A program made the translations under genes and the position numbers. DNA of 64,000 nucleotides, from positions 36,387,759-36,451,758 of the forward strand of contig CAIIXF020000009.1 of NCBI GenBank assembly GCA_903813345.2. Direction: 5' to 3'. How positions within the stretch are numbered: the stretch's first letter is position 1; each line of letters opens with the position of its first letter. Source of the stretch: Owenia fusiformis. Its lineage: Eukaryota; Annelida; Polychaeta; Sabellida; Oweniidae. Of this stretch, positions 1-64,000 are shown in pieces. The notes below the pieces were generated by a model. The model was not told the DNA's origin. It ran no database searches and worked only from the letters and a program-made list of their open reading frames with translations.

Positions 1-154
1 CCCATAATTTCCAATATTGTCTAGATATATATCCCTTAAAATTTGTATATTTTACATTTTGTATAATCTCATCCACTGATGTATGGCCTCTTGTAAATTC
101 TCTTATTTTTAACATAAGAAATCCTCACTTCAGCAAATCCACCTGTCATTTATT

Positions 155-1152
155 GAGACCCTATCTGTTGCAAGACTAACGCCTGGCGTAACCGTCACCA
201 TGTTATTCAGTGTTTTTTAAGTAGCGCAAGGATCCTGCCATGACCGTGGTAATGTTATCGTGAAAGCCTGGTATAACCGCGACAATGCTGTATTATATTG
301 CAATGCCTGCCATGACCGTGACAATGTAATATAGTTCTGCAAGGCTTGGTATGACCGTAACAATGTAATATAGTACTGCAAAGCCTGACATGACCGTGAC
401 AATGTAATATAGTATTGCAAGTTCAGGTATGAGAGTGGTTATGTAGAAATTTACGATTAGGACTGCTATAACCGTGACAATGTGTATTGCAAAGCCTGGT
501 ATGACCATGGCAATGTAATATAGTATTGCAAGGCTTGGTATGACCGCCATGGCAATGTTATATAGTATTCAAAGTTTGGGTATGAGAGTGGTGATGTAGA
601 AATTTATGGTTGCTATAATTGACCGTGACAATGTGTATTTGAAAACCTGGCATGACCATGACAATGGATTATGGGATCGCAAAGCCTGGTATGACCCTGA
701 CAATGTAATATAGTATTGCAAGGCCAGGTATGAGGGTGGTAATAATGTATTGCAATGACTAGTAAATATGTATGACATTAATGCCAGGAATATCCTTAAC
801 AATTTTAAGTGATCCTCATTACAATTAAACAGTTTAATACTATGATCATGGTGTTTAACTACCTTAATCATGTCAAAATCAAAATTACTATTATACATTA
901 ATATTCACATTCGCTTATAAACCACAATAAAGGCTACAGTCGCGCCAGGCTTCCACGATAACACTTCCAGGGTCATGACAGGCCTTGCAATAGAATACAG
1001 CATTGTCACGGTTATACCAGCCTGTCACGGTTATACCAGGCTTACACGATAACACTACCACGGTCATGGCAGGATCCTTGTGCTACTTAAAAAACACTGA
1101 TTAACATGGTGACGGTTGTGGCAGGCGTAAGTCTTGCAATAGATAGCATGTG
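155..1152. mobile_element. Foldback DNA transposon with long inverted termini
   Basis: The left part (about 155-330) is closely matched in inverse orientation by about 950-1152; both contain the words TGCAAGACT, AACCGTCACCATGTTA and CAGTGTTTTTTAAGTAGC. The middle is a 39-bp minisatellite. The octamer CATTTATT lies directly outside each end (147-154 and 1153-1160), consistent with an 8-bp target-site duplication. No transposase frame is present, so it is non-autonomous. Superfamily is not assigned; the last few terminal bases match poorly, so the exact ends are approximate. Confidence 0.7.
228..760. repeat. 39-bp minisatellite inside the foldback element
   Basis: About ten diverged copies of a 39-bp unit recur, each with a core like TATGACCGTGACAATGTAAT followed by ATAGTATTGCAAAGCCTGG. 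Some copies are interrupted or expanded (for example near 420-480 and 580-630). The short open frames here are by-products of the repeat and not genes. Confidence 0.85.
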
Positions 1153-1160
1153 CATTTATT

Positions 1161-1556
1161 TATGTCCCCAACTGTAAGCTTATGAGAAAAAATCATAAAA
1201 AAATCTGCCTGCAAGTGAAACCCTGATGAAAGTGTTTATGGGGCCATGCTTTACAGATAGTTCGACCGCAAAGGAATAAAACAACATGTTCATGTTTCTA
1301 GTAGAAGCTACAAAATGCATTTGGAAAAGCTAAATTGGGAAAATATCAAACTTACTGGAGGTGCTGTGGGTCCACTTTCTTCAGTTTCCATTTTGACAAC
1401 TTCTGATCTCCTACCAACGAGACCAAGAAAACTCCATTTGATGTTAAGATATTATTATATTACCTAATTTTATTATAAAATATAAATTTCAACTTCATTT
1501 TTAGCGAATATTAAATCAAAATATTGACAAAATAAGAAGAAAGTTTAGAAGAAACT
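1161..1556. other. Intergenic stretch, nothing recognised
   Basis: AT-rich sequence between the foldback element and the UBE2S promoter. No open frame with codon-like structure, no RNA gene and no clear repeat was seen. Confidence 0.4.
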
Positions 1557-1719
1557 AGGTCACTCCCGTCATTCCATTTAAAGATGCTAATCGCTGATTG
1601 GTCGATTCATAATTTCCATTTTTAGGTCAAAACATTTCGGGAGAATTCACTCGTATTATCATTATTTATCCTCAATCCACCGTAACAATCAGCCCGTCGT
1701 CTCGCAGAGGAATAGAACA
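1557..1719 (+). promoter_or_regulatory. UBE2S promoter and 5' UTR
   Basis: A reverse CCAAT box (CTGATTGGTCG, about 1594-1604) lies about 120 bp before the start codon, with no TATA box at a fitting distance. The start context is GAACAATGT. This fits a TATA-less, CCAAT-driven promoter typical of cell-cycle or housekeeping genes; the transcription start is not resolved. Confidence 0.4.
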
Positions 1720-4700
1720 ATGTCTACTGTAAGTATTTGCAAGTTTTTACTGTCATTGGTCTTCTATGTTGACTGGTATAACTTCTCAAATATTGATCGT
1801 CTTGGCTAAATATTGGATTTTTAAAAATGGTCAACAAAACAATTTGGGTGTAAATCTCTATAAAATATTTTTGAGATATGCTATTTATTTTAGACCTAGC
1901 TTTACGAATATTGCTAAATAACATACTTTAGAAAGTGTTCTCATTAGTTTTCCCAACACATCCTCCAAAAGATTGTGCTAGTTCATCCTATCGCTCATCA
2001 AAATCCTAGCCCACTGGTCAAAATTGGACTTCCTCCATCATATCTCAAGTTGTCTCATATTGAGGTCTGGCTGACTGGCTAGTTTATAGCACTGATCCCC
2101 ACCTGTTTATAAAATATGTTACGTCATTACAACAAAACGGTTGAACTTCAGATGAAGAAACTTTGTAAGAATTTTATTTTCATCATTTTCACCAGGAAAA
2201 GAAACAAAGAGGTTGATTTGTATCCTACTATTTTACCCGTATGTTAGGCAGCATCTGGTTACTGTAAAGCTAGTCAGTCACAAGCAAATATATTAAATTG
2301 CTCCAATTATCAAGTGAGAATTCCCTCACTTCAGCAACCAGGACTTTGTATGGTGAATTTCAGAACATCTTGGTTGTGTTACATATTAACTTTTTTCCTG
2401 GTTGCAAAGGGAGGGGTTTCTCGCTCGATATTAGAGCCCTTGGATGTACAAAAGATTTATTTTTTCGCTAACTGGATGATATTTTTAACAAACATGAAAC
2501 AGGTAAAATATTTTGATTCAAATCGATGATGAAAATAAAAATTTCCACTGACGTAAGTTCATCCATTTTGACATAACGTCTTAATAACCAGGTGGGGCCT
2601 TATCGCATCCTACGACCCCTTTAGATTGTGGTCATACGCCCGATTCATTGGTAAGCCTGTCTTTCTACAATGTCGGAGAATGAACTATGCATTGCACTAT
2701 TAAATGACCTACCTCGATACATTCCAGAGTATTTTATAATTCTTAATATGTTGTTAGATCGCCAATTGTATGGGTTTATCGGCAGAACGAAGATATTTTT
2801 GTTTTTGATAGCAATATTTGTGTGTAATATTTAACTTATTTCAACCGTCAAATTCCTCCATTCAGTTCCCGGCATGCACCAGTCATAAGGGAAATCCCTG
2901 GGGAATTTCCCTTCCGACATTTTGAAAATTGCTGACATATTTCCGATGTAAAAACTAAACGATAAGGTGGGGCCTAGGAACAAGCCTGGAACCATGGGTC
3001 AAATCTGATAATAGTACAATAATGTCATTTTGAAGGGCAATATGGTGAAATATTTCACCATATTGCCCGCAGAAATGACATTATTAGTATTATTACCACC
3101 GTTAACGACCAGGACTGCAAGAAAATCTTACTAAACTGTTCTCCCATTAGTTGATTAGACTCTTGGGTAATCACCTTGATATCATCACCACAGGAAGTTA
3201 TGTTTACACACACTCTCTTCTAGTCACACAATCATATCCTGTCCTGTCAGAATCATACCCTGTCCTTGGCATTTTCATATAGTCAGCATCTTCGACTTTC
3301 AAGGTGCATGTTATAACAGAGAATGTCAGAGAATCATCCCAAACCCTTATGTAATTGCACAGAGCGCAATCAATCAATCAACCCTGGTATGTTCAAACAG
3401 TGAGGGAATCAACTCTAACATCATCATTGTAGCTTCAGACAACCATCCCTGGCATCATCACTGTAGTCAGACAATCAACACTAGCTTCATCATACATTCA
3501 ACCCTAACATCATCATAGAGTCAGACAATCGACACTAGCATCATTGCACTGGCAGATTCAGGTCATTTTGATGATCCAGCTATCATTCCATATTTCTTAT
3601 TTGTATAAACTCTATAATTTCAGAGCAATGTTGAGAATCTCTCCCCACAAATGATCCGTCAGGTTGCCAAAGAATTGACAGAGTTGCAGAGTGATCCCCC
3701 TGAGGGTATCAAGGTCTACCCAAATGAAGAAGACATTACAGATATCCAGGCCACAATAGAAGGACCAGGTGTGAAAAAGAAATAAAACTGTTTCATCGTC
3801 AGAAAACATTTGAAATCAAATCATTAGTCTAATGTAGCTGGTGTATTTTCAAATACATGTTTAGAATGATAGTTCATATTATTAGACAATGAGACAGATA
3901 TGAGATATTTGACTCATGTATTGCTTTAGTATTATGGGTGATTTTCCCGTCCCTAGCATGGAAGAAATTGGAGTTTATGTGATCCATTTGAGAATCTTGC
4001 CTTCATGGATAATCCATTTAAATCTACTGAACTATAAGATAATGAAAGTTTGAATATTTTAGTTGGATCACCTTTCTTGAATGGAAAACAGAAAGTGAGA
4101 ATTTACTACTAGTATGTGGTTTGTAGAATTATTTTTATTGTTCTTTCAGCTGGTACTCCATATGCTGGTGGGATGTTTAAAATGAAACTAGTCCTCAGTA
4201 AGAATTTCCCACATGAAGCGCCAAAGGGATTCTTCCTCACACAAATATTCCACCCAAATGTGGCCAAAAATGGTGAAATCTGTGTCAATACTTTGAAAAA
4301 AGACTGGAAAGCATCACTTGGTATCAAACATGTTCTATTGGTAAGTTTAGGAAATTGATGTTTTTTGGTTTTTATGTCACCACCAAAAAGTGGTGACATA
4401 TTGTTATACTCAAGCTTGCGATTTGCCTCTTTTCAAATAAGTAAATTTAAATTGTTAATCATTTGAGTGTATGTTGTTGACTGTAGCCTTTAACAATTCC
4501 ACTGAATGCATCAAAACACAGCTGAAACCATTCATTACTAGTATTGTTGGAGTATACACCTGTTCGTGTGGCACAGTCATGGGGCTATATCCCTGTTATA
4601 AGGTCTAGACACAGTAAATCATAAACAGTGATGTAATAATATTGTCTATGAGGGAATATTCAAAAAATTCACAGTTCCTCATTCCACATGTAGATTTAAA

Positions 4701-5449
4701 TTTGCACAACAAGGGTTGGACTTAAATTAGAAAAGTTTCATATTAGCAGGTGATAAGCAAATAAGTATCAGATTTTTGCTTCATCAAGGGTGCTCAAATT
4801 CCCCATCTGTCAGTCTCGAGTTGAATTGGCTAATTATTTTTTTGATTGCATTTCAGACCATTAAATGTCTGCTGATTGTACCAAATCCAGAGTCTGCATT
4901 GAATGAGGAAGCAGGAAAGCTACTACTAGAACAGTACGATGATTATTCCACACGAGCACGCATCTTCACAGACATACATGCTAAACCTGCAAGGTATGGA
5001 TGCTCTTTTCATTTGTAGACTGTATTTCTGACTGCGTCTGCAAAGTGAGACCGGTTTATGCTTTGAAGATATTGATTAACTTTAAATTAACTTAGATTAA
5101 CCAATTTCATTGATCAATTAAAATTAACTTAAATTAAGCAATTTCAATCACTGAATGACTTTGATAGAATTTTTGTTTTGTCAATTCAAGTTTTCTGATG
5201 CATTAATTGCAAAGATTTATCAATATTTCAGTTTAAGACTAGAGGTGAGCTCAAAACAGAATTATGACTTACAGTTAGACTCAATTTTGTTAAATTTCAA
5301 TTTGATTTTATTCTAGGGATTCAAAAACTACTGAAACTAAAACAAGTGGGAAAAGTTCTGATGGGCCCATGGCTAAAAAACATGCAGGAGAACGAACATT
5401 ACTTGATAAAAAGAAGAAAGACAAAAGAAAAACTTTGAAAAGATTATGA
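1720..5449 (+). CDS. UBE2S: Ubiquitin-conjugating enzyme E2 S
   Basis: E2 enzyme that, with the anaphase-promoting complex, extends Lys11-linked ubiquitin chains on mitotic substrates. Five coding exons join in phase: 1720-1728, 3624-3768, 4150-4340, 4857-4993 and 5317-5449, giving 204 residues (human protein 222). The first exon encodes only Met-Ser-Thr and is followed by GTAAGT; exon 2 continues with SNVENL, as in vertebrate UBE2S. The UBC fold covers roughly residues 12-160, with the HPN motif at 86-88 and catalytic Cys96 in NGEICVN. The C-terminal extension holds [11 protein letters not shown], then a Lys-rich stretch ending in LKRL, equivalent to the Leu-Arg tail that docks on the APC/C. 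The linker before it is much shorter than in mammals. All acceptors end in AG and all donors start with GT. The gene looks intact. Confidence 0.95.
3007..3096. repeat. Near-perfect palindrome in UBE2S intron 1
   Basis: Two arms meet at about 3051. The inner arm GGGCAATATGGTGAAAT is followed at once by its exact reverse complement. Outer arms (AATGTCATTT and AAATGACATT, then ATAATAGTA and a TAGTATTAT counterpart) extend the hairpin to about 90 nt. It resembles a minimal foldback MITE; no target duplication is clear. Confidence 0.75.
3420..3550. repeat. Imperfect tandem repeat in UBE2S intron 1
   Basis: Three or four loose copies of a unit containing ATCATCA, GTCAGACAATC and ACACTAGC lie directly before exon 2. 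They are too diverged to give an exact period. Confidence 0.4.
4371..4413 (+). repeat. Solo hairpin head of the GTGGTGACA repeat family
   Basis: In UBE2S intron 3 the sequence ATGTCACCACC, a short A-rich loop, and GTGGTGACATATTGTTAT forms a perfect short hairpin. The same head begins the long element at 36102 and the short copies at 10945-11080 and 56687-56812. Only the head is present here. Confidence 0.6.
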
Positions 5450-5933
5450 TCTAAAGTCTAACAAAAACAAACGCAATATGTACAAAAAATATTTATCAGA
5501 ATGTACAAAGCTGTTTTATAGAAAAGATATATAAAAGCTACAAAAAGTGTATGTAGATAAAATAATATATACAATTTACTAGTAATTTATACGCTAGATA
5601 GCAATTGTAAAGTTTGCCTCTAAATCACACTGTATCTGTGTAGTGATTTGGAACTACTTTCATCTTTGTTTTCTAATCTTTGTCAAAAGGACAAATTATT
5701 TGAATGTGATTTGAAAGGGGCTTGCTTCAAACCGTCTTTGTATGTTTGCTTATCTCACTATATAAAGCTTTCCAAATTTTTTATGACATCTCCAAATAAC
5801 TTACTGAATATGTAAAGAAATGATAAATTTTCTAATCATTATCAAAACTGCCTTTTCCCTATTGCCATATTTTGATGATAAACATTATTCATTGAAATGA
5901 TGAGACCCATTGTTGCCAAGGCAACAGGGTGAA

Positions 5934-5939
5934 AATAAA
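5934..5939 (+). terminator. Poly(A) signal of UBE2S
   Basis: AATAAA about 485 bp after the stop codon, followed by a GT-rich stretch (TGTATGCTTGTGTTTTGTTG) that fits a downstream cleavage element. Confidence 0.55.
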
Positions 5940-5959
5940 TGTATGCTTGTGTTTTGTTG

Positions 5960-7625
5960 ACCATTGAGGCTGTGGGGGTGGGATCTGGGATAAGGTTAGG
6001 GTAAGGTAAGGGTGTTGTCTGGTTATTGGGTGAATGTTGACTCGTAAATGTGATGAATTGAATGTTCTGAAATGAATGTTTTCTTTATTTAAATATTTTC
6101 TTGTCTACTCTCAGCTGTTACCCTTAATTTTCACTGTCTGATTTGTTACTATCACATATTACATTGATAAGTTAGTACTCTACTAGTATATAGGTTCAAC
6201 TTTGTATAGCGCTTGTACATGCTGTATGCAACTTCACAATACTCTAGGTCAAAATTTTTATATTGTATCTGCTTCTACCTCATTTTTATAAAATTGAAAT
6301 CACAATTTTCAGAGCAACAGAAATTCTTTTTTTGATTTTGTAAACAAGTGCATTGATGTACAGTCATGCTCATAACCATAAACTGATAAAGTCTGGTTTG
6401 GGGTTTCATCCTTTTGTGATTGTATAAAAGATAAACGATCTTCTGTTCTGTAAAACTTGTCAAAATGAACTTTGTCTGGACTGATCAAAATGGATCATAT
6501 GGCATTTGCAATATGTTTCGATGATAGTAGAGTCCATAGTTTACTTAAAAATTATACTTAAAAAAACTTCAGGCTGTCAACTTACACAAATTTTTCTGTA
6601 TATTGATGATTTAGAACTGGCTGATGCTCTGTAAATGATGCTCCATTTTTGATAATTTGGAAAAAATTGTCTTAAGAAGTTTTAGTTGAATCCTTATGGT
6701 TCCGGGGTTGGTCTGGGCTGAAGTAGCCTATGATATGATGGAAACATCTATACTTTGTATTATAGGCCTAGCCTATTTTATACACTTTTCTTGTTTGTAT
6801 ATTATAGCCTATGCATGGTTTATTTATCATAACATTATTCTACAAACTGTACATGGTACATTGTTATATTTACGTGTGATATTATTTATCTGTTTTCATC
6901 TTCTCTCAAAAATTCTCATGGTGGTGATATAAAGTATGTAATCTTGTGTTTTACTAAAAGTGATTTATCCATATTTTTTCAAAGAACTGATTTTGATTTC
7001 AGCCATCTTGTAATACAAGAACAATTGATACACTGTTTTTTTTGTATTGTATGAACCAAACCCATCATGAGAATTTATATATGGGAGTTGTAATCTGTAA
7101 TTTTGTTGTTTGACTCGGTGAGGTATGCATATACCAGTGTAGAGTATCGATTTGAATTCAATTTAATTTATTCATCATGACAGTATATTTCATTTCATTG
7201 GGCTGAAAAATCTATCGGCTAATAAGATATTGATAATAAAATTAATGAAACTGTTTTGTGTTGATTAAAGGTGTGTGTGTGTGTGTACAATAGAGTTATG
7301 AAGTTACAACATTTTAACCCCAGTCAACTCATAGATCATGAATACTCTTCAAAGAGATGGAAAAACTCCAGAATTCGTGGATGAACTATTTTCATGGAAA
7401 GGTGGAAGGACCTCTATATTGGATTCATCTATGAATTCTGGGGTATCCCCCTTCTTTCCCCATTTAATAGAATGACTCTTCTCAACCTAGTATTGAATTT
7501 GTTTTTGTAAACTGGGTTGACATTATATTGAAATATTTATATTAATAGGCCTTAAAGTAAAAGGAAATGAAAGTCTTTGTACAGAAAGTATTGTTTTTTG
7601 TCACTGGCATTTTACTTTATCAGTT
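5960..7625. other. Intergenic AT-rich stretch with a TG microsatellite
   Basis: No convincing gene seen. A (TG)n run lies at about 7270-7286. Near 7340-7445 short words such as GAATTC and CATAGAT recur in both orientations, possibly a decayed repeat. Confidence 0.4.
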
Positions 7626-8170
7626 TTTTTATCGTACCTAACAAGAGGTACGATATTGTAGTCAACATTTTGGATTTTCCGTTCTAAAATTTCAAGACTT
7701 GTCTACAGGTTTCCAGCCAAATCATTTCAGGGATTCATCTGAAATTTTCAGGGATGTTTCTACATATCAACGTCAAGAACTGATTAGTTTTTGGGCATTC
7801 TGGGTAAATCTTAAGGTGGCCATTTTGGATTTTCCGTCCTAAAATCTTCACTTTCAAGACTTGTCTACAGGTTTCCAGCCAAACCATTTGAGGGATTCAT
7901 CTGAAATTTTCAGGGATGTTTCTACATATCAACGTCAAGAACTGATTGATTTTGGGCATTCTGGGTAAATTTAAAGGTGGCCATTTTGGATTTTCCGTCC
8001 TAAAATCTTGTCTATCGAGGCTTGTCTACAGGTTTCCAGCCAAACCGTTCAAATTTTTACATATGTTACACAGTGATAAGTCCTAGAGCTGATTAACTTT
8101 TCTGCGGCCATCTTGCTTTCTTGGTCAACAAGACCACAATGCTGTGTTTTAGGTACGATATTGTTCACGT
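7626..8170. repeat. Dispersed repeat with a 160-bp internal tandem
   Basis: Three copies of a unit of about 158-160 bp start near 7663, 7823 and 7981, each with CATTTTGGATTTTCCGT, CTTGTCTACAGGTTTCCAGC and usually ACATATCAACGTCAAGAACT. The block is bounded by GGTACGATATTGT on both sides (about 7647 and 8151). No coding potential; probably a non-autonomous element with internal amplification. Confidence 0.7.
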
Positions 8171-8399
8171 CTGTGCCTTGTTCCTCTGTTTTATGAAATA
8201 TCTTGATTGGTCACTGGTCCCTGTTCCTATTTATACCACCACCAGACGTGATGACATAGTCTTACATGTATAGTCTCCAACTTTTTGTGAATGGTATTGG
8301 TGCTCATTCCTAGGTTCCCCAAAGCCAAAAAAGAGTCGAATGGCAAAAATATTTATGAGGAAAGAACACATTTTTTCAGATCCAAAATATTTTATTATA

Positions 8400-10383
8400 A
8401 ACACATGTAACAACTGCATTATTGGAAGAGTAACATAAATATGCAATATCATTTATATACCAGACACCATTCAATATGAAAAATATGAAAGATATATATA
8501 ATATGACTGATCAGGTGATGTCCACATTTTCCATGAATCCAATCCACCTTTTAATCTTTACCCATTTGGTCTTAAACCTAAGACTACACAACTATGTGGG
8601 TTTGAATTAATCTGATATTATCAAAGTAAAATTATTGCATTATAACATGATACTTTCATGATAACCTTTGTTTTTATATGTATCAGACAGGTCTCTCAAA
8701 ATTCATTTGAATAAAATAGTATCTTTTAATCCTTTACAACATGTTATCTATAAATATAATGTCCCTTTATTTTTATTTTAGCAATCACATCAACTTCTCC
8801 TACATGCCACTAACATACAGTATGTAGGATTACACCAAACATATGTCACCATTTTAAAAAAATGTCCTCATTTTTAAAAAAATTTCACCATTTCAAAAGT
8901 GTTTTCCAATTCCTCAGAATCAAAAGCACAAAAATGACACATTAGACAGATACATTATTACATACATGTACTGTATGAACACCATGGAAAAAATTCTAAG
9001 TGTGGAGTCCTAGAACTTCTATGTTCAAAAAATATAGGATCATATATCTATATATTTCTTTGTCGCTTAGCAGTCATGGTTTTTCATAAATAATATTGCA
9101 ATAATAACCTTCATTGAATACTTTGCATGGTAATTTTCAAATATAATTTCATTTGATTTAGAATTCATGTACATGATCTTGATAAAGATTTGATCTAGAT
9201 CAAATGACTCCAAGCTTATCACGAAGGTTGCATGGAGAAGATGACATTTAAAAAAAAATTTAAACAGGGTGTCCAGAAAACATTTTCATTTGATTAACAA
9301 CTCATGTACATGATCTTGATAAACATTTGACTTAGATCAAATGATCTTAATTTAAGTTGAAGACTTCAAGCCTTTAGAGAAGGTTGCATGGAGCAGATGC
9401 CATCCCTGCTAGGCAATGTAAGTAAAGAATATACAAAAGAAGATATCAACAAGTACCTGATGTATAAAGTATATATATATATACATATGTACAGAATTCT
9501 AAATTACATCAATTTACAAAAATCCATACATAAACCATATTTGCAATATTAACAAAATGCATTTTCTGCTACTTTTAAAACACTGTGTATGGTACAAATC
9601 TTGGATAGCCTAGTATTCATCAGTTACCTGGCGGCTGTCGTTAGTAATTACAAATTGTCCAGGTAGTTAGATATGTCCGGAGCAGGTTGATTCAGAGCAT
9701 CCCGTTTCGGTTCAGGTACTGGACAAAAAAATTCACCTGTTAGAAAATTTAATTCACCTTCTGTGGTTTATATTTGCTGTCACATACTAAATCCATAAAT
9801 ACCCGAAGAAATTCAGGTATTTATGAAACATCTATATGCAATAGACTAGTTCTGATACCGAAGTTGAATACCATGTGACAGTTTCGACACAATCATACCA
9901 TATACATACACTACAGTGGATAGTCTTGCAGATCCCATAACATTTTATAAAAAATATGTTTCAAATCCCAAACAAAATATGAACACCTTAGCTATTTCCT
10001 TTTCAATGACCTTATCACTAGTATTACCACCATATCAATATTGGATTGCCAAACAAAGTTTTTAATGAGTCAAGCCAGAGTCTGGTGTACTTTTAAGTTA
10101 GTAAATCTTTTTTGAGAAGTCAAATATTATTCACTTTCAATTTCTACATTTCCCAAACATCATAATAGCAACTTCTGGACAATAGCTCTTCTTTCCTTAA
10201 ATAATATACCAGTTCAATTTTAATTTCAAATGTAATCTGCAGCAAATCAACATTCGTTATTTTCATTTAAGTAGGTAGGCGAGGGATTCAGGGCTGTAAC
10301 TAAGTTTGGTTAGCAATCAAACATTGAATTTGGATGCTTCCTTGATGATCCCAAGATAAATATCTCGTATTTGTGGTCATTTT
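8400..10383 (-). other. Region downstream of ZDHHC6, possible 3' UTR
   Basis: AT-rich sequence following the ZDHHC6 stop codon. Minus-strand AATAAA or ATTAAA-like words exist but none is clearly the used signal. It contains a diverged duplication (9148-9405) and a TATATA run near 9471-9485. No other gene was recognised. Confidence 0.35.
9148..9405. repeat. Two-copy diverged tandem duplication
   Basis: The segments 9148-9256 and 9287-9405 share CATGTACATGATCTTGATAA, TAGATCAAATGA and GAAGGTTGCATGGAG in the same order, giving a repeat unit of about 130-140 bp. Confidence 0.65.
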
Positions 10384-13300
10384 CTAATCAGTCTTCTTGG
10401 TGTCTCCTTGATGTTGACATACACCATTGTCTACAATTTCTACGGCACAACGACGAGGAAACCAGCCTCGTTTTCGATCACGACCTCTCACTAGTGTCTT
10501 ATTTGGACCCTCTAACTTGTCTCCATATAACCAATACCTGAAGTAAAAGAAATATATAGGACATTGTTGTCATAAAGGTGTGCAATTTTAGATTTGTTTC
10601 TATAAGCCTAACATTACACTTTATAATAAAAAATACTGACTTTTTCCATCGAGTGACCAAGACCATGTCTCCTTTCTTGATTGCGATTCTCTTTTCATCT
10701 GTACATGGAGGCCTGCAGCAGACCCTAAGGCCCTTGCTGATGGGACAGACACTACCCGAGTAATCCTCAACTGTCTTGTATTCTACTGCTCTATCTATCT
10801 TATCTGCTTTCTGCTTTAACTGCTCTATCTGAAATAAAAATATGAAAAACTTGTTTAAAAACATATTTTGCATATCTTGTTGCAGTCAACAAGATATTTT
10901 ACATTCAACAAGTTATTTTAGCCTGATATTAAAACATAAACAATACAAGGCATTAACATGCAAAATGTCACCACCTATCATTTGTTACAGATGCCAACCA
11001 CGGAATGCCGAACAGCATCCACATCCACAAAAAATTGGAGACTAAAAAAATATGGCACCACTTCTGGTGGTGACATAATAATCCTTGATGTATCAACCTA
11101 CTAAGGGAGAGGTTGGGAGTAACCTAAGAAAACAAATATTATCAACATATCTATGATCATCACTGAAACGATGCATCGCAGGAATAAAATCAAATACAAA
11201 CAAACTTCAAAGATGGGATCAATACAGAACAGTACAATGCTCCCATAGACACAATTTAAATCAACTTTGCAAATTAATTTTTAGTAATTTGATCTTAATC
11301 CCAAATAAACAGCCATCATGGAATACAATGGTCCTCTCTTGCATCATTGTAATGTACTCACATGGATATAATGTGGTAATAAAGGATACAATACATAGAT
11401 CTAAAGATAGACAGGTTTTTAGATGCGACGTGTATCAGAATGATAAACAACAAGAAATGAAGAAATAGATTTATACTAGATAGAAGTAATAATACAAGAT
11501 GTCCTTACAGTGAAAGTATATTGATCACAGTCTTCTATCACATCCCATGTAATACCATCAGATACAGGATTTCCACTTAAATTATAAACTTGTGTAAAAT
11601 TTCTCCATCGTCCCAGATCATAAGGATAAATAAATTCTTCTGTCTCATCTTCCTCTCGTGGGCGATAATAAGCCTTATCACGTATCCACTGCTCTATGCC
11701 AGTCTCGTTTCTCAAGATACTTTTAATCTACAAAACAATGAAATATGCTTGAGAAATATTTTTTTCAAATAGCCGTTACATATTTATAATCATTGCCAAG
11801 CATACATATTATTACACGCGGTGGAATTCAATAGGAAACCTTATATATAGGGAGGCCAATAATGTAATGATTTACCTGGCCCTTCCTAGTGTATAGTAAG
11901 CTGTAAATTCATATTGCAAACGAATAAAAAACGAAACAAAAAAAACTTTCAGCAACAGCATTGGGACATTAGCCTGTATGTGATGTCCAGGTGTACATTT
12001 TTTAATTTGTGTGTAATTTCAAATTGAAGTACATTTTTGGTACTAAACTTTTGCTTTAACATTATCATGTCGTAGCCCATCCTCAAATAATTTATTTATC
12101 TTATGACACAAAATATGATGGCATTCTCACTTTTGAATAGTTAAGATTATGTTTCATGCCGTCTTACCTGGAAGTACCATAGAGCCCCTACTGCTACAAT
12201 GACACCTATTGACAGCCCAATAGAGAATACACAATGAATGAAACCTTTGATGCCCAAGTAGACAATAGGAACATCGAGTACTCCTCTGTGAACGTAATAA
12301 GGCTACAAAACAAAATATTCAAGGCATTACGATAAGAAGATTTCTCGTGTATGGTACAAGTAACATGTCCACATGATGTTCCAGAGATAACCAACAAAAT
12401 GAAATTTAGAAACACCTGCATTTTTTCTAATGTACAATCTAGTCATTTAGGAATAGAATTTTCTTTCTTAACATTCCATCAACCCCACCCCTTTAAACAA
12501 GCAAAAAATCATTTAAATTTGGTTCCATAAATCTTTTCACTTAAAACATTTGAGAATAAATATATTTTATAGCATTAAGCTTACCATGTTGACAGCTCTG
12601 ATGATACCAGGAATGAGTGAGCAGGAAGAGTGGAAGCAACCACAGCAAGCAAAGAACAAGAAGTTGGCAAAGTTACCATGGTTGAAATGGCCACAACATG
12701 TGTTGATCCAGGGACAATGATGGTCCATCTTCATGACACATCTGAAAGAATAATTTTTATAAATGTTCACGTAAATATATCTGAATTTATTATTAGATCT
12801 GAGTGACTACTGACTGATAAATGAAAACTGGGAAATATTGAAATGTTCTGCTTGTATTATAACAGCCAATATTACAAATGATGTCCCGTGTTTCTATTAA
12901 AGCTGCATATGCACACATCAAACGACAGTAAAATGTTTATATAGCTTTATAACTTTCTAAACTCCTCACTGTTCATGTTCTCTTACTGAGACTAACAGTT
13001 CGGGTAATAGGAATCAGTGAATAAGATTGGTTCTGTTGCCAAGCATGTTTCAAATTTTGAAAGATGATTTGATTATGACCTGCTACATACATGTATTTGC
13101 TAAAACAATAGAAATGTTGGTTTGTCTGTATACTATTAAAAAAGTTAAGGACTAAGACCACTTTTTCATAACCTTTTCAAGGCAGTCAATGATTTCTTGT
13201 TCTTTCACATTTTATTTGTCTAAATGTTGTTTTTATTGGAACATGTTTCACAACATCTGATGCACATTTTCATGACAAGGACTGTTTTTGAGTAGTATAT

Positions 13301-16041
13301 TTTGATTGAGAAACACCCTCTCCATAATTCCTTAGACGAGGCGTACCTGTTGCATTTTCTACAATGATGAGATCTAGGTGCTTTGTAGCCCTCACAGAAA
13401 TGACAGTACTGCAGGTATTTTGTGTCTTCAACATTTTCCTGCAAACACAATGTAGTGTAGTTATTATACATGTACATGTAATTCACAATTGATAAGGTTG
13501 GTTGGATTGTGAAATGAGACTTAAAGCCCCACTATACTTAATAACCCAGATGCGAGTAGAAATAATCTTGATTTACGTCATTAAAAATTCAAAATTCAGT
13601 CAAAGTAATATCATATTTGAAATCTATATGTAAAATTACAACTAGAAATGTGGTTTTAAAAAGTGTTTATCAACATTGAAAAATTAATTTTCTTTGAAAA
13701 TGTGACTTCTAGCTCGGGGAGATTCCCCATAGACCCCAAGCTATAAAATCACAAAAAATGAAATATCTTTTCTTTTAGTGACCAGATAATATTTTGCTTT
13801 ACTGGACATATTTTCATTAGTATAAGTATCAGACACATAAGGGTTATATGAAAATTGAGCCACTTAAATTGATAATATTCAAGTTTAAGGGAACTTTCTT
13901 ATATACCTGCCATGTTAATTAACCCAAATCAGCCACCTGGTGGTGAAACTGGTAACTAACTACTCGCATTTGGGTAATTGAGAAGAAAAAAAGATCATTG
14001 AAACATATTACTCACACAGTCGCTCAAATATAACACAAAGTTTGATTTGCTTTAATATTGAACCAAGAAAAAAATAACTCACACAGAAAAAAACATTTTA
14101 AGTTCAGAGATCATTAGGACATGCACATGCTAAACAAAGTGCATCTTTTTAATTACTTTTGATTTAAAAGATGGCGACACTTCTATAAAAATGAATGTAT
14201 CATGTAATACAAACAACTTCGCCACCTTTCAATGACATTGATAAAAACTTGATATACAAGACACACAGTGATAAATATCGCACTTTGAAGAGCAAACTGG
14301 CCACCATGCAATTTACCCAGCATGGCCAAAACCAAATCAGACCTTGGCACTATAGTCTGCTCTTGCATCTGTAAACATTTCAAGTTGACAAGGTTAGCGG
14401 TTTTCCTGCAATTTTGATGACAAGAATTTATTTTAGTCTTGAACTTTGGGAAAATTTAGATAACATTGTTTGTGACCTAATTTGATGACCTTCGACCTTG
14501 AAAATTTCACTTTTTCAGACCTCAATAGGTCTTTTGTAATTAAGCTGACCTAAATTTAAATCCAAAATATCAATTTAGAAAATCAAATTTTTGACCTTTT
14601 CAAGGTCACTGAAGATCAACGAAAGGTCAAATCTGAAATCTAAGGTCAGATTTGAACTTCTGAGAACTTGTAGACGTTTTTTAAAAAAAAATTTGGTCAA
14701 TTTGGAGCAAGTTGAAAAATTCAAAATGGCCGCCACGTAGTTTACCTAGCATGCCCTAAACCTAATCAGATCTTGGCACTAGTCTGCTATTGCATGTGTA
14801 AAAATTTCAAGTTGAACAGGTTAGCGATTTTCTTGGAATTTTGATGACAAGAATTGATTTGTAGTCTCAAACTTTGAGAAACTTGGATAACATCATTTGT
14901 GACCTAGTTTAATGACCTTGACCTTCGACCTTGAAAATTTCACTTTTTCAGACCTCAGTAGGTGTTTTGTAATTAAGCTGACCTAAATTTAAATCCAAAA
15001 TATCAATTTAGAAAATCAACTTTTTTGACCTTTTCAAGGTCACTGAAGGTGAATGAAAGGTCAAATCTGAAATCTAAGGTCAGATTTGAACTTCTGAGAA
15101 CTTGTAGATGTTTTTAAAAAAAAAAATTGGTCAATTTGGAGCAAGTTGAAAAATTCAAAATGGCCGCCAGATTGAAAAATTCAAAATGGTCACCATGTAA
15201 TTCAGCCAGCATACCCAAAACCTAATCAGATCTTGGCAATAGTCTGCTCTTGCATCTGTAAAAATTTCAAGTTGAACGGATAAGTGGTTTTCCTGGAATT
15301 TTGATGACAAGATTTGTTGAAAAATTCAAAATGGCCGCCACGTAGTTTACCCAGCATGCCCTTAACCTAATTAGATCTTGGTACTAGTCTGCTCTTGCAT
15401 CTGTAAAAATTTCAAGTTGAACAGGTTAGCAGTTATCCTGGAAATTAGATGACAAGATTTAGTTTATGTGCCGCCCGCCCGCACGCCCACACGCCCGCCC
15501 AGCAGCACAAGACGACGACAATATAGCACTTTTTCAAAGTGCGATAATAAGGAGGGGAGGCATTATTTCCGATACTTCATAATGTTGCAGAGTTCTCAAC
15601 TGGAGTAATTTTCACCTCAGTGAAATAATGTTCTCATTTTTGCATTTTACTAAATAATTTCAAAAACTCATAAAAATTTTCTAAACTGGATGCAAATGAA
15701 TTCTTCATTAATTTTTGAATTCTCAAATAGTCATTCACCTGACTGTGTTCCAATATTATACAGTACCAGAATAGTAAAATCATTATTATATAACATCTAC
15801 TTACTGGTTTCCAGCCATAAGGAACGAATCCAGGTCCAACAAAGGCAGCCCTGAAGAAATTGTACAATGTAATGATATTCCACGTTAGAAACACTGCCAT
15901 ATTAATCTTTCCCCCCAGCGTAGAGACTGGCCACCATTGCAGTGTGATATGGACAGTAGAACTGGTAATGGTGAATATTATTGTGAGAGCAATCAATGGT
16001 CCCCAGTGGATGATCTGTTTCAGCTTTGCTAGGACACTCAT
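10384..16041 (-). CDS. ZDHHC6: Palmitoyltransferase ZDHHC6
   Basis: ER membrane S-acyltransferase that adds palmitate to cysteines of ER proteins. Seven exons on the minus strand join in phase: 16041-15805, 13438-13347, 12741-12585, 12302-12168, 11727-11509, 10828-10641 and 10537-10384, giving 393 residues (human 413). TM segments 1-2 lie in exon 1. The Cys-rich domain (YLQYCHFCEGYKAPRSHHC) leads to the catalytic DHHC motif at residues 116-119, with Cys119 the acyl carrier, and further TM segments follow. The C-terminal half carries IEQLKQKAD and the variant SH3 region ending in YWLYGDK and RGWFPRR. The protein ends KKTD, a dilysine-type ER-retention tail where vertebrates have KKNR. The start ATG directly follows an acceptor (TTTTAG), so the 5' UTR must lie in an upstream exon that I could not place. 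The second-largest intron (13439-15804) is filled by repeats. Confidence 0.95.
10945..11080 (-). mobile_element. Short copy of the GTGGTGACA repeat family
   Basis: Read on the minus strand it starts with ATGTCACCACCAGAAGTGG and ends with GGTGGTGACATTTTGCATG then TTAATGCCTTG. It is the same beginning and end as the 2-kb copy at 36102-38121, but with almost no interior. It lies in the ZDHHC6 intron between 10829 and 11508. Confidence 0.7.
13542..13977. mobile_element. MITE-like element in a ZDHHC6 intron
   Basis: TAACCCAGATGCGAGTAG at the left is matched inversely by CTACTCGCATTTGGGTA at the right, about 436 bp apart. The interior is AT-rich and noncoding. A TA-type target site is possible but not proven. 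Confidence 0.65.
14271..15550. mobile_element. Family-2 repeat element with internal tandem copies
   Basis: It begins ATCGCACTTTGAA and ends with the inverse TTCAAAGTGCGAT. Inside, a unit with AAATGGCCGCC, CCAGCATG, CTAATCAGATCTTGGCA and GTCTGCTCTTGCATCTGTAA recurs about four times. A second module (CAAGGTCACTGAAG, AGGTCAGATTTGAACTTCTG) recurs twice. The right end has a C/G-rich run of CCCGCC words near 15472-15502. A short relative lies at 21291-21474. Noncoding. Confidence 0.75.
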
Positions 16042-17320
16042 CTAAAATAAACAATTGTAAAGTTGTGAATGATAAATACATATACAAATACGCTTAGATT
16101 GCACCAAACAGTATCGAAATTAAAAAATTCTGAGGGAACTTGGCCCCCAGATCCCCTGTATTGTGTTCCCCGAAAGGACGGAGCACCTCTAAATAAAGAC
16201 CTAACCCATTCTCAATCTGTTCATCAGAATCATCACTGAACAAATATTTCACTCTATTGAGGTGAATGAATACCTGTGCATATTTCACAAGTGATATTCC
16301 ACAAAGCCAGGAGGGCTAGTGGAATATCATCTTTTGAAAGTGTTTTATCATCATACTGTCTGTCACTGTCATACTTGTAATCTTCAGAAATTGAACAAAA
16401 TAAACAACTTGGTTGTTATTATTATTAAGTTTATTTAGCGATCTTTTTTTATCATTTCAGGCCTCCATTTTGAAGATCTAGAGCAATTGCTAGACGACTC
16501 TGGGATTCAATTGTGGGCCTCTTTTTAAAGATCTAAAGCAATTGCTAGACCCATCTGGGAATCAATTGCGGGCCTCTATTTTGAAGAGCAACAAATTGGC
16601 GAACTTTTTAAGAAAATAAACAATATATCCTCTGTTTCATGTGTTTTTGGGGCCCTAACAATAATATTACTGCAAATGTTCCAGAGTTAAGAAATTGTTT
16701 CAATTGAGTAGGGGCAGTATACTTCAAAAATACCTTAAGGCCAGGGGTTCAAACTAGGGATGGTCAGGGTTCTGTAAATGGACATATATTTTTGTTTGGC
16801 CTCAGAAGAATGAGATTTTTGGGATATTCTAAGTATTCGATCCATGAGTAGACAAAAACCATGGGCTTTCAACTAGAAGGGTAGGCAACTTCCCATATTT
16901 CATACATAAACATTCCCATGGGTTTTCAAAATTGGAGAATGTACACATTCCAAGAAAATCTTATTTTGTACTTTTTATTGATGATTAAAAGAAATAACTC
17001 AAAAATAAAAACACGATCTTCTTCATACATCTTGATAATTTAAAGCTGGATTAGCTCCGAAACGCAATCTTGGGTTGTTTCGGGGGTGAACTTTATCATT
17101 TTGAGCTTAATGAGAGATTATAGAATGATGAACAAATGGGGCAAATCTTGTGTAGAAATACTTACGATAAATGTGTCATTTCAAAGATTTTTCATTGAAT
17201 TTGCTTTGATCGGTGCCGGCGATATGATTTTGGAAAGGTTTCTAAATGAAGAACGTGACGTCACATCCGAATCATAGCATTCAAAATAAGTAGCGTTTAA
17301 TTACTTCTTCCTCTCATAAT
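16042..17320. other. Region upstream of ZDHHC6, no gene recognised
   Basis: Presumably contains the unplaced 5' UTR exon or promoter of ZDHHC6. Apart from the tandem repeat at 16460-16590 it holds diverged AT-rich sequence and no convincing open frame. Confidence 0.35.
16460..16590. repeat. 55-56-bp tandem repeat
   Basis: Starts of GGCCTC at about 16460, 16516 and 16571 head two full copies and one partial copy of a unit containing GAGCAATTGCTAGAC, CTGGGA and TCAATTG. Confidence 0.75.
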
Positions 17321-17323
17321 AAT

Positions 17324-17391
17324 ACGGTGGTGTAGCGGGTAGAATCCTCGCTGAGCACGCGGGAGGCCCGGGTTCGAATCCCGCATTAGCC
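17324..17391 (+). pseudogene. tRNA-like sequence (SINE head or tRNA pseudogene)
   Basis: A perfect Pol III B box (GGTTCGAATCC, 17371-17381) follows an A-box-like TGTAGCGGGTAGA. An anticodon-type stem CTCGC/GCGGG closes a 7-nt loop TGAGCAC. A T-rich Pol III terminator starts at 17392. The T stem has a C-C mismatch, the D arm is short, position 33 is G rather than T, and no 5' segment pairs with the 3' end ATTAGCC. It is therefore more likely a decayed or SINE-derived tRNA than a working gene. Confidence 0.5.
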
Positions 17392-17910
17392 TTTTTATTT
17401 TTTTAACTAAATGATTGTTCTTTGATATTACGCAGAAAAAAACAATTTTTATTTACATAAACTTCATATTAGAGCTTGAAAATGTAAAAACAATATATGT
17501 CAACATATTGTGTTTTGGAGCGATGTGCAGGTTTAATAAAAATTGGAATTCATCATAATTATGACAATACAGAAAGTGAACATTCTCCCACAAATTATGT
17601 TTTTATAGGAATGTGTTCTTGAATAATTACCCACAATGCAATACTCAAAGAGAACATCTTGATAACTCTTATTCTTATTGGTCTCTTTTGTTTACTTTTA
17701 TATGATATTGAATATATTTTATGATTAAATCATATCAAAAATTGATTTTTATTCAAAATAATACTAAAACATATACATTTATCTAATACTTTTTGAAATA
17801 TTGCCATAAAAGGGAAGCATGTCATTGCTCATTTTGAAGGTCTCATGTTATTACATAGAGTTGCATACCCTTCTAGTTGAAAGCCCATGCAAAAACACAT
17901 GTGCTACAGT

Positions 17911-18401
17911 CACGGACGTCAAGTACGTTTCTGGCGAAAGCTGGAGCATAGATTATTTAGAGGACTGGAAACAAGATGGCAGTCTATTTCAATTCTGGCA
18001 GTTCATTTTGGCCTATTTCTCACTATTGACTCAGTTGTTCATCTAGTTTTACTTACCTTAGATGCTTAGTAATCTATTTAGTATAATTTTGTTTCCAAAA
18101 TTATTGTCATTTGCGATAATTAGTACTAAAAGTACTTTGAACAAATCAGCTGCCATTTGCTTGGCTTAATCGTACCAGTCCACAAAAACAGTGAAATCAT
18201 ATTAAAGATACCAATTAAACTTTAAAATTGAGGCAGATGCGATACAAAAAGACTCTATTAATACAGATATACAGGTTACAGTCACCAAGATGAGCTAATT
18301 TCAGGGGAGATTCGGGAAATAAAAAGGTAGGTCATTCTGGTTTCCAGTCCTCTAAATAATCTATGCTCCGGCTTTCGCCAGAAACTTACTTGACGTCCGT
18401 G
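17911..18401. mobile_element. hAT-like non-autonomous transposon (491 bp)
   Basis: Terminal inverted repeats of about 62 bp begin CACGGACGTCAAGTA and differ at only a few positions. The octamer GCTACAGT directly flanks both ends (17903-17910 and 18402-18409) as an 8-bp target-site duplication. An 8-bp duplication is characteristic of hAT elements. The interior has no transposase. Confidence 0.85.
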
Positions 18402-18409
18402 GCTACAGT

Positions 18410-19387
18410 GTTTGTTTGAGGGATGTTCTGAAGGTTGGTCAATATTTCTGGTGATTTTTCCAATTTAGTGTCTCATCTTGATGTTCATTTATTGAGATTA
18501 GCCTACTGCTCCATACGATCTGGCTGGCATCTGTGGTTTTCCCCCAGCAAAGCAAAAGCCAAAAATTGAAAAATATCAAAATAATTATTCTCTCGAAAAG
18601 AGCAAGTACGTAAAAAAATACTCACTTTTCGTTGATTGGAGTTGTACCTCGTATGTAGTTGTATAACATAAACCCTATCAACACTAAACAAATCCTAATT
18701 ATAACGAAGGGATTGACAAAAACTAAAAAATTGTAAAAAGTTCAAAATTTTCTCTACCATTATTGCGCATGCGTAGTACAAATGACACCGAACGAAATTG
18801 CATTCTGACCCGGGGAAAACCAGTATATCTTGACCCGGGGAAAGCCAGTATATCTTGCGGATTCTAGATGTGCAAGCCGCTGGTAAGCCGAAGGGAGTGT
18901 GTAACACGACCAATGAGATGAGATATTGTTGCAACGTAGATGCAGCAAAATAAAATAGTGAGGACCATGGCATCCATCCTTCCAAGGGAAAAGTTAACTT
19001 TTGTTTCACCAGCCCTTTTCCGATTATCCTGAGAGTTGAATACAAATAATAATCACTGACTTACAGAAACTCTTAGAAACTTTTTATGAGTCCAAGGTAT
19101 AATAAATTTCATGAAAATACATTATTTGATAATCAGCATTGATTTGAGATTTTGAATACACTTTGCCTTAAAAAGTGCATGTAGGGATATGGGAGAAGCA
19201 GGATCAAAGGCAGGTCATGATGCTGGAGATCAAATTAGATAGTGAGTCACTTCGTACACAGTAAAGTATTAATTTGATTTAAAGGAACTGACACAGGTAA
19301 TTAGTAACAGGTAATAGGACTTGGATTTCGAAGATGGTATATTTCTTGGTTTTACAAATTCAAATAAATAGCTTGAATGAAATAACA
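18410..19387. other. Intergenic stretch with a small tandem duplication
   Basis: No gene recognised. A 25-bp unit starting TGACCCGGGGAAA is tandemly duplicated at 18806-18830 and 18831-18855 with one mismatch. Confidence 0.5.
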
Positions 19388-19396
19388 ATAAATATT

Positions 19397-20951
19397 GGCT
19401 TTGTATAAAAAACCTCCTACCCACGTACCCTCGTACCCACGTACGTGGGTCCTGACCCAGTCTTTAAAGAGTTAAATCTTTAACATTTTTTAAACATTAT
19501 TCTATCTCAATGTATGCTTAATTATGGATGAATTTATGTACCCATATGCCTTTATTTCTAGATCGGACATCTGTCTCGTCATAAAATAAAGCCGGCATTG
19601 CATAATGTTCATTTGAGCTATTTGAGTGTTGTTTTTGATATATCGAAGCGATTTTTTGTTGATCGGGCAGTCCTACAGTGTACAACCAATCTATTGCTTG
19701 GCGCAAATTGGCCACATGGGGCATGTGTTGTAAAGTGCTGTAGTTTTTGACTCCATGAGCAGAATATGGTCAAACTTTCACAACAAAATTCACATTGAAT
19801 GACCTGAATGATTCTGGATTGACGAAGTTATTCAACTTTTCATCGGTCCTGTTTTTTAACACCCAGTGTAGTTTCGATTTTTATCACATATACTTTTTAT
19901 TCTTTCAAAGTATTCATTGTTTGCACGACAGATTTGAACTATACGTGTAATTTGTCTTATGTCTTTTATTTAATTTAACATCAGAATTGGAGATACAAAG
20001 TGATAGAGTGATCAATTCACACGATCTCAAGGAATAATAAAGGCTGCATTTCTGTTTAACCGTGGCGCAATTGAATAACGAAATATTTGAAAAGTAGAAG
20101 GATTTGCTATATTCGTTTTTGATCGCTTTTTGGCACAATTTAAGGATAATTGTGCGCACTAGTTCAGTGAATCATTTAGATGGAATTAAAAGTTAGAGTT
20201 GCCAAACTTATGCAGGGGAGTGTAAGTTTGGTTTTGTAAACTTCGACATTATTCATGGCCGTTTGATCCATAATTAGGTAATATGAAGAGTAGAGTTTTA
20301 TTTTGACAATGATTTGATGTAAAACTGGTTTGAATGATAAAAGTTCAGCTTTGTAGTTTCTAGCTTTTTGCGCGTAAAACGTGAATACAATGGACAACAA
20401 CGACACCAAATCTTTGATTTACATACGTTAATAACGTATAATATTCGTAAGAATGAATTCTAATAACATTTGAAATAAACATCTAATAAAATGTGGTGAA
20501 TTTAATTGGTTGGAAACTCTAAGAAATATATTTTTAAAAAGATGTCAACTTTTGGACAAGGGTAAACTTCCCGGGACATTTACAATCTGCATGAGGTAAC
20601 AGGAGGCACGGATTGCACTGAACGAAGGCTAGGAGATTGCTAATCAGCACTGATGTGTTATACAGGTAAGACTGCCCGATCAACAAAAATCATTTCGACA
20701 TATCAAAAACATAAATCAAATAGCTCAAAAATAATGAACATTTATGCAATTCCGGCTTTATTTTATTTTACTAGAGAGATGTCAGACCTATAAATAAAGG
20801 CATATGGATGCATAAATTCATCTATAATTCAGGATAAACTGAGATTGAATAATGTTTTAAACATTTAAAAATTTAACTCTTTAAAGACTGGGTCAGGACC
20901 CACGTACGTGGGTACGAGGGTACGTGGGTAGGAGGTTTTTTATACAAAGCC
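19397..20951. mobile_element. Mutator-like (MULE) non-autonomous transposon
   Basis: Terminal inverted repeats of roughly 280 bp: 19397 to about 19680 against about 20667-20951, with outer ends GGCTTTGTATAAAAAACCTC matching perfectly. The nonamer ATAAATATT is exactly repeated outside both ends (19388-19396 and 20952-20960). Long TIRs plus a 9-bp target-site duplication are diagnostic of Mutator-like elements. The TIR contains the palindrome CCCACGTACGTGGG. The interior of about 1 kb has no transposase-like frame. Confidence 0.88.
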
Positions 20952-21290
20952 ATAAATATTGACAAAATACAATATAATTTGGTGATCAGTGATTTTATTT
21001 CATCTGTACATGTGTAAACAGTACAAGTGTTATCATTCTCAAACATGTAGTAGTCATGATTATAAATATGGTTGCAAATTTCCAGTTTATAATAAATATT
21101 ATTTAGCATTTAGCCTTATTCTTACAAAAATACGAAATTGAAATATACATATTCAAATATACAATTATTTTTATTGTAGCTCATTATAGACTCACTGCTA
21201 ACTGAAAAAAATACAGTTAGGCTACAATGTGTGCACTGTCATTAATTCATTTTTTATACCATTTGGCAATATTTGTGCAAAAGGCACATG

Positions 21291-21474
21291 CGATAAATAT
21301 CACACTAGAAGAGCAAAATGGTCACCTTGTAAACATCCCAGCATGCCCAAAAGCTAATCGGATTTTACCAGTACTCTGCTTTTGCATTTAAAAACAAGAT
21401 TTCTTACGCAACCTGGCTGTAAAGCCATCAGCACAAGATGCTGACAATATATCACTTTTGAAGTGTAATAAAAA
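21291..21474. mobile_element. Short copy of the family-2 repeat
   Basis: It starts ATATCACACTAGAAGAGCAA, contains AATGGTCACC, CCCAGCATGCCC and CTAATCGGATTTT, and ends CACTTTTGAAGTGTAATAA. This is the same order of words as in the 1.3-kb copy at 14271-15550, without the internal expansion. Confidence 0.65.
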
Positions 21475-21815
21475 TACCAAGTTGCTCACAAAACTATTAC
21501 TTGAATTGTACAATATTATACAGGATTATGACTAGTAATTTATATCTCAAGATTTTTATGTACTGTAATTGAATATATATTCAAAGATATAGAGAACTTG
21601 TGCCATGATGCAAGTTATATGTTGAAAGCAAATAAGTTAGATGCAAATGTGCTCTGGGTATGATAAAACTAAAAGCAAATCAAAATTGTGTTTTAATGCC
21701 AAACTAAAACGAAGCATGTGATAATTATAATCTTCAGTCTTTACACTGTACAATTACTGCATCTGCATTTGAAAGACAAAAACACCTACAACAATTATTA
21801 TATTTATAAAAATAG

Positions 21816-21875
21816 TTTATAACTATAATAATTATGATTTCATCATTTTATAACTATAATAATTATGATTTCATC
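21816..21875. repeat. 31-bp tandem duplication
   Basis: The words TTTATAACTATAATAATTA and TGATTTCATC occur twice, at 21816-21844 and 21847-21875, without a mismatch. Confidence 0.85.
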
Positions 21876-22411
21876 TTACTCCTAATTCCAGTCCTTTATT
21901 TTCATAAAACTAAATATGTAAAATTCATACATTGCCCAAAACTCCATAAAGGTACATGTACTGTCATTAGTCCACTAACTGAAATGTGCTTAGATGAATA
22001 TATTAACCAAGACTTGTAAGGCAAGTACAAGTTTATTGTCAAATAATTTAACAGTCTTATAATTGTGCTACAAAAGCAATTTACTCATACATGTGTATAT
22101 ATGAGGGATTATTCCCATCTACTTATAAATCTTTTTTCTTAACAGACCTGCTGTTTAACAATACTTTTTAATAAAGCCCATAACAATTAACATTTATTAA
22201 AAATAATTACCATTTCTCTCTTTTCTAAGAATTGAATATAAGTTAAATAATCTTTATTATGTTCCTAAAACGACTTCAGTTGTGGCCTATTCTAAATACA
22301 TGTAACTAACAACATACGTGTACACCAAACTTGACAAAATATGAAAATACTGTGCAGTACATGTATGTGCAGTACTTTGATAACATTTAATGCTAGCATC
22401 TATAATGAATA

Positions 22412-24429
22412 CTATAGATCTGTTGACACATTAGACTGCGACATATCTGATTGTGACATATTTGGCTGCGACAAATCAGATTGTAAGCCACTGGACTGAG
22501 CCACATTGGATTGTGATTCATTACGTGGTGGCACAGCACTTCTAAGCACATTATACACCTCTGACTGCGACAAGGTAGACTGAGTTATTACAGGCGCAGT
22601 ATTTGGTTGCTGATTGGTTGTTCCAATGTTGTCACTCCTAACAACCACCTCTTGATTGGCTGTCTCTGAATCCTCTGTTTGGAATGTAGGATTATCCACT
22701 CCAGCGTTTGTGGTAACAGCTGAAGGAATTACTGCAGGGGAACCCTGTGCCGTTGCTATGGCAACACCACCTGTACTTGGAGTTGACACCCCTATAGAAG
22801 GGGTGTTGATAGTAGCTTCACTGACTGTATAACTAGGAGGGTCAGTTGCATTATAGTTTGGGGGTGTGAGCACATTCACCATGCCTTCAATATTGATGAA
22901 ATATATTTCATGTCCCATAGACTCTTCATACGATGGAGGCATATCACCACTGTTGTTGCTATGACGACTTCTTCGACTAGCAACACTACCTGATCTACTT
23001 CGCCGTCTTCGTGGACTAACATATCGCACTGAAATAGAAAACAATATAGATTATAAAATTTGTGATGACATGACATCAACTATAATTATCATCATTAATA
23101 TCTAATAATATAGCATAATGCCTATCAGTGGCGGATCCAGGAACCAACAGGGGAAGGGCCCAAATTTGAGGTCAGAGAAAAAACCGAAAAGTGGGCCCAA
23201 ATTTTGAAAATTTGAGGCCCATTTTCTTCAAAATTTGGCCTAAATTTAAAAAATAAGGCCTTAGAAGGCCCAATAATAACCAAAAGGCCTACTTTTTGAG
23301 GCCTTTTTTGGCCTAAAATTTTTTAGGGCCCAACTTTTTTTTTTCTGGGCCAACCTTAGGGGGGGGGGCCCGGGCCATTTATTGAAAGGCCTTTATTAAA
23401 ATACAGTATACCTGCATATGGGTCTTCCCCATTCCTCCACTTGCGAGATATGATTAGCTTTCCCAACACAAAGCTACCAACCAGCATCAGAAACCCACAT
23501 ACTGAAACAAAAAATATGCATCTCAATAATAACATATGAACTTTTCAATGAAAAATTGTAATAAAGCACAATGTGAATGTAATGTACATTAATGTACATG
23601 TATCATTAACCACAGAGTATAGAAGTTGAATTAAAATTTAAAATGTGGTTTTCTGACAAGTCTTACAAAAACTGCAAAGGTTCCTGGTTCCAAGTTGCCT
23701 TCTTCCCTAGAGCTAGGGACATAAAACATTCAAACCCTACTGTGCTGGCATATTTCAACCAATCTGAGAGCCACATTTAAAATATGTTAACTTCAGTAAT
23801 TTGAGCAACGAGTTTGAATTTTCCTGACACATCTGTAAATGGCACTTAGATATCAGGCCCGTAGCCAGGGGGGGGGGGGTTCGATGGGTTCGAGTGAACC
23901 CCCCTGGCCAAAAAATCTTTCAAAATCATGCAGTTTTTCACCATTCTGAGCACTTTTTAAGTGATTTTGGCCATTTTTGAACTAAAATTGTCACAAGTGA
24001 ACCCCCCTGGAATTTTTCAAAAAGTGAACCCTCCTTGGCAAATCCTGGCTATGAGCCTGGATATACAATGGTCTTATTCATATGAGACATTCTACCATCA
24101 ATAAAAAAAATCATATGCTCACCTAAGCCTAGAAGAGCAAATGCTAGTGGGATAGAAACATTATGTTCACGATAGTAAGCATGGGCTGGTCCAACATAGG
24201 TGGCACCTAAGATCATAAATGTCAGTCCAACACTTGCGATTATAGTAAACACTGTCACTAACTGGCAGAATAGTTTTTTCCCTCCAGGGTACTGTATTTT
24301 ATCCCAGGCTTCTTGTGGGTTTGTTCCATAAGAATATGGGGTGTATGCTCTCCCAGCTGATGGTCGCACTGATACGGCACCATTTGAGTATCCTTGGACA
24401 CTTTGGCTTAGGTTTGGTACGCGAAACAT
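22412..24429 (-). CDS. Two-pass membrane protein with PPxY motifs
   Basis: Three coding exons (24429-24123, 23501-23412, 23028-22412) join in phase to a 337-residue protein. A cytosolic-type N-terminus is followed by two hydrophobic segments (about 53-76 and 92-115) separated by a short loop with an N-V-S sequon at 90-92. After an Arg/Ser-rich stretch (139-165), the long tail contains PPSY at 173-176, PPNY at 188-191 and PPSY at 196-199, then a Ser/Gln/Asn-rich end with repeated SQS, SQP and SQSD words. PPxY motifs bind WW domains, for example of NEDD4-family ubiquitin ligases, so this may be a trafficking or ubiquitination adaptor; that is inference. The architecture recalls TMEM139/TMEM171-type proteins but I cannot assign orthology. 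An acceptor at 24464-24466 shows that the 5' UTR continues in an upstream exon. Confidence 0.85.
23126..23394 (+). mobile_element. Family-3 dispersed repeat (CAGTGGCGGATCC)
   Basis: Begins CAGTGGCGGATCCAGGAA and is rich in GGCCC, GGCCT and AAATTTG words, ending in a G-run. A second copy with the same order is at 54639-54873. It lies in intron 2 of the PPxY membrane gene. Noncoding. Confidence 0.7.
23856..24060 (+). mobile_element. Family-4 dispersed repeat (TCAGGCCCGTAGCC)
   Basis: Begins TCAGGCCCGTAGCCAGG and a G-run, then GTGAACCCCCCTGG, AATCATGCAGTTTTTCACC and ATTCTGAGCA. An inverse copy is at 60577-60750. It lies in intron 1 of the PPxY membrane gene, about 60 bp from the end of its first coding exon. 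Confidence 0.75.
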
Positions 24430-24463
24430 TGTGGAATGAGACCCTTATGTAACCATCACATCA

Positions 24464-27400
24464 CTGAAAGAAATGGTAAAACATGTTTACATGGTCTGTA
24501 AATGTAATTAGTGGCTGGGATTATGTTCACAAATACAACCTTATTTGGTCAGTTATCTACTGTAGTATACTGCTACTTTTCAAGATGTAACATAATTTGG
24601 GAACTGATTTCAGGAATTTTAGTTATAACTTGAGTGAATAGAATTTTTATGATATGGAATTATAGAAACCAAGGTTCAGGGTTGTTGACTCTTATATTTC
24701 AACCCTTTATTTATTACTACACAAATGTTTCATATTAGTTGATAATGTTTCATAGAAATGAAATATTTGTACTAACATCCTCTTCAATAATCTTCAATGA
24801 CTTATAAACATTTGCTATCAGTGATTCATTATATTCCAATATTTCAAAGGTGTCTAGCCTCTGGTATCTATAATATAGAATGCCAGCCACTAAAGATTAT
24901 TTACTTTCAAAGGGACTTAAAATTACAAATTGGCATTATTTGTATCCATTTCTATACATCCTCGGGATCTTGCCTTAGAATGAAGGAATGTAGGAGATGC
25001 TTTTTACTCAATTTAAAAAATTTTGAAAATAAAGAAACATAAAAATTACAAAAGATCAATGGCGGCATTCAACAGCCATATGTATCCAGACAATATTGAA
25101 TTGATTGAGTTATAATATTAATATAAATCTTTAGATATACGCTCACATTGAGATAACTGGCATGGGGATTCAAGTTCAAGTACTTCTGATTTGAAGGTAC
25201 ATACTTGTAACTCTGAGGTGAGATGCCTATGAAGTTATGGGGTCAAGCAAAATGTAGCTCAAATTTTTTTATCTAAATAAATGAAAAATTGAGCCATCTT
25301 TGGACGTGCAAGAGATGGACCAAACATTTTCTGAATTTTAATACATGTAATTTTGCAAACGTTAGAGCACTAGGTCTTTTGCGCAATGACACAATCAACT
25401 GTTGCACCTATATTACGTTGCATTGCACCCAGTTCAAGATCCCTGTGTATTGAAACAGAATTGGCTTCAAATTCCTACAGAAGAACAATTGTTGTGGATA
25501 TTTTATGGGTTGGTTTATTTGTATCCTTCAAGCATCTTTAAAGTTATATAGAAGTTAGACAATGTATGTGCAAATTCTTAGTAAAATGTAACCTTGACTC
25601 CAGCTCCAGTTCTTTCCCAAAATTAAATGTACCCATCCCGTGTTAAATGTACCTAGATTATTAGTTGAGCGCTAATAAATATTCTAGTTGGATAAAAAAG
25701 GAAAGAATTCAGTGATCCACAGTAGGTCACTGAATTTTGTAAATGTTCACATATTGTAGAAAATTATTTAAAGAATAATGAATCTTGTACTATTTTATTC
25801 TTCTATTGGAATTTTCAAAGCATGAGTGCATGTACTAACCCATACATATAATGCACAAGGGTGTAGGGTGTACTACCAAGTACATTATCAGGATAGGTTA
25901 GTACATGCATGAATGCTTTTCAATCAAAGAAAGAATGATACAGGGTTGTCATTGTAATTCAAATAAATTGTCACTGCTTTATAAATAAAAAAGTCATTGT
26001 ACATGTATAGTCCTTTATGAAACCATAATGCACTGTTATGATATCACTCATTTACATCCAGAAATGGCACTGATCAGTTCATTATAAAACTATAATGCAC
26101 TGTAATGTAATGTTCCTGCTCAGTTGACCATATACCCTTGAATTAATGCACTAAAATACTCTGATTGGCTGAGATAGACTTGCCATTATTATGCACTGCA
26201 AAACTAAAGGATGAGGATATGATTTATGTTATATACCCTGAAAATAACATGAGACACCAATTGATAAGCCATTTAAATTTCTGAACACACAGATGTACCT
26301 CAATTCTTATATGATACATGATGTCACAATAACTAGAACAATTGATTTACTGGTCACACCGCTACCACTAAATTTCAAAAATGCAAGTACATGTACTACA
26401 GTACATGTTTTTGTGGTTTATTAGAATCATAACGAAGAACTTTGATTCTATGATTTATAGCAAACATATGACCTCGGATTTTATGACCTCATATTATAAT
26501 GACACGAGGGCACCCCAAATGAGCACAGTGTAACATGCGAGATACAGAAATGAAAGAAAGTGCGCAAGGATCCTTAGATCCAGACAGATGATGCTCGACC
26601 ACTTGAGGTGTAAATGTTTAAGCATGTACAGCCGAGCTGTAATAGCAACTTGCTATCAAGGATCGTTACAATATATTGCCCCATAAATCATAGAATCTCA
26701 GTCTTTATTCATCGTCAGCAAACTGTTTTCGATAGTAAGCATCAAATCAAATAAACGTTGTGTGATCTCTAGCCAAGTTTGTTGGAAAGAGATCTACTAT
26801 TGAGCGTATTGAACTGAAACGAAAGCCCATGAATAAACATCAGTAGGGTAAGAACAAAGTCAGCACTTACTCTACCGAGCTGACAAAAGTCAGCACTGGG
26901 AAGTTCCGTTGGCATTGCAATGAAGAGAAGTTTATGAGCGCATGCGCAAAAAATTAAAAGATGGTGCGCGCCGGAACAGAAATTTTTCCAATTTAACTGC
27001 AAATTACACAACAAATAGGACTTGTTGACACCACGCGTCAAAAAAGGGCAAGTAATATTCAATTATCTTACTAAATACCGTTACTTATGCCAGCGCACGC
27101 GCACCAGCTGGAAGTTGGGGAAAAACGCTTCACAAGCCGGTATATTCTAACGGTGTGTCAGCTGGCCTTTGAGCCAGCTGTGTTCAGTAAGTCAGCACCA
27201 TCTATCTAATATCTAATACAATAGAATCTAATATCTGAATATCTGAAGATTGATACATGTAGTGTTCACTGTGGGTAAAAAACATGGGGAGAATACATAG
27301 TAATGAATATATTCTTACTTATGTTTTCATTGAAAACAAAAAAATATGTAATTCGCTTACGAACCTGAAACGGCGAATAACTCATGTAGCGTTGAGGTGT

Positions 27401-28299
27401 ACCCTGATAACTATTCCAAAACTTTCCCCAGCTTGTTATGAAAAATTTAGAATTGACCTTGAGATTAATTATGTCACCAAAATCAATTCCTCTTTTAGAC
27501 ATATATGGAATTTCAAAGTTAAAGCTATCTACATAAATAAATTAAATATTCAATATTTAGTACAATTTTATATTTTTATTTGGATTATCTATGTAACTTT
27601 TCTGCAATTTACAAAAAATTATAAATTGTTACGAGACTAAATGACGTCAACTTGTTTTGGTAAGAAATCAACATGTCGCTGAATAATTCACACGCAAACG
27701 GAGGTGTACTCATATATAGTGGTGAAAGGTGAAGTAATTCATTTTATTACCTATACATTAAAATTATCATACATTGAAGTTTGTTTGCAGAAAGTTTTGT
27801 TGGAATTAATTACTATCTTAGTGTAAAAAATCAGAGTAAATTGTGGTAAAAACCCGGAAGTGAATTGAATTTTTCATTTTCTTGACTCATCAGTTTTAGG
27901 AGGATTGGAGGCTGCCGGCCTGTAATGTCCTCCCATCTGTTACACTATGACTAAAACTAAATACTCTTATGTTTTCGTACATTTTTTTATTTTGCATTGC
28001 TATTGTTTTGACTGATAAGAGGCCACAATGTTTACTTTATGACAACCCAATATTTCAACCAAAAAATGTACGGTGGGGATCATAAAGAATTGCAAAAGCT
28101 ATGAAAATTACATGCTGTCGCACATGTAATAAATTCTTACCTCAGTGTATTCAGTGCTCTATTTTCTCCGTCTTAGTAAGTCCAAATATAGTGGAATTTG
28201 TGTCCCTAATGACAAATAAGAACTTCAAAAGTTGAATTGGATATTCACATGTTATGCTGACTCTTCAAATGTTGAGGTGATTTTGTCGCCCGATTGCGC
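24464..28299. other. Head-to-head interval between the PPxY gene and WBP2
   Basis: Shared upstream region of two divergent genes. It must hold the 5' UTR exon and promoter of the minus-strand gene, most likely in the more GC- and CpG-rich part near 26900-27190, which I could not resolve. An inverted-repeat element at 25818-25922 (arms with GCATGNRTGCATGTACTAACC) is included. No further gene was recognised. Confidence 0.4.
25818..25922. repeat. Short inverted-repeat element
   Basis: AAAGCATGAGTGCATGTACT followed by AACC is matched inversely by GGTT plus AGTACATGCATGAATGCTTT, with about 55 bp between the arms. MITE-like; no target duplication identified. Confidence 0.6.
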
Positions 28300-28309
28300 C
28301 GGAACGGAG

Positions 28310-28443
28310 GATTGGCATTCCCAGAATGCAACATGACACGTGCCAGCTTTCAAAATGCTGTTCCGCCATTTTGAAACCTGTCATGAGTAAATACGGTTAA
28401 CTGATGTTGCATTCTGGGAGTCAACCGTCCTTGGATAACAAAC
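28310..28443 (+). promoter_or_regulatory. WBP2 promoter with paired ZNF143-like and YY1-like sites
   Basis: TTCCCAGAATGCAACATG (28319-28336) matches the known ZNF143/STAF site core CCCAGAATGCA. Its inverse TGTTGCATTCTGGGAGT lies at about 28405-28421. A YY1-type GCCATTTTG (about 28374) lies between them, and the start codon itself sits in AACATGGCG, another YY1-type word. No TATA box. The interpretation rests on motif memory and not on a scan. Confidence 0.5.
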
Positions 28444-31400
28444 ATGGCGATTCATGAAAACATCCATTCGATTTGGTAGGGATTTATCCATTATTTGCAG
28501 GTATGAAGCTTTGGATTCATTTATTGTGCTACTTTAGTGAACGGGAATTATTTTTTACCGCTTGGGAGAATTTGAGACACGAAACTTGGAGATAAGCTCA
28601 TTGTGACAACTTGTGAACGTTGAGTTTTATTTTTGTCCCCCACTGTAATGATCGTCACTATGCATAGTTAGCGCAAACAGTAGTGGTAGCTAAAGGGTTG
28701 AGTGAGTGAACAAATCACCATATTTATAGATTTTGTGTTTTGTTTATTATGTCACCATTTATTGTTTTAGTCTCAAACTTTTTGTTGACGGTGTTTGGCT
28801 CAAGAAGGAATATCCAATATGACCACTCAATAATTCCATACAAACATAATGTAACTTTTTTATTGTTTAGGATTCTCATATTCCATGATGGATTGGAAGT
28901 TTCATTTGACAGCACAAGTCCTCTTCCTCACTTCAAGGGTACAAAAAAAGGAAGAGCATATTTAACAACACATAGGGTGAGACAATTTTTGTTTTCAACT
29001 GCATGTACAACGCATTGATTGACTATTCATGTTAGCCATTCATTTTTAACATAGGATTCTATTTTATTCTGTCTCTTCAAATAAAGCTGAAAGAAAACAG
29101 ACTAGATTTACTTGATCAATAAATGTTCAAATATTTCTATGTAAGTTCATCTCTCTGGTTAATATATCAGAAACAAGTCAAATTCTTTACTTAAAAAAAA
29201 AAAATAAAAAAAAAATAAAAAAATTATTCTCTGAAGTAAAGAATTTGACTTGTTTCTGATGTTCAAATATTGATCTTGAGAAGGATTCTTCTCAACATTT
29301 ATGGCGCTATATGTTCCTTTTTCTCGATCCTTATTATTTTAAACCATGTTAAAATTATTCCACAACACAAACATTTCATCCATTGTAAAAGCTCTGAAAC
29401 TAAAAGGTGTTTTGCTTATTTGTACAGGTTATCTTCAACAACAAGAATCCCAAGGATACACTGCAATCGTTCAGTATGCCATTCTTCAAACTGACAGACC
29501 TGAAACTGGAACAGCCAGTTTTTAATGCCAACTATATCAAAGGAACAGTTACCTCAGAGCAAGGGGGTAAGCTGACAGATATTAATCTCTGTCTCGTATT
29601 TTATTTAACATACAAGTAGATGGTTTTCATGGAGGTCTAGTCGAAATGACCCAAGGTGTCTGTCTGGTCTGTACAGTAAATCCGATACCTAGTACCTTGT
29701 ATTTGAAGTGTTTAATCACACTTTTCAATCACTCCCAATATATTTTCACAGCCATTAATGTGAATAACTAGCTCTAAATGTGAACAATTTCAGCTGGTCG
29801 CAGCAGTGGTCAGTTTTACTGTATTCATGTATTTATGGTTTGGCTATGTAGTTAACCACACATCCTAGTTTTCTGCATGAGAAAAATGCAAATTCTGCGC
29901 AGAAATTCTGCATGAAAAAGCCAAATTCTGCACCAAATTCTGCATGAAACCTAAAATTCTGCACGGGGAAAAGTGAAATTTTGTGGCTCAAGTATGTGCA
30001 AAAAATGAAATCCTTGCTAAAATCAATAATTTTTTCCAAAAAATTAATAATTCAAAATTCTTGAACTCCACTCATGCTGCTTTATTCAGCGATAATGGAC
30101 AACTGCAGTAATAACACCAGATGCAATTTTAATCAATTAGCAACAAAACTTACCAAATGCTCACTTGTGAACTATCACGAAATTCAAAGTATCACGAAAT
30201 TCCAGATCAATATGCAGGGAATTCAGATGTCGTTTATTTATATATGACGAAGTAAAACGCAAGAAGAAGCATGATTTATTGCGTTAGAATACAAAAGAAT
30301 ACAATATTAGACATATTATTGCAAAACAATTACGAGGGACAGTCATCGGTTTCAAATTTCGTGATTATGTTAGACGCAGTCTTACCTCTAAGTGCAAAGG
30401 CGGAAGTTCGAGAATTTAAAACAGATTTCAGATTTCCTCTTGAAAATCTGACAAAACACAAGTATCTGACAACAAACGAGCGGAGTCTTTGGGTGTTTAG
30501 GTGAGTGACAAATATGAGATGAGATGGTTGACTGGAAAAATCATGTTTTCCGCGAAATTCCGTGCCAAAACAAAAATTCTGCAAAAAAAATGAAAATGCA
30601 AATTTCTGCGGTTTTTCTGCGGCGACGCGGAATCACGGAATACTAGGATGAGTGGTTAACAATACCCTATATTATACAATATATATACAATACCTTATGT
30701 TATAGGAAACTGGGAAGGCCAAGCCAAGTTTAAGATGTGGTTTACAAATGGAGGTGCAATAGAATTTGGTCAAGCCATGCTGCGTGCTGGACAATTGGGT
30801 AATGATCTAAAACATGATGAATATAAAAATCGAAAAAGTTTCAAGTACATGCATAGGTGAAATCCCATGATATATTTGAATTTTTATGAAATTGTATAGT
30901 TTCTAGATAGCTGAAAAATGCTTACATAATAGATGTCACCCTTGCTTGTCTTTGACATTCTAGGGCCAGACCTCCACTCACTTCAATGCTAGAAACTTGC
31001 AATAGTCACTTTATTTCATGATTGATCAAAAAGTGTTGGTTGAATCTGTCTGAAACTCGAATGGAATACTATTGGATGGCCCTGTCAATGTACATTTTGT
31101 GATTAAACATGAAAATATTGGTTGTCATACGAATAAATCAAGGTTTTAATGAATTTTAGCATTGCACCAATGGAGATTTGGCCCAAGTTTTTTTAAAATG
31201 TCATGGAAAATGATTTAAATGACATAACTCTGTAAATCAAAGCTATAATTGGAGAAGATTTGTAACTGAATCCAAATATGCTATCAGAAATAAAGAAAAG
31301 TAATTCATTAGATTCATCTTGATTAGTGTATAGTCTACAGGTGAAATGCTATTCCAGCATTACTTGAACCTGGCTCCTTGAAGACACATCATTGTTTGTT

Positions 31401-34400
31401 GTTGTGTATTTGCAGCCAGGAGGAGGATGACCCCACAACCCCCAGTGTACAGTCAGCCTACAGGAAACTACTACCAGGCACCACCTCCTGCTTATACACC
31501 ACCACAAACACCTCTCTATGGATTTGTACCAACACAAACATTCCCAACAGCACCACCAAGTAAGTGGGAGGATATCATATATAGTAAAACCTGTGTATAT
31601 TGAACACATATGGAGCCACAAAAATGTGTTCGCTGTAGGTAGGTGTTCGCTACAGAAAGGGTCGTTTATACAGAAGTCAATACAGTATGTGCTGAGGGAG
31701 AGTGTCCACTAAAGACAGGTGTTCACTTTGACAATTTTTGCTGTAATGGCTTTGAACAGTAGAAAATGTGTAATTACATTAATTGAGTTAAAAACTGCTT
31801 CAATTTGATTAATAGCATAATTTATGTACACTTTTATTGATTTATTATTACTTTTAGACCAATTCAGCAACCTTATGTGATGGAAGTGACAAGCTCCCGG
31901 AGTATGTCATGAATATAACCCTCAATTAAGAAAACCTTATGGCATTTTAAAACAGAAGACTCTGACTTACTGAATCAAAAAATTTCAGAAACTAACTGGG
32001 ATTTTATTTTGACCAACAATGTTAATAATGCCACAGAGCTCTTTGTTAGAACTTTTCTAGATATAATTAAAACAAATGTATCTCATAAGACTATTTCAAC
32101 CAGGTATGATCATCAACCTTGGTTTTCCAATAACATCAAAAAGGAGATTTATAAAAGAAACAAACTTCACCATAAATACAAATCTACTAACATTTTGACC
32201 TATCATACGCAATTTAAAATTCAAAGTAAGATAGTGAACAAATTGATTTGGAAGCAAAATCTGAATATGAATTTAAAATTCGGGAAAAAATTGAGAACAC
32301 CTCCAAAAATTCTGTTGACTACTGGTCTTTGATTCGCGACTTACTTGGAAAAAATCAAGTTACATCAATTCCGGTTTTATTTGATCCTAATTCCAACTTA
32401 TCAGCAGCCACCAGCTCTGATAAAGCAAATGTTTTAATGAAATACTTTGTAAGCAAGAACATTGTCACTATTCCAGAGAATTACACTCCAATATTTAGAC
32501 CCAGAACTCATCATATTCTTCAGGAAATCAAAACTACTCCTGACGAAGTTTTTAACATTTTAAAAGATCTTGACATTTCTAAAGCACATGGGCCTGACAA
32601 TATATCTAACAAAATGTTAAAAGTCTGTGCTAAATCTCTAGCAATACCAACTGCTGAGCTCTTTAATAAAATTTTTAAAGAAAATATTTTTCCTGATATA
32701 TGGAAAGAAGGATTCATAACCCCCCTTTATAAAAAGGGTGACAAAGGTTTGATTACAAATTATAGACCTGTAACCCTCTTAAGCAGCCTCTCAAAAGCAA
32801 TTGAAACAATTATACATAAACACTTTTTATCATTTCTTTTAGAAAATAACTTGATTTATAAACTTCAGAGTGGCTTTTTACCGAAACACAGCACAGTTAA
32901 CCAATTAATCAACATTGTTCATGACATTCATGCTCAAATTGACAATAGTCAAAATGTCCGCTCTGTTTTCCTTGACCTGACGTCAGCTTTTGACCTAGTT
33001 CCGCACCAACTTTTGTTACTTAAACTTAAAGGTTACGGTTGTCAGGAAAACTTTATTAAACTGATGACTTCATATTTATCCAACAGAAGAGTAAAAGTTA
33101 AAGTGAATAATAGCTATTCGAATTGGTCCAATGAAAATACTAACGAGAATACAAACAACCCGAATAATTTGCATAACAATTTTGTCATAAATGCTGGAGT
33201 TCCTCAAGGATCAGTATTAGGACCCCTGCTTTTTCTATTATATGTGAATGATCTTCCTGATAATTTGCACTCAAAAACCTTTATTTTTGCAGATGACACT
33301 TCAGTCTATAACTCCTATGAAAAAAGTGAGAATTTTATTAACATACATGTACACCAACCCATTCAAAATGACTTAGATAATCTTGCTTTATGGGCTTATA
33401 CCTGGAAGATGAATTTTAAAGCACAAAAAAGCGCCGATTTGATTTTCACGGGAACTAGAAACTTACTTATTGAACCTCCCTCTTTACATCTAGGAGATGA
33501 ACTGATACCAAGATGCAACAGTCATAAGCACTTGGGGCTAATTCTGGATCAACATTTGAACTTTAATGACCATATTGATCAACTTATCACTAGAGTAATT
33601 TCTCTAATGAGACCTTTAAAGAAACTTAGCAAACTTCTTAAGAGTAAACACCTGGAAACAATTTACAATGCTTTCATTATGCCACATTTTGATTACTGTG
33701 ATATAATTTACGGTAAAGCTTCAAATTTTAAACTTCAGTGTTTAGATAGATTGCACTACAGAGCAGCATGTTTGGTTTCTGGTGTTATACATGGGTCAAA
33801 CACTGCTTCTGTTCTAAGTTCCTTAAACTGGAAATCCCTATCAACTAGAAGAGATGAGCATTATAAAATGTTTATGTTTAAATGTAGGTACAATTCTTAT
33901 CCACCTTTCATTTGTGAATTACTTCAAACCTATGAAAATACTCAGGCTAGGCAACTGAGAGATACAAGACATTACTTAATTCCTACAAAAGCTAGCAACT
34001 CATTCCGGAGGTCAACTATTTTGAATGGAATAAGAATATGGGACAATTTACACCTTGACACGAGAAGAGGTCAACCAATATCTCGCTTCAAAAGATTAGT
34101 AAGAGATTACAGGAGCCCTGTCTCCATGCTACCCACTACCAAAATGGTAAACGAAATGCCTAGATATGTTGAATCTGCTTTTAACAAACTCAGATTGGGT
34201 CTCCTTTTAAAATCACAGCTATATGCTCATAATTTCACCAGTGTTAGTGATCCCTTTTGTAAATGTGGATTACCACAAACACCTTCTCATTTTATCTTAA
34301 AATGTCCTCTGCTTGTAAACTAGCGTGAAACTTTATTTGCAGGACTGCAAACTTCAGATCTTCATCTTTTGGTTCAGAATTTGAACACAGTTGACAAAAT

Positions 34401-37400
34401 TCAGTTTCTTTTGTATGGTGATGAAGATTTAGATAATTCATTAAATGAAAAATTAATAGAACTTATGAGTCATTTTGTTAATCAAAGTCTGAGCCAAATT
34501 GATCGGTTTGGCTAATTTTTGCATGCATGTGTTAACACATCCCTGGCCCATGGGATTATAGTTTCTTATATGTGTGAAAAAGCTAATGTTTTTTTTTATA
34601 AAACTTTGGCAATCAATTGCATGTCTTATATTGTTTACTAAAGGAATAAATTTATGTATAAAAAAAATAAAAAAAAATAAAAAAATATGACAAAAAATGA
34701 TTAAACATGATGTGGTTTCAGGTGATGGAGTGTTTATGTATGATGCACCCCCTCCATATCCAGGCATTGATTCAGCAGCTTCTGCCCCACCTCCACAGAC
34801 TGCAGCAGGTAAGCTCATACTGCCACTGCCCCCTCCAATATCCTCTATATGTATTCAGTTTTCATACAAAGTGTCAATATGAGAAAGCAATGTAAAATTG
34901 CAGTTTGATTAGAGTTTTTATGTTCAGCTAAGAGAGACTAAGGTGTGAAATTCTCTCAAGTAGTGTTTAAAACTCCTAATTCTGGACATCCATCCCAGTA
35001 AATTAATGGTCCCAAAATGGTTGGATTATTCACTGGTCGGTATCAAGCGAAGGTTAAGGCCCTCACACACTATATATGAACATATGATCATACTCTGGAG
35101 TTTCCCTGTCATATAAGTCTGATTTATTTCTGATTTAGTTCAAATATCAAAGCATTACATCAATATAAACTTGACTATTTGATGAAAACTAAAAATACCA
35201 AAATCGACATTTCCCGTCCTAAATGCGAAGGTGATGGCCGTAACCGTCGCTTGATACTGATCAGTGATTAATATCCCATCGAACAAAGTTTGGAGGGATA
35301 TAGGGAACGCCTCCGTCCGTCCTACGTACGTACGTTCTCCTGTCTGTCCAGGTGATAACTCATATACCGTAAGCCCGATTTTGTTAATATTTTGTACACA
35401 TATGCCCTATGGGGATAGAAGTTCTGCTCAAAACCAAATTTTCAGCATGGCCTCTCATTTAAAAATGGTGGCTATTTTAGTGCAGATTTTAGAGTAATTT
35501 AGGTACATTATATAAAACTGTAATAGCAATATGTTTTAAATATAAAAAAATTATATAGGACATTAATAAAGCTAGAAATGTAGATATTTAAGAAGCACAT
35601 GGCAGCAATCTTGAAAAATGGCAGCCTTTACACGCTATTTTTTATGATTTTTGCTGTAACCCCACAAGTAGTGGAGCGATTTTGTTCATATTTGATATGT
35701 GAATACTATATGCATGGCACACTGTCTAATGGCAGTTTTGGTAGAAGGCTGCCATTTTGAAAAATGACTGCCATTTTTATGTGTGTTATTTTACGTTTTT
35801 TACTATAACTCGTAAAGTAGTTGAGCGATTTTGTTCATATTTGATATGGGAATACTCATAAGCATGTCACACTGTCCAATGACACTTTGGGGAGTAGGCA
35901 GCCATTTTTTAAATGGCCCCAATTTTCTGGGTGTTATTTTACTTTTTTTACTATAGTTCAAATGGCCACCATTTACATTGCGATTCTGTAGAAATTTAAT
36001 ACATGCCTACTTAGAAGCATATTACACTTTCTGATGACAATTTGGCTAGTGACCAACCATTTTGAAAATGGTGGCCATTTTTGTGTGTTATTTTATGATT
36101 TTGATGTCACCACCAAAATTGGTGACATATTGTTATGGTCTCCGTTTTTTTATGTCACCACCAAAAGTGGTGACATATTGTTATGGTCTCCGTTTTTTTG
36201 CGACGGCGGTTGGTGGTTGGCGTCCGGCGGTTGGCGTCCGGCGTCTGTAACAATTTCTTACAACTTCCTATAACTTAACAAATACTGTTTAGACTGACTT
36301 CAATTTTTTTCTAAATCATCTACATGTTCTCAGAAGTTCAAATCTGACTTTAGATTTGACATTTGACCTTCAATGACCTTCTCATGGTCAAAAAGGTCTT
36401 TTTTCAACTTGCTTCACATTGACTAAATTTTTTTTCAAAATCATCTACATGTTCTCAGAAATTCAAATCTGACTTTAGATTTGACATTTGACCTTCAAAT
36501 CTGACTTTAGATTTGACATTTGACCTTCAATGACCTTCTCAAGGTCAAAAAAGGTCAAAAAGGTCTGTTTTCAACTTGCTTCAAATTGACTAAATTTTTT
36601 TTTCAAAATCATCTACGTGTTCTCAGAAATTCAAATCTGACTTAAGATTTGACTTAAGATTTGACATTTGACCTTCTCAAGGTCAAAAAAGGTCAAAAAG
36701 GTCTGTTTTCAACTTGCTTCAAATTGACTAAAAAAAATTTTCAAAATCATCTACGTGTTCTCAGAAATTCAAATCTGACTTTAGATTTGACTTAAGATTT
36801 GACATTTGACCTTCAATGACCTTCTCAAAGTCAAAAAAGGTCAAAAAGGTCTTTTTTCAACTTGCTTCAAATTGACTAAAAAAATTTTCATAATCATCTA
36901 CATGTTCTCAGAAATTCAAATCTGACTTTAGATTTGACATTTGACCTTCTCAAGGTCAAAAAAGGTCTGTTTTCAACTTGCTTCAAATTGACTAAAAAAT
37001 TTTTTCAAAATCATCTACATGTTCTCAGAAATTCAAATCTGACTTTAGATTTGACATTTGACCTTCAATGACCTTCTCAATGTCAAAAAAGGTCAAAAAG
37101 GTATTTTTTCATCTTGCTTCAAATTGACTAAATTTTTTTTCAAAATCATCTACATTCTACATGTTCTCAGAAATTCAAATATGACTTTAGATTTGACTTT
37201 AGATTTGACATTTGACCTTCTCAAGGTCAAAAAAGGTCAAAAAGGTCTTTTTTCAACTTGCTTCAAATTGACTAATTTTTTTTTTCAAAATCATCTACAT
37301 GTTCTCAGAAATTCAAATCTGACTTTAGATTTGACATTTGACCTTTAATGACCTTCTCAAGGTCAAAAAAGGTCTGTTTTCAACTTGTTTCAAATTGACC

Positions 37401-38618
37401 AAATTTTTTTTTCAAAATCATCTACATCTTTTCAGAAGTTCAAATTTGACTTTACAAGTTCTCAGAAATTCAAATCTGACTTTAGATTTGACATTTGACC
37501 TTCTCAAGGTCAAAAAAGGTCTGTTTTCAACTTGCTTCAAATTGACTAAAATTTTTTTTCAAAATCATCTACATGTTCTCAGAAATTCAAATCTGACTTT
37601 AGATTTGACATTTGACCTTCAATGACCTTCTCAATGTCAAAAAAGGTCAAAAAGGTATTTTTTCATCTTGCTTCAAATTGACTAAATTTTTTTTCAAAAT
37701 CATCTACATTCTACATGTTCTCAGAAATTCAAATATGACTTTAGATTTGACTTTAGATTTGACATTTGACCTTCTCAAGGTCAAAAAAGGTCAAAAAGGT
37801 CTTTTTTCAACTTGCTTCAAATTGACTAATTTTTTTTTCAAAATCATCTACATGTTCTCAGAAATTCAAATCTGACTTTAGATTTGACATTTGACCTTTA
37901 ATGACCTTCTCAAGGTCAAAAAAGGTCAAAAAGGTCTGTTTTCAACTTGTTTCAAATTGACCAAATTTTTTTTTCAAAATCATCTACATCTTTTCAGAAG
38001 TTCAAATTTGACTTTACAAGTTCTCAGAAATTCAAATCTGACTTACAGTGTATATTAAGTTTGAACTCATAATATTGTGAGCAACTAGGTGGTGACATTT
38101 TGTCATGTTAATGCCTTGTTTGCTATATACTTTGTTTGTAAAAATGCCAGCCATGGCTGTTCGATGGGATTTGCTACGCTTTGGTGTTGCTGTTGTCTAG
38201 TTAAAGTGTGTCAGATCTCATATTATTCTTGATGTTTCGCATTATATTTGAGGCTTCACAGTTACAAAATATTCTTACATTGTTTTAAAATATTGGAGAA
38301 ATTATTCTTGATGTCTGTGTTTCAAATTGTTTTTGATTAATTAAATCATTTTAATTTTTTTACAATAACAAATTGATTTTTTACATTACATTACATCTCA
38401 CATTATTCTTTATGCCTCAAATTGCACATAATTCAAAATATGAAATTAATTTTGTTGTTTCATACAGTTCATATTTTAACAGTATTCCTTATGTTTCAGA
38501 GTCCAAGGCACAAGAGGCAGCGTCCAGTGCTTATTATAACCCAACCAATCCACACAATGTCTACGTACCCCAGGATGCCCCACCCCCATACTCTGCAGTC
38601 AGTAAAAAGAATGATTAA
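28444..38618 (+). CDS. WBP2: WW domain-binding protein 2
   Basis: Adaptor and transcriptional co-activator that binds WW-domain proteins such as YAP and NEDD4-family ligases through PPxY motifs. Seven exons join in phase: 28444-28475, 28871-28976, 29428-29566, 30706-30798, 31416-31559, 34722-34808 and 38500-38618, giving 239 residues (human 261). The GRAM/PH-like domain occupies about residues 11-120, with [24 protein letters not shown] and [11 protein letters not shown] as in vertebrate WBP2. The Pro/Tyr-rich tail holds PPVY at 132-135, PPAY at 147-150, PPPY at 181-184 and PPPY at 228-231. The conserved block [18 protein letters not shown] precedes the end. The N-terminus is about ten residues shorter than in mammals; the start was chosen because exon 1 (32 nt) joins exon 2 in phase and has a good initiation context. 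Introns 3, 5 and 6 are swollen by mobile elements, but the exons are intact. Confidence 0.95.
29166..29260. repeat. Perfect 27-bp hairpin with an A-rich loop in WBP2 intron 2
   Basis: The arm at 29166-29192 is exactly the reverse complement of 29234-29260; its core is GAAACAAGTCAAATTC. The 41-nt spacer is nearly pure A with a few T. The word ATGTTCAAATATT occurs just left of the left arm (about 29122) and again at 29259, which could be a target duplication. Confidence 0.85.
29851..30660. mobile_element. TIR element in WBP2 intron 3
   Basis: The left end GTTAACCACACATCCTAGT is matched inversely by ACTAGGATGAGTGGTTAAC at the right, one mismatch, 810 bp apart. Sub-terminal regions are rich in AAATTCTGC words on the left and their near complements on the right. 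No transposase frame. Flanking target duplication unclear. Confidence 0.75.
31590..31735 (+). repeat. Decayed repeat built from TGTTCGCTRYAG words
   Basis: In WBP2 intron 5 the words GTGTTCGCTGTAGGTAG, GTGTTCGCTACAGAAAG, GTGTCCACTAAAGACAG and GTGTTCACTTTG recur with irregular spacing. No coding potential. Confidence 0.5.
31925..34686 (+). mobile_element. 5'-truncated LINE retrotransposon in WBP2 intron 5
   Basis: Same orientation as WBP2. The endonuclease domain is absent; the copy starts in the linker between endonuclease and reverse transcriptase. It ends in an A-rich tail of AAAAAAATA-type repeats at about 34660-34686. Exon 6 of WBP2 begins only 36 bp after the tail. Truncation at the 5' side is the usual result of target-primed reverse transcription. 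The family is Jockey/CR1/L2-like by its motifs; the exact clade needs a tree. Confidence 0.88.
31931..34515 (+). pseudogene. LINE reverse transcriptase, broken by frameshift and stop
   Basis: Non-LTR reverse transcriptase that would copy element RNA at a nicked target. The linker with WHFK and QPWF is in one frame to about 32250, where a frameshift moves the reading into the frame that holds the RT domain. RT motifs seen are NYRPVTLLS, the palm A motif FLDLTSAFD, motif [18 protein letters not shown] and the catalytic FADDT. The C-terminal zinc-knuckle-like pattern is C-x-C-x7-H-x4-C near 34257-34310. A TAG at 34321-34323 interrupts the same frame, which otherwise runs on with plausible LINE sequence to TAA at 34513-34515. 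With no endonuclease, a frameshift and an internal stop, this copy is dead. Confidence 0.88.
35031..35266. mobile_element. Small MITE in WBP2 intron 6
   Basis: CACTGGTCGGTATCAAGCGA plus AGGTTA at the left is matched inversely by TAACCGTCGCTTGATACTGA plus TCAGTG at the right with few mismatches. About 236 bp long and noncoding. Confidence 0.65.
35590..36095 (+). repeat. About 150-bp diverged tandem repeat in WBP2 intron 6
   Basis: Copies share GAGCGATTTTGTTCATATTTG, TGGCACACTGTCTAATG-like and GCAGCCATTTT words at spacings of roughly 150 bp. At least three copies are visible, the last leading directly into the element at 36102. Confidence 0.7.
36102..38121 (+). mobile_element. Long copy of the GTGGTGACA repeat family
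   Basis: The head hairpin ATGTCACCACCAAAAGTGG...TGACATATTGTTATGG is present twice in tandem (36104 and 36152), followed by a C/G-rich GGCGGTTGG stretch. The tail is AGGTGGTGACATTTTGTCAT then GTTAATGCCTTGTTT. The interior is a satellite array. Short versions with the same head and tail are at 10945-11080 and 56687-56812. No transposase is present. Confidence 0.75.
36340..38045 (+). repeat. Satellite array with a 554-bp higher-order repeat
   Basis: The basic unit of about 110-150 bp contains TTCTCAGAAATTCAAATCTG, ACTTTAGATTTGACATTTGACC, CTTCTCAAGGTCAAAAAAGG and CAACTTGCTTCAAATTGACT. The stretch starting at 37058 recurs almost unchanged at 37612 (offset 554 bp), so several basic units were recently duplicated together. 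Open frames through it are repeat artefacts. The same words in reverse occur in the family-2 element at 14585-15130. Confidence 0.88.
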
Positions 38619-39530
38619 CTAATATGCTGGCGGGAATAATGATAATGCTTAGAAAATTGTGTCATCTCTTCATTTGCCATCTTAAAGGGTACAAATATCA
38701 AATAGGACTTTTTAGTCTTGTATCATATCTCTCTGCCTTTACTCCAACCAGATCCTGTGGCTGTGTTGGAAGGGGAGGGAATCGATGCAATACTGTACTG
38801 TAATACCTAAAGATAACGTATTGAATCCACATACAATGAAGTAGCTTGATTTACACATATAAAAGGAGAGAAAAATATGTAATTTTAATTTGTTAGTTTA
38901 TCTAAAGATGGCATACTAAGTTTATGATTTGTGCAGTTGTGTATTGAGGACTCAATGTCTGGCTGAGCCAGTGTGATTGAGATATTGATGTCTAGTGATT
39001 GCCAGAATTTCATCTTAAAATATCAGTGTATGTCAGATTGCTTCAAGATATGAACATAACACTACATATGAACTGAGTTGCTGCGAGAGAACGGAATATA
39101 TGAATGAAGAAATTACAATATCTTTTGTATTTAACACAAGACACATTACGTTTTGTCGCATGATAAATGTTACTTCGTATTTTATGTTCAGATTTTACTA
39201 ATCGTATAGTTTTTTGTTAAACTTATCATCATATACCATTCTTGAGGAATGTCCAACACAGTGTTTAATTTTGAATTTGGCTGAGGTCGATCAACTTAAC
39301 ACCCCTCACCTGCTTCCTTTATGAAATCAAAATGAAGGCCATACTCCATTTTTTAGAATAAAACTCATTATTCAAACTTTTTTCAGACACTGTATGTTGA
39401 TAGTTGATACATGTACTCTGATTGTTGAATCTTCAAAAATGCATTCAAGCATGTGGCTATGATTGTATATGAACTATATTGTAAATTATGTGTTATTGTA
39501 GAAATAATTGTACATATGGGTTTAATACCT

Positions 39531-39536
39531 AATAAA
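39531..39536 (+). terminator. Poly(A) signal of WBP2
   Basis: AATAAA about 910 bp after the stop codon, followed 17 nt later by an A-run. A minus-strand AATAAA (TTTATT at about 39588) lies only 50 bp further and may end the convergent gene. Confidence 0.5.
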
Positions 39537-39559
39537 TTATGAGCTATCAAGAAAAAAAA

Positions 39560-41180
39560 TGATGTCAGTTTTCTCCAGAACTTGAATTTTATTTATGAAT
39601 ATATTGTACAATTTACAAAAATGACAAAGTGAGAGGACAGATTTTACTTCAAAAGGTGAATCTTATTGTATTATCCTCTGATCACTTTAAATATGAGATA
39701 AATCATATATTAGTGTCAATGCTTGAGGAAATAATGTAATTCATTTCAATATTTAAATGTTGATCGAATCCTGGCACACAATTTAATTTTCAATTAGACC
39801 TGTTGGGGTGAAATTGATATCATATCTTTTGATTTAAACACTATATATTATATTATTTGTACTGTATGTCATAACAGACTGTTATCAATGTAACAATGCT
39901 CTACCACCTAGAGATTTATGAGTTAAGCCCTCACAATTTTTTTGTCTCATTTAAGATTTTGTCATGATTTTCTTGAATTTTTACACATGGAAATTTTTTG
40001 TTAGAGTAAAAATGCAATGATAGATCTGGTATGTCTGGTCATCTTTTCATTTTTCCAAAAAATCATCCTAACAGACAATTATAGTTTAAAAGGTTCAAAA
40101 GATTTTGTGAAATGATATGCATTGTCCAATACAGGTCACACCATAGGGATTATTGATCACTGATTAGTATTTAGTGTCTACTGCGTTTTCTCAAGTTCAT
40201 ATATTCTGATCACTGTCTCACCTATTAATCCAACTCCTATGAGCAAATCATACTGTTGATGTAACATATAAGCCAATGGATGACTTTCATGGTTAAATAG
40301 ATGGCAGAGGTGGACATGTATATGACAGAATGTAGAAAAACTTAAACTAGAATCAGATCTCAAAAGCTGGCACTGAAGTAAAGTAGTCATCCATTGACAA
40401 GAATTTTAGAATATTTTGGGCTTGTATCATTCCTTGTCATGTATATGTATTAACCAAAGTGTATACTGTATTTGAGGAAAACTAGAGACTTCTGCAATAA
40501 TCCATTGATTTGTCTATAAATATGGTTACCACTTTTATCATTTGGGAGAATTTAAACATGTTCCCCTATTTTTGCACTTTGAAACTTAAACAACTTGACT
40601 AATTGATAACCTATTGTGGATCTTTTGGGATATACTACATTACTACTGTATATTTGAGATAGTAAGGAATATATCTGGAGGAGAGATTCTGCTTGAATTT
40701 CCAAATGGATTAATATCAAACTCCATTGACATTCAGCTTGTTTATCTTGTCAACTTGGGAATTGTGATTCCACCTTAACATTCTTATCAATGTGTCAGTT
40801 GGAATTGAGCCTTTCCCGGAAAACTTATTAATTCTTAATTTGAATTCAAGAAAATGTGGATATATCCTGAGACTAATATAATTATGTTAGTCTCAGATAT
40901 ATCCTAGTAGAATTGCGTACATATTTTAAAAATCTCATCTAACAAAAGAAGAAAGTCGTTAATTGTGTAATATTTTCAAAATGTATTTCTACAATCTAAA
41001 TGCATGTACAGTGTGCATAATGTGTATACAATAATATATACAATTTTACAAAGTTAACATAAACACAAATACTGTATGAACATAATATGCTTGGAAAATA
41101 TTTTCTTAGACATTAAAACAATATGTACAATCTTGAATAATTTATAGCTCCATTGTTTTAGTTATTTCAAAGTCTTGAAA
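39560..41180 (-). other. Probable 3' UTR of the Cys-rich secreted gene
   Basis: AT-rich sequence without open frames between two convergent genes. If the minus-strand AATAAA near 39588 is used, the whole stretch would be one 1.6-kb 3' UTR. It contains one copy (40523-40599) of a repeat shared with 53037-53112. Confidence 0.4.
40523..40599 (+). repeat. Dispersed repeat pair, copy 1
   Basis: GGTTACCACTTTTATCATTT followed by GGGAGAATTTAAACA and TTTTTGCACTTTGAA closely matches 53037-53112 in the same orientation over about 75 bp. Confidence 0.7.
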
Positions 41181-44100
41181 TCACTGGCGTCTGCTCCTTT
41201 GTCGGTTTCTCTGTCGGCTCTGTCTTCGCATTTCCCTCTGTCGCTGCCTTTCCATGTCTCTTTGTTGTTGTTGTCTTTGAGATTGGGGAGAGTCTGTTAC
41301 AATTATTCGAGCATTAGTGTCTTCCTGAGATTCTTCCGTATTGTCAATACCTTCAGTGTTTGTACTGTTTGTATCTGTGTTCCATCTGTAAATCTGCCAT
41401 CTTTCTCGCTCTGTGCGCTCTGTGGCAGCTGCGTAGCAACATTTGTTGAACTCACCCCTATGACGGTGATCTACACACCTTGAGAAGGTCAACATGAGTT
41501 CTTTACCATAGTTTGGGATTTCCCAACGTCCATTAAAGTGCATCTTTGCATTGTGGGCGCGGTTGCGGTTTCTCATTGAAATTCTTGCAGCGTAAAATTG
41601 GGCATGACAGTGAAAGCCTTTGTCACCAGCCAGCTTACCCAACATGCAACATGACCAATGACGTCTTGGGACATCTGAAAATTAAATGATAAACTGAAAT
41701 AGATTATCAACTCTCGTCTATTTTGAATGAGATTTAATTTTGTACAATTCAGTGATTTCCTTGTTCATGAATATACTGGTCTTTGTTGCCAAAGTAACCA
41801 AAATTTTCTTTAGAATGTGACTGTTTCTAATTGGTCAGTCTGTCAAATGAAAAGATGGTATTCCTCAACCACTTCAATACAAGAGATGTACTTTTTTAAT
41901 CTTTAATAGTAATATTGTTATGGTAGCTTAATATGGAGATATCTGGAATAATTCTTATTGTAATATTATTAGGAGACAATATTCCACAAATGGTATATCC
42001 ATTTCTTCAACTTTCTCAACATTCTGTTTTGATAGAACAATTAGCACTGATAATGATGTTTTGTTCTCCAAATAAGGTACTGTTCTCCAAATAAGGTATC
42101 ATGATAAGGTATTATTTATATTGTCAGATTAGTAGCAAAAGTGGTCTGATTTTTGTTTACACTTTGTTAATCTCTAAATACTCTGAGATTCCTTCACTAA
42201 TTGAAGTAACTCATGACCCCCTGTCAACACAGCTATCATGGCTGTATGATAATTGAAAGTTGATAACCAATTATTAAGCAGTTAGCTGGTCTTCGTTAAA
42301 GGTAGAAACAACGACTGACTAGCTGTGAGCAAAAAAGCAAGTTATTGTAAAGCTAGTACATTCTCTAACCTCCCTAGAATTTGTATACCCATATAATATC
42401 AATTATATAGAACAAACACATTGGTTGGCTCATTGTTTTGCACAATTTTTTGCATCTCTTTCCTCTGTTTTTTAAGATACGGTGTAGAAATTGCTTTAAA
42501 TTTCATTGAAAGTCGTACAGTAATATCACTTTAATTGTCAGGAAACTTTGAAATGATTTTTTTAACGAACACAAAGTCAAGAAAATATGGTAAGTTAAAT
42601 TCCTTCTGTGTATGATTGTCCCTTTATAAGATGAATGAAATACTGACATGATATAGTCCTTGATACGTAACACAACTTACATTCTATATTAAGTACTACT
42701 GATATAAGGCGGTATTAAGAGATAACTATTTATTAAATTGTCATAATTGTTCTATTCTAAATGGTGAGTCAAGGTTTCAGTCTCGTTGATCTTGAAAACA
42801 TGATTAATTGACCCGGACATGAAATTGTTATATTATTAATACGTGATCAAAATAGACTGAGGTACCTCATTTGAAAACAGAATGTTCCAATGCTTTGTCA
42901 AAACTACATAAAAAGAGGGTACGGAAGATGCGTGCGTTCAGTGAAATGTGAATACTAGTATATATTTCGATTTTGCACTTTTTGCATTTCATACTTATTA
43001 ATAGGGACATGTGATTTTTAATGTTAATACGATTTTCGCTAATGTCAAAACAAACCTTTAAAGTATCCCAAGATGTCTAATCTGTTGGTCGCCTCCTCCA
43101 CTAACTCTGTACTTGGCGTGGTTGTTGCATTTGAGACGTGTTGTCTGGTGTTAGATCTGTTGGGACCTCTTGTCCTCTCGCGTTCTATCTGGGCTGGATC
43201 TAGGTTAGCGATCAGGTAATCTACAAGAAGAAAACTTTCTTGGTGAGAGTTTTGATCAATAATTGTTGACCATCCAGGTTGACACTTTACTATTAGGAAC
43301 ACTCTCCGGTCGATTAATGAAATCTAATATCTCAAAAAGTGACACAAAATGTATTCAAGGTGTAACATTGCTTCTTAAATTTAAAAAAAAAATGGCTCAA
43401 ACAAAGTCCTTAAATCTGTATATTGATATCCATTTGAGATTATTGTTTTTCAGAGCTCTATCATTAACAATACGGTATGTAAAATAGTTGATTTGAATAT
43501 TTAATTGTGTTACCATGGAGCTAAGAATAACAACGTGTTTCTTAATATAAAGTTAGAATAAAGCCCTTGAAAATGAACAATAAATCAGTCGATGTTCAAG
43601 GATGTCCTTGGCAGACATCATTCTTTTTCTAATTTGACAGGATATTGTAAGTAATAACAAACAGCAGCTGGAAAAGTAGCTGGTTTGTTTTGGTATCTGT
43701 GATGATAAGTCCCGGGTGTTAAGTTTACCCCGAAATTCCTCAATGTAGTGACGTATACATGGCGTGATGCCTTCAATGTTTTCAATTTGTCAGAGATTTG
43801 TGATTGATTACGGTTCTAAATCAACATTTACTCTAGCGTATGTTTTTGTTTACGTTCAAACACGTGGTCTTAGTTATAGTATGGAAGACATCCGGTAATT
43901 TCTTTTAGAAAATCAGGCCATAGAAAAATCAGGCGATCTCGGGATGTATACTTTCATTGCTGGAGGCATTAGCATTCCTACTTGTGGTTTTAACAATAAA
44001 ATTATGCTAATCTTTTTAAAACGTCTAAGGTTTTTTACAACCCTTAATTCATATTTGTTTGTATAAATTCTTACCAGACTTACTATTCAATCGGAATTTC

Positions 44101-45221
44101 AATAGGCCAATTCTAAGTCAAAAGTTATTTTATTAGGGCCGTTCATTGAAACGCCTTTACGTTTCATTCATCGTCTGTACCCCGTGACTTCTTTGTGTGC
44201 CTCATAATATTACTGAGAGAAAACTATAGAGTACTACCGCACCTTGAGTTCTTGACACTAACAAATCACCATATTCATTCACTAACTTAATATTTGTAAA
44301 TACTACATGTAGTCATAGGCTCATGATGTTGTGCATTACAACGAGTAAAATATTTAAAGGGATTTGGAATTAGAGGAATTAATTTGATTCAGAGAAAACA
44401 AGATCGATGATATGAAAATGTGTTGATCTCTAATAGACTGATATAAGATCCCTGTAACACCCCCTCCAATTATAGGTGTAACTTCCTCCTCCTACCATCC
44501 GTATTTTTCTTGCTTTGAATTTACTGCCATCATTCACTTAATATTCCCCTTTAATTAAATGTTCGGATACGAATTACCACATCCAACAATTCATTCACCC
44601 TTTTCTTGCTTTGTTATTGTTTACTTGGCTATTGTTGTTTTGTTGACGCGTCGTCGAGGCCATAAAAATTCACACGGATTATTCCTAGAGGGAGCAGCCT
44701 CCCAGCCAGTGACCCCCATGTCATTTTATAATATTCCTCGTGGTTTAAGCAAGGCGTGCCTTATATTTCAACACTGTCACCTTTACCCCCTACCCATATT
44801 CAACTATTTACACTCCCTCGTTTTAATTCATTTCTGTTTTTCCATATCGGTATACATTCTTCCATCACATCTCATCCCACTTGTTCTCTCCCACCTTGTT
44901 TTCATATTATCTTTGCTATTCTAAAGCATCTACAATGTTAACCAATGAGTTTCATTGAATTTATCCTTGGACTATTTTGGTGTTCTACTGACATATTGTC
45001 TTTGGTAATGAATTACTGTTTTTATCTTTGTTTTCAAGTTTTTAAATGGATAGTAGTATGTATTGCTTACCTTCAAAGTGCTCGTATTGTACTGGTCTGC
45101 TTCCAGCCTGTTCTACTCTGGGTTGGCCCCAAACGGCCCGAGGAATGTTGCTCTGACCCTCAGGCACAGCCCCCCACGCAACTCCAATAAATAGGAAAAA
45201 GTATAAAAAGCTCCGTTCCAT
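41181..45221 (-). CDS. Secreted Cys-rich protein of unknown family
   Basis: Three exons (45221-45071, 43220-43056, 41674-41181) join in phase to 269 residues. A signal peptide spans about residues 1-18 (start MERSFLYFFLFIGVAWG). A conserved-looking core (about 95-190) holds six cysteines arranged as CC (114-115), C128, C172 and CC (184-185), inside words such as HWSCCMLGKL, FHCHAQFY and EFNKCCYAAA. Sequons for N-glycosylation are at Asn71, Asn81 and Asn208. The C-terminus (238-269) is an unusual Gln/Arg-only-like tail. The even number of cysteines suits three disulfides in an extracellular protein. I do not recognise the family. Codon structure, clean splice phases and the signal peptide make it a real gene; function is open. 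Confidence 0.82.
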
Positions 45222-46376
45222 GATATTGCCCTTTGAGTTTGTTGTTTCTTCTAACTTTGCCGCTTATTTGCTTTTCTGACTTGTATACTGGATTCTATGG
45301 TACTCTATTTGTTTATTTCATTAAATTTGGATTCTTCAACGCTCTCTTTACTGCCTAGGTAGATATGATTTGAAATCAGCTGATTTTACTTCTTATCGTC
45401 TGTCATTTAATGGTCATTTGTTTCACTCCTCTTTATTAACTGCGCGACGGTCTTGAAATCTCTCGGGTCTAGTAAACGTTTACTTTTATATTCATTGAAT
45501 ACACCATTGGCGGAAAGTGTTTACCTTTTTGAGTCAATATAAACAAAGCCTTTTAGGCCCCTCTATCCCAACCTTAATCCGAAATTATCGTGTGTTTGAG
45601 AGATAAATGGAGATGAAAAGTCATAGAAGTTATAAAATAAAGACAGATTTTAAATAATAAAATTATACTAGGACCAATTTCTTAACACGGTAATATTCGG
45701 TCTAGTAATTTTGTCAGTGAGTGTATTTTTAAGCCCCGCCTATATCCTTACTTAAGATCAGACCACTCCATCCTGGCCATCCTAGATGAGGTGCGCCAGT
45801 GAACATACTACCCGGTGATGGCCTCATTGATCGGAATTCCTGACATCTCCACTTTTTATATACCTAATTATTGTTTCAGTTTGAGTTTTTTTCTTCAAAG
45901 AGAGACAATGAGACTGACATGCGTGAGAAAAAGATTTAAAACATGATAACGTAGCCATAGTGGTAGTCCTTGGTGAAACTAAACCATTGCAACTTAGTTT
46001 AGGCAATGTTGGTTACCATGGTTACGAATTAGAAGACTTAGATGAATCCTAGTTTTCACTTTGTAATACTGTTTGTGGCCAGGTTTAATTTGAAACAAAA
46101 CAATGACCCATTTATTGTATCAGGGACTTACTGCGCCCTCACTGCCTTTCGTTGTGGAGACATTGAGATAGCCCTTTCAAGCAATTTTTCTGGCAAATCA
46201 TCTTTTGAAATACCTAGAGTCAAGTTGTAACCAGTTTTGGAAGACGGGCATTCTCCTTACGGACGGACGGACGAATTAAACAAGTCAAAAATATCAGAAA
46301 CAGACCGTCTCACTTTTTATTTTAAAAATGAGAAGTACATCTAAGTGTCCATATGAGTTAAAAAAGTTTATAAATA
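45222..46376. other. Upstream of the Cys-rich gene, nothing recognised
   Basis: Would contain the minus-strand promoter. No TATA box is obvious close to 45250-45300. No further gene or clear repeat was seen. Confidence 0.4.
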
Positions 46377-46841
46377 AGGGTGGGCCAAAAAACGCCACTT
46401 TTTTCAAGAAACTACGACTTTTTTATTTTCCAACCTACAAACTCCAAATTTTGCAGTTATATAGTGCCAGAGGTTCTTAGTAATAATACAATGTAACAAG
46501 TCCTTCAACTTGGATTATATCTGGTTTAAAAGAGGAGTTCAATTGGTCCGCCACCCTATTTGATGATATATTTTAGTTGCTGATATACCTTGCTGATATA
46601 GCAGTATCAATGAAATGTTAGCTAAGTTTTTTCAACCTGTCGTAATTGTCAGCTTTAGTTGAGCAATTTTTTAGATTGGGTGCCTTCATACAATCTCCTG
46701 GAGACCTTCCCATACCCTATACTCACTGGGATTTGCATCAGGGCTATAAGCTTGGCGATCATCAGGCCATATAAGTTCAGGAACATTTTGCAAATTATCC
46801 TTATTATGAAAAAAAAGTGGCGTTCTTTTTGGCCCATCCTG
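46377..46841 (-). mobile_element. Internally deleted mariner element
   Basis: The ends AGGGTGGGCCAAAAAACGCC and the inverse GGCGTTCTTTTTGGCCCATC are terminal inverted repeats, each next to a TA dinucleotide (46375-46376 and 46842-46843), the mariner target site. On the minus strand the interior keeps a transposase remnant with YSPDANPSEYRVW, the region of the third catalytic Asp, followed after a frameshift by VYEGTQSKKLLN. The N-terminal DNA-binding part and the first two catalytic residues are missing, so the copy is inactive. Confidence 0.75.
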
Positions 46842-47423
46842 TATCCGCAGTGTTTTCAGGCGAAACTCTGGGAAAATGGGCCACACTCTAGGAGCCTTCA
46901 GCTTAGAAAAAATACTATAGTGACATGGTTTTTGAGTTTTGATATTGATTGTTGATTGCTTAGAACACAAAAAATTTCATTTTGTAAAAAGGTTAAATGC
47001 TATTAAAAATACCACTAAAAACTACTCTTTTGCTCATCATGGAACTTCATGTTTATGTTAAAATTAAATTGGAAGGTTATTAGCTGTGAATGTCTTATCT
47101 ATTGCAATCGAGTAAAAATCAATTTCTGTCTCAGACGATGATATCATTATACTGTACCATTTCCCCTTCAGATATACTACTTCACACGTCGCAACAAAAA
47201 CACCCTGTCCCTTCTAAAACACTTTTAAAACCTTTATTTGGGGAATCTTTAGAGACTCTAAGAATTGAAAAATGATCCCGAATTAAATCCTTAAATCCTT
47301 CGTCCGTGGATGCCATATTGGATCAATCATTCACAAGCTACTTGTAACAAGCGTAACTTTTGAGATGTCCAATAAAACCAAGGCGTTTTAGCTCACATGG
47401 TGAGCTATTGCAATCACTCACTT

Positions 47424-47438
47424 GTCCGTCTGTATGAC

Positions 47439-47469
<31 letters not shown>

Positions 47470-47477
47470 CCGTCTGT
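47424..47477 (+). repeat. GTCTGTCC microsatellite
   Basis: Run of GTCT, GTCC and TGTC tetranucleotides, interrupted by TATGACC near its start. Confidence 0.9.
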
Positions 47478-47684
47478 AAACAATTGGCTAGTTTTTAAAT
47501 CACACCTACCTCTCTCTTGATCGAAAATGGAGGTCTGCGTCCAGTATTTCCAGTTGTACCAAACGAAAATACTGGATGCGTTATTACTACCCCTGACCAT
47601 GTGAGCCCAGTACCCATGGTACTCTTTAGCAGCACCGAACCCCGATCGTGAAAAATATCACTGTTAGGCAATATGTTTAAGGTA

Positions 47685-48078
47685 CAGGGTGTTCAAAAAA
47701 ACGCAACCCAAAGAAATCGATCGCTATATCTTGGAAAATACTGATGCAATTATGTTCATTTTTTCAGAAAGGAAAGAAGAGATTGTGTATGTAGAGCTCC
47801 TGTAGTTGGTTAGTTATAAAACATGATGCTTTAGACACTATGGTTAGAAAATTATTTAGTTTTATTGCTGTGACAGTCACCTTTGACTGCGTTTTTCATA
47901 TCTTTTTAATACTAATGTCTCTTGAGCAGGTGTCCAAGGCTTCATGTTTTACAATTAAATAACTACAGGAGCTCTACATGCACAGTCTCTTCTTTCTTTC
48001 CTGAAAAAATGAACATAATTGCAAGTGTTTTCCAAGATATAGCGATTTCTTTGGGTTGCGTGTTTTTTGAACACCCTG
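47685..48078. mobile_element. Mariner-type foldback MITE (394 bp)
   Basis: Ends CAGGGTGTTCAAAAAAACGC and the inverse GCGTGTTTTTTGAACACCCTG, next to TA on both sides (47683-47684 and 48079-48080). The inverted match runs about 130 bp inward with words AAATCGATCGCTATATCTTGG and GAGCTCCTGTAGTT. The interior is short and noncoding. Confidence 0.88.
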
Positions 48079-48322
48079 TATATAGAGAAAAAGGATCAGG
48101 GTATTACATCGACAAATGTTCCGAGTCAAATCTTATCAAGTACATGTACAGTGTAAATAAAAAGTACGTTGCAAATTGTATATTGGATGTACGTTTGGCC
48201 CTAAAAGGGCATCAGTACTAATAAAATCCTATTATTACAAACAAGATGGAATAGGTATCACTCAGAATGGATACTGTTTGTAATATGACATTCTGGTATG
48301 CCAGATCCCCTCTTACCTGCCG

Positions 48323-49031
48323 TAACCCCCCCTATCACACCAAACTAGTTCTTACCCGTTCTTGTCAGTCCTACGAAAACGTCGTAAAACGGGCTCGATC
48401 TGGCTGTGGTCGGGAAATATGTCTGAAATAATTAGCTTCTTCGTTCTTAAACAGTCTTCAATACGTCCATCTCGTTCGCAGTTCGTTCAGGTCGCACCAC
48501 GTCGGTGTGCAACGTAGTAGAACGCGTCCCTTAGTGTAGAAGGTCAACATGACCTGATTAGAGAACGGTATGGTCGCCATCGAATTTTGAATCGATTCAA
48601 AGTTCTAAAATCACATTCCCGTCTGAGAACGATCATAAAGTTCGTAAATAGACCTTAGAAAGTTGCAGCTACGTTCATTCCGTTCGCACACAGTTTAAAA
48701 CCAGTTTTGAAGAACGCAGTGGCAACTTGTTTGGTGTGATAGCTATATTTTTGCTAACTCGTTCATAAGCAGTGTTAAATACGTTCTTAATCAGTTTAAA
48801 CCCGTTTGCAATTAGTTCTACCTCGTTCTCAACACGTCCTCGGACAGTTTAACTCGTTGTTAAAACGTCCCTAGAAGGATTGAAGTACGACGGTTCCGTT
48901 CGTAGTACGTCCAGCTCGTCGTTAGTACGTTGTCACTCGTTCTAATTGTAGTAGGTCCAGTCCGTTCGTACACAGTTGAAGCCCATTTTCGAGAACGTAG
49001 TGAGAACTAGTTTGGTGTGATAGTAGGGTTA
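48323..49031. mobile_element. CpG-rich TIR element with degenerate internal repeats
   Basis: The left end TAACCCCCCCTATCACACCA and AACTAGTTCT is matched inversely by AGAACTAGTT and TGGTGTGATAGTAGGGTTA. A third copy of the end (TGTTTGGTGTGATAG) lies inside near 48728-48743, so two units may be fused. The interior is packed with ACGTT, GTTCGT, CGTCC and AGTACG words far above the AT-rich surroundings. No frame resembles a transposase. Confidence 0.75.
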
Positions 49032-50321
49032 GCGAGAGAATACTTTGGAAGGATAAAGACAAAAGGGGCGCGGTAAACGCGATGGTAATATGACTACAAG
49101 AAGTTATTAGGCATACCCCATTGTTGACTGGATTGTACACCGCCATCTATACAAATTGTATTTAATATTTTTATTTCTAGTACCCGGATTTTCTCCTCTT
49201 CAGAATTTGGTTGTGGAAATCAACTTGACCATGATCATGATCATGTTCTTTTATCACAGACCTTTTTATTACAGAACTTCAGTAACCGTTTACACACCCG
49301 GGTGACTTCTAAGAATTCTCTCCAGTTATTACGTTATGGAGAAACCACCAACGCAACCGGAACAACCCAGAGTTTGGGTCCCTAGTTGTAAGAAGCGATT
49401 CTCACAGCTAGCGCCTAAACGCCGCTAAAAGGAGGGATTCTGCACAACAGAATAACGTACTAGTTAACAGAAAGGCATTTTTCTTTTGCTTTGTATGGGT
49501 ATGGAACAAGTTTTAAGAAAAACGGTGCAGTATGACACTCAAAATCTTGATTTTCAAATATCTGGTGGGTCTAACATTCAAATTAAAATGCGTACCCTTT
49601 GCATTCGTTCAACTTCACTTCTTAAAAGCTAAGAGAGATTCGTTTATAACTTTGTAGACTCTGCGCTAAGGGTAATGCATAAGACGTCGCAGACAAAATT
49701 GTAGGATTCCTTAAAATTTACCCAAACATGCCTAATATTTTATAAGGTCTAGCTTTACATTTAAAGAAACATCCATGAACATATGAAATCAGTCCTTCAA
49801 ACAGTACGCCTGGGAACGTGTATACAAGATAATTCGGGACACCCGCCTGTCCACCCACCCCTCTCTCGGCAAACTGATCGCAAATAGCACCCAAGGGTGA
49901 GATACTAAAAATTTAATTTTTGTCATCAGACTAACGGTGCCCATCAGTAGGCTATTCACAATGGTTATTCCCATCACGAAAACAGTTAAAAGCATTCATT
50001 AAATACTAGATATAGTATTGCTGATCAATCACCGAAATCTCACATGAGTATAAAATGTACACCATATCTGTCAATTGTGATTTATGAAGCCAGTAAGATT
50101 TAGAAACAGAATTTAAGGTAAAATGAGTCGCTCATGAAAGTTACTTTTCATAATTAAAAATGTTTGTATTACTTATTTCTTATTATTTCACAATGTTTTG
50201 GCTCAAACTGTTAAAAATGTGTGCCCTCTTGTGGAAAAAACAGAAATTCAATAGTCAAAACCACGCACTCACTAGACTTAACGAATGGTTACATTGCGTT
50301 CTGGTTGAACAAATGTGCCAA
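49032..50321. other. Intergenic stretch, no gene recognised
   Basis: Contains one copy (49599-49676) of a dispersed repeat with CCCTTTGCATTCGTT, GTTTATAACTT and GACTCTGCGC, shared with 59179-59252. No convincing exon seen. Confidence 0.4.
49599..49676 (+). repeat. Dispersed repeat shared with 59179-59252
   Basis: CCCTTTGCATTCGTT, AGAGAG, GTTTATAACTT and GACTCTGCGC followed by AGGGTAA occur in the same order at both places with a small indel. Confidence 0.6.
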
Positions 50322-52477
50322 TAGGGATGTTAAGTAACATGTTTTTAAGAGCTTGTACGTGAACGTGTAGAAGTATGGTCCTCTAGGGATTGGTTCTCAC
50401 CTTCTTTTCCCGACGGAGTATAAAGGTATAAGGGACTCTCGAGACTTTACGGTCAAGCCAAGTAACTTAGTCAACATTCGATATTCGTATGTCCATCAAT
50501 ATTAACTAAGAATGGTGCCACAATTGAAGTAAACCTCTGTTTAATTATTTTCAATAAACCTATCAGCAAACGTGTAAATGATAAATTTGATGTTCTGTTT
50601 CATATTGGTGAAGCAGTCTTTGGGATATGGTCTAAATTTCTGAATTTCCACTATGTCCCTGTATACCCCTACTTAAAAACATGTATGTTATTTGTCATTT
50701 TCCATTATGAATCAACCATAAATGTATTTTTTCTTGTTGACATACAGAATGAACTTTTTGTTTTCAAATATTGAAAGATGGTACTGCATTTATTTTTTCA
50801 TGATATGGAGGAAACAAATGCGTGTCAATTTACACTGTAATATCCCACACACTTATATTTCAAGGGTAGTTTTGAAGAATAATCAAGAAAATCCATGTTT
50901 TCAAATGAATTCGTCCTTGTCAAAGAACGTAAATGAGAACATGCGGTTTAAAAAACTAACAACATGTTATAAGTTCTTACAATTCTTGTTTAAAACAAAC
51001 ATTTCGAAAGTTGTGATTTCGAATGTAATATCCAACTCAATGAAATTTGTTGATATTTGTGAATTTTTTCTTTCGGAATGCACATTGCTGGATCACAGAA
51101 CCTTGCCTTGTTCGAGATGCACAAAAAGGGTATTGTTAATACTTGACGTCGTTCGGATATTCGGATGTGATTGACGTTTCCGTTAATCTCCAACCACTGT
51201 AACTTCCAACTTAATTTTTGAAAGCCAAATATGATAGTCATGAATCGATATTTAAGTCACACGTGGATGCATACATCATGTGTCTACATTAACTGTCGAA
51301 TACATGCCGACTTTCATTTATTTAAATATACACAGTTAACTCAAATCATCAATTCTCGAAACGGTTTATCATATAACCTGACCTGAGTTTAATGTTTCAT
51401 TTTAATTTATAATTATGGTATCGGATTTGAGTATGATTTTAGTCGAGGCTTAAACAAAGCAATAAAACTGCGTGAAACCTTTTGTGAAAATTCGAACGAT
51501 TTTTCAAGAATCCTCCTTCAAAGTGTTACCACAGTGCTCCCCGGGAGTGGAAATTTCGTCTTGTGTAATCAAAATAATAGCGGGTGGTTTGAATTTTTGT
51601 TTGAGTTTAGAGCTCAGCATCTATAAATTTAAAAATGTGTCGCCTCATTGAGAGGTACATGCAGATTTTGGCGATCTATCTTTATAAAAGGCTAAATTCT
51701 GTGCAAAAACAGGAGCTGACACGCTTACATTTGGAATTGAAATTTCCTACATAATTGTCGACTCATGTTTAAAAGTCATGAAAACAAGGTTAAACACAAA
51801 ATAATAACCTAGTTACTGTTTATTTAGCATGGGATCACTGAGGGAAATATTATTAATGACTCAAATCGTTAACAGTTAAAGTTGTATTCCAAGAAACTTA
51901 TCAATTTAGAAATGCAAAATGTTCAATTTTGTTTTTCAATCGTAAAAATGGCACCTGTAGAGAACAACGTTTTACAAAATTATTTAAAACGGAGATATTA
52001 ACTGATGTAACATTCGTTGGCATGTGTCAGGGAGTAAATACGAAGAATATGCATTTGATTATATATCTCTTTCCCAAAGGAGTTTGTTAAGGAGCGGTAT
52101 ATCTTAACGTACTTTTATCATCCCGAACTCAAATATTTCGAATCCCTATTTCGACAACGCTTTGTTGAGAATGGATTCAAGATGTACTCAAAATTAATAC
52201 GTTAAAAGATGTATTATCATCTTAATAACCACCTCACAAATTATTTTGGAAATCAAAGATGTACGATTTTTGAGATTTTTATTTTCGAATGTTGACTTAG
52301 TTACTTGGCTTGACTGTTTAACGAGATTTCAAAGCCATATGGAAAAGGGACCATTAGTTGGAATTGGGTCCCTGGAAAAAAACACTTGAGAGGGGAATAG
52401 TAATATTACACATTGACGTACTCGTTCTCTTAAAAACGTGTAACTTTACCTTACTAATGCCATCCCTTATTAACGTA
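50322..52477. mobile_element. 2.1-kb element with long imperfect inverted termini
   Basis: The left segment (about 50322-50500) with AATAGGGATG, CATGTTTTTAAGAGC and CAAGCCAAGTAACTTAGTCA is matched inversely by the right segment (about 52290-52477), which has TGACTTAGTTACTTGGCTTG, CTCTTAAAAACGTG and CATCCCTTATT. The match has many substitutions and indels, so this is an old copy. No transposase was found inside; exact ends uncertain. Confidence 0.6.
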
Positions 52478-52710
52478 AATTATTGTCACGAATGAACATA
52501 AGTACACATTAATGTACATCAGTCTAGTTTATTGGCCAAAGCGATACATGATGCTCCGTAAGTCAATAGGCATATTGTTAACTTGGACAATTATACTTGT
52601 TCAAGACATAATGCAACTCCTACAAATTATGATGGTGAATGTTGCTATTTAAACGGCACGGAATGGCACAGGAGGAAATCTACTCCACCCACCTCTTAAA
52701 CTTCCTTTAC

Positions 52711-52788
52711 TATAAAATGATCACATCGACACAGAGAGTCGCATTTGAAGGAGTGGAGACATAGATACTTTAACACTGGTAAAATAAG
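52711..52788 (+). promoter_or_regulatory. TATA promoter and noncoding exon 1 of the peptide gene
   Basis: TATAAAA at 52711-52717 is followed about 30 bp later by a plausible start near 52741. The stretch ends in AATAAG then GTAAGA (donor at 52789). There is no long open frame, so it would be a 5' UTR exon joined to the acceptor before 54457, a layout common among neuropeptide genes. Confidence 0.55.
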
Positions 52789-53036
52789 GTAAGATTGTTG
52801 GAGTAATTTTAATCTAAGTGCTTTGTGTACGTTTTTCAGCATCATTTCAATACTTTAATTTAAAGGGAGAATCAGATCTAGCGAGCAAGCGAAACAAAAA
52901 AATGTTTCAATTTTAGAATATTTTTAAATAAAGCTTATGTCATTCCTTGTCAAGTCGATTTTCCAAAAATCGCAAACGTGCATTTTTATTTTAGGAAAAC
53001 ATAAGAACTTTACAATAATGTATTCTTCTATTTTTG

Positions 53037-53112
53037 TGGTTACCATTTTTATTATTTGGGAGAATTTAAACACTTTTTACCATTTTTGCACTTCGAATCC
53101 TTATAACTTCAC
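53037..53112 (+). repeat. Dispersed repeat pair, copy 2
   Basis: Same orientation and about 75 bp of close match to 40523-40599, including GGGAGAATTTAAACA and CATTTTTGCACTT. It lies in intron 1 of the predicted peptide gene. Confidence 0.7.
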
Positions 53113-54460
53113 CAATTTATTATGGCGGTTCAAAATGAATAGATTATAAGGCCAATTGTACATGTTTCTTGTAATTTTGTCATCCCCTATAGATCTGATT
53201 CTGCCTTACTATTTTGAAAAAATGCATGGTGTTGAAAAGAGTGTACTTGGCACACCAAGCATATATCGCATATCATATCGCGAATTTTTATTATTTCATA
53301 TTATAATGCAACACAAAATGGGAAATGCATTTGTATTTGAGAGGCTGGTTTTCTACTAACCTATATTATCGATTGGACACTGGGATTGTGTTACATGTAC
53401 GGATTGCATCACTGGCCTCAGTCCAAATTGTCTGGAATTCAACCTATAATGAAATATGTTCGATATTAAACGTTGGAATTTGCATAACGCACATGGCATT
53501 TTCACGATGATAGATATATTTCATTTCCGATGTTCTATCAAAATAAATACAGCCCAACGGGTAATCATTATCACTAGGTTAATTTTTGAAATACTGCTTT
53601 TTCTTGAAAACAGCATTAAAGATGGATTTTTGACAAAAAACAGTTCGGGACTAATATAAACAAAGAATTAACAACTGGTCATCATGATATTTTCTAGCTT
53701 GTTTGGGACTGGGTTCTCTTAGCGCGGTGTTTCGATCACATTCCTTACTTAAACGATAAAATACGTTTTACTTCCTGTACGATTTGTCAAAAAATTGTAT
53801 CCTCCAATACCATTGTCGAATTAAAATGCATCGTATGTTAATGCGTTTTTTCCAAAAGCGCGCCAGAACGGCCCTTAACTTGTATTTGGCGATGCGAGTA
53901 ACCTTTATATTTCCATTCCAAAGGCATGCGTTCCTTTATTTTCAAATATTCTCCATAGTTAAACTATATATCAAAATACATATTCTAAACTTAAAACAGT
54001 TATAGTTGGATTGAAACATGTTTTTTATTGAAGTTCTTTACGAGTTGAACGTACTGTGGAAAATATACTGCTCTTCATCTAAAAACCTCCATTTCCCTTA
54101 AACTATTCCTCAATTCCTATAGTTTCGAAATTGATGAATATTTTCATGAATTTTTCGGACTTTTTCGTAAACCATCATGTAAATATTTTTAAGAAAAATT
54201 GGGAGATATTGCAGTGGAGAAAGTGATTTTTCAACTAGTTTTCTTGAGATTTTGCAGATAGTAATTCAAACATAGACGTAGTTTCCAAACTTATGGCGGG
54301 TAGTGTACATCTTTTCTATAGCCTATAAGCATATTTTAGGGGAATACTAAGAACAACAAAAAACAAAAATAGAATTCCATGAAATATCTCGAACATGTTT
54401 ACCCGTAAGCCACTCGTATAATATCGGCTATAATAATGTATTTTCGTCATTTTCAGAAAG

Positions 54461-56460
54461 ATGTTACAAGATATAAGAACGTATACTGCTATTTTACTGG
54501 GCATATTATGTCCATGTTTGATGAGCAATGCTGAAACAGATAGCAGACGTGGTAGAAGTTTGCTGAATGCAGGTACTTGATTGTTGTCAGTTTACCACAA
54601 AGTCACAAGAAATTCCATATTTTATTGGGGTATGTGCTCACTGGCGGATCCAGAAGCTAACGGGGGGGGGGGGGCACACTACAAGCCCGGGAAAATATTT
54701 TGGATCATAAATTGAGCCCAAATTTTGAAATTGAACGCCCATTTTTGGATTATTTGGCCTAAAAAAGGACCAAAAAGGCCAAGTTATGCCCAAAAAGGCC
54801 CATTTTGGGGGGCCTACGAAATTTTTGTTTTGGGCCCTAAATTTTTTTTCTGGGCCCACCCTAGGGCCGCCAGTGTTGCTTTTGCGTGTATGTCTTGCAC
54901 TGGATATTTCATTATTATCCAGACATTATGAACCAGACATTGTCAAATATGCAGAACATGGGCAAGAGAAAGCTCATAACGTGATGCGCGCGTAGAGAGA
55001 GTCCTAGCATATAACTTTTTTTGTTTCTTCAGACTTATTTTGTTTTTCAAGTGTAGTTGTCTTGTTAAAGCAACAGTTAACTGCCCTCTAAACAAGAACC
55101 TCTACACGCCAATTGTCAATTTAGTGCTCATCTAATGCTAGAGGGACACTTGTACGCGAACGTAATAATATAGGTATATGAGTTTCACGTTGAGCGTGAA
55201 TCTTAATGTCTCTATTGTTTTTTACAAAGTTCTCACATCACGTTTGATTAGGTTTTTCGTTAAAATATGTAATATTCAAAATATTAAAGGGACAGTCACA
55301 TTTGGTACGGCGACCGTGCGATCCATCATTTTTGCGATAAACATTTCTACAGTCACCTTAAAATTTCTTTGGTTAGATAATTTAGCAGTCACATTTGCTA
55401 CGTTAATTTGATTTTGAGAAAACTTCAAAACTATAGTTGCCACACTGCTAATAAATTATGACGCACGGAGGGCGTAGGGTCGCCCTTCGGCGGCGTAGTT
55501 TTTCTTGACAAAAAACAAGGTAGACGTAAGGCAGCCGCAGGGGGCCTTGCGGCGATCCTGTGCTTCGCAAAGGTCAATTGTAAAGCCTCGGTCACATTTG
55601 CTTTACGACGGGCGTACGGGGCCGTAGCTTTACAAAATTGATGTAGAAAATCTATATCGTAGACCTACTGCTTATCCCTAATATTTATGCTGCATATTTC
55701 TCTCGATTTCGGGAAGCTATGGCCGCCGAATGATTGCTGTTGATAAATGTGACTAGGGCATAACCCATTAACCCTACGGCAGACGCAAGTCGACCGTGCG
55801 GCGTGCAACCGACGTGCGGTCACACTGGAACCTTTCTGCGGTCTGGCGTACGACCTGTTAATTTCTACGGTGACCGCGAAAATGATAAAATATATCCATA
55901 GCTAGATGGAATGTGACCGAAGTATTACTCTCTTGTTTTGTGCTTTGTAAAAAATATTTGAATTTTATTTTCATTTTTGAAAGTCTAAATGATAAAGAAA
56001 GATCCTCTGCGCTAGGTCCTGCGCTTTTCTTTCATTTTTAACTAAACTAAATGATGGTGTATTTTCAGATTTGAATGGCGTGCAAAGAATTACGTGCCTG
56101 ATCGATCCAAACATAAAAGGATGTTTTAAAAGAAATTCGAATGACATATTACAACAAATCAACGATTTACTAGACCGCCAAGACTCCTTCCAAGATGATT
56201 TAAATGGATTGGAAAATAGCAAAACAGACTCAAACGATTTAGGGATTGCTGATGCACTTAAAAATGACGACCAAGAATTCAGCCAATCAAGTGTTGACAA
56301 TGCCTTCATCTCTATTTCGAAGTATCTGCTAAATAACGCTATGAACAAAAGGGATAATATGGCATTCAAACCATATAAAATATGTCGCTCCTCCTGGACA
56401 CGGTCGCAGTGCCATGCCTACCTACATATAATGCTCCATAGGCGACCAACGATGGTTTAA
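54461..56460 (+). CDS. Predicted secreted peptide precursor
   Basis: Two coding exons (54461-54572 and 56069-56460) join in phase to 167 residues. Residues 1-24 form a signal peptide (TAILLGILCPCLMSNA at its end). A dibasic RR at 29-30 and KR at 58-59 look like prohormone-convertase sites. Between them lies ITCLIDPNIKGCF with Cys47 and Cys56. Residues 60-135 are acidic, Asp/Asn/Gln-rich and probably spacer or helical. The C-terminus has a second pair, Cys143 and Cys152, in ICRSSWTRSQCH, then RR at 162-163. Both pairs have the spacing C-x8-C. Exon 2 starts after TTTTCAG and the gene has a likely TATA-driven noncoding exon upstream. The C-x8-C-F-K-R arrangement loosely recalls cyclic neuropeptides such as allatostatin C, but I do not assign a family; a four-cysteine secreted protein is equally possible. 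Confidence 0.68.
54639..54873 (+). mobile_element. Family-3 dispersed repeat, second copy
   Basis: Starts CACTGGCGGATCCAGAAGC and ends GGGCCGCCAGTG, so CACTGGCGG/CCGCCAGTG form short inverted ends. The interior has the same GGCCC, GGCCT and AAATTTTGAAA words as 23126-23394. It lies in intron 2 of the predicted peptide gene. Confidence 0.75.
55291..55921. mobile_element. CpG-rich element with repeated GTCACATTTG ends
   Basis: GACAGTCACATTTGGTACGG at the left and ATGTGACCG at the right are inversely related. Additional end-like words lie inside (GGTCACATTTGCTTTACG near 55590, AAATGTGACTAGG near 55745). The interior is rich in CGTACG, CGGCG, GACGTGCGG and ACGGCAGACG words, strongly GC-richer than its surroundings. 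No transposase frame. It is inserted in the intron before the last exon of the peptide gene. Confidence 0.65.
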
Positions 56461-56686
56461 CTTCACAATCCAGAGAACTGTCCAATTGAACCAATTCTTT
56501 GATGTGCAATGTATGGCACGATTAAGATGCAATTCAAGGAATTTCAAATTTTGGTTTCACTTCTAGCCACACATATTTTGATTTTGGTTATGAAATAGTC
56601 TCATTTTATTATAAAAAGATTTTCGGCATTTTTTGATCATTTGAGGGTAGGTTTATAGGCTAACGTTTAAGCGATTGTACAAATAT
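56461..56686 (+). other. Probable 3' UTR of the peptide gene
   Basis: AT-rich noncoding sequence after the stop codon. No canonical AATAAA is obvious before the family-1 repeat starts; TTATTATAAAAAGA near 56607 may contribute. Confidence 0.35.
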
Positions 56687-56812
56687 TGTCACAACCACGA
56701 GTGGTGACATATTGTTTTGTGGATGGTGTTCGGTAGGCGGCGTTCGGCGGTGGGCGATCTGCGTATGTAATAAATGGTGGTGACATTTTTGCATGTTAAT
56801 GCCTTGTTTATA
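56687..56812 (+). mobile_element. Short copy of the GTGGTGACA repeat family
   Basis: Starts TGTCACAACCACGAGTGGTG then ACATATTGTT, has GGCGGCGTTCGGCGGTGGGC, and ends GGTGGTGACATTTTTGCATG then TTAATGCCTTGTTT. It is head and tail with nearly no interior, as at 10945-11080. Confidence 0.75.
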
Positions 56813-58510
56813 TTTACTTCTACTGTTAAAAAGATATCTCTGGGAATACAATATAAGCGATCATCTTAGACTTCAAGTTCTAGTATTAAATATCTATATA
56901 CGTAGTGAAGTTACATGTATTCAACCTGAAAGGGTGTTCATTGCCTAAATTGATGAAATTAAGATGGTATTCAAAGACTCGTATTAAACGTTTCTAAGTA
57001 CTTCCCATTTGCTAAACTATTCCTTTCTACGATATGATAAATACGGTAGCGACCCTACGTCTAGCTACAAGTTCTACTCTTCCCAGCTCACCCCTATGTA
57101 AAGAGCTGTGTAGTCAAGTAGAGGGGGGGGGGGGTCACATGGGCTTGTAGCTAGACTAATAGGCTTTATACCAAGTTGCTACTACAGCACAATCCGGGTG
57201 CACATCTACACGATTTCAAGCTTTGGTATTTTTGAGAGAAAAATATTTTTTAAAGGAAAATTCAACTTTTTTTCAAATATTTAATGTTCCGGCAATTTCC
57301 AAACAAAAGTTGAATTTTTTTAAACATAAAATATTCCACTTTAGAGTGTAAAACACAATATTTTTTATCACCATTGCAAAGATTAAACAAAGAAAGCACA
57401 ATTTCAATAATAGAATATAAAACAATGGAGTCCCAGGTAAGATTTCATAATCCCCGGGGATTCTATTGACAATTTCGAGAAGATTAATTATTTTCGTGAT
57501 TTTACTACAATCACGAAAAGCGCGAAACTAAATTGTACGGGAAAAGTACCGGAAGTACAGTATTTTTCTTTGAACCGTTATGGATGGATAAGTTCATTTC
57601 TCGCTTATTTATGAACCAATTTTCTTAATTTTTTCGGCAAAAAACACTCGAGGATGAATGCTTTGCTTATTAAAAGACATGTGTGACCTCTAAAAGTTAT
57701 TTTTGAAAAAAAAATTCACATATCAGATTTTGGTAACAATAAAGTAAGACTACGACATAAGCCAACGTGATTTTAAACATTATATGGGGGGGGGCTTTAA
57801 ATTGTTAACATACATAATACCTGTGAAAAAAAGAAATATATTAATTTTCTGTAAAGGTCATCTTGAAAAAAAATGTTTTACTTCTTCAGACTCATTTTAT
57901 GGACATTTTAGCTAAACCTTTTTTTCAAATCCGATTTTCGGCCAATCAAACATTTTGAACTAAAACCGTTAAAATCCCCACTTGAAAATTTATTTAATTT
58001 ATTATTGCAGACCTCTTTATATTATCATATCCTTGTTTCTAACACTTTCTTCTTTATAATCAGTTAATTGTAAAACCGTGTAACAGGGTATGCATTTCTG
58101 CTGTATAATATCTTTACGAGGCACTCAAAAGCTCATTCGACAACATTCAACACTGTTATAATGAGAAAATTCAATATAAATATTGGCTTATTAAATCAAA
58201 TTTGTAAAAGTATACTTGATTTGTGTCGAATAGCTTGTTTGTGACAACGCCTTGATGTAAATGTATTCTAATTGACAGGGATATAGTGTTTATCCCATTA
58301 TTGTATAGCTGTGAAGGATAACAAACTGTGATATTTCAGGCTATTGAGAGAGATCTTGTGATATTTTCCTAAAATCGTTTGTCAGACGTATATGCGTATA
58401 ATATCAACAAAATACCGTTTATCAGATACATATGCGTATAAAAATTGAATTTGAATTTCGCGCCAAGATATTTTTGAAAAGTAGGTTAGATCATTTAATC
58501 AAACGTCCGA

Positions 58511-58550
58511 TTGAAATCATGGGATAAACCTTGAAATCATGGGATAAACC
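58511..58550. repeat. Perfect 20-bp tandem duplication
   Basis: TTGAAATCATGGGATAAACC occurs twice with no gap or mismatch. Confidence 0.95.
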
Positions 58551-59178
58551 TTGTATCAGATAATTTCTCGAGGTATCGTTCTCAAAATGATTTGATATTG
58601 TATTTCTACATTGGACAATCGTAGAAGACAATTGAATTCACGAATCGTAATTGACTCATCGCGATAGCCGCGCCCCCTTTGTCTTTTTCCTTCTCTCGCA
58701 AACGGCAGATAAGAGGGGCTCTGGCATACCAGAATGTAATTGACTATGTTTTCGAGAAACGGGCTCAAGAGCAGAGACAACTGAACTGTTCTCTGGTCAA
58801 TACTGCATTAGTGAGTAATGGCTACATTAATTACCTTAAGGTTCTAATGTATCATAATCTTAGGAAAGGGCCTTCGGACACTGCTTTTATTGGTAATACC
58901 TATTTAGACAACCCACCACTATGATTAATAAGCTGACTAATTTATTATGAGGTCAGTACATGGGTGTCCGAAGGGAGTGCGTTGGGTGCGATCGCACTTA
59001 CCTCCCCCATTTGAGCCAATTTTTCGAGCTTTCCAAGGGGATTTCGAATGGTGTTGAAAAGATGGAAACTCAAAGGAAATATGTGCTATGCTGAAAGAGA
59101 TGGAGAAGCTAGCCTCCAAATTCTAGCTATGCTGATGGAGACTCTACTAATCTGCTGTTTTTAGATGAAGTTACACTT

Positions 59179-59252
59179 CCCTTTGCCCTTTGCATTCGTT
59201 AAAAGAGAGCTTTGTCTTAGTTTATAACTTGACTCTGCGCGCAGGGTAACTC
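59179..59252 (+). repeat. Dispersed repeat shared with 49599-49676
   Basis: Same succession of CCCTTTGCATTCGTT, AGAGAG, GTTTATAACTT, GACTCTGCGC and AGGGTAA words as at 49599. Confidence 0.6.
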
Positions 59253-60576
59253 TCCTTGGGAAATCCTGGGGACGCGTCATCTCATCCCGCAACTGTTTTA
59301 CCATACTGGTGGGATCTATATCAAAATGCCCGGGCTGCCTCCCGAAAGGGAAAACCACGATCAAAGGGCAAATGTTTTATGATATGCTCGATTATATCAT
59401 TATTCATCATTTGTAATTGTAGTAAAAGCATTGGAATCGATGGGAATATACACTTTCTAAAAGTGTCACCTACTCAATTCATTTTGTGCGATTTTGAAAA
59501 AAATCCAAATCATGATCAGCTACACTTAAATAGATCACGATTTGACCTTGGCCCAAATTATGATCTATTTTGGCAAGCCCAAAATCATAATTACATACTG
59601 ATTTGTTTGAATTCGTTTACGTAACAAATGCCGAGTATTGAAGATTCTGGCGTCTCACAAACTCACCAGCTTAGATATTCTGAAACATAGAATGCTTGCA
59701 CACGTTAGTGCCAAAAAGTTTGCGAAGATTCTGCCTATATCCTGTGAAACATGCAAAAGGAAAAATCTTAACAAATTTTCCACTCCAGGGCTGCGCCATT
59801 TTGTTACCGAAACTGATCAATTACGTGCTTGTCGAATTCCTCCAGCGTGTAATTAGTAAAAACGGCAAGCGATTTAGAGTATACAAAGTCTATTACCCGG
59901 TCTATTAAAGTTATTCCGTTTGGTTTAATCAGGTTTCAATCAAATCAGTCTCATGTTCATTACCAAAGTTTTATTAGATGTTATGTAGGAAATTGGAGTC
60001 TAAACCTTTTTTGCTTTTGATTATTCCAAAGTGCACAATGTACCTACATTTTCTCGCATTGAAAAGATAACATCCCCCCGGAATTGTGCTTCATACCTAC
60101 GTCTACGTGTACATCCTTGCGGGATGTTGTGTATCGGAATGGATATATCTCCGACACTTAATATTCAACTAAAAAGTCATTAACTTGTTAGTTTTAATGT
60201 TTAATCATATATCAATATCAAACGTTCGAATGCGAAATGATTTTCTCTATGTAATTAAATTACTTTTTCGCTATCATGTTATATTTCATAAAAATAGCCT
60301 ATTTAGGGCAAACGAATCCAACATTTTATACGGTTTAACAATCTAAAATCCATACATTGGATAACATAGATGCAGAATGAGAGCCATAATAGGGGCCACG
60401 TAACAAAATTGAAAGTAACACGTGTACATTTGGCCCAGCAATATATTCTTTACCATTTGTAATTGAATATCTCACAAAAGATCAGCAGTATGTTATCAAT
60501 TGGTGAAGTTATTCAGGATTAAAAGTTTTTAATTTGTCACAATTGCGTGGGATGCTCTTCAATTAATAAATGGGGA

Positions 60577-60750
60577 TCAGGCCCGTAGCCAGGATTTGCC
60601 AAGGGGATTCACTTTTTGAAATATTCCAGGGGGTCACTTAAAAATGCTCAGAATGGTGAAAAACTGCATGATTTTGAAAGATTCTTGGCCAGGGGGGGGG
60701 GGATCGCTCAAGCGAACCCATCGAACCCCCCCCCTTGGCTACGGGCCTGG
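60577..60750 (-). mobile_element. Family-4 dispersed repeat, inverse copy
   Basis: TCAGGCCCGTAGCC at the left and GGCTACGGGCCTG at the right form inverted ends. The interior is the reverse complement of words in 23856-24060 (GAATGGTGAAAAACTGCATG, CCAAGGGGATTCACTTTTTG). Confidence 0.8.
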
Positions 60751-61137
60751 GGATTTTTCAAAAACAAGCACGACCAAGAATGATATGTGCCGAAATATTT
60801 TTTGTTCTCCCTTTAATCTTGTTTTTCACATCGCTGAACTTAAACTGGCTTCACCGTATCCTCAAAAAGGAATCTCTGGTTACTTAACTTTTGTTAGTGA
60901 CTATACGAAATCTGTAAAGCTGTAAAATACAAACGACTTGGTTTTATGGTATAAGATATTGACTTGAAGATATTTACGTCACTTTAAGACATTTATTTAA
61001 TTAGAAGATAAGTACACACACTCGTCTAGTCTAATACGCCTTAGTACTAAGTCTCAGATAACAAAAGAAAACTCAACAAGTCGCATCATGTGATGTAAAT
61101 ATACATGTTAACATTGCCATGATACACACAATATTGA

Positions 61138-61144
61138 TATAAAA
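61138..61144 (+). promoter_or_regulatory. TATA box of the cathepsin-like gene
   Basis: TATAAAA lies 54-60 bp before the start codon at 61198, leaving room for transcription to start near 61168 with a 5' UTR of about 30 nt. Confidence 0.55.
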
Positions 61145-61197
61145 TAAACACTACACTACACCACTTTGAAAATTGACTGAAAACACTGTTTTCCAAA

Positions 61198-61428
61198 ATG
61201 ATCTTGTTTCTTTCATTAATACTGTGTACATCGATGGTTCACACATTTCCATCAACTAACCGGACTGAAGAGTGGGAAGTATGGAAGAACAAATTCATGA
61301 AAACGTATAAGACGCAGGAGATCGAGCAGATGAAGAAAGTAAAATGGATTGAGAATTTGTTGTTTGTGCAGACACATCGTCAGCAGAGCAGTGGTTTTGA
61401 TGTTGAGATGAATATGTTTGCAGATTTG
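61198..61428 (+). CDS. First exon of a cathepsin-L-like propeptide (I29) gene, partial
   Basis: The exon encodes 77 residues and ends at TTG followed by the donor GTGAGT. A signal peptide (about 1-18, MILFLSLILCTSMVHTFPS) is followed by the helical I29 inhibitor segment: WEVWKNKFMKTYKT, then an ERFNIN-like pattern with Glu43, Lys47, Trp50, Asn53 and Val57, and the GxNxFxD-like end with Asn72, Phe74 and Asp76. In papain-family proteases this segment blocks the active site until cleaved. The protease domain is not found before the end of the window; the intron carries nested inverted repeats. It may be a full cathepsin L, a stand-alone I29 inhibitor, or a truncated gene. Confidence 0.72.
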
Positions 61429-61515
61429 GTGAGTATTTCCTATATCAATTGGATTTTTATGATGAGGAATAGTCTGGATCAGTCCTCCATGACCATGTCT
61501 TTGACACTTACACGG

Positions 61516-63845
61516 TGCCCATGTCAATCTGCGCGCCTACTAAGCACACAGTTTTAAACTCTGACAAACTGCGAGCATATTTCAAAATCTTCTGTGTTAA
61601 GAATTTACAGTGTAAAGTTATATCTTTGTCTTTTTATCGTCATTTGCCGTTTATTCAGGCATTGCGTCTGTGTATAGTAGAATATATAGGATCACGTCAT
61701 CTGATTAAAGCAGCATCACGGGGGATAAGCAAAACGAGGGCGAAGCCACGGACTGCGACTCGCGTTATTCAAAACGAGGTTACAACGCATTATAGCTGAA
61801 CAATGGCGGTAAGTCCAAACTTAATTTGGAAGGCATGTTAGGATTTGGGGTAGATTATTGGTTTGGATATTCTACAGAATAGCTAGTATGTTCCAGTCGG
61901 TGATCAACATATTCATACTCCATCTGCAATGGCATTCTTGGTGCTCGGCTGTCCAATAGTTTAGCATGAACACAAATGAATTCGAAATCTGCCACAAAAA
62001 ATGTAATTTTGTCAATATTTGTCCCTAATATACCGATTTAAACAAAGGAATCAGAAATGACATCGAATTAATATAATTATTCATGTTCTGTTGTTACAAT
62101 TACATCTTCGTGTGGTATTTGGTAAGCGGAAAACGTACAATTACATAGAAAATAGGAATTTATAATAGTCACAGTCCATCCATCTGCCCAACGCAGTCCG
62201 CGACTCAGTGTTGCTTTATATCTGAAGCTGAACGCAATCACAGCCAAAGGTAGATAGCACAATGTGTGTACAGGTGTGGCCGAAATGGAGCAACTTTGGA
62301 CAAAATTGAATATAAAGGGCTATTTTAATAGACCTACATCGTGTCTCAATCCATTCTGCAAATATATACAAGCTGTCAAATACAGCTGAAATCATGAATT
62401 TATGGTAGCTAGCAATATTGATGGACTGTTGGAAAGATCATCCAAAATTACATTAACTCACCAACTCTCCAATTATTTGATATTTTCCTGATATCTTAAA
62501 TACTAGTTAATGTACCCTTCCCCAACAGCTTTTATTGCATCATCAAAAAGTTAATTGTTTCGCATTTCTACTTCTTATAAAAAGTCTCACCACTATCCAA
62601 TTATCTATATATTTAACCCTATCCACAAATTGGTTTGTAATAAACATATTACGCTGTCATCTTGCGCTCGACTGTTCTGCCAAATACGCTATTGAATTGC
62701 CATATTTCTAGGTCTTAAACGATACAATATAGCAATTTGGGACATTGATTCAGGTAATAGATATATGTTAATCAACGTAACTTTGAATGATAATCTGGAT
62801 GCTGACTTTCTTTTCCTGAAACAATAATAGCGTAGGAATATAGTTTACACTATCTTATTTATTTCGTGTTCGCGGCTGGACTGCGTTACTTAGAATATCA
62901 ATGGAGGCTGTGTTGCGTTGTTGAAATAGCTTTGCTTACTGGACTGCGTCCACTATGAATGCGCAGTTTGAATCTAATTTTCTCCTCATGAACACATTCT
63001 ATTATCAAATCATTTTCACGAATTATACTCAGAGCCTCAACTAACCTTTAGATATCAGAAACGTGTTAAAACTCCTTTCAAATGTATAGTAAATTAAATA
63101 ATATGCACATATTTTACAGGTAAAATCAGAACTTTGCTACTGTTTTAGCTTGATCTGGACAACTGCTTATTTTCTTATCTACAGACCAACAGTAGATACA
63201 GAGTAATATCTTGGTCACCGATTAGACACTACGATAGCATTTAAAATACATGGATTTCTCTATTTTGTCGGAAGAAGCAGAAGGCACTGCCGGATGTCCC
63301 TCCATTTTGGCGCTGGGCTGCGGTGTTGAGTTACGCGAGTCGCAGTCCGTGGCTTCGCCCTCGTTTTGCTTATCCCCCGTGAGCATAGTTTGTGTTCAAA
63401 ACGATAATACGCCATAAACGTGATTTAAACATTTTTCTTGTCAAACTGCGCGCCTGTTATTCACATGTATTTCCCAAACGGCGTGCCTAATATTTCCTAA
63501 CTGCTTGTTTTATATTATTAGAAAACGTAAGCGCCATATGTAAGGCACATATGTATCTAATAGTAGAACCCCATAATTGAAATATTTTGTGAGTCCATCC
63601 ACCAAGATGATGATCTGGAAATAAAAGTTTTTTCGTTCCCAACTCAATTGTTACTTCTATTATACATTTTGACTTTCAATATGAAAATCTCATAAAATCT
63701 GACGATAAAACAAAATTTCCACAGCTATATGAAAGACACCTACACCTGCCTCTGTAGAAATTTCAATGATAAGATGTAGTTTTGATAGTGTATGCGCGCA
63801 GTTTGTAATTTCCTGGCAAAAATAGGCGCGCAGTTTGCGCTTTAT
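61516..63845. repeat. Outer inverted repeat around a nested TIR element
   Basis: The segment 61516-61585 (with CTGCGCGCCTA and ACAAACTGCGAGCATA) is matched inversely by about 63780-63845 (TATGCGCGCAGTTTGT and TAGGCGCGCAGTTTG). A further CAAACTGCGCGCCTGTTA lies at 63444. This suggests an older element of about 2.3 kb into which the element at 61717-63381 was inserted. Confidence 0.55.
61717..63381. mobile_element. TIR element with 49-bp perfect termini
   Basis: The first 49 bp, starting CACGGGGGATAAGCAAAACG, are the exact reverse complement of the last 49 bp. The pentamer AGCAT flanks both ends (61712-61716 and 63382-63386) as a probable 5-bp target duplication. The interior has no transposase-like frame but repeats ACTGCGT and CGCGACT words. 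The perfect termini point to a young insertion. Confidence 0.82.
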
Positions 63846-64000
63846 TTCCTTTTAATCTCCTGATTATCTGTTTTAGCTCGAAATATTTTGAATTATACAT
63901 GATAAATGCGTAAGGAATTCAATATAAAACGAGTCTGAAGTATTTGTCATTTATGTTTAAAGTGCTATATCACCCGTTAAATCGGTGACGAAAATGCCAT
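63387..64000. other. End of window, no exon recognised
   Basis: Continues the presumed first intron of the cathepsin-like gene. Apart from the GCGCGCAGTTTG words noted for the outer inverted repeat, nothing was recognised. Confidence 0.4.

Follow-up and report, generated by a model that had tools for sequence, protein, structure and literature searches.

The stretch of DNA analysed here (the window, 64,000 bases long, with a G+C content of about 31-37% in 4-kb steps) contains a candidate three-exon gene with a non-coding first exon. Its predicted product of 167 residues has the layout typical of known prohormones and belongs to no family that we tested; it is best read as the precursor of a candidate orphan peptide. 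The candidate is very probably a real gene. That it encodes a secreted prohormone, from which a ring peptide is cut out as an extracellular ligand, is moderately probable. The first-pass annotation, made from the letters of this DNA, had proposed a new neuropeptide or a secreted four-cysteine factor. The sequence is best read as a secreted, prohormone-like precursor with four cysteines; its neuropeptide nature is putative.

Precursors of small ring peptides evolve fast and are easily overlooked. A gene for an orphan ligand whose cut site is defined would provide a peptide that is open to synthesis and to screening against orphan receptors. As stated in the passage cited, several bilaterian peptide receptors had no ligand assigned to them in 2018, either in all phyla or in some (PMC5818035).

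Gene structure and encoded protein

Joining positions 54461-54572 and 56069-56460 of the forward strand in phase gives a frame of 167 residues that ends with TAA (Table 1). Exon 2 contributes residues 1-37 plus one base. GT and AG are present at both junctions, 52788/54457 and 54572/56069. According to weight matrices that are rough and approximate, the donor at 52788 is within the top 0.3% of the 3404 GT sites of the forward strand, and the acceptor at 54457 is within the top 0.9% of its 3106 AG sites. The sites of the second intron are weaker by the same matrices (donor 54572, top 3.8%; acceptor 56069, top 16%). In-frame stops are located at 54419-54436, just 5' of the ATG at 54461. They lie inside intron 1 and thus are absent from the spliced message. 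A TATA-driven non-coding first exon had been suggested by the annotation, and TATAAA at 52711 together with the strong donor at 52788 fits such an exon, with the TATA box as the putative promoter element.

The motif GTGGTGACATATTGTT is found in a 48-base tandem repeat (36099-36199) and again at 56701-56716, in what is presumed to be the candidate's 3' UTR. This UTR may therefore derive in part from a dispersed repeat.

Table 1. Features of the candidate gene, in window coordinates
Feature	Position	Strand	Remark
TATA box TATAAA	52711..52716	+	pattern match; putative promoter, upstream of presumed non-coding exon 1
Presumed non-coding exon 1, ends AAG/GTAAGA	52740..52788	+	start approximate, estimated from the TATA position
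Exon 2: 4 bases of 5' UTR, ATG 54461, signal sequence, RR29-30	54457..54572	+	
Intron 2, phase 1, 1496 bases, GT..AG	54573..56068	+	
Exon 3, coding part: residues 38-167, stop TAA 56458-56460	56069..56460	+	
Exon-3 share of first ring segment (residues 39-57), Cys47-x8-Cys56-Phe	56071..56127	+	processing putative
Acidic spacer, residues 60-130	56134..56346	+	14 D/E vs 4 K/R, no Cys
Second ring segment, residues 133-161, Cys143-x8-Cys152, KR131-132 to RR162-163	56353..56439	+	processing putative
Candidate polyadenylation signal AATAAA	56769..56774	+	pattern match; putative function

The recomputed translation bore out the coordinates, the in-phase join, the four cysteines, the RR and KR sites and the acidic spacer that had been annotated. 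Residues 1-24 are read as a predicted signal peptide from their hydrophobic core and Ser-Asn-Ala end. Of the six cysteines, those at positions 17 and 19 fall within the signal sequence; the other four are at 47, 56, 143 and 152. The dibasic pairs are RR29-30, KR58-59, KR131-132 and RR162-163. RR29-30 is followed by a 27-residue segment that begins in exon 2, ends with Cys-x8-Cys-Phe and has KR58-59 directly behind it. The next 71 residues resemble a spacer: they are acidic, contain many N, Q, S and D residues and lack cysteine. The second cysteine pair had been correctly placed before an RR site, but KR131-132 had been missed; with this site present, the second pair, too, is bracketed by dibasic sites. 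Apart from the cysteines the two segments are unlike each other (BLOSUM sum -23). The x8 spacing that they share does not demonstrate kinship of the two rings. A tblastn search with the protein found no paralogue in the 64-kb window, the best other match having an E-value of 3.6.

This layout bears on a different reading, an unprocessed secreted protein in which the two cysteine pairs steady one small fold, that of a cytokine-like or antimicrobial factor, and the dibasic pairs have no role. Four cysteines beyond the signal sequence, spaced alike in the two halves, would suit such a protein, as would the several helices in an AlphaFold2 model of exon 3 alone. That model, built from a single sequence, is of very low confidence (mean pLDDT 42.7, pTM 0.29), is silent on disulphides and may be called uninformative. 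All four dibasic sites, however, flank the two cysteine segments, the middle part looks like a spacer and no family match was found in our searches; we consider the unprocessed protein unlikely.

Gene or chance occurrence

The open frame of exon 3 has 154 codons, and 0.24 frames that long or longer are expected per 64 kb under a first-order model of the window (100 simulations). Its length is within chance expectation and by itself is weak evidence. An open frame of 148 codons (55974-56417, reverse strand) also runs antisense to exon 3; its codon score is poor.

As the frame length is unremarkable, the whole spliced model was tested instead. A full model was defined by an ATG, a 12-residue hydrophobic core at least equal to the observed one, an in-phase tail of at least 129 open codons, donor and acceptor scores at least as high as those of the observed weaker pair, and an intron of 60-3000 bases. 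The forward strand of the window has one such model, which is the candidate, and the reverse strand has none; any such model occurs in just 5 of 1000 simulated single strands. The chance of a full model is thus about 1% per two-strand window, which is an optimistic value because the thresholds derive from the candidate itself and the scoring of splice sites is approximate. With two looser settings there is still one model on the forward strand, while the reverse strand has six and nine; of 1000 simulated strands, 27 and 137 contain one or more. When the tail had to reach 120 codons or more, 60 simulations gave none.

The codon preference of the proposed frame is mildly coding-like. The codon log-odds are -0.4 in this frame and from -10 to -19 in the five others; 7% of random stretches equal or beat this score, and the codon table comes mostly from a reverse transcriptase and unverified frames of the same window. 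The share of RNY codons (0.34 each) does not tell the frame from its antisense. The TATA box, the exon-1 donor and the AATAAA signal lie outside the model count and add support for a gene.

We regard it as quite unlikely that this is a gene model which arose by chance or has decayed and lacks a product: the rarity of equally good models in simulated strands, the in-frame codon score and the signals outside the count speak against it, even though the length of the open frame, the weak sites of the second intron, the post hoc thresholds with their less rare looser variants, and the lack of a homologue in Pfam, PDB, IMG/VR and GTDB are all what such a model would lead one to expect.

Comparison with known peptide families

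Neither the whole protein, nor exon 3, nor either ring segment has a match in Pfam. The mature Aplysia elevenin peptide, used as a control (mature peptide only), is likewise Pfam-negative, so the silence of Pfam on short peptides says little. In the PDB, the whole protein has two weak matches in the spacer region (E 1.3 and 1.9), and the two ring segments have none. No IMG/VR contig matches the pattern; among GTDB contigs there are 41 pattern matches, of which tblastn confirmed 0. Searches of these two non-animal contig collections with a single protein reach close relatives only. Since the collections searched contain no animal genomes or transcriptomes, failure to find a relative says little in favour of novelty. 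These results, together with the negative outcome for the rings of elevenin, GGNG and MCH given below, agree with the statement of the first-pass annotation that the family was not recognised.

A literature search for three sequence strings from the first peptide retrieved no paper. Among the matches listed in the literature on cysteine-containing neuropeptide precursors, none could be equated with the candidate, published alignments in figures and supplements aside. Precursors of starfish, sea cucumbers, crinoids and brittle stars are not described with two C-x8-C pairs in the portions of text considered, where the spacing is often not given. In particular, the crinoid precursors PCNP6 and PCNP7 are amidated and have four cysteines, with the spacing not given in the passage cited (PMC9793003). 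Residues 113-132 appear faintly glucagon-type; this resemblance was set aside, there being no dibasic site before them and no Pfam hit.

Of the known families, elevenin was compared most closely, by the passages cited from each paper. Its ring consists of two cysteines with 8 residues between them (PMC10175484). The peptide is non-amidated and N-terminal, lies directly after the signal peptide and is followed by KR; insect precursors have 99-170 residues (PMC7179676). The Cys47-x8-Cys56 ring and the absence of an amidation signal (CF-KR58-59) are similar in the candidate, which in contrast has a dibasic site before the peptide. From Ala24, the presumed cleavage site, to Cys47 there are 22 residues including RR29-30, and the peptide may start at residue 25 or 31. 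Elevenins have a conserved Gly two residues after the second cysteine and, in 93% of cases, Arg one residue after it (PMC9963005), whereas the candidate has Phe57-Lys58 and no Arg-Gly. Additionally, it has no Ala-Pro at ring places six and seven and carries a second C-x8-C near the C-terminus.

The introns differ as well. An intron lies inside the peptide-coding sequence of insect elevenins (PMC4237046, PMC6585902), and the elevenin gene of the cone snail Lautoconus is described with two phase-2 introns (PMC9963005), while the candidate has one coding intron, in phase 1 and 9 residues before Cys47, which leaves the ring uninterrupted. Elevenin precursors are barely conserved beyond the peptide, as far as the cited text goes (PMC6585902). 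The letter similarity to elevenin does not exceed that of shuffled sequences: the shuffle fractions are 0.47 and 0.35 for peptide 1 and 0.86 and 0.48 for peptide 2, for the two elevenins compared, both quoted in papers, which score 16 mutually. Membership in the elevenin family was rejected on the intron, which is outside the ring and in another phase, and on the absent Arg-Gly tail. Aplysia elevenin without its disulphide is reported not to activate its own receptors (PMC10175484); thus peptides of this sort can depend on one small ring for their activity. For Saccoglossus and Branchiostoma, according to the same source, elevenin-like receptors had been predicted, but no precursor to go with them (PMC10175484).

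Eight ring comparisons were made in total (two peptides with four reference rings, two of them taken from general background). The rings of GGNG peptides and of vertebrate MCH are x8, and MCH has an aromatic residue after its second cysteine. The best comparison was that of peptide 1 with vertebrate MCH (shuffle fraction 0.07) and the second best that of peptide 2 with GGNG (0.20); given eight tests, neither counts.

A single ring peptide behind the signal and then a dibasic site is a layout that the candidate shares with GGNG/excitatory peptide, CCHamide and echinoderm CCHamide-like precursors, among which those of brittle stars are described in this way (PMC5627052). CCHamides and CCHamide-like peptides are amidated, whereas the candidate has Phe before KR58 and no Gly. 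Both CCHamide and GGNG excitatory peptide were rejected, as the C-terminal amide signal is absent and the ring letters are no nearer than those of shuffles.

MCH is described as lying at the C-terminal end of its precursor, with Met or Ile after the first cysteine and a basic residue two before the second (PMC4772807). The candidate has in common with it the x8 ring, the basic residue two before the second cysteine (Lys54) and the aromatic residue after it. However, pair 1 is N-terminal and has Leu after its first cysteine; pair 2 is near the C-terminus, but has Arg after the first cysteine and Ser two before the second. MCH was rejected on these positions and residues and on a ring similarity that is not significant. 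Luqin precursors, according to the same paper, combine an amidated RF/RW/RYamide peptide with a C-terminal C-x10-C pair (PMC4772807). The candidate is similar in having a single peptide and a cysteine pair in the C-terminal region, but its pair is x8 and its peptide is a ring; luqin was rejected since there is no RF/RW/RYamide peptide and C-x8-C instead of C-x10-C.

Putative processing and neighbouring sequences

If the gene is transcribed and spliced as modelled, the signal peptide of the secreted product would be cleaved off near Ala24, and a proprotein convertase would cut at RR29-30 and KR58-59. A carboxypeptidase would remove the basic residues, leaving a peptide of ~27 residues with the C-terminus Cys-Phe-OH, and a disulphide between Cys47 and Cys56 would close the ring. 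There is no Gly before KR58-59, so this first peptide would not be amidated. It would act extracellularly, most likely through a G-protein-coupled receptor. Folding and sorting may be the role of the acidic spacer and of the C-terminal Cys143-Cys152 loop, or else these may yield a second peptide.

The prohormone reading is favoured by the 167-residue in-phase join that carries all the features named above, by the rarity of such models in simulated strands, by the in-frame codon score and by the TATA box, the exon-1 donor and AATAAA. It is also favoured by the similar layout of elevenin and CCHamide precursors, which have a single N-terminal cysteine-ring peptide and then KR in the passage cited (PMC7179676). 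Weighing against it are the absence of a family match, the mediocre 54572/56069 sites, the chance-length exon, the open antisense, the 7% of random stretches with an equal codon score, the post hoc thresholds with their looser variants and the uninformative fold.

A more far-reaching reading makes the candidate the first known member of a hormone family not yet described. Its two C-x8-C segments, on either side of a removable acidic spacer, would then yield a pair of ring peptides or one hormone of two chains held together by disulphides. Should the DNA come from a deuterostome, the product would in addition be a candidate ligand for the elevenin-like receptors of Saccoglossus and Branchiostoma. 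We consider this reading very unlikely. Least probable is an insulin/relaxin-like hormone of another cysteine pattern, with the N- and C-terminal cysteine segments disulphide-linked after excision of the middle: the order of signal, two-Cys chain, KR, connecting piece, KR and two-Cys chain would suit it, but the cited passage gives C-x11-C for the B chain and CC-x3-C-x8-C for the A chain of insulin/relaxin (PMC4772807), and membership there was rejected on C-x8-C found twice, four cysteines outside the signal sequence and no Pfam hit.

ARAGORN finds no tRNA in the window, and Rfam gives no match to it at gathering scores. The DNA is probably animal, to judge from pieces of a DHHC palmitoyltransferase, a reverse transcriptase and a cathepsin-propeptide exon. 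The DHHC palmitoyltransferase gene, which we take to be ZDHHC6-like, is represented by pieces on the reverse strand at 10502-16041 (first exon about 15637-16041, C-terminal piece 10502-10885); a further piece at 13223-13531 matches Pfam DHHC below the cut-off (E 1.5e-4). A piece at 4731-5015 on the forward strand resembles a ubiquitin-conjugating enzyme, presumably UBE2S-like (Pfam UQ_con, E 0.018, below the cut-off). Exon-like frames at 22415-24444 on the reverse strand may belong to a membrane protein with PPSY motifs; they have no confident Pfam match. A reverse transcriptase, presumably non-LTR-like, occupies 31919-34320 on the forward strand, with a 697-codon frame at 32230-34320 (Pfam RVT_1, E 3.3e-27) and another open frame just before it. 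At 36494-38016, a 136-base unit is repeated in tandem about 11 times. An exon at 61177-61554 on the forward strand, some 5 kb downstream of the candidate, begins in a signal-like manner and encodes an I29 domain, the cathepsin propeptide inhibitor (Pfam E 3.2e-10).
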